DNA of 64,000 nt from Costus lasius (lineage: Eukaryota > Streptophyta > Magnoliopsida > Zingiberales > Costaceae). The position numbers and the translations under genes are program-made. Of the stretch, positions 1 through 64,000 are shown in pieces. Location of the stretch: positions 24,735,501-24,799,500 of the forward strand of contig CM050454.1 in assembly GCA_027563935.2 (NCBI GenBank), read 5' to 3'. The notes below the pieces were generated by a model. That model saw only the letters and a program-made list of their open reading frames with translations, ran no database searches and had not been told where the DNA came from. Position 1 is the first letter of the stretch; every line of letters starts with the position of its first letter.

Positions 1-311
1 TACGGTACTGTCTGAAATTACGGTACCGTAAAATGGATTACGGCACTGCCATAAAATGCTGACTTGCTCCGTTTTACGTGACATTTCTTGGGTGATTTCC
101 TCTTGATGATGGTAATTCTTCTATGTATTTGATTTTGCTTAAAAACTCTTTGAAATAGTGCCTTTTTACCTGAAAATTGAGAAAAACCAAAACAGAAGTA
201 GACTTTGCAATATTCGATGAATTTATCATGAAAACAAGCAAAAGATCCTCAATTTAGCATGAAAAGATGTCTGAAATGATACAAAATATACTATATATTT
301 TGGTGTCATCA
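1..311 (-). mobile_element. Truncated Athila-type LTR, A family
   Basis: The end of this segment matches the boundary of the other A-family LTRs in the window: an AT-rich run, then GGTGTCATCA at 302-311. Read on the minus strand this is the LTR start, TGATGACACC. The rest lies beyond the left edge. Dyads of the TTACGG...CCGTAA type occur at 1-60, as in other A-family LTRs. It is inserted in the pol remnant that begins at 312. A solo LTR and one end of a longer element cannot be told apart. Confidence 0.75.
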
Positions 312-1609
312 TACCACCATTGAGAAAGAACTTTTGGCTATAGTTTTGGCTTTTGATAAACTTAGATCATATTTGATTAACTCTAAAGTTGTGGTATACA
401 CTGATCATGCTGCAGTGAAGTACTTGATGCAAAAAAAGGATAGTAAACCACGCTTGCTTAGATGAATTTTACTCTTGCAAGAGTTTGATTTGGAAATAAA
501 GGATAAAAAGGGATCAGAAAACTTTGTTGCAGATCACCTTTCATGAATATTGGAAGATGCTGAAAAAGGTGATTTAATCAATAATTCCTTTCCTGAAGAA
601 CAACTCTTAACTATTGAACAAATCAAGGCTCCATAGTATGTTGATATAGTTAATTACTTAGTAGCTAATGTTTTTCCTCTTGATTTGAGTTATCAAGGAA
701 AGAAGAGATTCTTGGCTGAAGTAAAGAACTATTTTTGGGATGAGCCTTATGTATTTAAGAGATGTGCAGATGAAATTTTTAGGAGATGTATACCTGAAGA
801 AGAAATCACAGATATATTATTTTAGTGTCATAGATCTTCATATGGAGGGCATGCTAGTACTCAGAAGACTGCTTTTAAAGTTCTACAATCTGGATTTTAT
901 TGGCCCTCAATTTTTAAAGATGCAAAGAAATTTTTTTTATCTTGTGATATGTGTCAAAGGATAGGAAACATTAATAGAAGACATGAGATGTCACTGTCCA
1001 CTATTCTTGAGGTTGAAATATTTGATGTTTGGGGGATATATTTTATGGGACCTTTTCCATCATCTGGATGTAACAAATACATACTTGTGGCAGTTGATTA
1101 TGTTTCTAAGTGGGTAGAGGCCCTTGCTTCTCCTGCCAATGATTCTAGGGTTGTTGTTAAATTGTTTAAAAAGATTATCTTTCCACGATTTGGGACACCA
1201 CGAGTAGTGATTAGTGATGGAGACTCACATTTTATAAAACATAAGTTCTTAGCTTTGCTTAGAAAGTATGGGGTGAATCATAGAATTGCAATACCATATC
1301 ATCCCTAAACAAGTGGGCAAGTTGAGATATCAAATAGAGGGATCAAAGGAATTTTGGAAAAGACTGTCACACATTAGAAAGGATTGGGCATTCAAGCTCG
1401 AAAATGCACTTTGGGCCTACCGAACTACTTTTAAAACACCAATAGGTATGCCTCCTTTTCAATTGGTTTATAGTAAATCTTGTCATCTACCTGTAGAGCT
1501 CGAGCATAAGACATTCTGGGCGATCAAAGCACTGAACTTCGATTTGAAGAATGCGGGAGAAAAAAAGAGGTTACAATTGAACGACTTAGATGAGATTAGA
1601 CTCTCCGCT
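312..1609 (+). pseudogene. Gypsy pol remnant: RNase H to integrase (element O)
   Basis: The translation matches the minus-strand pol of element A (10,219-8,885) almost codon for codon. In order it contains the RT-linked RNase H segment ([15 protein letters not shown] near 315, YTDHA near 400), the integrase zinc-binding region ending in CDMC near 950, and the integrase core ([11 protein letters not shown] near 1,030, [10 protein letters not shown] near 1,210). Five in-frame stops (near 463, 543, 633, 823 and 1,306) each replace a Trp, Gln or Arg codon. A frameshift near 1,360 breaks the integrase. It cannot make a working polymerase. It begins abruptly at an LTR insertion (311/312), is split at 1,609 by a solo LTR, and resumes at 3,527. 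Confidence 0.9.
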
Positions 1610-3521
1610 TGATGACACCAAAATTTATAGTAAATTTCGTGCCATTTTATGAGTATTTTCATGTCATATTCATACTCTTTTACTTATTTTTATGCTTTTT
1701 TAATCAATTATTGTGGAATCTACATCTTTTTTGGTTTTTGATGATTTTCAGGTAAAAAGGCACTATTTTTAAGCGTTTTCAAGCAAATTCAGATGCATGG
1801 ATGAATTTCCACCATCAAGAGAAGAATACATACCAAATTTCATGCAAATTGGAGCTTCATACCAAATTACGGCACTACCGTAATCCAAATTACGGTATCG
1901 TGGTTTCACTGCACCTACAGAACAAACCACGATACTGCCGTAATTTTTGAGTGATGCCGTATTTTGGGACGATTTTGAACAGAAAGTTTTGCAAGAATTA
2001 CGGCACTGCCATAATGGATTTCACGGGTCGTAATCTGGGTTCAATTTCATACAGAAAGTTTAATTGATTTTACGGTACTGCCATAACCAAAATCACGGGC
2101 CGTATTTCGAGTCGACTTTTCACCCGAGAGATTTTGGTAAAAATACGGCACTACCATAATGGATTTCACGGTACCGTAATTCCGGATGATTTCTATACGG
2201 GCAACTTTTGTTGAAATTACGGCACTGCTGTAACAGTTTTCACGACTGTAATTACAACTCAGATTCACAATTTTCACGGACTGTTTGAAGCCTGATTCTT
2301 GCACGGATGATTTTGGACAATCCAGGCCATCAATTGAAGATCTGTAAAAAGGGAAATATTCATTAGATCAAAGTGAAGTGACACACATGAAAAACCCTAA
2401 TTTTCATCCACGATTCAGAGAGAAATCAAGTTCTTCACCGTCACCCTAGGTTTCACCACCGGGAAGCGTACATCGCATCTCCAGCCGTGAAATTTGAGGG
2501 GAAGCTATGCATAGGGGAGGAGAAGATACTCCAAAAATTTCAGAACGAAAGGAGATTGATCGGAGGAGAAATCAACGGAACACTCATCGCCGACGCTGTT
2601 CACCGCCGAAATTATGGCTGTAAAGTTGTTTTCCCCTTTTTCATCGATTTCTGATCCTATGATACTATGGATTATTGTAATTCTTCAACTATGCTAGCTT
2701 AAACTCTTTTGGGGACATGGGGGAGTAATTCCCCTCAATTTCTTAATGACTAGATTATTTTTACTTTCGTCATGATGATTTTACAATGATAATTCTACTT
2801 ATGTGATTATTGCTTTTAATTCTCCATAGATTCATATTGTTAACATGTTTTAGAGTTTTCATGATATGGACCAAAAGGTGATTCGCTGAGAACTTGGAAC
2901 CCTAAAATTGAATGTTAGGAACTAATCGTAAGAAATTAGGTTTGTTCTTATTTCTCTATTTTAGAAGTATAATGCCATGTTAATAATCTGAATCTAGGAT
3001 CAAGTTAATGTGATAAACATGATAATACTGTGAGAAATCAAGTATAGGATTGTTGGAGAACCTTAAGTAGAACAAGTGAAAATTATAGTATGAAAGTATG
3101 TAACTTTCACTTGAGATGATTGATTTAGAATTCGGATGCATGAAAGTGATCCTTGAGTTCTTTATCAATGATTTACTTATCTTCAGCATTGAATAGATCT
3201 TGCATGAAAGTGAGGATCGGTTCTTTGTAAATTGTCTGTGCGAAAGCGAGATGATTTCTTTATGAAGTAAATTATATCTTTATCATGATAAAATTTGATT
3301 GACGAACATCTATTCATATCTAGTCATGGAAATTAAGGTGGATGAAACGCTAGTCCCAGTTTCTCTCTCTGATATTTTCGTGTAGCTTTCGATAGTTTAC
3401 TTTCATATTTTCGGTTGCCTAGGTAGTAAGAAATTAATTATTCGGTACTTGGAAAATAAGGTCTCTATGGTTCGATATCTTAATTATTACTTCGAGTATC
3501 CGTGCACTTGCGGATACAACA
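1610..3521 (+). mobile_element. Solo LTR of A family with CCGCT target duplication
   Basis: The segment begins TGATGACACC and ends GCGGATACAACA. It is flanked on both sides by CCGCT (1,605-1,609 and 3,522-3,526). With one CCGCT copy removed, the flanking integrase frame reads straight through (LSA then YEN), which fixes the insertion. No primer-binding site follows, so this is a solo LTR of 1,912 bp left by LTR-LTR recombination. It contains the dyad array at about 1,860-2,290 and the conserved LTR 3' module near 3,444-3,521. Confidence 0.93.
1860..2290. repeat. Array of TTACGG...CCGTAA dyads
   Basis: About a dozen degenerate dyads, such as TTACGGCACTRCCGTAA and CACGGGCCGTAWTT, occur here, separated by spacers that often contain CAGAAAGTTT or related words. 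The same array occurs in the other A-family LTRs and in post-pol spacers. Short open frames across it are by-products of the repeats. Confidence 0.8.
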
Positions 3522-3526
3522 CCGCT

Positions 3527-3877
3527 TATGAAAATGCAAGAATTTATAAAGAGAGGACTACGAGATGACACGATCGACATATCCTCAGGAAGGAATTCCA
3601 ACCGGGTGACTTTGTTCTTTTGTTTAATTCTAGATTGAGACTTTTTTCTGGTAAACTTAAGTCTCGCTGGTCTGGACCTTTTCAGGTTAAGAAAACCTAC
3701 CCCTACGGAGCTGTGGATATATGGAGTGACAAAACGGGAGAGTTCAAGGTTAATGGTGAGAGGTGGACGCATTATTTTCAAGAAGAACAGATTGAGGAAG
3801 GAGAAAAGTTTCAACTTGATGAACCACGATGGGGTCTGAGTGCAACCAAAGGTCCAGAGACTTCTTACTTAAATTAG
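3527..3877 (+). pseudogene. Gypsy integrase C-terminal tail (element O)
   Basis: This continues the pol remnant that ends at 1,609. It encodes the end of integrase: [11 protein letters not shown], then [32 protein letters not shown] and a charged tail. The [17 protein letters not shown] motif is the usual end of Athila-type integrases, and no chromodomain follows. One in-frame TGA lies near 3,566. The pol stop is TAG at 3,875-3,877, overlapped by the conserved post-pol hairpin motif. The matching tail of element A is at 8,885-9,247 on the minus strand. Confidence 0.9.
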
Positions 3878-3897
3878 CGCTTCTTGGGAGGCAACCA
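3874..3897 (+). other. Conserved post-pol hairpin motif
   Basis: TTAGCGCTTCTTGGGAGGC followed by AACC overlaps the pol stop. Copies with the longer stem CTTGGG-AGGCAA-CCCAAG occur at 8,847-8,873 and 38,219-38,243. The function is unknown. A role in RNA 3'-end formation, packaging or initiation of the downstream ORF is inference. Confidence 0.7.
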
Positions 3898-3979
3898 AAT
3901 AATTCTTACTTAAATTTAATTACTTTTATTTGGGTTTATTTTTAGAACTAATTTTTCTTTTCTTTTTATATGAAAACTC

Positions 3980-4560
3980 AAGTTTTGCGCAAAATGCGAC
4001 ACTACCATAATGCAAATTACGGGCCATAATTTCGATCCGTTTTCATCTAGAGACTTTTGAGTCTTTTATGGCAGTACCGTAAGTGATTTTATGTGCCGTA
4101 ATTTTGTTTAGTTTTCGACCAGAAAGTTTTATGGTTTTTACGGTGGTACCGTATGTATTTTCACTAGCTGTAATTTTGATCGAAATCTTTCCCGAGAGTT
4201 TTGCATCTATGGCACTACTGTAATGCAAATTATGGGTCATAATTTTGTGATAGTTTCGAAAAAAACTCAAGTTTTACGGGACTGCCGTAACAAATTTCAC
4301 GGGCCGTAATTTGGAACATTTTCTTTCCAGAAAGTTTCTGAAATTTTTGTGAAAAATACGGAGGTTCCGTAAACAATTAAATGGGGCCATAATTTTAGAA
4401 TATTTTTGACCAGAAAGTTTTTGCAGATTTACGGTAGGACCGTAAATGTTTTCACGGGCCATATTTTTCGGCATTTTTGAACCAAAATGAATTATGGCAC
4501 TGCCGTAATGGATATCATAGCCATAATTATATCGGCCCATTGCGACTCTACAGCCATATT
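3980..4560. repeat. Post-pol dyad array
   Basis: This is a degenerate tandem array with a period of very roughly 60-80 bp. Units combine a TTACGG...CCGTAA dyad, a CACGGGCCGTAA dyad and a CCAGAAAGTTT spacer. It lies between pol and the second ORF of element O, not in an LTR, yet it carries the same motif as A-family LTRs. Confidence 0.75.
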
Positions 4561-5117
4561 TCTAGGTTTTTTGGCAATTTTTAGTGTTTTTCACCCAAGT
4601 TTTCACTTGTTCTTGCATCAACCAGCTTGCCCTTCCTCTTAGGATTCTCCAGCGATCCTTCCCGTTCGTCTCCGACTAGCGATCTGGTGTTTTTCGGCCG
4701 AAATCTACGTATCTTGGTTCTATCGCATGTGACTTCCACCTCTTTCTCGTTTTCTTCCAATTCTTCATCAAATCTAGAAATGTTTGCTTCCATTTGCTTC
4801 CTGTATCACCGACGTTCCTTCCTAATTCGATTTTAGTGGTTTTTGAGTGATATTAGGGTAATTTAGAGCTTTTAACAAACCAGATTTGTTGTTCGTTTGC
4901 CCAGCTTCCGCCTAACTCCTGCCAACTTCGATTTTTGATGATTGAGCTTCGATTTAGTTGATTTCCACTTCTACAAAGCTTTACCAAGAGAAAAATCACA
5001 TTATTGGAGAGTTTGAAGAGTTGATAGAAGTTCAGATTTAAAGGGCACATTTAGAATCTGTTCTTCGCCTTTTTATTTCTAACACTTCTATCTTTTCAGC
5101 CTTTTTAAGTCTTTCAA

Positions 5118-5849
5118 ATGGCATCCAAAAAGACTATGGTTTCAAAGAGGAGGAGCAAGGCACCTGCTGAATCTTCAACACCCCCCAATCCCTATGGTAT
5201 CATATTTAAGGATGAGATTCAAGAGGCCAGATATAATTAGTTGCTTACCAGAAGAGTAGTGAACACCAAATACGCTGATCAACGTACAGTGGAAGCATTG
5301 GGACTCTATGAAGATGTTTTCTAGATGTTTGATCAGATAAGAGCAAAGAAGTTCTTCCAGATGATGCCTCAGACTTACCTGCCATTGGTGTTAGAATTTC
5401 TCAGTAGCTTGGACATGGACCTCCACAAGTTCACCCATAGACATGCTGAAGGCGAGATCACCTTTCGCATGGCTAACATAAAAAAGAAGTCTCACCCTCA
5501 GGGACATCAGGTTCATCTTCCATATTGCATCCGGAGGTCACACTCTCGTACCAATCGGTTTCATTGAAAATGTGTTTTGCAATCAAATTTCATCATAAAC
5601 TAATTTTTCAGCAGTATCAGCCAGAGCTTGTAAGATCACAAATCCATGTATCAAGTATGCTCACTGAGTTTTGGCTCACACTATATTCGGACGTGGTGAT
5701 AGTGATGACATGGTACGAGAGACTAAACTTTTCTTTTTTATTGAGCATGTTGCATGGATACCATGTAGATGTTGCCTTCTTGATCAAGCACATGGACAAG
5801 GTGGCTAGGGCAAAGAAAGGGGCTATTGTGATAAGAGATTTCATCACTC
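5118..5849 (+). pseudogene. Post-pol ORF of element O, 5' part
   Basis: A frame starting at ATG 5,118 (MASKKTMVSKRRSKAPAES) has a basic N-terminus and then a globular region containing FFQMMPQTYLPLVLEFLSSL (about 5,350-5,410) and a later segment with FLIKHMDKVARAKKGAIV (about 5,780-5,830). It resembles the 'putative plant transposon protein' ORFs found downstream of pol in Athila-like elements. That assignment is from memory of the family and is tentative. There are in-frame stops near 5,238 and 5,322 and frameshifts between about 5,480 and 5,640. Element A is inserted at 5,850. The frame resumes after the second CACTC at 18,241, where the residues fit the related minus-strand copy at 25,897-26,800. 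The molecular function is unknown. Confidence 0.6.
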
Positions 5850-7682
5850 TGTTGTGTCCGCAAGTGCACGGATACTCGAAGTAATAAAGAAAGATATCGA
5901 ACCACAGAGACCTCATTGTCAAGTACTGAATAATTGAGTTCTTACTATCTAGGCAATCAAAACTATGCAAGTGAACTAATGAAAGCTAACGAAAATATCA
6001 GAGAGAGAGACTAGGACTAGGGTTTCATCCTCTTTAATTTCTATGACTAGATATGAATAGTAATTCGTCAGTTAAATTTTATCATGATAAAGACATAATT
6101 TACTTCATAAAAGGATCATCTCACTTTCATGCACACAATCATGCAGGGACCGATCTTCGCATTCGTGCAAGATCTATCCCAGGCTAAAAATAAGTAAATC
6201 ATCAATCATAGAACTCAAGGATCACTTTCGTGCATCCGAGCAACACAAGTTCTATTTATGGTTCTCCAACGTTCCGATCCTCACTTTCACACAAGATCTC
6301 CACGTTTCATAAATTAACTCAATCCTAGATTCAAATTATTAAACATGGCAATTATTCTTCTAAAATCAAGAAATAATAACTAACCTAATTTTCAAGGGTT
6401 CCAAGTTCCTATCATGCAATTCTAGGGTTCCAAGTTCTCAAGCAAATCACCTTTCGGTCTATCATGAGAACTCTAAAATATGATTAATAACATGAATCTA
6501 TGGAGAGTTACAGAGCAATTTTCACATAAGTAGAATTATCATGCTAAAATTATACGTGACGAAGTAATGAAAAAGTTATCTAGTCATTAAGAAATCAAAG
6601 GGAATTACTCCCCCATGTCCCATAAAAGGTTTAAGCTAGCATGGATGAAAGATTACAATAATCCATAGTATCAACGTGTAAGAAATCAAAGAAAAAGTGG
6701 AAAAACAAATAACCACACAGCTATAATGGAAATTACAGCCGTAACTTCCACGCGTGAATAGTGCCGGCGGCGTGCCTTTTTTGATTTCTCCTCCGATCGA
6801 TTTCCTTTCACTCTGGAACTTCTGGGCTATGTTCTCCTACTCTAGGCAAAGCTTCCCCTCAAATTTCACGGCCTGAGATGCCTTGTACACTTCTCAGCGG
6901 CGAAACATAAGGCGGCGACGTGAAACTCGATTTCTCCCTCGTCAGTGGATCAAAATTAGGGCTTTTGGTGTCTATGTCTTCTCCTTGCAAAAAGTTCTCC
7001 TTTGCTTCTTACGGATCTTCCAATTATGCCCTGGATCATCCGCAATCGATCGCACAAAAATCGGGCTTCAAAAAGTGTGAAGGTCGCGTGTTCAGGATAG
7101 AATTACGGTCGTGGTTTTTATTACGGCACTACAGTATTTTCTTTAAGTTTTTATGTACAGGATTCGACCAGAATTACGGTACCATAAAATAACTTATGGC
7201 GGTACCGTATTTCCCCCCAAATCTCTCGGGTCAGAAAACGCATCAAAATACGGCACCGTGGAAATGATTACGGCCCTGCCGTGAACTTTGGAAATCTTTC
7301 GGGTGAAAAGTAGATTGAAATTATGGCCCGTGAAATTATTTACGGTAGTACCGTAATTTTTGAAAAACTTTCTGGATGAAAAATTCCCAAATTACGGCAA
7401 TGCTCCGATATTACGGTAGCCGTAATTTGGTCTGAAGCTCCAATCTTCATGAAATTTGACATGTAATCTCCTCTTGATGGTGGGAATTCATTCATGCATC
7501 TAGAATTACTTGAAAACGCCTAAAAATCGTGCCTTTTTACCTGAAAATCATCAAAAACCAAAAAGAGTGTAGATTCTATAGTATTTGATAAAAAATGCAT
7601 AAAAATAAGCAAAGGTTCATGAACTTGAAACAAAAAGATATATGAAATGGCATGAAATTTACTATAAATTTCAGTGTCATCA
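5850..7682 (-). mobile_element. 3' LTR of element A
   Basis: On the minus strand it starts TGATGACACTG and ends GCGGACACAACA (1,833 bp). A dyad array lies at about 7,100-7,440. Several iterations of a word like TCACTTTCGTGCA lie at 6,120-6,300. The conserved LTR 3' module GTGCACTTGCGGA lies at about 5,858-5,870. Confidence 0.93.
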
Positions 7683-8846
7683 AACACATAAGGCTCAAAC
7701 TTTACTTGTTCTCAAGCAAAAATCAAAAATTGATCATAGACATAGATTTTCTCATGAAGAATAAATTTCTAAATTATAATCATTAATGAAAAATCTCAGC
7801 AATTGATTCATAAAATTTTAAATAGGCATATCATCTTTTGAATTCAATTCTCAAGATCCACAACTTTATCGAATAAAACTTTGCAACTTGTATAAAAATT
7901 AGAATTTTAGTCTCATGAATTCACCTAAGCTTCAGTTCAAGTCTATCATACCTTTGTTTACAGGAATAAGATATCCAAAGTTTTTTTTTCCACGCAAGAT
8001 TCTCCTTTTCTTCATTTTTCTTTTTATTCTTTTTGTGTTTTTGATGTTATGTACCCACATAGATACACACTTTTTATTGGGACTTCAACTCTTGTCTTAG
8101 GTACCACTATCAATTTTACACAGCGCGAAGTAGAGAAGTAATTTTCTTTTTCTTTATCTCTAACTTTTTTCTTTCTTTCTTTTTTTTTCAGACTTCCACC
8201 CATATCTTCGGTACCACTGTCAATTTTGCAAAGTAGGGGAGTCTCTCACTCCTTTTTTTTATCTTGGATTTTCTCTTCCCAACAAATAGCAAGATAGACT
8301 AAACATCAACTAGATTAATCAATTGACATTAATTCAAAATTACACTCATATGCTAATTTTATTTAACAAGTAGTTTCACTTTTAAATCAAATTCTTCAAA
8401 TAATATATCCACCTAAAATCTTATTCATCAATCAATCAAAAATTTCAAAAGTAGATACATATTAGAGAAATAAATTTGACATGATAGGTCTAGATCTAAT
8501 CATAGGCATAAATTCATTCTTTATCAAGAAAAACATTTTATCTCTAGAATCATGACATGATAATCAGAAAGCAGCGGACATAGGAAGTTTGGAAGATGAA
8601 ACATAGATGGGGAAGATGAATTTTAAAGAAGTGAAGAAAAATGAAAACTCACAATGTTTTGCTTATCAGCATCTGATCCAATCTCTTTCGTGTCTCTAGG
8701 GTAGCTAAGTCGGTGTAGGAACTGGTGGAAACACAGATGTTGTTACGCCAAATTTGATTCTTCCTACGAAAATAGAAGAAAAATTAGTTCTAAAAGTAGA
8801 AGTAAAAATACAGAAAAGTAAATGAGAATAAACTGAAGATAGAGTG
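7683..8846 (-). other. 3' untranslated region of element A
   Basis: No coding frame is recognisable here. The region is homologous in reverse to 20,640-21,790 and to 31,666-32,500. It contains two copies of a motif near 8,100-8,130 and 8,205-8,240, in which TGGTACC-like and CACAGCG or GCAAAGT words lie beside CT-rich tracts. No clear purine-only polypurine tract adjoins the LTR. Confidence 0.7.
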
Positions 8847-8873
8847 CTTGGGTTGCCTCCCAAGAAGCGCTAA
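8847..8873 (-). other. Conserved post-pol hairpin motif (element A)
   Basis: On the minus strand TTAGCGCTTCTTGGGAGGC continues to AACCCAAG, forming the stem CTTGGG/CCCAAG around AGGCAA. It starts a few bases after the integrase stop at 8,885. Confidence 0.75.
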
Positions 8874-8884
8874 TTTAAAGGTCT

Positions 8885-10219
8885 TTAGCTTGACCGTTCT
8901 GCACTCAGATTTGATCGTGGTTCAAGGTAAAACTTTTCCTTTTCTTCAATCTGCTCCTCTTGATAATAATGTTTCAACCTTTTACCATTAACTTTAAAAT
9001 CTCCTGTTCCCTCACTCCATACATCCACAGCTCCATAGAGATAAGTTTTCTTCACCTGAAAAGGCCCAGACCATCGAGATTTAAGTTTTCTAGGAAAAAG
9101 CCTCAATCTAAAATTAAATAAAAGAACAAAGTCACCTAGTTGGAATTCCCTTCTAAAAATATGTCGATCATGCCATCTTTTAGTTCTTTCCTTGTAAATT
9201 TTTGTATTTTCATATGCAGAGAGTCTAATCTCATCTAGCTCGTTCAACTGTAACCTCCGTTTTTCACCCGTGTTCTTTAAGTCAAAACTGAGCGCTTTGA
9301 TTGCCTAGAACGCCTTATGTTCAAGCTCTATAGGTAGATGACAAGATTTTTCATAAACTAATTGAAAGGGAGACATACCTATTGGTGTTTTAAAAGCAGT
9401 CCGATAGGCCCACAGTGCATCATCAAGTTTGAATGCCCAACCTTTCCTGGTGCGTGACACTGTCTTTTCTAAAATCCCTTTTATTTCTCTGTTTGATATC
9501 TCAACTTGTCCACTGGTTTGGGGGTGATAAGTTGTTGCAACTCTATGATTTACTCCGTACTTTCTAAGCAAGGCTGAGGACTTATGCTCTATGAAATGTG
9601 AGCCTCCATCACTAATCACTACTCGGGGTGTCCCTAACCTTGGAAAGATAACCTTTTTTAACAGTTTAACAACAACTCTGGAATCATTAGTAGGAAAAGC
9701 AAGAGTCTCAACCCACTTTGAAACATAATCAACGGCCACAAGAATGGATTTGTTACCTCCAGATGATGGAAAAGGTCCCATGATGTCAATCCCCCAAACA
9801 TCAAATATCTCAACCTCAAGAATATTGGATAGTGGCATCTCATGTCTTCTGTTAATGTTACCTATCTTCTAACACCTATCACAAGATGAAACAAAGTTTC
9901 TAGCATCTTTAAAAATTGAAGGCCAGTAAAATCCTGATTGTAACACCTTGAAAGCAGTTTTCTCAGTACCTGCATGACCAACATAAGAGGATCTATCATA
10001 TTGAAACAATATATCTATGATTTCCTCCTCCGATACACATCTTCCAAAAATGCCATCTGCACATCTTCTAAACACATAAGGCTCATCCCAAAAATAGTGC
10101 TTTACCTCAGCTAAGAATCTCTTCCTTTTTTGGTAATTCAAATCAGGAGGAAAAACATTACCTTCAAGGTAATTCACTATGTCAGCATACCAAGGGGCTC
10201 TGATTTGTTCAATGGTCAA
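8885..10219 (-). pseudogene. Integrase of element A
   Basis: This frame would insert the element cDNA into host DNA. From the N-terminus it shows an HHCC-type zinc-binding region (ending CDRC near 9,873), a core with [11 protein letters not shown] (Asp near 9,785), [10 protein letters not shown] (Asp near 9,610) and [12 protein letters not shown] (Glu near 9,495), which is the D,D-35-E triad, and a C-terminal [17 protein letters not shown]. There is no chromodomain. In-frame TAG codons follow CDRC (near 9,868) and HKAF (near 9,302). Sister copies have Gln and Trp there. Apart from these the frame is open, so inactivation looks recent. Integrase is the last domain of pol and is followed at once by the post-pol hairpin. 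Confidence 0.92.
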
Positions 10220-10222
10220 GAG

Positions 10223-10642
10223 TTATTCCTCAGGGAAGGAATCATTGACCACATCATTCTTTTCAATATTCACCATTATCCTTGAAAGATGGTCGGCAAC
10301 AAAGTTTTTTGATCCCTTTTTGTCTTTAATTTCCAAATCAAACTCCTGCAAGAGTAAAATCCATCTGACCAAGCGTGGTTTACTATCCTTTTTCTGCATT
10401 AAGTATCTCACAGCTGCATGATCAGTATACACCACCACTTTGGAATTAATCAAGTATGATCTAAACTTATCAAAGGCAAACACTATGGCTAAAAGTTCCT
10501 TCTCAGTGGTGGTGTAATTTCTCTGTGTCTCATCCAAAGTACTGCTAGCATAATGAATAACATAAGGTTTTTTTTCCTTTCTCTGTCCCAAAACTGTCCC
10601 TATTGCATAATCACTTGCATCACACATGTGCTCAAAAGGCAA
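10223..10642 (-). pseudogene. RNase H region of element A pol
   Basis: This is the RNase H domain that follows reverse transcriptase in Ty3/gypsy pol. It contains [13 protein letters not shown] (near 10,610), the [20 protein letters not shown] block (about 10,470-10,530), [13 protein letters not shown] (near 10,420) and FVADHLSRI (near 10,290). A stop follows PEE at 10,223, after which the pol frame continues into integrase with LLTIEQIRAPWY. The homologous frame in element O is at 312-600. Confidence 0.9.
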
Positions 10643-11248
10643 ATCCTAGTTTAGAGGCTGAATGATAGGTGCTGAAACCAAATCTTTCTTTAATTCCTAA
10701 AAGCAGATAAACAATCCTCATCAAAAGAAAATTTAACATCTTTACAAAGTAAATTTTTAAGAGGTCTAGCAAGTTTAGAGAAATCTTTGATGAATTGCCG
10801 GTAGAATCCTGCATGTCATAGAAAGCTTCGGACCTCCTTTACTGTAGTGGGCGGTTCTAATTTCTCTATCACTTCAACCTTGGCTTTATCAACTTCAATT
10901 CCTCTCTCTGAAATTAAGTGCCATAAAACTATCCCTTGCCTAACCATGAAATGACATTTTTCCCAGTTAAGCACAAGGTTAGTTTCTTCACACCGCTACA
11001 AGACTCGAGATAAGTTAGCCAAACAGTCATCAAAAGAAGAACCATATATAGAGAAATCATCCATAAAAACATCCATAAAGTCTTCAATAAAATCAGAAAA
11101 AATGGTCATCATACATCTCTAAAAAGTAGCATGTGCACTACATAGAACAAAAGGCATTCTCCTATATGCAAAAGTATCATACGGGCAAGTGAAAGTGGTC
11201 TTATCTTGGTCATTAGGATGTATAGGAATTTGAAAAAATCTAGAGTAT
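10643..11248 (-). pseudogene. Reverse transcriptase of element A, C-terminal half
   Basis: After insertion B the minus-strand frame resumes with SRFFQIPIHPNDQDKTTF and reaches the catalytic FMDVFMDD motif (11,057-11,068 encodes FMDD). It then runs through RGIEVDKAKVEVIEKL and the connection region to RNase H. In-frame stops occur at several points (for example after the CSAHATF block, in the SRVL region and before the HAGFYRQF block). The catalytic aspartates are intact. Element B split the domain between the LLDGY and SRFFQIP blocks. Confidence 0.9.
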
Positions 11249-12706
11249 TGATAAGTGATTTTTACACAATGTTTTTGCCAATGTTTTAGATCATGGGCTT
11301 ATTTGCATGATTTTGTGCTACTTTTAGTGTTTTTATCTTACTTTGCACAGAATCTTCACTTTTCTTGGTTTTTGTGAAAATGTAGGTAAAATGGCCTAAA
11401 AATGAAGGATTTTGAGGGTTTTGAAGCCAAAGCATGATTCCCGAGGAGATCACGAGCTCACACGTCCAATTTGGGGCGAAAACAGTGAAGAACGAGACAT
11501 TTACGGCCTTGGCCGTAATTGCTGATTCGGCCGTAAAAGCGGCGACGAATGGAGGACAAATAAACAGAAACTTTCACGGGCAAGGCCGTAATTCCATCAC
11601 GGGCCATAAAAGTTTCTGTGACCAAAAGCATTATACACCGAAATAATTACGGCCAAAGCCGTAAACTCATCACCGACCGTAAAAGTTTCCACCCCTTCGT
11701 GTTTCTCACTCGATTCGACTCCAAACTGAACCAAAATTGAACCAAACTCTCCAGAAACCTTCCTAGACCGGTTCTATACTGATTAGACTATAAAATGAAA
11801 GGTTTTGGAAGGGTTTAGGGTGCTTCAATGCACGAAAACGAGAGGAGGCGGTGGCAACAGTGATATTCAATTCCAAGGCAGAAAACCAACAGGAAAGCCG
11901 CGCAAGAGAGGAATTAGAGGGTTGATCTTCGTCTCCAGATTGAAGGGAAGCCTTTCTAGTATCTTGTCTAGCGATTTCTTATATTTTTATTGAGTTTCCA
12001 TGTGATTTTCATCAATGAACATGCTGTTTGTTATGAACATGAACGTGTAAACCCTATTTTTGGGATTTAGGGAATAGCCCGTTGATGATTTATAGATTAA
12101 ATACATTGTTCTAAATCTTTTACATGGATTTTTATATATTTGATTTGATTAGAATTGTGCTTATTCCGTAAATTATCCTGATCAAGTATTTTTATGTCTT
12201 AGACGTTGCGAGAAGGACCGGGAGGTGAATTGCAATGTTGGATTTATTCTTTTCAAACATACGAATCCAATCACGGGAGTAGTTTGGATTTGTTTGAAGG
12301 ATTCCATGGTTTTTCACAGAACTTAATGGGTTTATTTATGTTAATTGTCACGGGAGTAAGGAATTAATATAAATAGATACCGGATTATGCTTCGGGAGGA
12401 GGTAATCTGTACCTTAGGAAAAATCCCTTTCAAAACTATAATAATCTGTTAAAGATTTATTTTTACTAAATTCATAATCGTCAACGTGGTGAAACCCTGA
12501 GTCCTGATTTTATCAGAATTGATTTTTACCCAAACGCTCGCTTTTGCATCTTTTCGTAGTTTGAAGTGTCCAAACAGAACAAAAATTTCATTTTGATTCG
12601 TTTAGATATAGATCAAACGTGTAATCGGTACTTGACCGCCTGATCCTCGAGGGATCGATAACTTTTTATTACTTCGATAAATCTGTGCACTTGTGGATCG
12701 CTATCA
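11249..12706 (+). mobile_element. 5' LTR of element B
   Basis: This is a TG...CA LTR of 1,458 bp with TGATA/TATCA ends. It has its own version of the dyad array at 11,500-11,690 (TTACGGCC...GGCCGTAA). The 3' end carries the module ATTACTTCGATAAATC then GTGCACTTG, shared with the A, C and D LTRs. Confidence 0.9.
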
Positions 12707-12712
12707 AGTTTT

Positions 12713-12730
12713 TGGCACCGTTGTCGGGGA
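12713..12730 (+). promoter_or_regulatory. Primer-binding site of element B
   Basis: TGGCACCGTTGTCGGGGA lies 6 bases after the LTR end. It differs at two positions from the TGGCGCCGTTGCCGGGGA form seen in element D. From memory this site type pairs with the 3' end of tRNA-Asp in Athila-like elements. Confidence 0.85.
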
Positions 12731-12988
12731 TTAGGCCAGTCAATATTGATTTAATCGTGAGATTTATAGACTAGACATTTTTTAAATTTATTTTTATTTT
12801 TATTTTAATTATTTTATTTATTTTTTGTTTTTATTTTTTTTATTTATTTATTTTCGTAATTTTTTTATATAGGTAGTTGTTTTATTTTCCTCTTTTTGGA
12901 TTAACACGTTGTATGAATAGGAGGACTAAAAATTACTTGTTTACAAATTTTATGTTGCCTGTTCTACATTATATATTTTTGAATTTTA

Positions 12989-13443
12989 TTGAAAAAAATA
13001 ATGTTTAACCAATGTCAATGGTCAAATCAGGGGTATGTGCTGCCAGTTGCATTACAATCACCTACAGCAAAGATAAATTCTTTTTCTCAACATACTGAAT
13101 ATTTAAGAATGCAATCTTCTGTTACTTGTGATATTTGTGGAAGTTATTATCATTATCCTTATGAGTGCCAATTTAGAAATCCTGCCAGTTCTCATCTATC
13201 ATCGTACCAAGATGATCAGTATAATTCTAGATGGGAAAATCACCAAACTTTTTTTTATGAGGATTTCTCAAATAATATTTTAGAACCACACTTTGAGGAA
13301 TCTGAGGAATCTATGCTAGAATCCATGCTTGAAAAAATTGTGACAAATCAAAGTAAGGAACTTGAAGATCTTAGAGGGATAATTGATCAGCTTACTTCTC
13401 AAGTAGAATATATATGTGCTAATACTAAAATGCTAGAAACCCT
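12989..13443 (+). pseudogene. Gag-like ORF of element B
   Basis: A frame from ATG 12,989 encodes a protein without the usual Gag core (no WxxLxxxFLxKYF block). It has a cysteine motif, CDICGSYYHYPYECQ (near 13,125-13,170), an acidic stretch, and a C-terminal coiled-coil-like segment (LESMLEKIVTNQSKELEDL). The same CDICG motif plus LEKFMSNQNQ tail occurs in element E (35,421-35,651 and just after). It matches the C-terminal half of Athila Gag. After 13,443 the frame runs into the 3' LTR, so the native end is lost. Whether this short protein had a function of its own is unknown. Confidence 0.65.
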
Positions 13444-13649
13444 AGATCCTAAATTTATCCGAATTGATTTTTACCCGAACGCTCGCTTTTGCTTCTTTTT
13501 GTACTTAGAAGTTGCCAAAACAAAAACCACATATTGATTCGTCTAGATATAGATCAAATGTGTAATCGGTACTTGACCGCCAGATCCTCGTTGGGAACGA
13601 TAATCTTTTTATTACTTCGATAAATCTGTGCACTTGCGGATAGCTATCA
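13436..13649 (+). mobile_element. Truncated 3' LTR of element B
   Basis: Homologous to 12,491-12,706, including the TTTTTACCC-AACGCTCGC block, GGTACTTGACCGCC, and the terminal GTGCACTTGCGGATAGCTATCA. The AGTAT duplication follows at 13,650. Confidence 0.9.
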
Positions 13650-13654
13650 AGTAT

Positions 13655-14328
13655 CCATCTAATAAACAAAAGTGAGAATGGTTTGCAAGCCTTTCAACCA
13701 TCTGATCAATAAAAGGTAAGGGAAAATGGTCCTTCCTAGTAGTAGCATTCAATTTTCTATAATCTATGCACATGCGCCAACTAGTTATAGTTCTAACAGG
13801 AATTAATTCATTGTCTTTATTTTTCATGACAGTTACCCCTCCTTTCTTAGGAACACAATGTACAAGACTTACCCATATACTATCAAAGATAGGATAGATA
13901 ATACCTGCATTAAGTAGTTTCAAAACCTCCTTTTTCATAACTTCTTTCATAGAGGGGTTAAGTCTCCTTTGAAAATCTGCATGTGGCTTGTGTTCCTCTT
14001 ACATCAAGATCCTGTGCATACAAAAAGAAGGGTTAATTCCCTTTAAATCATCAATTGTGTACCCAATTACCTTTCTATGAATCCTTAATTCTTTGAGAAG
14101 CAAATTTGTTTCCCTTTTTCCAAGCTGTGCATCAACAATAACAGGGTAAGTAGAATTAGGACCAAGAAATTCATAACGAAGGTTATCAGGTAAAGCTTTA
14201 AGTTCTACTTTTGGAGCTTTCCTTTCTTCACTCTTTTCATTATCACAAGCACTGCAATCTAATAATTCATCAATTTCAGAATTGGTCTCTACCTTACAAT
14301 CAAGAGAGGAATCTAACTCAGAATCAAT
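13655..14328 (-). pseudogene. Protease-RT linker and RT N-terminal half of element A
   Basis: On the minus strand a linker (acidic, then LPDNLRYEFLG) leads into the reverse transcriptase fingers. Blocks are MKKEVLKLLNAGIIYPI (near 13,930-13,880), VHCVPKKGG (near 13,850), WRMCIDYRKLNATTRKDHFPLPFIDQ (about 13,790-13,700) and HFCLLDGY at the insertion point. The order and spacing are normal for Ty3/gypsy RT. One in-frame stop lies near 14,000. The domain continues at 11,243 beyond element B. Confidence 0.9.
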
Positions 14329-15012
14329 TTAAGAGGTTTCAACAAATAAATCATTAAGATCATAGACAATGTTATCTAAAGCATGTACACTACAGCAAGA
14401 TCCCACATTTGAAGGGTTTTTCATGGCTTCATTCAAGTCATAATCAATTCTTTCATCCTCAATGTTAAGTGTAAGCTTACTGTTCTTTACATCAATAAGT
14501 GCTCCCACTGTGGCTAAGAATGGTCTACCAAATATGATTGAGATTCTTGCATCTTCTTCTATCTCAAAAATTACAAAATCTACTGGGATGAAATATTTAC
14601 CTACTTGGATAGGTACATCTTCAAGAATTCCCACAGGGTATTTAACTGAATAATCGGTGAGCTGCAAAGATATAGAAGTCGGTTTAAGCTCTCCCATGTC
14701 CAATTTCCTGCAAATAGACAATGGCATTAGACTCACACTAGCACCTAAATCACATAAGGCTCGTTCAAAAGCAATGCCCCCAATAAAATAAGGTATAGAG
14801 AAACTACCTAGATCTTTTAATTTCGGTGGCAACTTATTTTGGATAATAGCATTACATTCTTCAGTAAGAGCCACAGTACCATAGTCCTCTATTTTTCTCT
14901 TATTAGACAAAATTTCTTTCAAAAATTTAGCATATGTGGGCATTTGAGATAAAGCTTCAGTAAATGAAATATTAATGTAAAGCTTTTTCAAAACATTAAG
15001 AAATCTCCCAAA
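14329..15012 (-). pseudogene. Aspartic protease region of element A
   Basis: This frame would cleave the Gag-Pol polyprotein. The active-site loop reads ALCDLGASVSLMP (near 14,750), with DLGA in place of the retroviral DSGA. That form is characteristic of Athila-type elements. The second hallmark, IIFGRPFLATVGALIDV, is near 14,500-14,550. The reading frame is open for 220 codons and ends at a stop at 14,329. It is separated from gag only by an in-frame TAG at 15,013-15,015, where related element D has Gln, so gag and protease were originally one frame. Confidence 0.88.
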
Positions 15013-16182
15013 CTATTTGTCTAATTTGGCCTGCACGTGTCTCTGGGGGAAGGGTGGCCTATGTGGTGTAGTAGAACTAGGTTTAGAAACATCATTCTGA
15101 CATGGCTCATCACTTTTATGTTCATCACCTGGGTGAGGTGGCAAACTAGCTTGGGATTGCTCATGCTCAGAAGATTTTTCTAACTCTAATTCATCATCAT
15201 GATCATCATTAGGCTCTTTTTCGTTCTTCACAACTCTCCCTTTAGGTTCATATAATTGTCTTCCACTCCTAGTAGTGATAGCATCACAGTGTTCCTTAGG
15301 ATCTAATTCAGGTTCAGCAAGTATTTGATCTCCTAGAGTTTTATTATAAGCAGCTAAAGATCCTATTTGAGAGGCAAGATGATTAACTAATCCCTTAAGA
15401 TTTTCAATCTCTTTATTTTGGTTTCTCATAAACTTTTCAAGCATGGATCCTACACTAAAAGAATTTACCTCTTCAGTCAAGGTTCATCGTTCCTCATTCT
15501 CATTCTTACCATGTTGATGACAATATAGCATTCCTTTTTCCGGAGCCCACTGGTTAAGATTCAGGGCCATCTCCTCAAGCAGGGTAGAAGCATCTTCGAT
15601 TGTTTCACTCATGAGGGATCCTCCTGCAGCAGCATCAACAATCAAACGGGTATTATAAAGTAAGCCATTATAAAATGTATGAATTAAAATCCAATCTTTA
15701 AGGCCATGGTGAGGACACTTCTGTTGTAATTTATTGAATCGCTCCCATGCCTCACTAAAAGTCTCGCCATCCCGCTGTGCAAAGCTTGTAATTTGGTTTC
15801 TCAACTGGATGGTTTTGCCGGGTGGAAAGTACTTCATCAAGAAGGCATTGGACAATTGCTCCCATGTGGTGAAGGTACCGGTAGGTTGAGAATGTAGCCA
15901 AGAGCATGCTCGGTCCCTGAGAGAAAAAGGAAACAATCTTAATTATAATGCATCATCAGAAACTCCATTAATTTTAATGGTATCATAAAGTTCAAGAAAA
16001 AGAAATAAATGTTGGTAAGGATCTTCAATTGGTGATCCTTTAAACTGATTCTATTGGATCATGGACAAGAAAGCAGGATTGATTTTGAAATTATCAGCAT
16101 CAATAGCTGGTCTGGCGATGCTAAAGTGTATCTCCTGTGGTTTAGGGGCTGCGTAGTCCCTAAGTGATTTCCAGTTTGCCAT
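15013..16182 (-). pseudogene. gag of element A
   Basis: This is the structural capsid protein of the element. The likely start is the Met of MANWKSLRDYAAPKP at 16,182, after which SIARPAIDADNFKINPA is typical of Athila Gag. In-frame stops near 16,051 and 15,940 break it. The capsid core follows: FPFSLRDRACSWLHS, then WEQLSNAFLMKYFPPGKT and WERFNKLQQKCPHHGL (about 15,930-15,720). A C-terminal segment with a coiled coil (SMLEKFMRNQNKEIENLKGLV, near 15,450) and Pro-rich linker ends at TAG 15,013. No intact zinc knuckle is visible. Confidence 0.9.
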
Positions 16183-16330
16183 CAGATCTAAATTTCTTGT
16201 GCAGTCTAAAGCAAATAGGTCAAATAACTCAAGTAAACAGAAGAGAACAGTAAGATTGAACATAAATAGGAAATAAACAAAACCTAGTCTAGCAATACTT
16301 TCAATATCTTCAATATTGACAAAACCAAGG

Positions 16331-16348
16331 TCCCCGGCAATGGCGCCA
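16331..16348 (-). promoter_or_regulatory. Primer-binding site of element A
   Basis: On the minus strand TGGCGCCATTGCCGGGGA lies 6 bases from the end of the 5' LTR (16,355). This is the minus-strand DNA priming site, of the same type as in elements B, D and E. Confidence 0.9.
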
Positions 16349-16354
16349 AAAACT

Positions 16355-18235
16355 TGTTGTGTCTACAAGTGCATGGATACTCAAAGTAATAAAGAAAGAT
16401 ATCGAACCACAGAGACCTCATTGTCAAGTACTGAATAATTGAGTCCTTACTATCTAGGCAATCAAAACTATGCAAGTGAACTAATGAAAGCTAACGAAAA
16501 TATCAGAGAGAGAGACTAGGACTAGGGTTTCATCCTCTTTAATTTCTATGACTAGATATGAATAGTAATTCGTCAGTTAAATTTTATCATGGTAAAGACA
16601 TAATTTACTTCATAAAAGGATCATCTCACTTTCATGCACACAATCATGCAGGGACCGATCTTCGCTTTCGCGCAAGATCTATCCCAGGCTAAAAATAAGT
16701 AAATCATCAATCATAGAACTCAAGGATCACTTTCGTGCATCCGAGTCTCAACACAAGTTCTATTTATGGTTCTCCAACGTTCCGATCCTCACTTTCACAC
16801 AAGATCTCCACGTTTCATAAATTAACTCAATCCTAGATTCAAATTATTAAACATGGCAATTATTCTTCTAAAATCAAGAAATAATAACTAACCTAATTTC
16901 TTACACTAAGTTTCTATCATGCAATTCTAGGGTTCTAAGTTCTCAAGCAAGTCACCTTTCGGTCTATCGCGAAAACTCTAAAACATGATTAATAACATGA
17001 ATCTATGGAGAGTTAAAGAGCACTTTTCACATAAGTAGAATTATCGTGCTAAAATTATACATGACGAAGAAATGAAAAAGTTATCTAGTCATTAAGAAAT
17101 CAAAGGAAATTACTCCCCCATGTCCCATAAAAGGTTTAAGCTTGCATGGATGAAAGATTACAATAATCCATATTATCAAAGTGTAAGAAATCAATGAAAA
17201 AGCGGAAAAACAAATAACCACACGGCTGTTGGCTATAATGAAAATTACAGCTGTAATTTCCACGTGTGAACAGTGCCGGCGGCGTGCCTTTGTCGATTTC
17301 TCCTCCGATCGATCTCGTTTCACTCTGGAACTTCTAGGCTATGTTCTCCTACTCTAGGCAATGCTTCTCCTCAAATTTCACGGCCTGAGATGTGTTGTAC
17401 ACTTCCCAGCGGTGAAACCTAAGGCGGCGACGTGAAACACAATTTCTCCGACGTCGGTGGATCAAAATTAGGGCTTTTGTTGTCTGTGTCTTCTCCTCGC
17501 AAAAAGCTCTCCTTTGCTTCTTACGGATCTTCCAATTATGCCATGGATCGTCCGCAATCGATCGCGCAAAAATCGGGCTTCAAAAAGTCCGTGAAGGTTG
17601 CGTGTTCAGAATAGAATTACGGCCGTGGTTTATATTACGGCAATGCCATATTTACTTTAAGTTGTTCTGTACAGGATTCGACCAGAATTATGGTATCGTA
17701 AAATAACTTACGGCAGTACCGTATTTTCCCCAAATCTCTTGGGTCAGAAAATGCACCAAAATACGGCACCATGGAAATGATTACGGCCCTGCCGTGAACT
17801 CTAGAAATCTTTTGGGTGAAAAGTAGATTGAAATTATGGCCCGTGAAATTATTTACGGTAGTGCCATAATTTTTAAAAAACTTTCTGGACGAAAAATTCC
17901 CAAATTACGGCAGTGCTCCGATATTACGGTAGCCGGTGAAATTACGGAGCCGTAATATAGATTACGGCCCTACCGTAATTTGGTCTGAAGCTCTAATCTT
18001 CATGAAATTTGACATGTAATCTCCTTTTGATGGTGGAAACTCATTCATGCATCTGGAATTGCTTGAAAACGCCTAAAAATCATGCCTTTTTACCTGAAAA
18101 TCATCAAAAACCAAAAAGAATGTAGATTCCACAGTATTTGATAAAAAAGGCATAAAAATAAGCAAAGGTTCATGAACTTAACACAAAAAGATATATGAAA
18201 TGGCATGAAATTTACTATAAATTTCGGTGTCATCA
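16355..18235 (-). mobile_element. 5' LTR of element A
   Basis: A TG...CA LTR of 1,881 bp that pairs with 5,850-7,682. The dyad array is at about 17,610-17,970 and is slightly longer than in the 3' LTR. CACTC follows at 18,236-18,240. Confidence 0.95.
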
Positions 18236-18905
18236 CACTCCTATAGCTCTTTTTCTAAATGTCGAGCCTTATGGAGTTGAGTTGGCCAGGGGAAATGCAA
18301 GATTAGACATTGAATCATATATGGCCATGAAGATGATTATAAGAGAAGGAGATTTATTTTGTTTGGTTCTTGGACCTGGGGCCCCCACACTACCACTGCC
18401 CAATAAAGAGAAGACCACTGTCCATAATTAAGCAAATTAGAAACTAACTCCTAGTGATGTTGCTTATGCTATGCCACCACCTTTGGATTCAGTACCACCA
18501 CCACCCACTTGGGGTGGAAGAGATGACTCATTTAATATGGGAATGGATTCACCATCTCATCGAGCTACAGATTCTTCTCACCGAGTTAGAGGTTCCTCAC
18601 ACTGAGCTAAGAGAGGATGGGCTAGTGCCTATGACCCAGGTTTTCAGGCTCTCTCTACTGAACTATACCGGCAGGGGTGCCTCATGGAGAGTATGCTTCA
18701 CTCCATGGGGCATATACATCAAGATGTTGAGGAACTTTGAAAGTATATGGAGGAAATGGGTAATTTCCTCTATGACCGGTTCAGCTATAAAGATAGTAGG
18801 GGATGTGGTGGAGATGATGATAGAGACCAAGGAGGGAAGCATAATGATCCCATGAATGCAACCCTTGAGGACACCAAGGAAATAGGATCTGATGAAGATA
18901 ATTAG
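18236..18905 (+). pseudogene. Post-pol ORF of element O, 3' part
   Basis: This continues the ORF interrupted at 5,849. The block VEPYGVELARGNARLDIESYMAMKMIIREGD (about 18,258-18,350) is matched by YPVEMERARGSSRLDLESCVAMKMIVKGGD in the minus-strand copy at 25,897-26,069, so this is a conserved domain rather than chance coding. A Pro- and acidic-rich C-terminus follows, with frameshifts, and ends at TAG about 18,903. The function is unknown. Confidence 0.6.
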
Positions 18906-19164
18906 AGCTCTGTGAGTATTTTCTTCCTAGCTTGTTCCTTATTCATCTTATATTTCTATTGATGATTCATGTTTTTATAGGGAAGGATGACTTAATCAAA
19001 CTTCTTATGTCCGCTGCTATTGTTCTTCACTGCTTTTTCATGATTCTGAACTATAAATTCGATTTGGTTGTATTGAAATATTTTGAACTTGTGATTTTGA
19101 TATTGAGTTCGATATGGTTGTATGTGATGCCTTGCATTCTAATAGTAATTTTCCTTGGTATTTC

Positions 19165-20625
19165 ATGATAAATCTAGGCTTATTTTGATATTTTCACACT
19201 CTTTTAAGACTTATTTACTTGAAAACCTCAGAATCTTCACTTTTTCTTGCTTTTGTGGAATTTCAAGTAAAATCACCCAATTTTGATGTTTTTTGAAGAT
19301 TTTAAGGTCATGGGGTGATTTCTTATATGAAGACGAAGCTGTCTGTTAAATTTGGACTCAATTAGAGTTAGCCTGAAAAATACGGCCAGGTTCACTAGTT
19401 CTTTCGCCAGACGCAAGGTTACTTCACAGAGAGCTTGACGGGCAGGTGAACCCGGCGGGGTTCACCCATGATTCTCTCTGTTGCGTAGCGCTCAAAGTGG
19501 CCATAGCACATCACAGGCAGGTGAACCCGGCAGGGTTGACCCGTGCTTCTTTCGGCCAAAACAATCCAGAACACATCATGGCCAGGTGAACCCGGCGAGG
19601 TTCACCCGTGATTTCGACCCAGGCGAACAAGAACCCGAGTCCCACTCTGATTTTCTCTGATTTCTAACTCGTTTGAAGTCCAAATTTGGCAAGGAAGGCT
19701 TCATTAGAAAGCTTATTCAAAGGAGAACGCATGGAATATAAAAGCCCTAATTTTCATGACTAAGCATCGAGGAATCACGCGACGAAGTGGCTAGGGCGGA
19801 AGAACACGGCAACGAGGAGTTTCGGAGTAGATTTTTGGAGATTGAGACATCAGATCATCACGATTTCTTGAGAATACTTTCGGTTTAGCGTCTCCTTCCT
19901 CTTAGATTCACTTCCTTGTAGTTTTCTTTCCCTTTAAAGAGAGATTTTGAACGTTTCAATGACGATTGTTGCGTAAAACCTTTTTCTGGGCTCGGTTGAA
20001 GCCCGTTGACTATTCTTGATTGCAATTCCTGTTTCGATTCAGTTGTTTGAATTATATTGTGAGCATATTTTACTTTGATGTACAAATCTCATGACTTTAC
20101 CTTGGCTGAGTATTCTCATATTTAAACCGTTACAATTCATACTGAGAGGAGGATTGTAAGGGTGGATCTTCTTAGTAAAACTTGTGAGACCTCGACACGA
20201 GAGTGCTTGGTCTTCGCTCAAGGGTTTCACAATCTTCCATAGAACTCATTGGGTTTGTCTAAAATGATCCACCGCGAGAGTAGGAGATCGTCTTAGTCAA
20301 ACACCGGGGTGTACACTCGAGAGAGGGCACCTTGTACACTAGGGATAGATTTCTTGTGCAATATCATAAATCCAGATAACTAATATTATTAAGAGTGATT
20401 AAGATCGTCAGCGTAGTGGAAACCATAGCCCTGATATCTCTCTCATATTATTCTCTACCGACATAGCTTTGATTTCTTATTTTCGATTTAAGTTCTCAAA
20501 ACCCTGTTTCGGTTTGCCTAGCTATTGAAGATTGGATTTTCTGGTACTCAACCTTGTTCCCTGTGGTATTCGACATCTTTTATATTACTTCGACATAACC
20601 GTGCACTTGCGGGACGTGTTAGTAT
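19165..20625 (+). mobile_element. Probable solo LTR, C family
   Basis: The segment starts TGATAAATCTAGG, like the start of LTR B. It carries an array of larger dyads at 19,380-19,615 (CAGGTGAACCCGGCGGGG then TTCACCCGTGA) and ends with ATTACTTCGACATAACC then GTGCACTTGCGGG, the conserved LTR end module. No primer-binding site follows. The exact 3' boundary and a target duplication could not be found. It interrupts the 3' region of element O. Confidence 0.6.
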
Positions 20626-20639
20626 GATATTTTGATATT

Positions 20640-21790
20640 CTGATGATATTTAGCACCTTGTGCATCCTAATACATGATGATTGTATAACTTTGTTGTTAA
20701 ACTTGACATATGTAGTTTCCTTTTGTTTTGGTCATATGCTATAGTGTTGAAGTGTGGTCTGATTTTCTAAAATTCTTTTTGACAATTTAATTTTCTTGAT
20801 AATGAACATGTCAATGCCTGAAATTAGGGATGAACCTATTGTGATGAATTTATTTCTTTAATATATATCTACCTGTTGGAATTTTTCATTGATTAATGCA
20901 TGAGATTTTGGGTAGATGTATTGTTTGATGAATTTAATCTAAGAGGGAAGCTACTTCTTTGAATAAAACAAGCATATGAGTATGATTTTTGAATTGATAT
21001 CAATTGATTAATCTAGTTGATGTTTGATCTATTTGCTATTTGTTGGGAAGAAAGATTCCATGATCCAATAAAGTGAGAGGTGACTCCCTTACTTGGCACT
21101 GCGTAAAGTTGGCAGTGGTACCAAAGACATGGGTTAAAGTCAAAATAAAAAAAATGAGGAGAGAATAAAAGAAAAAGAAAAAAAGAGAGAGAATGACTCC
21201 TCGTCTTGGCACCGTGTTAATTTGTGGTGGTATCGAAGTTAAGAGTTAAAGTCTAAGTAAAAAAGTATGTATCTATGTGGGTACATGCCATGGAGAGAAA
21301 TCATTTTACATTAACTCCACTATCTTAGGTAAAATTTTTCTTACCAAAGAGATATGAGTTCTATTACATTAGTTATATGAGCAGTGTACTCTAAATTCAT
21401 CATCAGAAAAAAAAAAGGTGGTAATCGAATTAGAGAATGTAAATGATACAAAAAAGGGAGAAACTAAATGATTTTGAGTGGAAAAAGATCTTGGATATCC
21501 TATTCCTGTAAACAAAAGTATTATGGATTTGAACTTAAACTAGGTAAAATCTTGAGATTGGAATTCTGTGAATTATACAAGTTGCGAAATTTTATTTGAT
21601 TAAGTTGTAGATCTTGAGGATTAAATTCAAAAGATAATCTATTTATTTGGAATTTTATATAGCATTTAGTAAAATTTTTCATTGGTGATTATATTTTAGA
21701 AGTTTATTCTTTATAAGAAAGTTTATTATCTTTGATCGGTTTTGATTTTTTATTTGCTTGAGGACAAGCAAAGTTTGAGCCTTATATATT
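20640..21790 (+). other. 3' untranslated region of element O
   Basis: Homologous to the reverse of 7,683-8,846. Shared blocks are the segment around ATCAATTGATTAATCTAGTTG (near 21,000) and CTATTTGCTATTTGTTGGGA, the duplicated TGGCAC...GTGGTA motif (near 21,095-21,125 and 21,210-21,235), and GCTTGAGGACAAGCAAAGTT just before the LTR. No gene is seen. Confidence 0.75.
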
Positions 21791-22420
21791 TGATGACAAA
21801 GAAATTCATAGTATATTTGTATCATTTAATTGGTCTTTTTGTGTCATATTCATGCTCTTTTGCTTATTTTTATGTCTAATTTATCAAATACTACGGAATC
21901 TACACTTTTTCTCACTTTTGATTATTTTTAGGTAAAAAGGCATTATTTTAAGGAGTTTTTGAGCAATTTGAGTGCATTAACGAATTTCAATCATCAAGAG
22001 GAGATCACACATCAAATTTCATGTAAATTGGAGCATCAAACCAAATTATGGCAGAGCCGTAATGAATATTACAGTACCATGGTTTTACTGAACTTACAGA
22101 ATAAACCATGGCACTACCGTAATGAATATTACAATACCATGGTATTTAATTTCACACCCCGTATTTTCTTTGATATATATATCAAAGAAAATACGGGGTG
22201 TGAAATTAAATACCCCCCACCCATGAAATATTCTGTTTCGTTGACACTTCAAAAGTACGGGCGTGACAGAAAATACACCCGTACCGTGAAAGCTTCTAGT
22301 AACTTAGAGCACAAAAATATGACTTGTGAAAAGAAATACAGCAGTGCCATATTTTTTTGCGTAAAGTTCCAAAATTATCATTTTTTTCATGAAATCAACT
22401 CAGAACCCTCCTATGACAAA
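21791..22420 (+). mobile_element. Truncated 3' LTR of element O
   Basis: It begins TGATGACAAAG at the expected place after the 3' untranslated region and resembles A-family LTRs (GTGTCATATTCATGCTC, the GGTAAAAAGGCA segment, the dyad array at 22,045-22,340). It is cut short at about 22,420, where 3' sequence of element D (opposite orientation) begins. It contains the 74-bp palindrome. Confidence 0.65.
22141..22214. repeat. Perfect 74-bp palindrome
   Basis: The two 37-bp arms are exact reverse complements with no spacer. The centre is TATATATA at 22,174-22,181. The arms start GGTATTTAATTTCACACC. No other LTR copy in the window has the second arm, so the palindrome is new to this copy. Confidence 0.95.
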
Positions 22421-22502
22421 GAAAAATAGGAGTTAGTACTAGAAAAACTCAAAAATGAGTAAAATCAAATCAAATCAATTAAAAAAAGCAAGAGTAAGAA
22501 TG

Positions 22503-22528
22503 CTTGGGTTGCCTCCTAAGAGCGCTAA
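22503..22528 (-). other. Conserved post-pol hairpin motif (element D)
   Basis: On the minus strand TTAGCGCTCTTAGGAGGC continues to AACCCAAG. It is a variant of the motif at 8,847 and lies about 40 bp after the integrase-tail stop. Confidence 0.65.
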
Positions 22529-22564
22529 GTTTAATGTTGCTAGCTAGACCAAAGATCATCATCA

Positions 22565-22926
22565 TCATGATAGTGGTGGAGTATCTGAGAGCTTTTGGTT
22601 GACACCTTCTTCAATACATTCTGACATATAGTAATGTTTCAAATGTTGGCCATTAATAGTGAAATTTCCTGATCTTTCACTCCAAATCCCAATAGCACCA
22701 TGAGGATAAACTTTTATAAGTTTGAAAGGGCCTAACCACCTCGTTCTCAATTTTCTAGGAAATAACCTCAATCTAGAATTAAAAAGTAAAACAAGGTCAC
22801 CTTCTTAAAAATCCTTTCTAATGATATGACGGTCATGCCACTTCTTGGTTTTTCCCTTATAGATCCTTGCGTTTTCATATGCATTCATCCTTATTTCCTC
22901 AAGTTCATCAATTTGTAATCTTCTTT
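22565..22926 (-). pseudogene. Integrase tail of element D
   Basis: The translation gives [32 protein letters not shown], a stop near 22,806, and then [21 protein letters not shown] followed by VYPHGAIGIW and a charged tail ending at 22,565. It matches the integrase C-terminus of elements A and O. It is joined at about 22,927 to gag-derived sequence, so most of pol has been deleted. Confidence 0.85.
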
Positions 22927-24274
22927 CCTCCAAATTGTAACCAAGCATCAGTGAAAGGTATCTTAATATAAAACTTTTTTAGTACCTCTAAAATTTTTTC
23001 ATACTGTTTGTTAAGTTTAGCCTTTGCCAATCTCTGAGGGAAAGGTACTAACGGTTTGTAGGGAGGTGGTGGTACATAAACTAGCTCTAGCTCCCTATTC
23101 TGCAAAGATGTTTCGCCATTGTTTCCTTCTTCCTCTGTGGACTCAGAATTCTGCACCTCCTGATCTTGCATTGAGTCTGGTGCTCGTGGCTCCTCCAATT
23201 GTTTTCCACTGCGTGTGGAAATGGCATTGCAGTGCTCATATGGGTTTATCTCTGGCTTCCCTGGTAGTCTACTTGTAGGCCTGCTTGAAGAACTAGCTTG
23301 CTGAGCTATCTGAGTTTCCAACATCTTTTGATCGGTCTTCATAGATTCCATCTAAGAAGTTAGATGTCTAAATTCTTCCCTGAAATCATCAAATCGATGT
23401 CTGAAATCATCATTTTGCATTGTCTATGTGGCAATAAAAGTCTCTATCATCACTTCCAAATTTGACTTCTGAGAAGCTTGTGGCTGAGGCTAGTTGCACT
23501 ATCTTTGCTGAAATTTAGAGTCCTATCGATTATTACCCTAAGGTGCTTGATTTTGATTGCTCCTCCAAGAGAGATTGGGATGGTTCCTCCAACCAAGGTT
23601 GTACGTGCTTGAGTATGGGTCGTTTTGAGGTCTTCCATTAAAATTCCCTACGTATTTGCTTGTTCAGAGTCGCACTCACCCTTTGTAGAGACTCCCAACT
23701 GACAATTCTGTGTGTAATGTCCTGTATTACCATAAATCTCACACGAAATAGCATTAACAGAGGTAGAATTAAGACTCAAAGAATTTATTTTGTTGGTTAG
23801 AGAGTCAACCTTGGCAGCAAGCGAAGAAATAGCATCTAAATCATACCTACCTGACGCCTTGGCGGATGGTCCTCTCTCACTTATCCATTGACAATGATTC
23901 AAAGTCATTTCTTCAAACAAATTAATTGCATCATCCACACTCTTATTCATGATAGTGCCTCCAGTGGCAGCGTCAACTGTTATACGAGTATTATAATTCA
24001 ATGCATTGTAAAAAGTATGAATGATTACCCACTTGTCGAGCCCATGGTGTAGGCACATCCTCTGAAGCTCTTTAAACTGATCCCATGCCTCGTACAATGA
24101 TTCTCCATCTTTCTGAACAAAGCTTGTGATCAGGTTCCTATGCTGTGCAGTCTTACTTGGTGAAAAATATTTTGCTAGAAAAACATTAGAGAGCTCCTCC
24201 CAAGTTGTTATGGAACCTAGCTGATGGAATGAAGCCATGCACGAGAAGTTAAACTGAAGATGGAAGATAGGCAA
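22927..24274 (-). pseudogene. gag of element D (N-terminus missing)
   Basis: Capsid sequence starts at WEELSNVFLAKYFSPSKT (near 24,200) and continues through WDQFKELQRMCLHHGLDKW, VDAATGGTIMNKSVDDAI and NHCQWISERGP. The zinc knuckle reads CEIYGNTGHYTQNC (near 23,740), with Tyr at the second Cys of the CCHC pattern. After a stop and a frameshift near 23,640, the C-terminal part includes ETQIAQQASSSSRP, the HCNAISTRSGKQL block and PFPQRLAKAKLNKQYEKILEVL (about 23,320-22,970). The first 100 or so residues of a normal Athila Gag are missing, since only about 105 bp separate the primer-binding site from the capsid block. Confidence 0.85.
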
Positions 24275-24380
24275 TGAATTTCAAAGAAAAACTACGAATA
24301 AATAGAGTTAGATTGCAAAGAAAAGAAAAACAAAAGTCTGGTCTATCAATCCTTAGATTAGTCAATATTGATAAAATTGG

Positions 24381-24398
24381 TCCCCGGCAACGGCGCCA
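24381..24398 (-). promoter_or_regulatory. Primer-binding site of element D
   Basis: On the minus strand TGGCGCCGTTGCCGGGGA lies 6 bases from the end of the LTR at 24,405. This is the cleanest copy of the site in the window. Confidence 0.9.
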
Positions 24399-24404
24399 AA
24401 AACT

Positions 24405-25896
24405 TGATGTGTTCTGCAAGTGCACAAACAAATTGAAGTAATAAAAATATTGATCCTACAGGGACCAACGATCAAGTACTGACTTGACTTTAGATTGTTA
24501 GCTAGACTCATCTAAATAGAAGGGTTTCTTTATCTTCACTAAATAGAAGGAACAGTAAAACAGACTTTGGTTATAATCGATTTGATAGAGAATTCAGGAT
24601 TTCAGGTTCACCACACTATGTCTCATGACTTTCTATAATTAAAAGTATCCTAAGAAGGATTTACTGTATTGAAGGGGATTTATTTGCATGTAAAGATTGC
24701 CCCCTCAAGATAAACCCAATGAACTCTTGATAAATTTAGAGATCCCTCAAGCCGATTTAAACTAATCTCGTGTTCAAATCAACTTATCCAAAAATTGCAG
24801 ATCCGACATCGCAATTCACCTCTCAGTACTTCTTGCGACATCTCAAAACATGCAAATCATGGCTAGTAATCAACATGTAAATAAACACAACAATAATTGG
24901 ATGTAACACAAGTAAATTACTTCATAAGAAAGAAATCAATTATTAAGTCATAAAAACATAAAGGGTTACACCCTAAATCCTGAATAAAAGGTTTACACTA
25001 ACATGTTCAACATGTTCACGTTATAGAAATCCATGTTTGTGATTACAAATAGGCAAATAAATGTGAAATCGATAAAGGAAGACAAGGATTAAGGCTTCCT
25101 GATGAAGACCGACGCCAAAAATCTAGGAAATCGAAGCTTTTCCAATGAAGAATAATCGTTCGCCGCTTATCACCCTAGTTTTCGCCTCTACCTCGAATTC
25201 ACCTTGAAAATCCACTCAAAAAGTACTAATAATTGGTCCAAAGTCTCCTTATATAGTTCTCCACCCTTAGAATAGGTTTTCCCCAAATTTCGGTGTGAAA
25301 AAGAATCGAATCGGGTGAAAAACCGAGTGAATCACGAGTTGGGCAGATGAAAATACGATTGTGAAAATAAATACAGCCCTGCTGTATTTTCTTCTGTCTC
25401 TTCTGGAATTAACACCTGACAGAAATACGACCATGAAAATAAATACCGCCCTGTCGTATTTCTTTCTATGGATTTTCTTCATCAAAATACGGTTGTAATT
25501 TCTATCACGGTACTACCGTATTTCTTTGTGTGGATTTTCTTCATCAAAGTATGGCCATGATAAATATCACAGGCGGTACCATATTTCCTTCTGTTCTCTT
25601 CCAAAAATGCGACCGTGATAATAAATACGGCAATGCCGTATTTTGTAAATAAACTCTGAATTGCACGAAATTTGATGGACAGCTTCGTCTTGACTTGTAG
25701 AATTCATACGTGCACTTGGATCCTTCAAATTCTATCAAAATTTGGTCTTTTTGCCTGAAACATGCCAAAAGTGAAGCAAGGTGAAGATTCCAAACAAACA
25801 AAAGGATTTGAGTCAAAATAATTAAAAATATGATTAGAATAGGAGAAATTATGTATGAAAAGTATAGCAAAAATACTATATAAATATGTGACATCA
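24405..25896 (-). mobile_element. 5' LTR of element D
   Basis: On the minus strand it begins TGATGTCACAT and ends GCACTTGCAGAACACATCA (1,492 bp). It has a dyad array at 25,360-25,650 in which ACGG...CCGT and ACGACCATGAAAAT forms alternate. The sequence differs from family A except for the terminal module. GGTAA follows at 25,897. A matching left copy was not found. Confidence 0.88.
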
Positions 25897-26800
25897 GGTA
25901 AGGTGAAGTCACTACCTCTAAAAGTTTGGCAATATGCATCGCCTCCCTTGACGATCATTTTCATGGCAACACAGGATTCTAAATCAAGTCGGCTACTCCC
26001 TCTTGCCCTTTCCATCTCAACGGGATAGATATCTAGTGCTAGGGCAATCTGGGTGATCAATCCACCCATAACAATGATTCCTTTGGAGGCCTTGGCGACC
26101 CAATGCAGCTGCCTTACAAAAAAGAAAGTAGTATTTACTCAGTAAGAGTGGAGCATCGACCAAATAAAGAAGAGCACTTTCTAGCGAACAATGCCATCAC
26201 TCTCGGCTTGGCCAAAAATCTGTGGTCTAGGATATGATCGACGTATCGTATGACAGGGTTGCTAAAGGTAGTGGCATATGCTATACATGCTGCAATATAA
26301 TCATCACTACTAATATTCTGCTAGAACTCAAACTCTTGATATTCTCGAGGAGTAAACCTTGAATCATCATTGGAAAAGCTAAAAAATTGGTTAAGCTATG
26401 CCAGAGTAAGGGAGTGGTTATAGTTTCTCAAACGAAAGATAATCCTACCTTTGTAATTATCACTGTAGAGGCTCGTCTTCACCTCCAAAGAACTAAAAAA
26501 TTCCAAGGTGATCAGCAAATAGGTAGAGTGGGTCACGTTGACAATTTATGCCACCCTATATTTTCACACATACACTCTACATCCTCATAGAGTCCTAGTG
26601 TAGTTATTGTCAACCTATCAACATATTTGGTGTTGATCACCTTTCATTACAAAAAAGCTGATATCTAACTTCTTTTCAGTGCTTCGGAAGATGATCCCAT
26701 AATTGGTGGCTAGTTATACTAGAGCACTTGGAGCTTGGCGTTGCTCCATGGGTTGCATTGGTTGTTCCCTACGGGCGAGCTCTAGGCATGATACTTTCTT
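25897..26800 (-). pseudogene. Post-pol ORF of a further gypsy element (minus strand)
   Basis: The best-preserved part (25,897-26,100) encodes ASKGIIVMGGLITQIALAL then YPVEMERARGSSRLDLESC and VAMKMIVKGGDAYC, clearly related to 18,258-18,350. Upstream, toward 26,800, the frame is broken by many stops and can be followed only in pieces. A Met near 26,800 (MKKVSCLELAR) may be the original start. Element D's LTR cuts the ORF at the FTLP block. With the pol tail at 27,800-28,063 this shows the same pol, spacer, ORF order as element O. Confidence 0.6.
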
Positions 26801-27229
26801 CATGGCAATGACATTCCTTAGTCCTATGATTAATAGATGGAAGCAACAAGGAAAAACTTAACTAAATTGGAAATCAGGTGTGATCTGAGGAGAGAATACC
26901 GGTGATCTACGGGAGAAAATAGATGAAGGTGATAATGTTGATATGAACTCAGCAGTTAACCACTTGAGAAGAGAAAAGTTCATCAAAAAAATAGGAAGAA
27001 TTGCCTCTGCAACTACTTCACAAACAAGGAGTCGTTGAAAGTCGCATAACTCTTCGGAAGCACAGCCAAAAAAAAGGCGTGAACCCTAAGGAATTGCCAA
27101 AAAAAAACATCGCTCATTAGAGGAAATCACCAAGGAGAGGACGAAATCACCGATTATAGGAGATTTATGAGAAGAGGGGTGCCAATGCTTAGGGTTACGG
27201 GTGAGTCGTGAACCCTAAGCATTGCATTC

Positions 27230-27600
27230 CTTTTATAACCAAATAGAAGCACAGCCATGTCCCTCATCCCGGGCCAGCTGTGAAGCAATCAGTGGTGTTG
27301 TGTTTAAGTCGTCATGGGCATGAAACTGATCAAGGGACAACCGTGAAACATTATGTGAATTTAAGCCCTTCTCATCACGGCCGTGAACCTTTCTGTGATA
27401 TTTTGAAAATCCAATCATAGTTATGAAACTAGTCATGGCTCAATCGTGAAGTAATATGTGAAGTTTGAAAATTCAATCATGTCTATGAAATTGATCAGGG
27501 GTTAGCCGTGAACATCTCGTTGCGGAATTCAGTAGTTGTGAATATATCCATCAAGGCAGTGACATTGGTCACAGTCCGATCGTGATGATGCCTATAGCTT
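27230..27600. repeat. Post-pol dyad array, CACGG/CCGTG variant
   Basis: Repeated words such as CAGCCGTGAA, TCATGGGCATGAAA and TCACGGCCGTGAA form imperfect dyads at intervals. The position, between the pol tail and the extra ORF, is the same as for the array at 3,980-4,560, but the unit sequence differs. Confidence 0.6.
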
Positions 27601-27775
27601 CAAAACTTTATTTTTCTTCTCTTGATTTTTTCTAAGGTGTTCCTACAATGATAACAAAGCAAAATCATTAGAACCTTAACACAAAACAAAACATACTATT
27701 AAATGTCAATATCCAAAGGACTAACTAAATTAAGAAAAGGCGTAATGCAAAAGGAAGGAAAACAAAAAAGACTAG

Positions 27776-27798
27776 AGTTGCCCCCCAAGAAGCGATTA
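27776..27798 (-). other. Conserved post-pol hairpin motif
   Basis: On the minus strand ATCGCTTCTTGGGGGGC continues to AACTC. This is a degenerate copy next to the pol tail that starts at 27,800. Confidence 0.55.
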
Positions 27799-27799
27799 T

Positions 27800-28063
27800 T
27801 TAGGGTCATTAGCTTGACCACAAATACAATCAAGTAGCATAGTGTGAGTCCAAAAGGGATTGAGTGATTCCTCTCTCCATTACATTATTTTGGTGTTACC
27901 ATTTCAATATTTGGCCATTGACTTTAAAGCTGTTAGTATTCTTACTCCAAATCTCAATAGCTTCAAAGGGGTGAATTTTCTGAACTAGAAAAGTATCAGA
28001 CCATCTTGTCTTGAGCTTTCCAAGAAATAGCTTTAGTCTTGAGTTGAATAACAGTGCTTGGTC
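27800..28063 (-). pseudogene. Gypsy integrase tail
   Basis: The frame reads ALLFNSRLKLFLGKLKTRW, then a degenerate GPF/VYPHGAxxIW block (SDTFLVQKIHPFEAIEIW) and SFKVNGQILKW before stops. It belongs to the same element as the ORF at 25,897-26,800. A copia LTR is inserted at 28,064 and has cut off the rest of pol. Confidence 0.75.
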
Positions 28064-28779
28064 TGTTGGTATATATGCCCTTAAACCCGTTGTTAGTCTA
28101 TCTTTTATACTACTTGATATTGATATTTTATATCATTTTGGCATTGTCGTTATTATGCTACGTTTACATATGTGTTCTTTACATACTTGCATGATAATGT
28201 CCCTGGAGATAGATTTCATCTAGGCTCAAACTTTTGTCCCTAGTCAAGTACCAGAGTGGATAAGGGATAGCTCTGGTACATGTGAGACTAGTATATGAGC
28301 TGGTTAGGCATGAGGTGCTAACCAAATATATAGGTAAATCAGTGGTCGATATACTAGACCGACCTGCTATGGGGCCCTAACTTGGTATCATGATTTAACC
28401 TCATAAGTGACAAGAAATGCATTGATCCCTTGACTTGAGGTCATTGATGCTTTTATATAGTTAGGGACATACTTTGATACAATCTAATACCTCACCATAG
28501 TTAAGAGGTTATAATGGTTGTCATTGAGTATGTCACGACCCATATGAGAAGATCAATGGACAGACAGAGGATTTGCTCCTTCCTGAGGGAAATTTGATAT
28601 CCACGGGCCCCAAATGGATGCATGACTGAAAGTGTATAACCATACCCAGGTGAAAACCTGATTTAGTCATGACCGTGAGATTGGGTATAAATAAAGTGGT
28701 GACACACTTTGTCTAACTGGATATCGGTTTGGCAAAGGGACTATAATGTATAGATACCTTGTTGCGATGATGGGAATGT
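28064..28779 (+). mobile_element. Truncated Ty1/copia LTR
   Basis: It begins TGTTGGTATATATGCCC, like the LTRs at 38,762 (TGTTGGTGTATATGCCC) and 42,615 (TGTTGGGGTATGCCC). Further matches include CATGATTGA/TAACCTC regions and GGATATC...GGCAAAGGGA near 28,722. It is cut at about 28,780 by an A-family LTR. Whether it was solo is unknown. Confidence 0.75.
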
Positions 28780-30174
28780 TGTTGTATTCCGCAAGTGCAC
28801 GGATACTCGAAGTAATAAAGAAAGATATCGAACCATAGAGACCTCGTTGTCAAGTACCAAATAATTGAATTCTTGCTATCTAGGCAACCGAATAATAGCA
28901 AAGCAATGATCGAAAACACATGAAAAAGATAATCAGAGAGAAACTGGGACTAGGGTTTCATCCACCTTGATTTCAATGACTAGATATAAATAAGAGGTCG
29001 TCAGTCAAATCTTATTATGATAAAGACATAATTCACTTCATAATAGAATTATCTCACTTTCGTGTAGATAATTATACAAAGAACCGATCCTCACTTTCAC
29101 GCAGGATCGATTCAATGTTGAAGATAAGTGAATCATCGGCAAAGAACTCAAGGATCACATTCGTGCATCCGAATTCTAAGTCAATCATCTCATAAGAAAA
29201 CTATAAATCATCAATGAAGAACTCAAGGATTACTTTCGTGGATCCGAATTCTAACTACATATTTTAGTACAATAGTTTTCATATGTTCTACTTAGGGTTC
29301 TCCAACAGACCAATTACTCGATTTCTCGCAATAATCATCATGTTTATCACAATAACTCGATCCTAGATCAACATTATCAAACATGACAATTATACTACTA
29401 AAATTTGAGAAATAAGAACAGACCTAATTTCTTTCAATAAGTTCCTAGCATTCATTTTTAGGGTTCCAAGTTCTCAAGCAAATCACTTTTCAGTCCATAT
29501 TGCGAAAACTCTAAAACATGCATGATAATATAAATCTGTGGAGAATTAAAGACAAATCATCACAAAAGCAGAATTATCATAACAAAGATTATCATGACGA
29601 AAATAATAATCATCTAGTCATTAAAATTCAAGGGGGATTACACCCCCCATGTCCCAAAAAAGGTTTAAGCAAGCATCTTGAAAAGATTGCAATAATCCAT
29701 GGTTCAGAGGGATCAAACATCGAAGAGAATGATGAAATTACTAAACACAGCACAGCTGTAATGGAAATTACAGCCGTAATTTCCGCATGAATAGTAGTCG
29801 GCGGCGTGCTTTTATCGATTTCTCCTCCGATTAACCTCCTTTCACTCTGAAACTTCTGGAGTATCTTCTCCTCCTCTAGGCACAGCTTCCCTTCAAATTT
29901 CATGGCCGAAGATGCACTGTATGCTTCCCGGCGGCAAAACCTAGGGCGATGGTGAGAATCTCGATTTCTCTCTGTGTGGTGGATGAAAATTAGGGATTTT
30001 TGGTTGTGTCTTCTCCTCTCGAAAAGCTCTCCTTTTGCTACTTACAGGTCTTCAATTTATGGCCTAGATCATCCGTAATTGATCGCACAAAAATTGGACT
30101 TCAAAGTTGACCGTGAAAATCGCATCCAAGAATAGAATTACGGCCGTGGTTTTGGTTACGGCACAGCCATAAGT
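28780..30174 (-). mobile_element. A-family LTR fragment
   Basis: The left end (TGTTGTATTCCGCAAGTGCA) is the usual A-family boundary. The segment follows the A-family LTR as far as the start of the dyad array, then breaks at about 30,174 and jumps back to an earlier LTR position. The junction lies in shared sequence like ATAAGTAAATCATC. Confidence 0.7.
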
Positions 30175-31665
30175 AAATCATCAATCAAGAACTCAAGGAT
30201 CACTTTCGTGCATCTGAATTCTAAGTTGATTGTCTCAAGTGGAATCAAAAGGATCACTTTCGTGCATCCGAGTCTCAACACAAGTTCTAGTGGTTCTCCA
30301 ACGTTCTGATCCTCACATTCGTGCAAGATCTCTATGTTTGACATAATAACTCAATCCTAGATTCAAATTATCTAACATGGCAATTAAACTACTAAAATCA
30401 AGAAATAAGAACTTAACCTAATTTCTTACGGTGAGTTCCTATTGTTCAATTTTAGGGTTCTAAGTTCTCAAGCAAATCACTTTTCAGTCCATATTGCAAA
30501 AACTCTATAATCATGCATGATACTAAGAAAACTAAGGAGAATTAAAGACAAGTCATCACACAAGTAGAATTATCATAGCAAAATTATCTTGACGAAATAA
30601 AAGTTATCTAATCATATAAAATCAAAGGGATTACACCCCATGTCCCAAAATAAGATTAAGCTTGCATGGAAAAAGAAATATAATAAACCATAATATCAAA
30701 GTGTCAAAAATCAAAGAAAGAGGGAGAATTAATGTTACAATACGGCTGTAATAGAAATTACAGCCGTAAATTGCTTGTAAACCCGCGGTGAACAGTGCTA
30801 GCGACGCTCCTTTGTTGATTTATCCTCCATCTGAGATCCTTTGGCTTTGAAACTTCTGTGGTGTCCTCTACTCATCTAGGCGAAGCTTCAGTGTAAAAAT
30901 CGCGGCCTGAGGTGACCTCCATGCCTCTTGGCATGAGGTCATGCCCTAAGGACCTCTCTGTCGATTTCTCCCTCGATCTGTCATAAAATTAGGGCTTTTG
31001 GTCCCTTTATCTTCTCCGTGTCGAGACAAGTCCGCAGCTTCTTTTGGATCTCAATTTAGATGTCTAGATCTCAAGATATGGTCCGCGCAAGAATCGGGCC
31101 TAAAAAACTCGCATGTCCAGGTTAAAATTACGGCCATAATTTAAATTACAGGAGTGCCATAATTTGGTTCTGTGAACCCTGAGTCAAAATTACAGCCTGT
31201 GAAAAATATTATGGTAGTGCCGTAATTTCAATGAATATCTCTAGTTTGAAAGCGCTTCAGATTACGGCCTATGTAAATTCTTACGACAGTGTCGTAATTT
31301 TTGTAAAATCCTCTGATGAAAAATTAGCCAAAATACAACAGTGCTCTGATATTATGGCAGCATACGAAAATATGGTATCATAATTAATATATATTACGGC
31401 CCTGCCGTATTTTGGTTCGTGGCTCCATTTTGCTTAAAATTTGTCATGTATCATCTTCTTGATGTTGTGAATTCATCCATGCATCTGGATTGCTTGAAAT
31501 CAATTGAAAATCATGCCTTTTTACCTAAAAATCATTAAAACCAAAAAAAGAGTAGATTCCACAATAATTGTATAAAAAGGCATAAAAACAAGCAAAAGAT
31601 CATAAATATGACACAAAAAGATATATAAAATGGCATGAAATTTAATATAAATTTCGGTGTCATCA
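30175..31665 (-). mobile_element. 3' LTR of element E (left end truncated)
   Basis: This part matches the LTR at 35,973-37,817 more closely than it matches element A, for example in TTCTTACGGTGAGTTCCTAT and CACCCCATGTCCCAAAATAAG. It ends GGTGTCATCA at 31,665. A dyad array is present at about 31,130-31,410. It lies beside the 3' region of element E. Confidence 0.75.
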
Positions 31666-34331
31666 AACACATAACGCTCAAACTTTGCTTGTCCTCAAGC
31701 AAATACATAGAATATAGAACATTGCTATGGAAAATATGCCTTTTTATGAAAAGTAAATTTCTAAAATATAATCACTCATGAAATATTCCATTAACTTTTT
31801 GCACAAAATTTCAGATAAATACATCATCCTCTGAATTTAATCTTTAAGATTCACAGCTTTGATCAAATAAAACTTTACAACTCGCATAATAAAAAGAATC
31901 TCAGTCTCATGAATTCACTTTGTTTTAGTTTAAATCTATCATACTTTTCTTTACAGGAATAGGATATCCAAAATCTTTTTCCAAACAAAATTTTTTCTTT
32001 TCTATTTCTTTTCTCTTTTTTTTATTCTTTTTTTTGGATGGCATGTACCCACATAGATACATACTTTTTATTTGGACTTTCAACTCTTATCTTCGGTACC
32101 ACTATCAATTTTACACAGTGCCAAGTAGATGAGTCATTATTATTATTATTTTTCCTCTCTCTTTTTTTTATAGACATCAACTCATCTCTTAGGTACCACT
32201 GTCAATTTTGCACAGTGCCAAGTAGGGGAGTCTCTCACTATTTTTGTGGATCATGGATTCTTCCTTCCCAACAAATAGTAAAATAAAATAAACATCAACT
32301 AGGTTAATCAATTGACATCAATTCAAAAATTACACTCATATGCTCATTTTATTCAAGAAAGATGTTTCAATCTCAGATTGCATTCATCAAATAATATATC
32401 TACCCAAAAACAGATGCATCAATCAATGAAAATTTTCAACAAGTAGATATATATTGAAGAAATAAATTCGGCATAATAGGTATATCTCCATTCATAGGCA
32501 TGCATGCATGAACATTCATCATCATAGAAAAATCAATACACCTCTCATGGATTTAAGTCATAAAATTTTTTAACCATCAAAATATCAATATCAATGCAAA
32601 AGGTGTGAAGCATGAAACTCATAGAATCATAGTCAAAAGTGTGACATGATAGACTCAAGAAACCTCATAGAATAGAAATCCCAGTGAATGATACATCTAA
32701 AGCAAATCAAGGATGCAACCATATGAAATAGTCATGAATACAAGAGAGTGCAAATGATACTCACAAAACTATATAGCAAGCATCTGACCAAAAATACATA
32801 AGGCTCAGACCAAAAATAGTGTTAGGGCAGATGCTGCTAGGTCCAAAGATGTGCCTTTCGAAAATTGTACCTGCACAATTTAAGGTACATAAGGCTCAGT
32901 CTAAAAATAGTCTCTAAAAATAATAACGATAAAAATAATTTTCTCACGGGAGAATCAGATATATCATCGATGGTCCAGAAGAGTCCTAGTGGAAAGAGCT
33001 GATGCAGGCGAGAAGCAGAGGTGGAATAGAGGCTGACTGAAAAGCTGCTAGCAATGATGATGATGATGCCGACAGTAGAGTGAGTAATCTCTAGTGGCCT
33101 GCTAGAGACTATAGTCTTGGATGTGAGATCGTCGGCAGGTGGGTGCCGGAAATAATATTGCATAGATAAAAAAAAATCAGTCATTAATGAAGAGTCTGCT
33201 GCATAAATAAATCAAATAAATGAAAATAGAGGCAGTTGAAGAAGTCAGCTGATGGTATAATCTAGTGTCGGTGGCTGGAAACAGTGATGTCAGAGGCAGA
33301 TGCAGTGGTAGCTGGAAGTGGAAGACAGTTGCTTTTGAAAATTTCTAGATCTGGAGCCAAAAGAAGCTATAACATGTAGAAAGCAAGTAGAGCAGCCAGT
33401 GAATTTTTTATGAAAAGTAGCCATACCCAAAAATAAGATTTAATAATCCAAAAAGAAAATGGATAGAACCATGTAATAAAATGAAACTCATTCTTTTCAG
33501 ATATATGAAAATCAAAGGATCAAAATCTATTAGGAATTTAGGGTATCAACAGAAAGAAGACTACTCAGATTACAAAATTAAAAACTGCACAGAAGTTAAT
33601 CAGATTCGAAAAGTTGCCATGCTTCCTAGAATTGTTAGAAAATATTTTAGTGAAAACAACTAATCCATGAGATACAACGACACATGTTTTTCATATTCCA
33701 TGCGAAAAATCAAGGTTTCAAGTTATTAAAGCACCTTAAATATCTGCAGCAAAACTGCTAATTAGATTAGTCAAGAAAAACTGCTGCAAAAATTAATCAT
33801 TTACCAAAAGATGCTATGTGTTATAGGATGATCCATGAACTTTAAAATTTAATAAAAATATTCAAATAATAGTAAAAGATGAGTACTTCGTGATGGTGCC
33901 AAAGATCAAAAATTTTCCCAACCCAATTTCTTAAAATCACAGCGAGAAAACACCTAATCAAATAAGCAGACTACAGAGTTGAAATTACGGGCGTAAAAAA
34001 AATTACGGCAGTGCCGTAATGTTTGCAAAAGTCTCAGATCAAAAATACCCAATAATACGGTGCCGTGAAAAATCATACGGTACTACCGTAAAACTCCAAA
34101 AACTCTCGGGTCAGAAAATGTCCCAAAATATGATACCGTAAAAACTAATACGGTACCGCCGTAATATGCTAAAAACTCTCTGATGAAATCGGATCAAGAT
34201 TACGACATCGTAAAGAAGATTACGGCAGTGCCGCATTTTGCACAAAATTTTGTTTTTCCCTGCAAAAAAAGAAAAGAAAAATTAATTCTAAAAATAAACT
34301 AATATAAAAGAAACTAAACTAAGCAAAAGTG
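31666..34331 (-). other. 3' untranslated region of element E
   Basis: The part at 31,666-32,500 is homologous to 7,683-8,500, including the duplicated TACCACT...CACAGTGCC motif near 32,090-32,125 and 32,195-32,225. From 32,500 to 33,950 I see no gene and no known repeat. At 33,980-34,240 a dyad array of the TTACGG...CCGTAA type appears. Confidence 0.6.
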
Positions 34332-34358
34332 CTTTGGTTGCCTCCTAAGAAGCGCTAA
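34332..34358 (-). other. Conserved post-pol hairpin motif (element E)
   Basis: On the minus strand TTAGCGCTTCTTAGGAGGC continues to AACCAAAG. It follows the stop of the acidic ORF (34,393), the position it holds after pol in the other elements, although pol is absent here. Confidence 0.65.
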
Positions 34359-34392
34359 TTTTTAGGTCATTATCTTGACCAAAACTCAAATA

Positions 34393-35190
34393 TCATGGCA
34401 AAGCAAGTGAATCAGTACCAAAGTAAATAACATGTAATTTTCTGCATTTTCTTTGTCCTAAAAGCTTATCCACTAATCCAAATATCCAGAGTTTCATAAA
34501 AATCAAGATTGACATGGCTTTCTCAAATATGCAGAAATCAAAATCAATACTTTCAACTCCACTAAATGGATATTCAATAATCTTCCTAAATTTATCAGAA
34601 AGCAAAATCATAAGTCCTTTCTTCAAATTTATATTTTCAATTGTAATAGGAATTTGATCAAAAGATATGAGTATTGGATCATCAAAATAACTTTTCTGTC
34701 TCAAATTAAGTTCCTCAATAAAGCATGATTTTTCAAATAGATTATAAGAGTGAACAATAGATACGGGCAAAACATTAGAGTGAGATTCAACAATGTTTAT
34801 AATATTCAAATCATTTTCAAGTTCCTCATGCACATCATCAAATAATTTGTCAATTTCAAAATTATCAACAAATTCAGAGTAAGATTTTTCTAAATTAGTC
34901 CCCTCATATCCTTCATCAGAGTTAACCATAAACAATATATTATCAAAAGAATCAATTTCATCAAAAGAGGATTTTTCAATTTCAATTTCCTCAAACTTTT
35001 CCACAAATACATTATCAAGGGAATCAATTTCAAAATCATAGTGAGATGCATTAATATCCACATAAGGCTCAATCTCAAAACAATCATAATCAGAGGAGGA
35101 ATTTTCTACATCAATTTCTTCAGTTTCCAAATCAAACTCAAGTAAACAAGATTGTTGTGCTATCTGGGTTTCTAGAATTTCAGAATTAGT
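34393..35190 (-). CDS. Acidic protein replacing pol in element E
   Basis: An open frame of about 250 codons on the minus strand continues from a Gag-like segment (LETQIAQQSCLLEFDLETEE) with no ATG at the junction. The product is very acidic and low in complexity, with two similar passages: DSLDNVFVEKFEEIEIEKSS and DEIDSFDNILFMVNSDE. After about residue 130 it becomes less acidic and more hydrophobic (VLPVSIVHSYNLFEKS, later FEKAMSILIFMKLWIFGLV). I recognise no protease, RT or integrase motif. It occupies the place of pol between the gag tail and the post-pol hairpin. The open frame amid otherwise stop-ridden DNA suggests either selection or recent origin. The function is unknown. Confidence 0.5.
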   Translation of the reverse strand, partial: TNSEILETQIAQQSCLLEFDLETEEIDVENSSSDYDCFEIEPYVDINASHYDFEIDSLDNVFVEKFEEIEIEKSSFDEIDSFDNILFMVNSDEGYEGTNLEKSYSEFVDNFEIDKLFDDVHEELENDLNIINIVESHSNVLPVSIVHSYNLFEKSCFIEELNLRQKSYFDDPILISFDQIPITIENINLKKGLMILLSDKFRKIIEYPFSGVESIDFDFCIFEKAMSILIFMKLWIFGLVDKLLGQRKCRKLHVIYFGTDSLALP

Positions 35191-35651
35191 AGTTAAAGAT
35201 TCTCTTTGAGAGGCAAACTGACTAATTATCCCTTAAGATCCTCAATTTTCTCACTTTGATTTATCATGATTTGGTTTTGATTTGACATGAATTTTTCAAG
35301 CATAGATTCTAACCTAGATTCTTCATTGTCCTCAAAGTATGGTTCAGAAACATGATTTGAGTAATCCTCATAAAAAGAAGTTTGATTTCCCTATCTAGAA
35401 TTATAATCATCATCTTGATATCATGATGAATTAGAATTTTGAGGCATTAAAATATGGCAATCAGAAGAATAAAGATCAAAATAACCACAAATATCACATC
35501 TAACAGGAGAATAAGATGTCCTAATAGGGTGTATATAAAAATCTAACTTTTCTGCAAGAGTGCACAATGAATTATTTTCATACTTACCTTGTGGCATATA
35601 TACCTCACCTCTTTCAGTTGCCCACGAGTTGTGATTAAAAGACATCTTCAA
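35191..35651 (-). pseudogene. Gag-like C-terminal fragment of element E
   Basis: The frame (35,651-35,421) begins MKMSFNHNSWATERGEVYMP, which corresponds to the NHCQW-SERG block of element D Gag. It continues to CDICGYFDLYSSDC, the cysteine motif seen in element B. After a stop near 35,421 the translation continues with SMLEKFMSNQNQ-like coiled-coil sequence and another stop near 35,235. The Gag capsid core is missing. The protein is about 100 residues and lies directly upstream of the acidic ORF. Confidence 0.65.
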
Positions 35652-35789
35652 ATCTATTAAGAACAGAAAGACTATTCAACACCAATCAATCAATCAAAAC
35701 CTTTTTTTTCAGAATATATAAAAAAATAGAAAAATATAAAACACAAGCAAATTCACAAATTTTAGAAATCACAGTTAACAAAACTAAGG

Positions 35790-35972
35790 TCCCCGGCAAC
35801 GCCGCCAAAAACTTGTTGTATCCCAACAAGTATGTAGACAAAAACTTGTTGAATCCCAACAAGTATGCAAACAAAAACTTATCTCTGGTGTCGCGGTCAA
35901 AACTTATTTTTTAGCACACGGGGACTTGTCACTCCTCGACACGGCTCCAAAAACTTGTTGTGTCACCAATCT
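35790..35972 (-). other. Primer-binding site region with tandem and scrambled copies
   Basis: On the minus strand a site like TGGCGGCGTTGCCGGGGA (35,790-35,807) has one mismatch from element D. Between it and the LTR lie two 33-bp tandem units (35,807-35,839 and 35,840-35,872, 4 differences) and a third partial unit. Each contains AAAAACTTGTTG, the normal PBS/LTR junction word. A second GGGGACTTG...CCAAAAACTTGTTG copy follows at 35,920-35,960. Confidence 0.75.
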
Positions 35973-37817
35973 TGTTGTTATTTTCACAATTGCACGGATA
36001 ATCGAAGTAATAAAATAGATATCGAACCCACAGAGACCTTATTGTTAAGTACCAAATAATTATTTTCTTACTAGCTAAGCAAATCGAATATGATGCAAGT
36101 AAATAATAAAAAGAGTGTAAAGATAAACAGAGAGATAAACTGGGACTAGGGTTTCATCCACTTTAATTTTAATGACTAGATATAAAGAAAAGGTCGTCAA
36201 ACTAATTTTATCATGATAAAGACATAATTTACTTCATAAAAGGATCATCTCACTTTCGTGCAGACGATCATGCAGGGACCAATCCTCGCTTTCACGCAAG
36301 ATCTATCCCAACGTTGAAGATAAGTAAATCATCAATCAAAGAACTCAAGAATCACTTTCGTGCATCCGAGTCTCATCACAAGTTCTACTTATGGTTCTCC
36401 AACGTTCTGATCCTCACTTTCGTGCAAGATCTCCACGTTTGACACAATAACTCAATCCTAGATTCAAATTATCTAACATGGCAATTAAACTACTAAAATC
36501 AAGAAATAAGAACTTAACCTAATTTCTTACGGTGAGTTCCTATTGTTCAATTTTAGGGTTCCAAGTTCTCAAGCAAATCACTTTTCAGTCCATATTGCGA
36601 AAACTCTATAATCATGCATGATACTAAGAAAACTAAGGAGAATTAAAGACAACTCATCACACAAGTAGAATTATCATAGCAAAATTATCATGATGAAATA
36701 AAAGTTATCTAATCATATAAAATCAAAGGGATTACACCCCATGTCCCAAAATAAGATTAAGCTTGCATGGAAAAAAAAATACAACAAACCATAGTATCAA
36801 AGTGTCAGAAATCAAAGAAAGAGGGAGAATTAACGTTACAATATGGCTGTAATAGAAATTACAACTGTAAATTGCTTGTAAACCCGCGGTGAACAATGCC
36901 GACGATGCTCCTTTATTGATTTCTCCACTGTTTGAGATTCCTTCGCTTAGAAACTTCTGTGGTGTCCTCTCCTCCTCCAAGAGAAGGTTCAGTGTTAAAA
37001 TCAAGACCTGAGGTGACCTCCACACCTCTCGGCGTGAGGTCGTACCCTAAGGACCTCTTTATCGATTGCTCCCTCGATCCCTCATAAAAATTATGGCTTT
37101 TGGTCCCTTTATCTTCTCCTCATCGAGACAAGTCCACAGCTTCTTTCGGATCTCAATTTGGATGTCTGGATCTCAAGATATGGTCCGCGCAAGAATCGGG
37201 CCTAAAAAACTCGCGTGTCCAGGTTAAAATTACGGCAGTGCCATAATTTGGTTCTATGAACATTGAGTCAAAATTACGGCCCGTGAAAAATATTATGGCA
37301 GTGCCGTAATTTTTGTAAAACTTTCTAGTTGAAAATGTCTGGAAATTATGACCCGTAAAATGGTTTACGGCAGTGCCGTAATTTCAGTGAATATCTCTGG
37401 TTTGAAAGCGCTTCAGATTACGGCCCGTGTAAATTCTTACGGCAGTTCCATAATTTTTTTAAAATCTTCTGATGAAAAATTAGCCAAAATACGGTAGTGC
37501 TCTAACATTACGGCAGCGTACGAAAATACGGTATCGTAATATATATTACAACCCTGCCGTATTTTGGTTCGTGACTCCATTTTGCTTGAAATTTATCATG
37601 TATCATCTTCTTGATGTTGTGAATTCATCCATGCATCTAGATTGCTTGAAATCGACTGAAAATTGTGTTTTTTTACTTGAAAATTATTAAAAACCAAAAA
37701 GAGTGTAGATTCCGCAATAATTGTATAAAAAGGCATAAAAACAAGCAAAAGATCATAAATATGACACAAAAAGATATAAAAATGGCATGAAATTTACTAT
37801 AAATTTAGATGTCATCA
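35973..37817 (-). mobile_element. 5' LTR of element E
   Basis: The left end TGTTGTTATTTTC is a diverged A-family boundary and the right end is GATGTCATCA. The length is 1,845 bp, as for other A-family LTRs. The dyad array is at about 37,220-37,570. Four iterations of a TCACTTTCGTGCA-like word occur at 36,248-36,425. TTGGG follows at 37,818, with no counterpart found to the left of the element. Confidence 0.85.
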
Positions 37818-38180
37818 TTGGGCAATTAAACTACTTGATGCTCTATGGGCTTACAGAACCGCATACAAGACACCCCTAGGTATGTCTCCTTTTCAAATCA
37901 TTTATACTGAATCCTATCACTTACCTGTTGAGCTTGAGCACAGGGTATTTTGGGTTGTCAAGCAAATCAATTATGACTTCAAGACAGCCAGTGAGAAGAG
38001 GAAGCTCCAACTTGATGAACTAGAAGATATGCGCCTCTACGCATACAAAAATGCCAAGATCTATAAAGCACGCACAAAACATTGGCATGATAAACGCATC
38101 CTGAAGAAATAATTTCATGAAGGTGACAAGGTGTTGCTATTCAATTCCAAACTAAGACTATTCCCATGGAACTTGGTGAC
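37818..38180 (+). pseudogene. Gypsy integrase fragment (+ strand)
   Basis: Translation gives [60 protein letters not shown] and [15 protein letters not shown], then a stop and EGDKVLLFNSKLRLFPW before the frame is lost. It is the end of the integrase core plus C-terminal region and matches element A at about 9,440-9,080. The 5' side is cut by the LTR of element E. The post-pol hairpin follows at 38,219. Confidence 0.9.
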
Positions 38181-38218
38181 TTAACAAACTGCTTATGGTC
38201 GAGCTATTGACCCTAAAC

Positions 38219-38243
38219 TAGCGCTCTTGGGAGGCAACCCAAG
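38219..38243 (+). other. Conserved post-pol hairpin motif
   Basis: TAGCGCTCTTGGGAGGC continues to AACCCAAG. The 6-bp stem CTTGGG/CCCAAG is intact around AGGCAA. It is the clearest + strand copy. Confidence 0.75.
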
Positions 38244-38434
38244 TTTATACTAGTTTACTCTTATGTTGAGATGATTTTTAGTTGTTTTTAGATGAAATCT
38301 TTTGTTGATTAGTTTTGTTTTGTTTTTCATTGCTTTAGTTTATGGATTCTAGGTGATAGTGGCCTCTTTCGTGATGTAGGAACTATTGGGAGAGCAGGAT
38401 ATTTAGGCTGGGATTTTCATGAAGAACAGAGAAC

Positions 38435-38761
38435 TTCACGGCCAGGTGAACACATCGGGGTTCACCCGTGAAGTCTATTGTAGATGGCGGAAGATTGATT
38501 TTTCACAGAAATGATTGGGTCCAGATGATGAATTCGATGTTTAGGCATGGAGTATATTGTGTTGGAACATCAGACTCATTACAGAAGACTTCACGAGTTG
38601 GTGAACCCATCGGGGTTCACCCATGATTTTGGACATGATGAAATCTTACAGAGAACTTCATGGTCTGGTGAACCCATAGGGGTTCACCTGTATTTCTGAC
38701 TGAGACAAATTCTTACAAAGAGCTTCACGGGCAGGTGAACCCTGATGTGTTCACCCGTGAT
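38435..38761. repeat. Post-pol dyad array, GGTGAAC/GTTCACC variant
   Basis: Four units of the type CACGGGCAGGTGAACCC then GGGGTTCACCCGTGA are spaced about 70-120 bp apart. The unit sequence is the one in LTR C (19,380-19,615), not the one in A-family elements. The last unit is followed directly by the copia LTR at 38,762. Confidence 0.75.
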
Positions 38762-40818
38762 TGTTGGTGTATATGCCCTAAAGACCAATGTATGGACATG
38801 GTCAGGCATTGTTTGAATGTACTTTGATAGAACTATTACTCTTTATATAGGCATGGTCGTTATTATGCAGACTTCTCTACCTGCGTTGATGTATTGAGTT
38901 GCATAAATAATGTCCCAGGAGTTTGGATTGGATCCATTCTCATAAGCTATCCCCAGACAAGGTACCTTAGCAGATATGGGACAGCTTTGGTACATGTGAG
39001 ACTGGTGTATGGGCTGGTTAGGTGCGGGGCACAGTAACGCAGACATACAGGTGCATTGGATGCACTGGAGTGATCCACCGTGAGGATTGACTTGTCTAGT
39101 CAACAAGTCAATCTCACATGCAAGAGGTTTTGCATTGATCCTTAGACTTGAGGTATTCATGTCTAGATTTGATGATGGGTATGCTTTAATACAGTCTTAC
39201 GTCTCTCCGTAACTGGGAGACCAAAACGACTGTCATTGGGCATGTCATAAGTCACGTAGAGACATGGATGACCAATAGTAGGATTTGCCCCTTCCTTCCG
39301 AGGAAGCATGATATCCACCTTGGGGCGCCCCACCTTATTGGTGCATGACAGGAAAGTGTGGCCACACTTGTTGAGTCATGACCAATGCATTGGATAATAA
39401 ACTTGAGACTAATCCAATGGCAGGATATCAGCTTAGGCAAAGGGATCTGTAATGCAATGGGAATCCTCGTTGCTTGTTAGGAGTTGTTGCCATAATGACT
39501 TAAGTCTTATGACATGGGTAGTAGTGATGTGTTGCTAGATACCCCTCACTACTTATGATGTTTACATCATTGCCATCGTCATATGGATCCTACGGGGTCA
39601 CACGTAATAGACTCTTGACGTTGCTTTAATCAGAAGCCTTATGATCAAGTTATTGGATAACTTGGATCAATTTGGAAGATTTCATCAGCGCCAATGGGCC
39701 TGATGAGTTGGAAGAAAGTTATTGGATCCAAACTTCATTTTTGGCAGGTTGACCCGAAATTGACCTAGATTGGTCACATTTGGATTAGGATTGCATTGGA
39801 TTGGATCCAATGGCTTAATCAACCCATATCATGAAGTTTGGGCTAGCTCATTATCCAATGAGGCCCAATAATAAGTTGTCATGAAGAAGGAATTGGCTTA
39901 AAGGGTATAATGGGGAGAAACCCAACCCCATTAGCGCCTAGGGGCATAATGGGGTATGGGTGGCATAAATTGCTTCCTTTGGAAGGAAGTGGCGCCTCCC
40001 CCTTCATCCTTTGATGGTATCTTGCCTCTAAGGCAAGTCTTGGGCTGATATGGCCATTGGGCAAATTAGGATAAGTTGAATGAGGTTTATGGTAAAGTCT
40101 TGAAGACTTTCCTTAGCTCAAGACTCCTTTATCCTAGCCGCCCACTTGGCATAATCCTAGCCATTGCAATAACCGCCCCTTGTCCTATTAATAGGACCCT
40201 TGTCGCCCCACTAAGTGATTGATTCATGTGGACAATATCAAGGAGGGGTGACATAACTCTTGGAGAGACTTGGAGTGCAAGTGGCGAAAGTAAATAAGGC
40301 TTGGCGCAAACTTCTTCCTTGGAGCCGCAAGTTCTTCCTCCCCTCTCTTCTTGGCGCAAGGACTCTTAGTGCTTGGTGGCATCTCCTTGCCACAAGCTCT
40401 CTCCCTTCCTTGGCCATAGGCGCACCTTGCTTGAAGGTGGCGCAAGCAAAGAAGAAGAAAGGAAGCAACTTGGCGGCATCATCTTCCTCCTCATCTCCTC
40501 TTGGCGCTTTCATCTTGGAGGTGGCGCAAGAGAAGTAAAGATACCATAAGGCTTGATTCTCTTCCCGAGGCTAGCACCAAGCGTGGAAGGGAGCAACGAT
40601 CAAGGAGTCGACGCGTGGATACTTGTAGAGGGCGAACACATGGGCGCCTTCAACATGGCTTCGACATCTAGACAAGCAAAAGAGGTACATCTCTATCACA
40701 TCCTTGTGTATACTCACTCGCATGGATCCTTGGGAAAGGAATGTGTTTCGGGTGTAATGCTTCTTCCGCTGCGTCCTGGGACTGCAAAATTTTAAATTAC
40801 ACCCGGCATTCCCCAACA
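38762..40818 (+). mobile_element. 5' LTR of a Ty1/copia element
   Basis: The LTR starts TGTTGGTGTATATGCCC and ends TTCCCCAACA (TGTTGG/CCAACA inverted ends, 2,057 bp) and is followed at once by a tRNA-iMet primer-binding site. Overlapping short frames on both strands at 40,220-40,900 are chance openings in a GC-richer part of the LTR. Confidence 0.9.
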
Positions 40819-40819
40819 G

Positions 40820-40830
40820 TGGTATCAGAG
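40820..40830 (+). promoter_or_regulatory. Primer-binding site, initiator tRNA-Met type
   Basis: TGGTATCAGAG lies one base after the LTR end. This is the standard priming site of plant copia elements. Confidence 0.92.
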
Positions 40831-42334
40831 GTACTTGCGAGAAACACAAGGTGTACATTTGCTTGTGTGAAAAATTTTTGGAAAATTTTTCGTTCATCCA
40901 TGCGCGTTTAACCTAGAAGGCGCTTTCATCCAAACTTCTTTCATCAATTTTTATGGCCGAAATTTGGATTGTGTTTATGATGGATTTAAGACCAAAGGCG
41001 CACGTAGTTTTGTCAAGTAGGACGGGCATTGTGTCTTCGGACTGGCCAGGTCTCTTGATCTGACAAAATTGCCAGCCGATAGGGTCCATGAAATCATCAT
41101 GAAACTTGATCCCAATTTTAGCATAAATTTGATAAAGAGAGTGCTTTGGATGGAGTTGGCGCATGAGGAGATAAAATTTGATTATTACGGTTTTTCAAAT
41201 TTTATATATGCGCCACTTGTCTCTTCCATGGGTTGATATGGTCATAGCGAGTGCCCTCCTGTGTTGTGAAGTGGAAGCATGTTTCCACCTGTGACGAATG
41301 CTTGTAAAATCTTTCTACCACCTGCGTGTGGTTCTCCCCTTCTTGATGTAAAAATTTTCATCTTTCCTTAGAATAGATGTAGAATTGTTTACATAAGATA
41401 GGTTAAGGTTCATCAAAGACAACAAGGTGTCTTCTTCAACTGATATCAGATTGGCGCCAGCTTTGGAAGCGTGGTGATGGACTTGCGGCTGAAGGAAGGA
41501 CACTTGCTTTCGGCTTCTGGCATGGGCTGATTTGCTTCAGGGACTCGCAACCCTTGGATGCACGATAACATGTCACATGGCTCGTGACAAGTTATGTGTA
41601 TGAAAAGGACTATGACCATATCGACCAAAAATAGCATGCCTGTGATGGTTTATTATTCTGTCCATAGCATGCCTATGATGTTTTTCCTTTTGCTGCCATA
41701 ACTATAGGAAAACTGCATGCTAGAAAAGAATAAAAATAAACATGCAAAAACTCTCAATACAATATCAAGTCGATAGCCTTCTAACGCGTAACCCTCATCA
41801 AACTATCGATCGGTGGTGTTGTGAACTGTTTCCCACCCTCGTGGGACACACCCACTTATCTTTAGGAGGTGAGTGGTGACAATGATTTCCCCAGTCCAGT
41901 TTTAACCTGGGCGTGCCTTGGCAAGGAAATTCGTTGGCCCTGGGCATAACGGTTAGGACCAGGCTTGACTAGTTTTTCATATGTCACTGACATGATGAAT
42001 CACTAGAGGCAGCTGTTGAGAGGATAGGGTTCTGTGTTGTATCCAGCCCTCGCTGGACACAGGGCGCCTAGTCTGTCTTAACTAAGAGGAATTGTGCGCG
42101 GCACAATTGGCTGGCATGCCTACCTAAGGAAGCATGGGACTCTCTGTGCATCTCAACTCACCCTCGTGAGTCGCGGAGACCTCGCATGAAATTAGGATCC
42201 TACTCATGTATTTCCAAGTTGAGTTTTGAGAGTTATCAACTTGTTAAGGAAATAGTGGGAGTATAGCATTTAATTTTAAAGTCCTTGTTAAATGCTTTAT
42301 CATAGTACTTATTTTGCTTGTTTGCTTATTGTAG
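40831..42334 (+). other. Untranslated leader of the copia element
   Basis: About 1.5 kb separate the primer-binding site from the gag start. I see no convincing coding frame. Imperfect repeats of CACCCTCGTGGGACACACC-like and CCAGCCCTCGCTGGACACA-like sequence occur at 41,830-42,180. Confidence 0.6.
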
Positions 42335-42614
42335 ATGATTCCATCTCCTGAACCTAGATTGAAACTTCTTAAAAATAAACTGGATGGAACAAATTGGACA
42401 AGATGGTTCAGACTTTTGTCCAAACTTCTAGAACATGAGAATATGGTATATCTTCTTGAAAGACCTCCAACCCAACCCTGTATATATTTTTGTACAGAGT
42501 GGGAGTGGAATGTCTATCTTGAACATTGTGTGGATAGTGAACATTACACTGCTCTTGTTTTGAGGTGCTTGACCCCTGAGGTCCAGGTTGAGTGTGATGA
42601 GATGGGGATCTATG
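42335..42614 (+). pseudogene. copia gag N-terminus, interrupted by a solo LTR
   Basis: A frame from ATG 42,335 encodes LKNKLDGTNWTRWFRLLSKL then LEHENMVYLLERPP and LTPEVQVECDEMGIY. This is the N-terminal Gag region of plant copia elements (the LxGxNYxxWxxxM type block). The frame is cut at 42,614 by the solo LTR. After the second CTATG it continues as DMIIHLRRLFTPGTSNSD (44,299-44,350). Beyond that no further Gag sequence is present because the mitochondrial-like DNA begins. Confidence 0.8.
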
Positions 42615-44293
42615 TGTTGGGGTATGCCCTTAAGGCTAATGTTTGAGGCCTTGGGATTCTTACAGTATCGTGTATAAACTCTTATGTTTATAAAGGCAAT
42701 GGTTGTTATTCAGTATGTTACATTGTCTGCTGCAATAAGTGTGCTTCTGAATAATGTCTCAATGCTGTTCAGCTTGGCTGACATGCTGTAATGTCCTTAG
42801 TCGAGATATCTTGGTTAACATGAGACAGCCTTGATATGATTGAGACTAATATGTGTTCTAATCTTATAGGATGCTTCGAGCATGGAATAAGATGTAGACT
42901 CATGGGTACATTGGATGTACTGGACAGACCCTACTAGGATATTCAATTGCTTGTCACAATGTGAATAATCCTTGTTTGCAACAAGTGGCACATGTCCTCT
43001 GACTTGAGATCACTTGTGTTTCTAAATGATGATTGTCATTGTTTTGAGGTAGTTCAATATCATTTGAAACATAGTGGTTATAGACTATCTTGGATAATGA
43101 TCATGAGTCAGGTTAGGACACTAGTGATAGATATAGGATTGTCGTCTCCTTGTTTAAGGAGTGTGATGTTCTAAAGGGGCCCCCCTGAATGAGATGATTG
43201 AGAAAGTGTATGGCCATACCCAGGTGACTATGTTCATCTGATCTAATCATGCTCATCATATTGGAGCTACAGGCTTGACACGCTTGTCCAATAAGAACAT
43301 CCAGTGGCAAAGGAAACATGTATGCCTAGTGAAGTGGATTCACACTTGTGCTGTGGTTTGGGTGTAGTCTTGGAAGACTCTTTCCTTTATATCGGGAGAC
43401 AGTGATGTGTTGCTAGATACCCCTCACTGATCGTGATAACGTAAGTTATCGTTACCGACATTTAAAGGAAACCCTTAGGGTCGCACAATTTGATGATATG
43501 GCTTACTTAAGTTAGATCGTGTGGACTGAATTGTTTTGATTCAGTTTAAAAGGAGTTTAAACTCTGATTGTAAGTGAGATCTGGTCTGATCATGTTTGAT
43601 TGATTAGGGCTTAAGATCGGTAAGCTTCGATCGAGAGTATTGATGCTGGATCGGTGAGATCAAGAGCATCAAGAGATGTATGGTTAGATCTTGAACCTTC
43701 ATGGTTCATATGAGATTTAGACGATGGCTTGGCTTGGTTCAATTTGGTCTTTGAACCAATTGCAATTGGACCGAACACAATTGAACCGGTTCACATATGT
43801 GAACGATGGTTCAATTGAATTGGCGTTTTGGATTGGTTCACATGACATAAGCGCATGGCTTCATGACTTTCCAATTTTGGAAGTCTTGTAACGCCTAAAC
43901 GCCAAATTGCCTAAACGCCTCTTGTCTTGGGAGCTCTCTCTTGTGTGGTGTATCGTTGAGACGAAGAAGAGAGCTTTCGGAAAGGAGAGGATCATCTCAT
44001 CTCCTCCATACAAAAGGATAACTTGGCATTTTTGCTAGCACAAGAATTGCGCAAGGAGGAAGCCATCATCACCTTTGTGTGCGTCTTCTTTGGAGGAGAG
44101 CCAATTCGCCCTCTTGCTTCCAAATCGCCATCCACTCATGGCCATGGTGAGATCTTCTCTTGATCTATGAAATGAATCAAAGTTGATTATATAGACATAC
44201 TACATGCGATCCTATGAAAACCCTAATTCCGCCCATGCAAGTTTTAATCTTGCGCATGCTTAGGGTTTCACCCCCTTACTTTAGGGACCAACA
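42615..44293 (+). mobile_element. Solo copia LTR with CTATG target duplication
   Basis: It begins TGTTGGGGTATGCCC and ends GGGACCAACA (1,679 bp). CTATG occurs at 42,610-42,614 and 44,294-44,298. The interrupted gag frame continues through one copy of CTATG. No primer-binding site follows. It is a diverged relative of the LTR at 38,762. Confidence 0.93.
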
Positions 44294-44298
44294 CTATG

Positions 44299-44560
44299 AT
44301 ATGATCATACATCTTCGACGTCTCTTCACACCAGGCACTTCAAATAGTGATCTAGAGAGTGTTGTTGGATCTTCTGGGTGTTTGCCTGAATCTAGGAATC
44401 CTTTATCTTTGCTTTGTGAAATCATTGGGTTTAGACATTACTTCGGTGATCCTTATTCCTTTCAAATCAAAAGGGCAGCAACATACCTTTTGTTTTTTGT
44501 TTTTTCTTTTTTGCCGCCCTAACCTATTTGGAGATGCGGTTATTCTATTCTACGAGAAAA
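44299..44560. other. Junction of nuclear-type and mitochondrial-type DNA
   Basis: Copia gag can be followed to about 44,350. By about 44,520 the DNA has the higher GC content and oligopurine-rich texture that continues to the end of the window. No target duplication, terminal repeat or shared microhomology could be assigned, so the breakpoint is known only to about 200 bp. Confidence 0.6.
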
Positions 44561-46227
44561 GTGTAGCGAGGGGTCAATCCCCGAGCGAACGCATCGCATA
44601 TAGGTAATAGGCCGCCTCAAAACTCAAATGGGCTCGCGGAGTGAGCTGTGCGATGAACCTGCTGATATACTCTATCCTTCCCAAGAATCCTCTTCTTTCC
44701 CTGATATTTCCGCCGCAGCTCGCCGTTGGGCAATTTTAGGCATGTCTATCAGGCTGGGATGACTAATGCATCGGAAGCAACAAACGAAGACTTGCTTGAA
44801 AGCCGGACAGATTTCCCATTTTTCTGCGGGGACCGTCTGGCTCGCTCTCTTTATTGCCCTCGCCGGTCTCGCAACTAGTTCATGTAAGGCAGTAGCCTCT
44901 GGTCTTGCAATTGGGGAGGGGCTTATTCGACTAATCTTCAATCCCTACCTAAGAGATGTCCCTGAAAGATGGGATTGGTTGATCGGAAAAGCTCAGGCAG
45001 GAGGGAGGTTTCATTTCCTATATGGCATCAGAATAGCTAGTGCGCAATGCCGACATCAATTTCAAAGTAGCATCAGCAGTAGGAAGCCTTAGCCCCGAAA
45101 TCAGTCTCGAAGAGAGAATGAGGTCATGTGTAGACTTTAGAAACAGGTGAAAATATGAGCTAGCGGAATGCAACGAATGGGCTCTTTGAAAGAAGAAGTC
45201 GTGTCAAAATAGGTTGGGGACATGAGAATGGAGTTTTAGAACTCGAGATGGGATGTGTTGTTAGAGTTCTATTCTACGCTGCTCTAGGTCTTAGCCGGTG
45301 CTATTGAATCTGGTCTTTCGGAATCGAATGCACATGAATAGGGCTTAGAACATTTACTCATGGCTAGCTTTCCAATCGCAGGCTTACTTGCTTTCCTTTA
45401 TTTAACTTCCCAATTGACAAGAAGGGGAACCGAAGCTAGGCACGATTCAGGGGCAGATGAAATGCGTTAACTGGAAGCGGATAGATTCTTAACGAGTTTA
45501 GTTCTTTTCAGTGACGTCCTTTCGTTAGCAAGAATTCTTCGCTATAAACCCATGTTTCATCACATGAACGATAGATTCTTCATTGGAGTGCCTATTGCTC
45601 GCTATATGGAAGAATTTCTCTAAACAACCCTGCCTTCACTTAATAAGAAAAGGGACTTATGACCCGCCTGCTATAAAAAGCTTCCCGTACTGCGCCTCTT
45701 TTTCTGACCTCAACGCGAGTGACAAAAGCGTCTCCCTGCGGTTGCAAAGATCCTGTGCCGGTCATGGTTCCCCCGGATCGTCGCCTCGCGTTTCAGTTTG
45801 GTTATGTCACCAAAGAAAACACCATTCTTCTTATCGACACAAGAAAAAGGATTTCTTTCTTTCATTTTTCCCATCCTTGCCTTGTATTCTCTTCCTTTGT
45901 ATGCCTAAGGTCAAGGCAGTCAGTGCTTGCTAAACGATGCGGTATGAAAATCAGTAACCGAATAGAGTTTGTCTTCGCTCCCTGGACTTTCATCAATGAC
46001 TTAAGGCCTATTCTTGAAAGTATTATAGGCAGTAGCCCGGGCATTTCCTTGTATGTCCAAGCGAAGCAATCTTTGCATTCCAGTAGGAATTGTTTGTAAG
46101 CTTCTCTTTCATTGATGATAATGGAGCACTGATGAAAATGGGCCGGACTTCTGATTGTTCACCCATCTTTCTTTCTATTAGTTCATCAACAGTTGCCTGT
46201 CCGCCTTCTCTAGTTCGTGGGGTAAAC

Positions 46228-46256
46228 TAAGAGAGAGGAACTCATTAGGGATTGAA
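46228..46256 (+). repeat. TAAGAGAGAGG repeat, long form
   Basis: TAAGAGAGAGGAAC followed by TCATTAGGGATTGAA (29 bp). The same long form recurs at 49,895, 58,599 and 61,309. Confidence 0.9.
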
Positions 46257-47056
46257 TCGGTTTCCACCGCATAGGCCTCGACCAATTCCGATTCCTCATA
46301 CATCATCATATTTTATTGCTGTGATGAAGCACAAACTTCTGGACCAGGATGGCTTGGTTTTCTGACATAGTGGGACCTCCCTCTTGTAAGTTGGTGTGGA
46401 TGTTTGATGAACTTGGGACAAGAACAACATCTTCCCCAGAGGTGGTAGACTCTGATGAGGGATCAATGTATTGCCTTGTGAAAGTGGAGGTAGCAATAAT
46501 TTTCTTCTTCTGGAAATTTGATGAAGTCATCTGTTAAAGCTGAAGCTGAAGGAACTTAAACCCCGAGGATGAGATTAAAGGGTACGATCGAGTGGATTCC
46601 ATACTTGTGCCTGAGTTTGGTTGTTCTAGGCCCTTTCATTGGGCAGCCCATCGCAAATTCAAATTTGACAGGCGGTCTTACATACGCATTTTGAAAGGCC
46701 CCCCCTCACTGGATTAAACGGACTTCTCTTTTGAGAATTCAGACTTTCAGGCGATTATCATGCCTTGTTCTCGAATAAGCTCTTAGGCTGCTATCGACGC
46801 TTTGAAGGCAGATCACATCATCAACATCCACATCCGTATAAGCTCTTTCTAGGGCAGTTGGAAAGTAGGGCCAGGGGAAGGAAAAGCACTCTTCGCGCAC
46901 AGCGGATATGCCCTCCAAGCGGCATAGCCCTCCGCTTCGGAATCATTCCTTGAACCACTATCTCAAAATCGAAAAGCATCAATCCAATCGCTCTGCCCAG
47001 CTCGGCCGGCATCCTAACTGGAAGAAGTTCCCAGGGTCTCCGATGAGGATTTGGTA

Positions 47057-47072
47057 ACGTACCTCTCTCTTA
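47057..47072 (-). repeat. TAAGAGAGAGG repeat, short form
   Basis: Reverse complement of TAAGAGAGAGGTACGT, in intergenic DNA. Confidence 0.85.
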
Positions 47073-48729
47073 TATTTGATAAGTAAACAACTACTATGGA
47101 GATAGCCTGAACTGGGCTTGTGACTCTTATTACTAAAGGCGCTCGCGGCTAGGCGGGCACAAGTGGACTAGACCTCAAACCATTATTAGCACTTGAGCTC
47201 AGAACGAAGAGAGAGCATTAGCGGCGGGAGAACGCTAAAACAAGGGCGATTGGGAGGGGCGCATGTAGAAGCCGAAAAGCACGCATTTAACTGCATTTGA
47301 AGGTTACTAACATGATAGGGCCTGGACTTGTTGCTGAAGAGAAAGGGGCCTGAAGACGTCTGATGGGCCAATGGAGATATAGCTTCTTACTCAACCTAAA
47401 GAAAAATGGCCATCGAGACACAATGCTCAATTTGGATAGGCGTAGACCAGGCAGGCAAGTAGAGCTAACCGCTCCGTGGGCAGGAAAAGATCTTTACAGA
47501 GGGAACCCGGTGAGGGAGTGGGAAGAAAAGAGAGGGAATGGTATAGCCCTATAGGGAATATGGAAAGATATAGGAATTGGCATAGTAGCATCTTGATTTT
47601 AGAGTCTTGTTCGGAATAAACCCTGCTTGCTAGCCCATTTCGGTTAGCTCGACTTGGTGGCTATTCCACCCACGCCACCCTATAGTTCTTGCTATACAAA
47701 AAGATCACATCACTCGCATCTAGTCAAGGGACGGTAGGAAGGCCTGTTTGGAACGGTTGGACCAGCAGAGTCATACTCCATCTACTATGTGAATAGTTGA
47801 GAGCGAAGATAGAATGCGGATCAGTTGGTTTTTAAGTGGGAATATGGTATTGCATTTTCACTGAAGGGGAAAGCCCAACCTCTTTTGAATCGCGATCCAT
47901 GGGCCTTAACGGCCTTTGTTTCAGTCAGGTAAAAAACCTTCCTCCTGCTAATCCGGCCATTTCCGAAGATACCAGCTGTAGTTGCAGTTATCTTCCCTTC
48001 CCCGAAATCAAAATCTCTTGATACCCTGACCGATCGACAGGAGCGAGGAGTTAGCCGTTCTACTCCTTCCCTGGGCTTGGGATTCACGAATCAAACCCAC
48101 GAGCCAAAGATAAGTTCACAAGCCGGAATGAAGATGAAGTACGAGACGAGCTGGCTATATATCGAAATTGCATATAGAAAGAGATTCGTCTTGTTGTTTG
48201 ATCATTGAATTGAGTGCGTGGTAAATGCTTTTGACTGAACCTTCCATTGCGTCATGCTTTCGTTCCGCTTTTGAGCCAGGTGAGGCTGTTACTGCTTGTT
48301 TCTTAATGCACCAGTCCCAGCTTTGAAAACCCGAACTAGGAGATCCATTAACAAGCCATGTATAGGCCTAGCTCTATCTTGTATGCTAGGTTTGATACTT
48401 ATCCTATCTACGGTACTTGTCTGCTTGCTATTACTTGTACTAGTTTCCTGTCTCTAGCAATACACTTGTCTTGTTCTAGAGTTACAGGTATTGCTTGTCC
48501 CTATTGAATCTCTTGCTTGCATGGCTTACCGATCTGTATTCTTGCTATTAGACTGGTTACTTGCCTATCTGACAGCCGAGCTATTCCTATCCCTTGCCTT
48601 CCCGGAGCGTCACCAGTTAGATGGGTTAGCTACCTGTCCAATCTGAGCGTCACGGGTAGTGGACTGCCTGCTTTCCACTGACCTGCCTGTCGGTAGCTCA
48701 GGACTGGCCGAAAAACCTATTTTCACGTT

Positions 48730-48792
48730 CCTCCGTTCTGGAGCGCGTTAGGAGAATTTCTTTCGAATGATGGAACGCGCTAGGAGCTTCAA
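48730..48792. repeat. GC-rich hairpin-repeat cluster
   Basis: Contains TCTGGAGCGCGTTAGGAG and, 25 bp on, AACGCGCTAGGAGC. These are members of the GCGCGTTAG family that is denser at 52,190, 57,130 and 62,920. Confidence 0.7.
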
Positions 48793-49894
48793 AGACGGCT
48801 TAGTGCTTCAAATCGGATTCGTTCAAAGATAATGACTCCTTCAAGGCAAGCACAAGAGCTAGCACTCCACTCCTTTCTTTCCATCCATGGCAAAGGATGT
48901 CAGAAAAAGTGTTTAAGGTTTAGGTTGCTAACGCCTACCCCGTGTGGTAAGAGCCTTTTTTCAATTCATTGGTAAGCCAGATATGGCGAGTCTACCTCTT
49001 TTCTGCCACAGAATGCCAATGAATTCTGCTTTCCATTCTCTTGGCTACGAAACTAGTTCAGTTCTATTCGAACTAAAAACTATGATTATTCAAATGATTT
49101 TATGCCAGACCAGCTCTATTTTTCGCTTCCCTCTCCCAGGTGTCATTTCTTCCCTCTCCGCAAGAAAGAAAATAGAAAGCTCTAAACCACTAATTCAAGA
49201 TAATTGGAATTGGCCTCTCATAATATGGGGAGAGGATAAGGTCAAAGACGGCTAGGATCAAGAGCGGCGGACAAGCTCCTTTGAAAATCAGTTATTTTAC
49301 ACAAAAGAAAGTGCTTCTGAAAGTAAGCATCTTAAGTTAGGGATGAAATAGTAGGGAAATTTCAGTTCAGGAACTGTCTGCTATCAAGCAAAATCAAGAT
49401 TCTACGGTTGAGCAATATATAAACCGGTGGAGGGCGTTGGCGAGAAATTGCTCTCAGAAGTTAGATCAAGCTCAAGAGGTGAAAGTATGCCTGAATGGTA
49501 TGCACTCGTGGATCACAATGCAAATACACGCGCAACCGCTCAAGACTTTTCAAGATCTGTAGGATGCTGCTGTCTCAACAGAACTTTATTACCAGTCCAA
49601 CCCAACAAGCGTAGGCTCGAAAGCCGGAGCACGTTAGCACGCTCTCCGTTTCCTTGCTGGGTTGGTGTGAGCCTGATAAGAATAAGAGTCTACTGCTGCT
49701 ACCGTCAGGAGACGGACGAAAGGTTCTTCATCTAAAACACAAACGGCGTATGCCGCAGAACCTGCCCAGGCTTCCTCTTCAGACGCACGCAAAACCCATT
49801 TTTATTGGGGCTGAGCAACGAAGGAAAGGATCAATTTCTCTGGAGGAATTCAAGAATAAGACCTACTCCTTCAAAAGAGAAAAGGTAAAAATAT

Positions 49895-49923
49895 AAGAGA
49901 AAGGAACTCATTAGGGATTGAAT
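49895..49923 (+). repeat. TAAGAGARAGG repeat, long form
   Basis: TAAGAGAAAGGAAC followed by TCATTAGGGATTGAA, between the first and second readable blocks of the gypsy remnant. Confidence 0.9.
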
Positions 49924-50594
49924 AAGTTTCTTAGCTTTGCCGAATCCGACCAAGCCCGATGAGGTAGACAAGGTGAATGAACCAAACTATTGCCCCTACC
50001 ATCGCCATCTGGGACATACCATAGAGGATGATTATCCCTTCAAAGAATGGCTGGAAAAGGCGATTCAGAACTATTTGCACTTTCCCCAGGATGTCAGCAA
50101 GATTCTCCAGTGCAAACTGCCAATGTCATTACCATGGATGCGGCAACCTCCACCACCGAAGATTGGGAAGGTGATGACGGTCGGAAGCAGGGGGCAGATT
50201 CTCTGTCTGGCACTGACTCTGATACCGATTCAGACATAGATAAGGGATGGATAACGATTTCGAGGAAGAAGCCGACAAAGTCAACCGATGTCCCCTTTTC
50301 CCGGGCTATCTCGGAAGTTCCAAAAGCGGATCACTATTCTTGCTCCAGCTCTCATTCATAAGAAGAAAAAGGTTTCCAAGAAGAAGCCTAGAAAGACCAT
50401 CCCTGCCCAACCACTCAAACAAACAGCCGGCAAGGTGATGACCTACGAGGAATACCTCCAATACATGGAAGAGTACTACAAATGGTTGGAGGAATTTGAA
50501 GAATACGAGCAAGGGGAGCCGCATGAGGTTGTCCTGGATGATTTTATGCCAAAAGGCTGGAGGCAGAAAGAACCATGTTCGGTCAATCAAGAAG

Positions 50595-50610
50595 ACGTAC
50601 CTCTCTCTTA
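50595..50610 (-). repeat. TAAGAGAGAGG repeat, short form, in gypsy remnant
   Basis: Reverse complement of TAAGAGAGAGGTACGT. Read on the + strand within the remnant it adds the peptide VPLSYI without breaking the frame. Confidence 0.88.
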
Positions 50611-50879
50611 TATACTGGTCTGGGAACAGCCTGTTCAGGTAGCTCCATGCCGGGTAGTTTCAGTTTACCCTCGACAATCTGTGGCAAGAACGCTTTTGCG
50701 CAGTCCCTCTGGTTCCCCAAGTAACACCTTTTTGTTGAACCGGGACCTCCACCCCCAGTATTCCGCCTGCCACATTACCACCTATGAAGGAGCGTCCTCA
50801 GAATTAGACACGGCAGCACATGAGTTGGGTGATAGCGATGACGAACCCCTCTTGTTTGCTAATGAAGCAGCAATGTTGA

Positions 50880-50895
50880 ACGTTCCTCTCTCTTA
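50880..50895 (-). repeat. TAAGAGAGAGG repeat, short form, in gypsy remnant
   Basis: Reverse complement of TAAGAGAGAGGAACGT. It adds NVPLSYN to the local frame. Confidence 0.88.
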
Positions 50896-51450
50896 TAATA
50901 CATGGTCAGATCCCCGACCTGCTTTCTAAACCTGTTAAACAGGAGGTTGATGAAATGAAGCTACGAGATGGGCCCGAGCCGCATCAGAAGAAAGATAAAG
51001 GGAAAGCAATATAGGTTGCAAATGAGCAGCCCCTGTGACCGTTGCCTAAGCCAATTCCACCTCCATCAAGCTTGCCAAAGGAGCCGAAACCCGTCGATTA
51101 TAATGTTGTCTCTCATTTAAGACGGATCCCGGCTCTCCTCAGTGTGTATGACGCTTTAATGCTCTCCAAGGATATAAGGGAATCCCTCATCAAGGCTTTA
51201 CAGAATCCTGAACTGTACGAGGCTCATGCTGCGGAGATCCACGTTGTGGGACGAGCCGCTTATTCAGTGGATACCATTTCCTTTGAAGAAGATGATTTCT
51301 TACTGGATTCCAATGAGCACAACCGCCCGTTGTACCTTGAAGGAATCCTTAATAGGAAGCCTGTAAAGCGTATTCTAGTCGATCCAGGTTCAGCGGTGAA
51401 CCTCTGACCTTTACGAACCCTGAGGAAGGTTGGACATCAACCTCGTGATC

Positions 51451-51466
51451 ACGTACCTCTCTCTTA
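51451..51466 (-). repeat. TAAGAGAGAGG repeat, short form, in protease region
   Basis: Reverse complement of TAAGAGAGAGGTACGT. It lies between the active-site segment and QGFNQRGQEAMG, where related elements have only a short linker. Confidence 0.88.
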
Positions 51467-52101
51467 TTTTGTTCATTCAGGGGTTTAATCAAAGGGGCCA
51501 AGAAGCGATGGGAACCATACGGCTGACACTGAAGTTGGGAGATTGGTTCACTAGAGTTAAGTTTTACGTGATTGATGCGGATACCTCCCATTGGTTTGGG
51601 TCGACCTTGGATTCATCAGAATGGGGTAGTACCATCCACCCTCCATCAGTGCTCAAAATATCAGGATCCAAATTCATACCAGAAACGGCGGTTACACTCA
51701 ACCGTACTACACCTATGTAAAGCCTATAAAAGACAAAGCAAGAAGAATGTTCGCCTACCTGGCCTTGCCGTCATGTTCACTGACATATGATACATCGCTA
51801 GCCATCCGTTTTCTCTCATTCAAGCCTGGCTTTTTTCTTAAAAAAAGTGGGCTACGAAACGTCCAGTAAGACACGAGCGGCGATCCCTATCCTTATCGGA
51901 CGCGTGAGAGAACGAACGAGAGCATTAAGCCAATAAGCCGGTCCCACCCAAGGGCTAGCGATCCCACTACGGGAAGCTCCTCTCGAGCCAAAAACTAAGA
52001 TACCGGAAAAAAGCTTAATAAAAAATAACTACTCCAAAAACACCAAACTTAAGTACATAATCAGGGGTCAAAGCATCGTTCAATCCATCTAAGTGATGAA
52101 A

Positions 52102-52117
52102 TAAGAGAGAGATACGT
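52102..52117 (+). repeat. TAAGAGAGAG repeat, short form variant
   Basis: TAAGAGAGAGATACGT, with one G to A change from the consensus. Confidence 0.8.
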
Positions 52118-52189
52118 TACAATAATAAGCTAAGCAAGGATCCTTCTGTGCGCGATATGCTGAGCAGTTCGGGAGGGTGGAACTGAACA

Positions 52190-52280
52190 ACCTGACGCGC
52201 TAGCTAACGCGCTCCGTAAACGGAGCTTGTTGGAGTGAAACGCGCGCGTTAGTAAACTCCGTTTCTTTTTCTGGAGCGCG
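52190..52280. repeat. GC-rich hairpin-repeat cluster
   Basis: Contains CTAACGCGCTCCGTAAACGG (hairpin CTCCG-TAAA-CGGAG, 52,211-52,224), CTTGTTGG, GCGCGCGTTAG and TCTGGAGCGCGTTAG. The 25 bp at 52,209-52,233 recur exactly at 62,986-63,010 and mostly, inverted, at 53,560-53,581. Confidence 0.85.
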
Positions 52281-52460
52281 TTAGCGAGATTCCTGACAAG
52301 CAACAAGCTCTACTTGAACTTTGATAATAAGAAAGTTATTTCACTTTCACTTTCAAATAATCAAGCTTACTTATTTAACAATTTTATTTAATAATCAAGC
52401 TTACTTATTTAACTTATTTAATTTCGACTTACCTTTAATAAACTTTTATAATAATAAAGT

Positions 52461-52487
52461 GTTAGCGCTTTCCGTTTTCTCGCTTGG
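52461..52487 (-). repeat. Partial copy of the 49-bp repeat
   Basis: The reverse complement matches the first 27 bases of the exact repeats at 62,867 and 63,662, including GAGAAAACGGAAAGCGCTAA. Confidence 0.88.
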
Positions 52488-52697
52488 TTCGCCCATAAAG
52501 ATCGAAGAACCGGAAAGAGACTGAATTCAATAAAAGAGTCCGGGACGGGCCTTGGCGTCAGATCAGATTTCGGGAATAGAAGCCGAAGCCGCATATCGAG
52601 TCAAAATGGAATACAGTAAACGATCCTCCCGTCTGATAAGTAATTAGCAGAATGAGTATGAGTATCACGAGCACGAAACTACTGATCTTTCAACAAC

Positions 52698-52795
52698 TAC
52701 TTATCTTCCGATGCGGAGAATGAGTATAAGTGCTCTGTTCCCAAGCGGGGGAAACGTGCTTTTCCTACTTATCTTCTGATGCGGAGAATGAGTAT
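52698..52795 (+). repeat. Pair of 30-bp direct repeats
   Basis: Copies at 52,698-52,727 and 52,766-52,795 share TACTTATCTTC, then Y, then GATGCGGAGAATGAGTAT. Only one base differs. No gene is seen here. Confidence 0.85.
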
Positions 52796-53289
52796 GCTAC
52801 TTCCGAGGGAGGGAATTATGTACCCGTTAGTGAAACTACCGATCGCCGATCTTCCTTATTATAACCTGCCCTGGGGAAGGATTTTCTCTTTTTCCGGCCT
52901 ATCTTCCATGGTGAACCAATCGATTTCTTTCTATCATAGCTACCCGAACTTTCTAAATAGATCGGATTATTATTCCTTTCTCCCTAGCCGAGAAGAACCT
53001 TCTAGTGGTTGATCGCTCCATCCATCTCCTGCTGCTTTAGCTTTAGCCTTTTCAGTCCCTCCCCGTCAAGTTGAATGCCTCCGTAAGCCCCCCGGGCAAA
53101 CAAAATGTAGATGTCTCATTCATGCCTGTCCGTTTCTGCCGGGAGATCCGCGTCTGCTTCTCTCCCCAAACAAGCCGGAGAGTAGGAGTAGGTCTCACCG
53201 GCTATCTTTGATTGGGTTGCTCTACGTTCCATCTCTGGATTAGGTTGATGGAACCAGGTTTCAATTAGTTTGACAACTTGCTAATTAAT
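52796..53289. other. Mitochondrial-type intergenic DNA
   Basis: A short open frame at 52,779-53,012 has no recognisable motif. Nothing else is identifiable. Confidence 0.5.
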
Positions 53290-53305
53290 TAAGAGAAAGG
53301 AACGT
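53290..53305 (+). repeat. TAAGAGARAGG repeat, short form
   Basis: TAAGAGAAAGGAACGT, preceded by TTAAT as at 57,521. Confidence 0.85.
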
Positions 53306-53539
53306 TTCACTAACCGGCACGCCTTTCATCACTCACAGTAGTGACCGCTCTCGCTCGTCTTACCAGCCCCTTCGCTACCGCTTTTTGGGACGACTAGACA
53401 TATATGTTTTTTGAAGATAGCCTGTTCGGACTGGTTACTGACTCGGTCGCTCTCCCTTCCTCAGATACCTTCAGTGACTCTGTCTTTACCGCATAAGAAA
53501 GAAATGCCTGAGATCCGTCTTCTATTTGTAAGAAAGAAC

Positions 53540-53635
53540 TCAACGCGCGCTCCGTTATCAACAAGCTCCGTTTACGGAGCGTTCCGGTTTGAACCTCCAC
53601 TTGCATTCTGGCGCGTTCCGGTTTGAACCGGTTGC
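53540..53635. repeat. GC-rich hairpin-repeat cluster
   Basis: Contains CAACGCGCGCTCCG, the inverted CTCCGTTTACGGAGCG hairpin, and two copies of GCGTTCCGGTTTGAACC (53,579 and 53,612), each with the self-complementary GGTTTGAACC or GGTTCAAACC. Confidence 0.85.
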
Positions 53636-53639
53636 TCAT

Positions 53640-55640
53640 TCCTTTCTCTGTTAATTTTACTTATTCTTTTCTCTAGGCGGAATTCTCTGATAAAAAAGAA
53701 GGCAGCTTTTAAGATAGAGTATTGACGGTTACAGTGGCAAGTGGAGAACGGATCACTTTTAGCGGCTAAGAGAAATCAATCTCTAATTGTGCTTGTGCTG
53801 GCACCTTGGATGAAATCCTTGTTCTTTCTTTGTTCCAGTTTCTTATAGGCTTAGCTTAGAGAAAAGGTTACTTCTAGTTTCTTTCGGGTAGCGCGAGTGG
53901 AAAGCCCCCTACAAACCTTCAAAGTCTTTAAGTTAAGGAAGCCGAGTTGAACAGAAGATAGAGTTTCAGTTCCAGTGAAAGCCCCTACTCCCAACAAGTT
54001 GGAAAGTTCAGTTCAGAAGTCAAAGATAAGTTTCTTCTTTCTGTGACCGCAATTACAGTTGCAATAAGTACTTTAAAGCTCAACAAGGCTTTAAACGGCT
54101 AAAGCAGATCAGGAAAAAAACCTTATTCCGGGTGTGAGCCATAGCACAGGGACTCTCGGTTGGTCGTAGAAATGTTTAAGTCACCATAAACTGTTTTCAC
54201 TAGTGAAGCTTTAAGAGATAGGGCAAGTAGTCGTAGAAACTCCTTGCTTTGTTGCCGGCTTTTCTAGTAAATAAAATCAGTCGCTTTCCGCCTTCCACTT
54301 TGGTTGGACGGTAGTTCCGGGAGCCAGTAGCGGTAACAGGTCGAGGGATATCAAAGCCCATAGAGCGGTGCAGTTAGTCAAGCCTACAGTTCGAATACCG
54401 TGGTTAGTCAGTACGGCAAGTAGAAGGGCAAAGCAAAAATTCCTGACTCTTTGTAGAAAGGAAAAGAAGTAAGCTAGACGATTACCTTCTGTCATAGGAA
54501 GCCAGTACCAGTTCCGGTAGTGGTTACGGTAAGACTGCTTTGAAAAGAAAAAAACTCCTTGCTTCATTCTTTTTTGTATAAGTTGGCTTAGGGAAATACA
54601 AAGACACAAGGTGGGTCGGCGCACTTGGGAAAAAGGGTGGCTTAGAGAGTCGCTTTGCTTCTAGGCTTTCCAAGAGAGAGTCCGTCTTTCTTTCGTCACG
54701 GTAAGCGGGCAATGATGATAGATTCAACTGCTTCCCGTAACCGCCTGCCGCCACCTATCCTCCTGCCAACAACTGGAACTCTTAGCCCGTTACTGCTTGG
54801 CTTGCCGGTCTTGCTCCTTTCTTTCATCAACCAGGAGGGAAGATTCTACGCGATAGCTGAGAGGGACGGAAGCGATAGCTGTGCTCAACCAACTAAAGGG
54901 GACGGGCGCAAGCTGGCCTGAAAGGTGTGAGTGGCCGGCATCAACCTCAAAAAGTGGGGCTCTCTCCTATGGAAGTGATAGAAAGGACCACTGGCTAAAG
55001 TGTAACCACGGGGTAGAAGGAAGAGAAGACTCCCATGCAGCAGACAAGAAAGGGGCCTTGGGATATGACTGATGGAGAGAGAGATTTTTTGAAAGCTTCG
55101 TACTTCTCTCGGGGGAGTGGGAAGTTCAGCCTGAGAGCCGGGAAGTCCGCTTTCCTATACTAAGTACTAAGGGAGAGTCGACAGTTCAGCCAAGTGACGA
55201 TGTGCCAGGGAAGGATGAAAGGAAAAAGGGTCGTTCCGTTGAACGGCTTTGTTTTGTACATTCACGTGACTGAGTTTGGAGCCAACTATTTTGTCATGCA
55301 TTCATTCTAGTTTTCCCTGTGTTGACTTTTTCCTGAACATTGCATTTCAAGAAAGACCCGTGAAAAGCACATGCGATATAAAATCATCATAAGGAAACGA
55401 AATTCACATATAACAAAAAGGTTCACAACATGTAAAAGATAAAGAACGTCGAAAGAACGGAATTCAAAGGATAAGTCAAAGAACACAAAACGAGCCTTTG
55501 GATACATGCAGTTAGCAGTAGAACGGTCGGAGCCATTTTCCATTTATTAATAAGGTAAAACATTCCCCGTCAATTGTTGCCAAACGGTAGTATCCGCTTT
55601 CATACGCTTTTGTGACAATGTAGGGAGTTTTTGTTCGGAG
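53640..55640. other. Mitochondrial-type intergenic DNA
   Basis: Two kilobases with only short frames of unclear meaning (for example 54,277-54,624 minus and 54,655-54,921 plus). No RNA gene, repeat family member or retroelement motif is recognised. Confidence 0.5.
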
Positions 55641-55647
55641 CAAGTCA

Positions 55648-55760
55648 GGCATATCCGTTATTCGTGACTCTGAGTACAAGATTTCCGGGAACGAACGGTC
55701 TCGGCTTCACTCTTTTTTCGTATGCCTTTTTCTGAGATTCTGAGATTTCGGTACAACTCA
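55648..55760 (-). pseudogene. Short gypsy pol-like tail
   Basis: The minus-strand frame reads SESQKKAYEKRVKPRPFVPG then NLVLRVTNN. It resembles the AYxKRVKxRxFxxGDLVL segment in the integrase C-terminal region of plant gypsy elements, with Asn for Asp. It is fused to LINE-derived sequence in another frame. The piece is short, so the assignment is moderate. Confidence 0.5.
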
Positions 55761-55789
55761 GCTTGCTGCATAGCCGCAAGCGCCTTACT

Positions 55790-56085
55790 TCTTCCCGGAT
55801 CAAGGGCTCTGGAAAGAAAATCCATGAGCTTTGAGAGTGAAGATTTGGTACCATTAACAAAGATAATGGTGTCATCAGCATCAAGCAAATGGGAAATGAG
55901 AGGGCAATTCCCTAATGTAGTGAAGGCTTTAATAGCACCTGACAAGAAAAGTTGTGATAGCCCAAGGTCTTCCGCCAAGATGAATAGACTTGGAGCTAAA
56001 GGATCGCCCGCTTTAATAGCGCCTGGTGGAGCCTTTGACAGCGCCATTAAATATAACTGAGAACCTGCAACGTTCCTCTCTCTTA
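55790..56085 (-). pseudogene. LINE-type reverse transcriptase remnant
   Basis: On the minus strand the frame contains GAIKAGDPLAPSLFILAEDL (about 56,020-55,960) and ISHLLDADDTIIFVNGTKSS followed by LSKLMDFLSRA (about 55,890-55,815). These are the RQGDPLSPxLF and FADDTIIF blocks of plant non-LTR RT, with Lys-Ala for Arg-Gln in the first. The catalytic ADD is kept. A short TAAGAGAGAGG repeat at 56,070 interrupts the upstream side. Only about 90 residues of an RT of several hundred remain. Confidence 0.85.
56070..56085 (-). repeat. TAAGAGAGAGG repeat, short form, at LINE remnant
   Basis: Reverse complement of TAAGAGAGAGGAACGT. On the minus strand it encodes IRERNV immediately before the LINE RT block. 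Confidence 0.88.
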
Positions 56086-56134
56086 TACCTGCGCGGGGAG
56101 GACTGAAAGAAAAGATTGAGTGGGACATTGGCAT

Positions 56135-57118
56135 TTATAGTAGGTTAAGGCAAGGTTAAGGCTGTGAGTTCCTCATCTTCATCTTCTGGTGCCATGCGGA
56201 TTTGGTTGTAGCCTATGTATCCGTCCATGAAGGACAGGGCAAAGGAACGAGGGATATGCTTTCTGAGAAGCTAGCTCAAAATAGGCTTTCTGCCTTGTCA
56301 AGTACCAAATCGGGAGATGTGAATGAAGAAGAAAGAGCGCGAAAGACAACTATCGACTTCGGGATCAGCAGGAGGGGAATGAGTGGCAGATTCCACTCCA
56401 CATTAGGAGGCGTAGGCTTTGGGAGGGATGGATGTTCGAGAGAAGGGGGCTGTTCTGTTTCCGTTTCAAGCAGACGAGAGAGACGGGGCGCAGCAGGTCA
56501 TAAGGAGAAAAATCAGGATTTAGTGAATCCCCGCCTACATACACATAACACATACAGATAGATGGGGAAGATGGATGAAGAAGTATAGCTAGCTTCTAAG
56601 TGAAATTCAGCAATGGAAAGAACGACGACCTAGGAGGTAGTAGTAGTACGAAGCCGGAAGGTGGTTTGATTCAGAAGTTGAGTGAGGAGACGGACCACTT
56701 GCCAGCCAAATCGAGGGTACTTATTCTTCACTGGCTCCTTCCTTTAGAAGCTTTTGTCATGACTTCCGGCCGCTCTGGCTTAATGACCCTATGGCCCAGC
56801 TGACAAGGAACCTACTTCAAAAGGGCTTCCCCCTCCCGTATGTTCTTCCCTGGCTACTATGATTGCTATACATTCGAAACACCCCTGTACTCTTTTAACA
56901 ATCAGCTTCTTATCAATTAAACATCGCTCATTCCTATCTGCTCTGCATTGTGTCAATAGTATGAACTTCCTAATATTTGTGTTTGTTTTTGTCATGGTGG
57001 TTGCTTTCATTCTTCTTCTAGACTGGTTTTGCAAGAAAGACTGTTGAATCCTAAATGGATTGCTGATTTGACACCTTCTCCTCAACCAAGCGGCCAGGGT
57101 ACTACGGCAGAGGGAAAT
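56135..57118. other. Mitochondrial-type intergenic DNA
   Basis: Open frames at 56,202-56,561 (+) and 56,789-57,160 (-) have no motif I recognise. No repeat family member is seen until 57,119. Confidence 0.5.
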
Positions 57119-57135
57119 TAACAGAGAGAGGAACG
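57119..57135 (+). repeat. Diverged TAAGAGAGAGG repeat
   Basis: TAACAGAGAGAGGAACG, with a two-base expansion. It abuts the hairpin cluster that starts at 57,131. Confidence 0.65.
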
Positions 57136-57276
57136 AGCAAGCGGAGGTTTGAACCAACAAGCGGAGGTGAAAACCGGAGCGCGTTAGGGGAGCGCGTTAG
57201 TGCTTGACTCCGCGCGTTAGGAGGCTTGAACATAGAAGGGCGCGTTAGTTCGTTTGACTCTGCGCGTTAGGAGTGA
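57131..57276. repeat. GC-rich hairpin-repeat cluster
   Basis: The densest cluster: two AAGCGGAGGT words, ACCGGAGCGCGTTAGG, and five GCGCGTTAG words (57,179, 57,192, 57,213, 57,241 and 57,264), several preceded by TGACTCC or TTTGACTC. Confidence 0.88.
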
Positions 57277-57357
57277 ATTTATTATTGTTCTCAACACGGA
57301 GTTCCCCTCGTATCATCTCACCTAACCAAGGCGCCTTTTTGAAGGGCAGGAGCATAA

Positions 57358-57373
57358 ACGTTCCTCTCTCTTA
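57358..57373 (-). repeat. TAAGAGAGAGG repeat, short form
   Basis: Reverse complement of TAAGAGAGAGGAACGT, with ATTA on its outer side. It forms an inverted pair with 57,521. Confidence 0.88.
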
Positions 57374-57520
57374 ATTACCTTGGCCTTGGCATAGGAGCTC
57401 CCGGAATCGCAAATTGGAGGCAATGTTCTCATAAAGCTAGATATGACCAAAGCCTACGACAGCCCTTCCTTTTTTTTTAAGCTAAAATAGAGTTTCAGCG
57501 AAAGATGGATCAGTGGTAAT

Positions 57521-57536
57521 TAAGAGAGAGGAACGT
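57521..57536 (+). repeat. TAAGAGAGAGG repeat, short form, inside LINE remnant
   Basis: TAAGAGAGAGGAACGT between the two RT blocks. GGTAAT precedes it, as it does (inverted) at 57,358. Confidence 0.88.
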
Positions 57537-57850
57537 TGTTTACGAACTGCTGGTTTTCGGCAGTGTGCATGGTTATTTCAAATCCTCACGGGGACTAAGG
57601 CAGGGAGACCCGCTGGCTCCAAGTTACATGTTAGCAGCTTGTGATTGCATTTCTTCTTTCCCGTACATCAGTGATTATGCGGATAATCAACAATCGACAG
57701 CGTTTAGTAATGAGCAATTGAATTATCCGGGTCACGAACGGTATTCGATTTCTTTTAACAGCAGCAAAGCATTCGAACTTGGGAGATGCGAAAAAAAGGC
57801 TATTCTATTCCTTTCCTTCTTCAAGCAAGATAGTATGCACAGGTGAGAAC

Positions 57851-58598
57851 ATCCCTAATGGATTTCTAGGAGTTCTTCCTCTTTATCTGGTTCGGTTTTC
57901 CTAGGGTTCTCTTTCGGCCTTTGTGGTCTTTCTCTTGGTCAAAAGCTAACACTACTCCGAGTGGCCAAGCCAAGAAGAATCGAATCATCGCCCGAAGAGC
58001 TGAGTGACAGCTCAAAGCGTAGAGGCAATTCCTGATCTTATCTTTATATAAATAGTTTAATCGAAGACAGATCGTAGTTACGAGAAGAAAGGTATGCCGG
58101 TTGATGGATGTTTCAACTTTGTTTACCGAATTTCATTGTTTTTCGGTCGTGGTACTTTTAGTTGGTCTTCTGTGTACCCAGAGAAAGGGGACCAGATCGA
58201 ATTAGCTCTGGTTCAAGGAGCCTAGCCTGATTTCGTAGCCAAGGGCGTGAAGGCTCTCCTTCAGAGATGGAGAGAAAGGGCTGGTATAGAATCCGATCTT
58301 TCTCTTTGAACGAATCCGGTGCTAGTCTTTACTGCCCTCCTCCCTCCCTAGCTACTTTCATACCAGTCAATCTCACATCAGGAAGAGCCTTTGGTTCTGT
58401 GATCACTAGACGAGATTCTGGTTCAGAACCAGCAGACTAGCTTTCCAAGGACTGTGGAATAGCCGAGTCAAAGTCAAGTAGCCAAGGATAGGGCTTTGAA
58501 GTGGTAAGTTGCGGGGTAGCCAGGCCCAGTAGGCAGAGCGGTCCAATCAGGCCAGTCAATATCTCGAGCAAGAAGCAAGCAGCACATCAAGCGGAGTC
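57851..58598. other. Mitochondrial-type intergenic DNA
   Basis: No recognisable gene or repeat in about 750 bp. Confidence 0.5.
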
Positions 58599-58627
58599 TT
58601 CAATCCCTAATGAGTACCTCTCTCTTA
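58599..58627 (-). repeat. TAAGAGAGAGG repeat, long form
   Basis: Reverse complement of TAAGAGAGAGGTAC followed by TCATTAGGGATTGAA. Confidence 0.9.
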
Positions 58628-59070
58628 CAAGAAGAACATAGGCTGGATCGATTCGTTTTCTTGTCGAAGGCTACCAATGGAAGTGTTTTCACCCACAGAG
58701 CTATAGTCAAGCATTCAATCATTCTGCGTTGAGTTGAGTATGGCTCCACTACAATTGGGTTCTGGTGACTCAGATGGCATGACTCTGAACGAAAGACTTG
58801 CTCGTGTCTTCGCTTAGACCTTTTCGTTCCACTCTTATACGCTTCACTACTCCCTTTGTGCTGTGAACCTGATTCTCCTTCCAATGTGGATAGGTGGGTA
58901 GGTAGACACCTCTTTTTGAGCCAGGAGCCGCGTCTGCTTTCTCCGTCTGTTGGCATTGAGTGCTAGACCACCTTTGATGTTGACCCTGACTCTGAGTGGT
59001 TAGAGGATCAGCAGCAAACCTATGATATTATATAACTTACCACCTCTATCTCGAGAAAGGAAAACCAAAA

Positions 59071-59775
59071 ATGACAATCCATGATATTGTTTGTCAAAAA
59101 TTACTGCGTACGAACGCACATCTCGGCCGTCGGGTAGCTGCTCACCATTTCAAAGTCTATATCTGTGGTTCCAGAAATGGAATTGCTATTCTCGATTCAG
59201 ACAAGACACTGATTTGTTTACGAAACGCTTTGAATTTTATAGGATCCCCCATTCGTCAAAAAGGCCGTTCCTTCCTTTTAAAGACCAATCAACTATTGTT
59301 ATATGAGATCATGGAAGAAATGGCGAGCTGTATCAATTATAAGAGAGAGGAACGTTGGAGGATCGGGGCTTTTTTGACCAATTCTTGTTCAAGTCCGAAA
59401 AAAATCCGTTCGAGAAAGAATCAGATCCATTTAGGGTCGAACCAACAACCTGATTGTGTCATTATTCTGGATGCAGATAGAAAGTCTTCGGTCATACTGG
59501 AAGCTGATCGATCACAAATACCTATAGCATCCTTAGTTGATTCTACGATCCCATTGAGATCCTATAAAATCATCACTTATCCCATTCCAGCGAATGATCC
59601 CATACAGTTCTTATATCTATTTCGTCATTCGATCACGAAAACAGTGATTCTTGAACAAAACAGAATCGTTGCGATTCAAGAGAAGAAAGAAAACCGTGTG
59701 GTTTATTCAAGCATAGGAAGCTCTTCAAATAATGAACGGAGTCTAATTGAGAAAAAAATGATTGCGGGGGTGTAA
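59071..59775 (+). CDS. rps2: Mitochondrial ribosomal protein S2
   Basis: This encodes small-subunit protein S2 of the mitochondrial ribosome. From ATG 59,071 it has the N-terminal S2 block (TNAHLGRRVAAHHFKVYICG, residues 11-30), IAILDSDKTLICLRNALNFI (38-57), the CVIILDADRKSSVILEADRS block (about 149-168), and IPIASLVDSTIPLRSYKI, which corresponds to the IPxxxxxDTN region. An extension follows and ends at TAA 59,773-59,775. The frame is open for 234 codons. Angiosperm mitochondrial S2 can carry longer C-terminal extensions, so the end may be shortened. At codons 91-96, in CINYKREERWRIGA, a 16-bp copy of the dispersed repeat (59,340-59,355) is embedded in frame. C-to-U editing is expected but cannot be read from DNA. 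Confidence 0.9.
   Translation: MTIHDIVCQKLLRTNAHLGRRVAAHHFKVYICGSRNGIAILDSDKTLICLRNALNFIGSPIRQKGRSFLLKTNQLLLYEIMEEMASCINYKREERWRIGAFLTNSCSSPKKIRSRKNQIHLGSNQQPDCVIILDADRKSSVILEADRSQIPIASLVDSTIPLRSYKIITYPIPANDPIQFLYLFRHSITKTVILEQNRIVAIQEKKENRVVYSSIGSSSNNERSLIEKKMIAGV
59340..59355 (+). repeat. TAAGAGAGAGG repeat, short form, inside rps2
   Basis: TAAGAGAGAGGAACGT lies within the rps2 reading frame and supplies KREER. The match to the consensus is exact. Confidence 0.9.
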
Positions 59776-60300
59776 AATGTTTGAAAATTGACAAAAAAAT
59801 TGTAGTGATTGGCGCACCTGTTGAAAAACAGAAAATTCACATTGGTTCGGATTTTTTTTCGTATTATGATTGTGTTAATCTTGTCGCCGATTTGTCGGCT
59901 TTTTCTTGCATTTGTTTCTTCTGTCCACAAGTTCTTAGGCGGATTTGTCGACTCATGGCAGATCCTCGATCTAATCAAGTCCGTCTCGTCTTTCGAAAGC
60001 AGCGGAGAGTCGAGTCAAAGCTCCAATGAGGTCGAGGTACCAGTCGAACAAAACACACATTCGAGTGACCAGCTCCAATGAAAGACAAGTTTGAGGGCCC
60101 GAGCCGACGGCTCTTGAGAGGTTTCGTGCCCAAAACTCCTCATTGGAGAACGAGCTCTTTGCTCGTATCCGAAGCCTGGAAAGCCAATTAGCTCACCTCC
60201 TCAACTCAACGCAGGCGAATATGAACGTCTGGTCAAAGGAAAGGGGACTCAAGAAGGATACAAGCCCCCCAGATGTAGTCTGTAACAGGGCGAACTGGGT
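59776..60300 (+). other. Region downstream of rps2
   Basis: A frame at about 59,809-60,081 without an ATG encodes one likely membrane segment (FRIMIVLILSPICRLFLAFV) and a Ser/Glu-rich tail. A second frame from 60,143 starts MENELFARIRSLESQLAHLL, which looks like a short coiled coil. I do not recognise either. They could be a degraded S2 extension or chimeric ORFs of the kind common in plant mtDNA. Confidence 0.35.
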
Positions 60301-60307
60301 TACCAAA

Positions 60308-60382
60308 GTCACGATCAGCATAGAATGGAAGAAATCCAGACCACCCATCTGGAAAGCGCTGGTTCGAGTCCAGCTCGTGACA
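60308..60382 (+). tRNA. tRNA-like sequence, probable pseudogene
   Basis: GTCACGA (60,308-60,314) pairs with TCGTGAC (60,375-60,381) as a 7-bp acceptor stem. CCAGA/TCTGG (60,336-60,340 and 60,348-60,352) encloses a 7-base loop. GCTGG-TTCGAGT-CCAGC (60,358-60,374) is a canonical T arm. The total of 75 nt is right for a tRNA. Against it, the D arm is poor, and the anticodon loop CCACCCA lacks U33 and suggests no normal anticodon. It is probably a decayed tRNA gene or a coincidence. Confidence 0.35.
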
Positions 60383-61308
60383 AGGCCTTTGGTCATATCT
60401 CGGCGCCTCCGTTTTATCCCGGACCCATTTTTCGCTGGTAAATACGGGATAGGATCCACTCTACTCTGGCAGCTGAGCTTCTTTACTGTCTCTTGTGCTG
60501 GTTGTTCAATACTCCCATCAATCAACGGAACGTAGTGCGGTAGCTGTGCCATCTGAAGCTTTGGAAGGAAGCCGAATGATTGTTATTCCACTTACAGTGC
60601 CTCTATCGAAGCAGAACAAGTCTCATATTCCTGCCCCAGTTTGAAGGGATGATATTTCGATCCAAACCCGACACATCCTTCTTTCTATACAAAATTTGTT
60701 CGTCTTGTTTAGCCTTTTTGTTGTTTTAGAGATAGATGTGAAGGGGAGAACTGCAAGAAAGCAAAAGCCTAGCCTAGTACGAGAGTACTATAAAAAGCCA
60801 ACACTGACGTGGCCAAAAGCCAATCATCATCGAAAAAAAGCCTAGTTCCTTCGTACCCAAGGGATGAGACTTGCCAACGATGAGACTTGAACTGCTTGAG
60901 AATACGCTCGGCCATCTTTTCGGCATCCCTCAAACCCGTGGCGAAAGGAAGGGTTGAATCAAATGCTTATAGATTAGATACGGGGCTTCTTTATTCTATT
61001 CTCGGGTGGACGGACTACATTATAGGGAGGGTGCTAACATCATATGGATCAGGACAACCTATATTTGATGGGTCAGGTGCGCTGCTATCGAAACGAAATA
61101 AGTACTGCTACCAGAAATGAGATACTATAAAGAGTCGTTCTCTAAGCATGTCTTAACCCACATAGAGCTTTTGGTATGAAAAAAGTCATGCAGTCGAGAA
61201 CTCACTTTGCTCTCGAGCTACCGCTCCGTGGGCGTACTTGTGCGGATTGATCAGATTTGTCGGCGTCAACGGATATAGCCCTATGACGCCCGGAACCGAA
61301 GCGAGGAA
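60383..61308. other. Mitochondrial-type intergenic DNA
   Basis: No gene recognised. The short frames (for example 60,887-61,120) carry no known motif. Confidence 0.5.
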
Positions 61309-61337
61309 TTCAATCCCTAATGAGTTCCTTTCTCTTA
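61309..61337 (-). repeat. TAAGAGARAGG repeat, long form
   Basis: Reverse complement of TAAGAGAAAGGAAC followed by TCATTAGGGATTGAA, identical to 49,895-49,923. Confidence 0.9.
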
Positions 61338-61560
61338 TTCTTAACCGCCATACCCCCCTTTCTCTAATAATGGCGGTAAGCGGTCTCTGTTCCAAGTACA
61401 TCAAGACCCCATAGCTACTTAGGGTTTTTGACGAATGGGTCCAGATCCACGAATCCCTAGTATAGTTGCCTAAAGCAATTAATGCCGCAACACAATAAGG
61501 CTTTTCGCTCTAGTTGGGCAATGCAAGGAGGCCTCTTTCGCCATTCTTTCTAAATGAGAA

Positions 61561-61613
61561 AGTCTGATTAGTTCAGTTCGGTAGAACATGAGAGGATAAT
61601 TTATTCACAGACT
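61561..61613 (+). pseudogene. Possible tRNA-Trp 5' fragment
   Basis: TTAGTTCAGTTCGGTAGAAC (61,568-61,587) is the D-arm sequence of plastid-type tRNA-Trp as I remember it. AGTCTG at 61,561 can pair with CAGACT at 61,608, but no anticodon or T arm follows, so at most this is a fragment. Confidence 0.35.
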
Positions 61614-62866
61614 AAATGAGAGAGTCTTCGTTCGCCAGGTGGCTCGCTCCAGGTGCATGAGTTGCTTTGCTGGCTGGCGTAAAATTCTTATACGAAATGG
61701 CTTGCTTTCTCTTTAAATTAAAGCTGATCTGTTGTTCTGATTCCGATGACGGATACTCTATTCCGCCTATACAACCACCTTGCTTGGTGGTTCGGAAGTC
61801 TGGGTATCTGCTTAAGTGGTCTGCTCATACCGTTCCAAAAAGAGCTGCGCTGACAGGGAGACGGGTGAAAATTTCATTGCAATCAAAGGCGCTATGACCA
61901 CGGAGCATGCCAACAAGGCAAACTCAGAAAAGAGTCTCCTGTCCCAGGTCACTGAAAGGGAGATACTCGCAGCCGAGCTCTCGCTCTTTCCCACTCCCGC
62001 TGCCAACTTCGCGATAGAACGACCATGCGAAGGGATACGGATAGGCTGCCCTCCCACATTACAGCGTTCGCGTGCACCTTCCCGGATTTTCAAATATTTT
62101 CAGGCCACCCATGATCCAAAAAATCAAGGTATAGATAGAGGATGGGTACTACACTCGACGCACGGACCGTTCACTTTGTTTTTTCTGTAGATTCCGAAAT
62201 ACTCGATCGATTTCGACGGCATTGATGAAAAGTTTCTTCTTTCCTATGCGACAAGTGGGCCGTCAGTCCTTTCTCTCTCTTGAGGGGGCACCGAAAGGGC
62301 TTTCTTCGACCTTAACCGATAATCCAACTTTGACCGGAATGAAAGAAGGCTGGGGAAAGCATCAAGACTTGAAAGTTTCAGACTCTACATCAGCTTAGTT
62401 AGAAGAAAATAAGAGGAGTCAGGGAAGAGTGACAACTAGAGGAGTACCGCCTAGAAAATATGCCTTCCGCGGAGTTTGACCCGCGAATAGTGGCCTTGAG
62501 ATAGAGGATTGAGCGCCATATAGCTAGCTAAGACCGGCTGACGAACGAGAGAGCATAGGTTTCGGGTAGAGTATCCAGAGATTCTATAGTCACTGGCTGC
62601 TTTGAACTTGCTTTTCCCTCGGTTCGACCCCTTGGAGGAATCCGGCCTATAAGAGGAAGCAGGGGCGGTACTTTTACGGGATTCCCTCCCATGAGTTTCA
62701 TTTCCCCGTTCTTACCTCGGGCAGGTAAGCATAGACTAGGGACAAGAATCAGATGTCACCGGTCTTTTATTGAAATAGTGAGTCATAATGCCTAGGATAG
62801 GCACTTAGCTTCCACACTTGGACACTTGAAAAGCGTTTTCTTTTTGTTTAGAGACTACGGGTCAAA
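61614..62866. other. Mitochondrial-type intergenic DNA
   Basis: Overlapping frames on both strands near 61,810-62,190 encode about 93 and 124 codons. Neither has a recognised motif. No repeat family members are seen. Confidence 0.5.
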
Positions 62867-62915
62867 CCAAGCGAGAAAACGGAAAGCGCTAACGAGCAAG
62901 CAGCAAGTGTAGGCT
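62867..62915 (+). repeat. 49-bp exact direct repeat, copy 1
   Basis: It starts CCAAGCGAGAAAACGG and ends AGCAAGTGTAGGCT. It is identical to 63,662-63,710. The first 27 bp occur inverted at 52,461. Confidence 0.93.
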
Positions 62916-63030
62916 AGCGCGTTCCGGCGAAAGCCGGAGCTTGCTGCCAACAAGCGGAGTTGACTCCACGCGTACTATTAATTGCGCGCTCCGTAAACGG
63001 AGCTTGTTGGTAACAGAGCGCGCATTGAGT
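62916..63030. repeat. GC-rich hairpin-repeat cluster
   Basis: Contains CCGGCGAAAGCCGG (62,931), GCGGAGTTGACTCC (62,954), GCGTACTATTAATTGC (62,970) and GCGCTCCGTAAACGGAGC (62,986). It directly follows copy 1 of the 49-bp repeat. Confidence 0.88.
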
Positions 63031-63519
63031 TCTTTCTTAGCTCGAGATCGAGAGAAATCAAAGCTACTCTAACCGTAACTGGCTGGCTTTCTCCCACCGG
63101 AACAGGCTCGCAAGAAGAACATTGGATTCAGAGAAGGCAAAATCGCTGGAAGGGCTACAACTGGAACTCCAATTCAACCTGACTAGCTATACGGTACAGG
63201 CTGACTTCCAGAAAGATAGAGATTAGTCTTAGCCTAAGCCTAGCCGCCCTATCCCATATAATATGAAAAAGCCCTAGAACGGACTGGCCTATCCCGACGC
63301 TTGACTCCTTAGCAACCTATGTGTGAAATCGCCTACCATTATTCTATATCCCAAAGAAAGCGAGCTTCCAATAAAAGAGTAAACGAAAAACCTATGACTA
63401 GTGATCAGCCTTGACTAGCCCGCGTTGAGCAGTGCTTTTCTTTCCCCTATGAGTCATTAGTACCTGTTCAGCCTGTCATGTGCTTCCTTGCCTTTTAGTC
63501 TGTAATTGGACTTGCATAC

Positions 63520-63555
63520 TAACGCGCGGAGTCAACTCCGCTTGTTCCCTCCGCC
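63520..63555. repeat. GC-rich hairpin repeat
   Basis: CTAACGCGCGGAGTCAACTC then CGCTTG. GCGGAGT-CA-ACTCCGC is a 7-bp-stem hairpin. Confidence 0.85.
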
Positions 63556-63661
63556 TGGGGAAACGAAAGACAAGCATGAAATGAAAAAGGAGATACTCTT
63601 ATTGCTGCCTACCTATATCCATTCCTTGGCTTGGCATGAATAGCGTGACGGGAAAGCTACT

Positions 63662-63710
63662 CCAAGCGAGAAAACGGAAAGCGCTAACGAGCAAGCAGCA
63701 AGTGTAGGCT
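63662..63710 (+). repeat. 49-bp exact direct repeat, copy 2
   Basis: Identical to 62,867-62,915. As there, a cluster of GC-rich hairpin repeats follows. Confidence 0.93.
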
Positions 63711-63734
63711 TTCGAACTTATTGAATAAAACATA

Positions 63735-63842
63735 AAGCGGAGCGCGTACTATTAATTGCAAACGGAGGCAACGGAGTGCGCCTCTGCGCGGAGGTGAAAA
63801 CCTCCGCTTGTTGGTTCAAACCGGAGCGCGTTAGTGAATTAC
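63735..63842. repeat. GC-rich hairpin-repeat cluster
   Basis: Contains GCGGAGCGCGTACTATTAAT then TGC, GCGGAGGTGAAAACCTCCGC (hairpin at 63,789-63,808), CTTGTTGGTTCAAACC and GGAGCGCGTTAG. Confidence 0.88.
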
Positions 63843-64000
63843 TCCACTCTCTAGTATGTCTCCCGGTTGTATGGCACAAACCGAAGGCTGGAGAACTGAA
63901 GCTGAACGGAGACGGTTTGAGCTCTCTTTCCTGGCTTGGCTCACTGAGGTTAGATCGTCTTGTTTCGTAACCGTACCTAACTTGATCTGCGTCCCTTCCC

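What the first reader, a model, noticed from the sequence alone, without database searches (positions are those of the whole stretch)
46228..61337. A 16/29-bp sequence with 15 copies in 15 kb, apparently spread by insertion
The consensus is TAAGAGARAGGWACGT (short form). In the long form the last two bases are replaced by TCATTAGGGATTGAA. Long copies: 46,228 (+), 49,895 (+), 58,599 (-), 61,309 (-). Short copies: 47,057 (-), 50,595 (-), 50,880 (-), 51,451 (-), 52,102 (+), 53,290 (+), 56,070 (-), 57,358 (-), 57,521 (+), 59,340 (+); a diverged one is at 57,119. Both orientations occur. Hosts include rps2, a gypsy remnant and two LINE remnants. Unrelated contexts with an identical core rule out simple segmental duplication. 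The only precedent I know is the Bpu family of Cycas mtDNA, which has a different sequence. The A/T alternation at one core position and the two alternative tails suggest at least two founder types.
Basis: partly seen in the sequence, partly recalled or inferred. Interest (0 to 1): 0.88.

Follow-up and report, generated by a model that had tools for sequence, protein, structure and literature searches.

The report
Short mitochondrial motif that overwrites DNA
A 16-letter sequence is scattered through a plant's mitochondrial DNA, and older and younger copies of that DNA kept in the plant's own chromosomes suggest that it, and a later 15-letter addition to it, came by replacing short stretches of what was there rather than by squeezing in between.

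Summary
The repeat is real: 16 matches (up to 3 mismatches) against 1.9 expected, four exact long copies against 0. The window is nuclear (C9 of a 1.28-Gb assembly). The copies sit in a nuclear insert of mitochondrial DNA (NUMT) starting near 44.5 kb; rps2 points to a monocot. The core has 447 exact matches in the assembly, the reversed control 93. Paralogous NUMTs and unplaced contigs that behave as mitochondrial form a dated series. The ten short copies are present in the older NUMTs that span them, except one largely overwritten in one NUMT. At all four long copies the older NUMTs carry the same core followed by GTTGA and host sequence; the window carries TCATTAGGGATTGAA. With a fifth pair, 14-17 nt were replaced by 14-17 nt. 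So the long form is a later overwrite, not a founder. Four short sites compared with outside proteins also look like replacements, though longer than what they replaced. No clear target duplication, no hairpin. Best model: copy-and-replace by template switching or conversion. Nearest kin are Bpu elements and yeast GC clusters; membership fails.

The parts
44530..64000 (.). nuclear insert of mitochondrial DNA (NUMT) that holds all copies; left edge approximate, right edge not determined
   Evidence: 97-99% identical blocks on C2, C4 and C5, the leftmost starting at 44,492; window lies on C9
46228..46256 (+). long copy; NUMT C5b has core + GTTGA + host sequence here; contig C117 has the long form
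47057..47072 (-). short copy, shared with C5b
49894..49922 (+). long copy in gypsy-like remnant; C5b and C2 have core + GTTGA + host sequence (C2 with one private change); C117 long
50595..50610 (-). short copy in gypsy-like remnant (site 1); in C117 the neighbouring head is rebuilt with a palindromic element, net about 32 nt longer
50880..50895 (-). short copy in gypsy-like remnant (site 2)
51451..51466 (-). short copy in gypsy-like remnant (site 3)
52102..52117 (+). short copy (one private change in the window); in C4a largely overwritten by a copy of sequence just downstream
53290..53305 (+). short copy, shared by C2, C4a, C5b and C117
53636..53651 (-). third type: core joined to GAGCAA + palindromic cluster
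56070..56085 (-). short copy in LINE-like remnant, shared with C4a
57358..57373 (-). short copy in LINE-like remnant, shared with C4a
57521..57536 (+). short copy in LINE-like remnant, shared with C4a; 23-bp perfect inverted match to 57,358
58599..58627 (-). long copy; C5b and C4a have core + GTTGA + host sequence
59071..59775 (+). rps2 reading frame, open across the copy
59338..59355 (+). short copy in rps2: 18 nt (YKREER) where 54 of 63 aligned homologues have DSQ
61309..61337 (-). long copy; C5b and C4a have core + GTTGA + host sequence (C4a with one private change)

Best explanation
This is a high-copy family of micro-repeats in a monocot's mitochondrial DNA that spreads by copy-and-replace. 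Shown: a discrete 15-nt tail was laid, nearly length for length, over the 14-17 nt next to five existing cores; at one more core a palindromic element replaced the neighbouring bases and one core base. Shown only through protein comparison: the 16-18 nt core itself stands where 9-18 nt of other sequence stood. Inferred: the nascent strand at a break or stalled fork leaves its template, copies a short stretch from another copy (anchored in the core when one is present, perhaps in A/T-rich bases when not) and returns to its own template; ectopic exchange can enter the core. NUMTs of different age preserve before and after states.
For: Before/after pairs: at 46228, 49894, 58599 and 61309 the NUMTs C5b, C4a and C2 (those that span each) have core + GTTGA + site-specific bases where the window has core + TCATTAGGGATTGAA, and the host resumes in register. 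A fifth pair is the C1 NUMT against contig C167. Differing lengths old/new: 15/14, 16/15, 14/15, 15/16, 17/17. Order in time: contig C117 has 0 private isolated substitutions in 4065 aligned columns, C9 11 (9 C>T or G>A), C5b 8 (6 C>T or G>A); 38 clustered variable columns were set aside. So C117 behaves as mitochondrial DNA and the NUMTs as decaying fossils. C117 shows further block changes in the same stretches, among them the rebuilt head at 50595 that also switched the W base. First step, protein level, lengths read by eye: rps2 9 to 18 nt; gypsy sites about 9 to 21, 18 to 22 and 18 to 22 nt. Flanking direct repeats: k=3 2 of 14 against 3.1, k=4 2 against 0.9. A/T runs next to the TTA end: 10 short copies in the window 4.4 against 1.4, P 0.00035 (test chosen after seeing the copies); 53 distinct short loci 2.9 against 1.7, P 0.0034.
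Against: The five overwritten copies are exactly those followed by GTTGA (5 of 5, against 0 of 11 others with a known older state); core-anchored switching alone does not predict that. The core variants beside the new tail did not change in any of the five, although W lies two bases from the junction, so no core conversion is seen in them. No common sequence follows TTGAA in the 21 contig copies read, where a genomic donor might have left some; but these copies were found by a string that ends at TTGAA. Near-equal length holds for the tails only: first-step replacements gained about 4-12 nt, and the rebuilt head at 50595 about 32 nt. k=5 flanking repeats are slightly in excess (2 against 0.35, 11 of 300 random sets as high). 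The four long copies alone show no A/T excess (P 0.16). No core-like sequence is enriched near the sites (P 0.51 and 0.64). No empty site was found as DNA. Site 1 lies in an acidic run where slippage could mimic a loss.
Confidence: 0.52

Rival explanations
1. RNA- or oligonucleotide-templated copy-and-replace: a short RNA or DNA is laid into the genome as a primer or repair template, so that a discrete unit with sharp ends overwrites about its own length.
For: The tail is a discrete unit written nearly length for length without touching the variable core bases beside it; A/T-rich bases at one end of short copies; the GTTGA rule, since TCAA, the complement of TTGA, lies at the 5' end of the long unit read on the other strand.
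Against: No such RNA or oligonucleotide has been seen; the genome alone cannot show it. At 50595 an exchanged head plus a switched core base fits DNA exchange between copies better.
Confidence: 0.2
2. Ordinary short transposable element (SINE- or MITE-like) inserted by an enzyme, with target duplication.
For: Dispersed, both orientations, many copies; an A/T-rich end in short copies; weak k=5 excess of flanking repeats.
Against: No clear target duplication and no fold (0.0 kcal/mol for the short unit); bases replaced, not pushed apart; 16 nt is shorter than any such element known to me.
Confidence: 0.08
3. A functional motif kept by selection, for example the plant mitochondrial promoter core (CRTA or YRTA followed by AGAG).
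For: 27 of 53 distinct short loci have YRTA before AGAGA, 7 YRTAAGAGA in the window's mitochondrial part; AGAG or TATA downstream of CRTA is reported for many mitochondrial promoters (PMC5040748, passages seen).
Against: Only 3 of 53 have CRTA; copies lie inside coding sequence in both orientations; the far end of the unit is as constant as the promoter-like end.
Confidence: 0.05
4. Assembly or sequencing artefact.
For: That every GTTGA-type copy with a younger counterpart changed is odd.
Against: The same copies with the same flanks occur in several nuclear inserts with private decay and in unplaced contigs; rps2 stays open.
Confidence: 0.03
5. The elements invaded the DNA after transfer to the nucleus.
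For: The window's copies lie in a chromosome-sized contig.
Against: Same sites filled in NUMTs on other chromosomes and in a contig without nuclear decay; no match in the window left of 46,228.
Confidence: 0.03

Closest known systems
Bpu and Bpu-like elements of Cycas mitochondria (PMC8297867, passages read)
   Same: Dispersed micro-repeats, hundreds of copies, in plant mitochondrial DNA.
   Different: 36 bp with terminal AAGG repeats and a hairpin (-12.8 kcal/mol); here 16 nt, no terminal repeats, no fold, other sequence (0 matches with up to 3 mismatches in the window). Bpu elements are described there as static; here sites were rewritten between NUMT transfers.
GC clusters (GC42) of yeast mitochondria (PMC4478555, passages and section 17 read)
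   Same: Short mobile mitochondrial units that merge and shuffle.
   Different: GC clusters are described as palindromic and bear putative target duplication; the unit here has no fold and no clear duplication.
Palindromic repeated sequences of rice mitochondria (Nakazono 1994, seen only as a reference-list entry)
   Same: Lineage-specific short repeats in a monocot's mitochondrial DNA.
   Different: Palindromic by name; the present unit is not. The window's CGCTCCGTAAACGGAGC families may be closer to them (not tested).
Repetitive hairpin elements of sponge mitochondria (PMC2800124, passages)
   Same: Short units in genes and spacers, also in tandem.
   Different: Hairpin structure is their defining trait.

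Membership tests
Bpu elements | 36-bp consensus sequence | tested here: not met
   0 matches with up to 3 mismatches in the window; best ungapped match in its mitochondrial part 20 of 36
Bpu elements | terminal direct repeats AAGG | tested here: not met
   unit starts TAAG and ends ACGT
Bpu elements | dispersed, high copy, mitochondrial | tested here: met
   447 core matches against 93 control, with dense clusters among the 100 places listed that proved to be NUMTs; also on unplaced contigs, one of which was tested and behaves as mitochondrial
GC clusters / hairpin elements | palindrome or hairpin | tested here: not met
   short unit 0.0, long unit -1.4 kcal/mol
GC clusters / DNA transposons | target-site duplication | tested here: not met
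   14 copies: k=3 2 against 3.1, k=4 2 against 0.9, k=5 2 against 0.35, k=6 1 against 0.12; at most a weak excess in two copies
SINE-type retroposon | variable A-rich or A/T-rich 3' tail | tested here: inconclusive
   A/T run longer than background but mixed A and T, and absent in 10 of 53 loci
SINE-type retroposon | internal RNA polymerase III promoter | not testable with these tools
   16 nt; not meaningful in mitochondria
Plant mitochondrial CRTA promoter | CRTA core | tested here: not met
   3 of 53 distinct short loci; YRTA 27 of 53
Plant mitochondrial promoter | transcription start at the motif | not testable with these tools
   needs RNA data

The most novel reading that the evidence does not exclude
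Plant mitochondria can have a cassette-overwriting process: discrete short units, perhaps carried by a small RNA or oligonucleotide, are written over neighbouring DNA of nearly equal length at sites chosen by a core and a following GTTGA, and can sweep that class of sites between two NUMT transfers while no point mutation is seen in the sampled 4 kb.
Probability: 0.25. Interest if true: 0.9.

Novelty: new variant of a known kind. Interest (0 to 1): 0.74.

Why it matters
How plant mitochondrial DNA diverges quickly in spacers while point mutation is almost absent is an old question. Here the nuclear genome keeps dated copies of the same mitochondrial loci, so single events can be read before and after. 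In about 4 kb the contig taken as mitochondrial shows block replacements by short units and no isolated private substitution. If general, micro-repeats in organelles need not be inserted by transposition, and their spread becomes testable with reads and relatives.

Tried and rejected
Chance: rejected. The 20 exact 16-mer matches in viral contigs were not looked into; I take them as chance from the size of that collection (my estimate, no control run). Long form: 0 matches in viral contigs (a 22-nt part) and in prokaryote genomes. DNA of relatives was sought in viral contigs (gypsy homologue P0121) and prokaryote genomes (Ananas rps2): no relatives. Printed precedents of the sequence: twelve strings in PMC gave one unrelated mouse paper. 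Promoter reading: CRTA in 3 of 53 loci. Core-like sequence near sites as a local donor: no excess. The six-residue replacement in P0028's rps2: no sequence coding for it in the window's mitochondrial part. Element peptides in the 156 fetched homologues: none. Empty sites as DNA: among 222 flank pairs in the fetched DNA 18 lack an exact core; they are point-changed copies, the overwritten C4a site, or tandem artefacts. Three of the partial matches of the rps2 and gypsy stretches that I fetched (C8, C1, C2:160.79M) end in or near a core but are rearranged pieces; two break inside it, too few to judge. I first took nine small deletions of the window as part of the process; the two that fetched C117 pieces cover are absent there, so they look nuclear. 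The GTTGA census of the whole genome never came through.
Full report
WHAT IS THERE. The 16-nt consensus TAAGAGARAGGWACGT gives 16 matches with up to 3 mismatches in the window, against 1.92 in shuffles, and the 29-nt form gives 4 against 0. The coordinates are right within two bases. One match (59,265) is rps2 coding sequence and is dropped. Two copies (57,121 and 53,638) form a third type in which the core runs into GAGCAA and a palindromic cluster.

WHERE IT IS. The window is G000:C9:24,735,501-24,799,500 of a 1.279-Gb assembly in 269 contigs. Of the contigs whose length I saw, C1, C2, C4, C5, C7, C8 and C9 are 90-163 Mb and the others at most 1.7 Mb. From about 44.5 kb the DNA is repeated at 97-99% identity on C2, C4 and C5 and holds rps2; I read it as a NUMT. 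GC alone does not mark the edge, since it is already 0.41-0.45 from 38 kb. The nearest rps2 relatives are monocots; in a quick tree (support not shown) it falls near Musa and orchids, next to P0028. The species is not known to me.

HOW MANY. The 14-nt core has 447 exact matches in the assembly against 93 for the same pattern read backwards (only the first 100 places were listed). In the stretches that I had fetched by then a slightly looser pattern found 93 copies in 70 left-flank groups. The 16-nt string CTCATTAGGGATTGAA has 37 matches against 0 in the control; 22 of the 37 are on small unplaced contigs, of which I read 21.

A DATED SERIES. For each copy in the window I aligned the paralogous NUMTs that span it (one to three of C2, C4a, C5b). 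Each of the ten short copies is filled there too, some with point changes, except that at 52,102 C4a is largely overwritten by a copy of sequence a few tens of bases downstream. At each of the four long copies the paralogues have the same core, then GTTGA, then sequence special to that site. At 49,894 that sequence continues the reading frame of the gypsy-like remnant, so it is the older state. Two pieces of contig C117, covering the first two long sites, have the long form. A fifth pair, C1 NUMT against contig C167, shows the same change.

WHICH IS YOUNG. In 4065 aligned columns C117 has no private isolated substitution; the window NUMT has 11, of which 9 are C>T or G>A, and C5b 8, of which 6 are; 38 clustered variable columns were left out. 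That is what decay of methylated nuclear DNA would give, and it makes C117 the mitochondrial state or something close to it. This is inference, not a coverage test, and I tested no other unplaced contig this way. In the region covered by all three paralogues the private substitutions were: window 11 (block columns included), C2 8, C5b 10, C4a 48, so C4a looks oldest. For C5a, C1 and the second C4 stretch I did not date the insert.

REPLACEMENT, NOT INSERTION. In the five pairs the differing stretches are 15/14, 16/15, 14/15, 15/16 and 17/17 nt, old/new. The copies that changed this way are exactly those followed by GTTGA: 5 of 5, and 0 of the 11 other copies whose older state I could read (1 in 4368 by chance). 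In the fetched stretches of C1, C2, C4 and C5b 11 of 54 copies (rows, not loci) have GTTGA and none the new tail; in the window NUMT and C5a 0 of 33 have GTTGA and 5 have the new tail. The core bases beside the tail are the same before and after at all five sites. I do not know why GTTGA is needed. On the 21 contig copies read, 17 carry the TAAGAGARAGGWA core before the tail and 4 a variant; no common sequence follows TTGAA, though the search string itself ended there.

THE FIRST STEP. For the arrival of the core itself I have only protein comparisons. In rps2 the frame has six residues (18 nt) where 54 of 63 aligned homologues have DSQ, 8 another three residues and one plant (P0028) six other residues. 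In the gypsy-like remnant, homologues from unnamed metagenome or read-archive contigs give about 9 to 21 nt at 50,595 (an acidic run makes the 9 unsure), 18 to 22 at 50,880 and 18 to 22 at 51,451 (lengths read by eye). So the first step replaced bases but also gained 4-12. There is no clear target duplication, with a weak excess at k=5, and no fold.

SHAPE OF THE UNIT. Read as ACGTWCCTYTCTCTTA, the short unit has a constant start and is often followed by an A/T run. In the window the mean run is 4.4 against 1.4 background for the ten short copies (P 0.00035) and 2.5 for the four long ones (P 0.16). In 53 distinct short loci it is 2.9 against 1.7 (P 0.0034), and 10 loci lack any run. The unit can merge with other short families: at 50,595 contig C117 has exchanged the neighbouring head for a palindromic element, about 32 nt longer, and with it the W base.

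MECHANISM. I favour template switching or ectopic exchange between copies: out to another copy and back. It explains replacement, merging and the switched base at 50,595. It does not explain the GTTGA rule, the untouched core variants, or the discreteness of the tail. A short RNA or oligonucleotide laid in as a unit would explain those better, but none has been seen. The promoter reading fails on CRTA (3 of 53).

AGAINST KNOWN KINDS. Bpu elements (PMC8297867, passages), yeast GC clusters (PMC4478555, passages and one section) and sponge hairpin elements (PMC2800124, passages) are the nearest. They form hairpins or have terminal repeats; this one has neither. The Bpu consensus has no match in the window. 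I found no printed account of this sequence or of such overwriting in my ten searches (mostly listings), which cover only open papers held here. A Nymphaea mitogenome paper (PMC6092842), a Curcuma mitogenome paper (PMC12940290) and a study of recombination mutants (PMC12005158) do not mention it in the passages that I saw.

LIMITS. The unplaced contigs are not proven mitochondrial. The five events are few; for 58,599 and 61,309 the new state is known from the window NUMT alone. The whole-genome search tool answered 4 times and was otherwise busy, so empty sites and the GTTGA census remain open.

Noticed in passing
window 48736-63854: Other short families in the same mitochondrial DNA: CGCTCCGTAAACGGAGCTTGTTGG, CCAAGCGAGAAAACGGAAAGCGCTAAC, GGAGCGCGTTAG, partly palindromic and clustered; some differ between C117 and the NUMTs.
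   Followed up: partly
window 46340, 46673, 47902, 50972, 53578, 57402, 58744, 61150, 63781: Nine deletions of 5-10 nt in the window NUMT relative to the one to three paralogues that cover each; the two covered by fetched C117 pieces are not deleted there, so probably nuclear.
   Followed up: partly
G000:C5:130765546-130951274: The same NUMT blocks occur four times within 190 kb of C5, and a second copy of the window's NUMT lies at C9:32.05-32.06 Mb.
   Followed up: no
L089 (C8:63622500-63623250); L092: An rps2 fragment breaks inside the core and runs into sequence that looks to me like a mitovirus-type polymerase motif (recalled, not tested); the C2:160786070 fragment also breaks inside a core.
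   Followed up: partly
window 52102; C4a: In C4a the copy is largely replaced by a duplicate of sequence a few tens of bases downstream, with little change in length.
   Followed up: partly
P0028: Another plant's rps2 has a different six-residue replacement exactly where the window's rps2 has the element.
   Followed up: no
window 1-44500: Nuclear part: 65-72 nt tandem units with TTACGGCACTGCCGTAA-like cores, LTR-like sequence (by eye), and two snoR71 matches at 15701 and 24039.
   Followed up: no
unplaced contigs: The rps2 stretch matched chromosomes only (7 full-length matches, 2 partial) and no unplaced contig, so the mitochondrial contigs may be incomplete or rps2 lost there.
   Followed up: no
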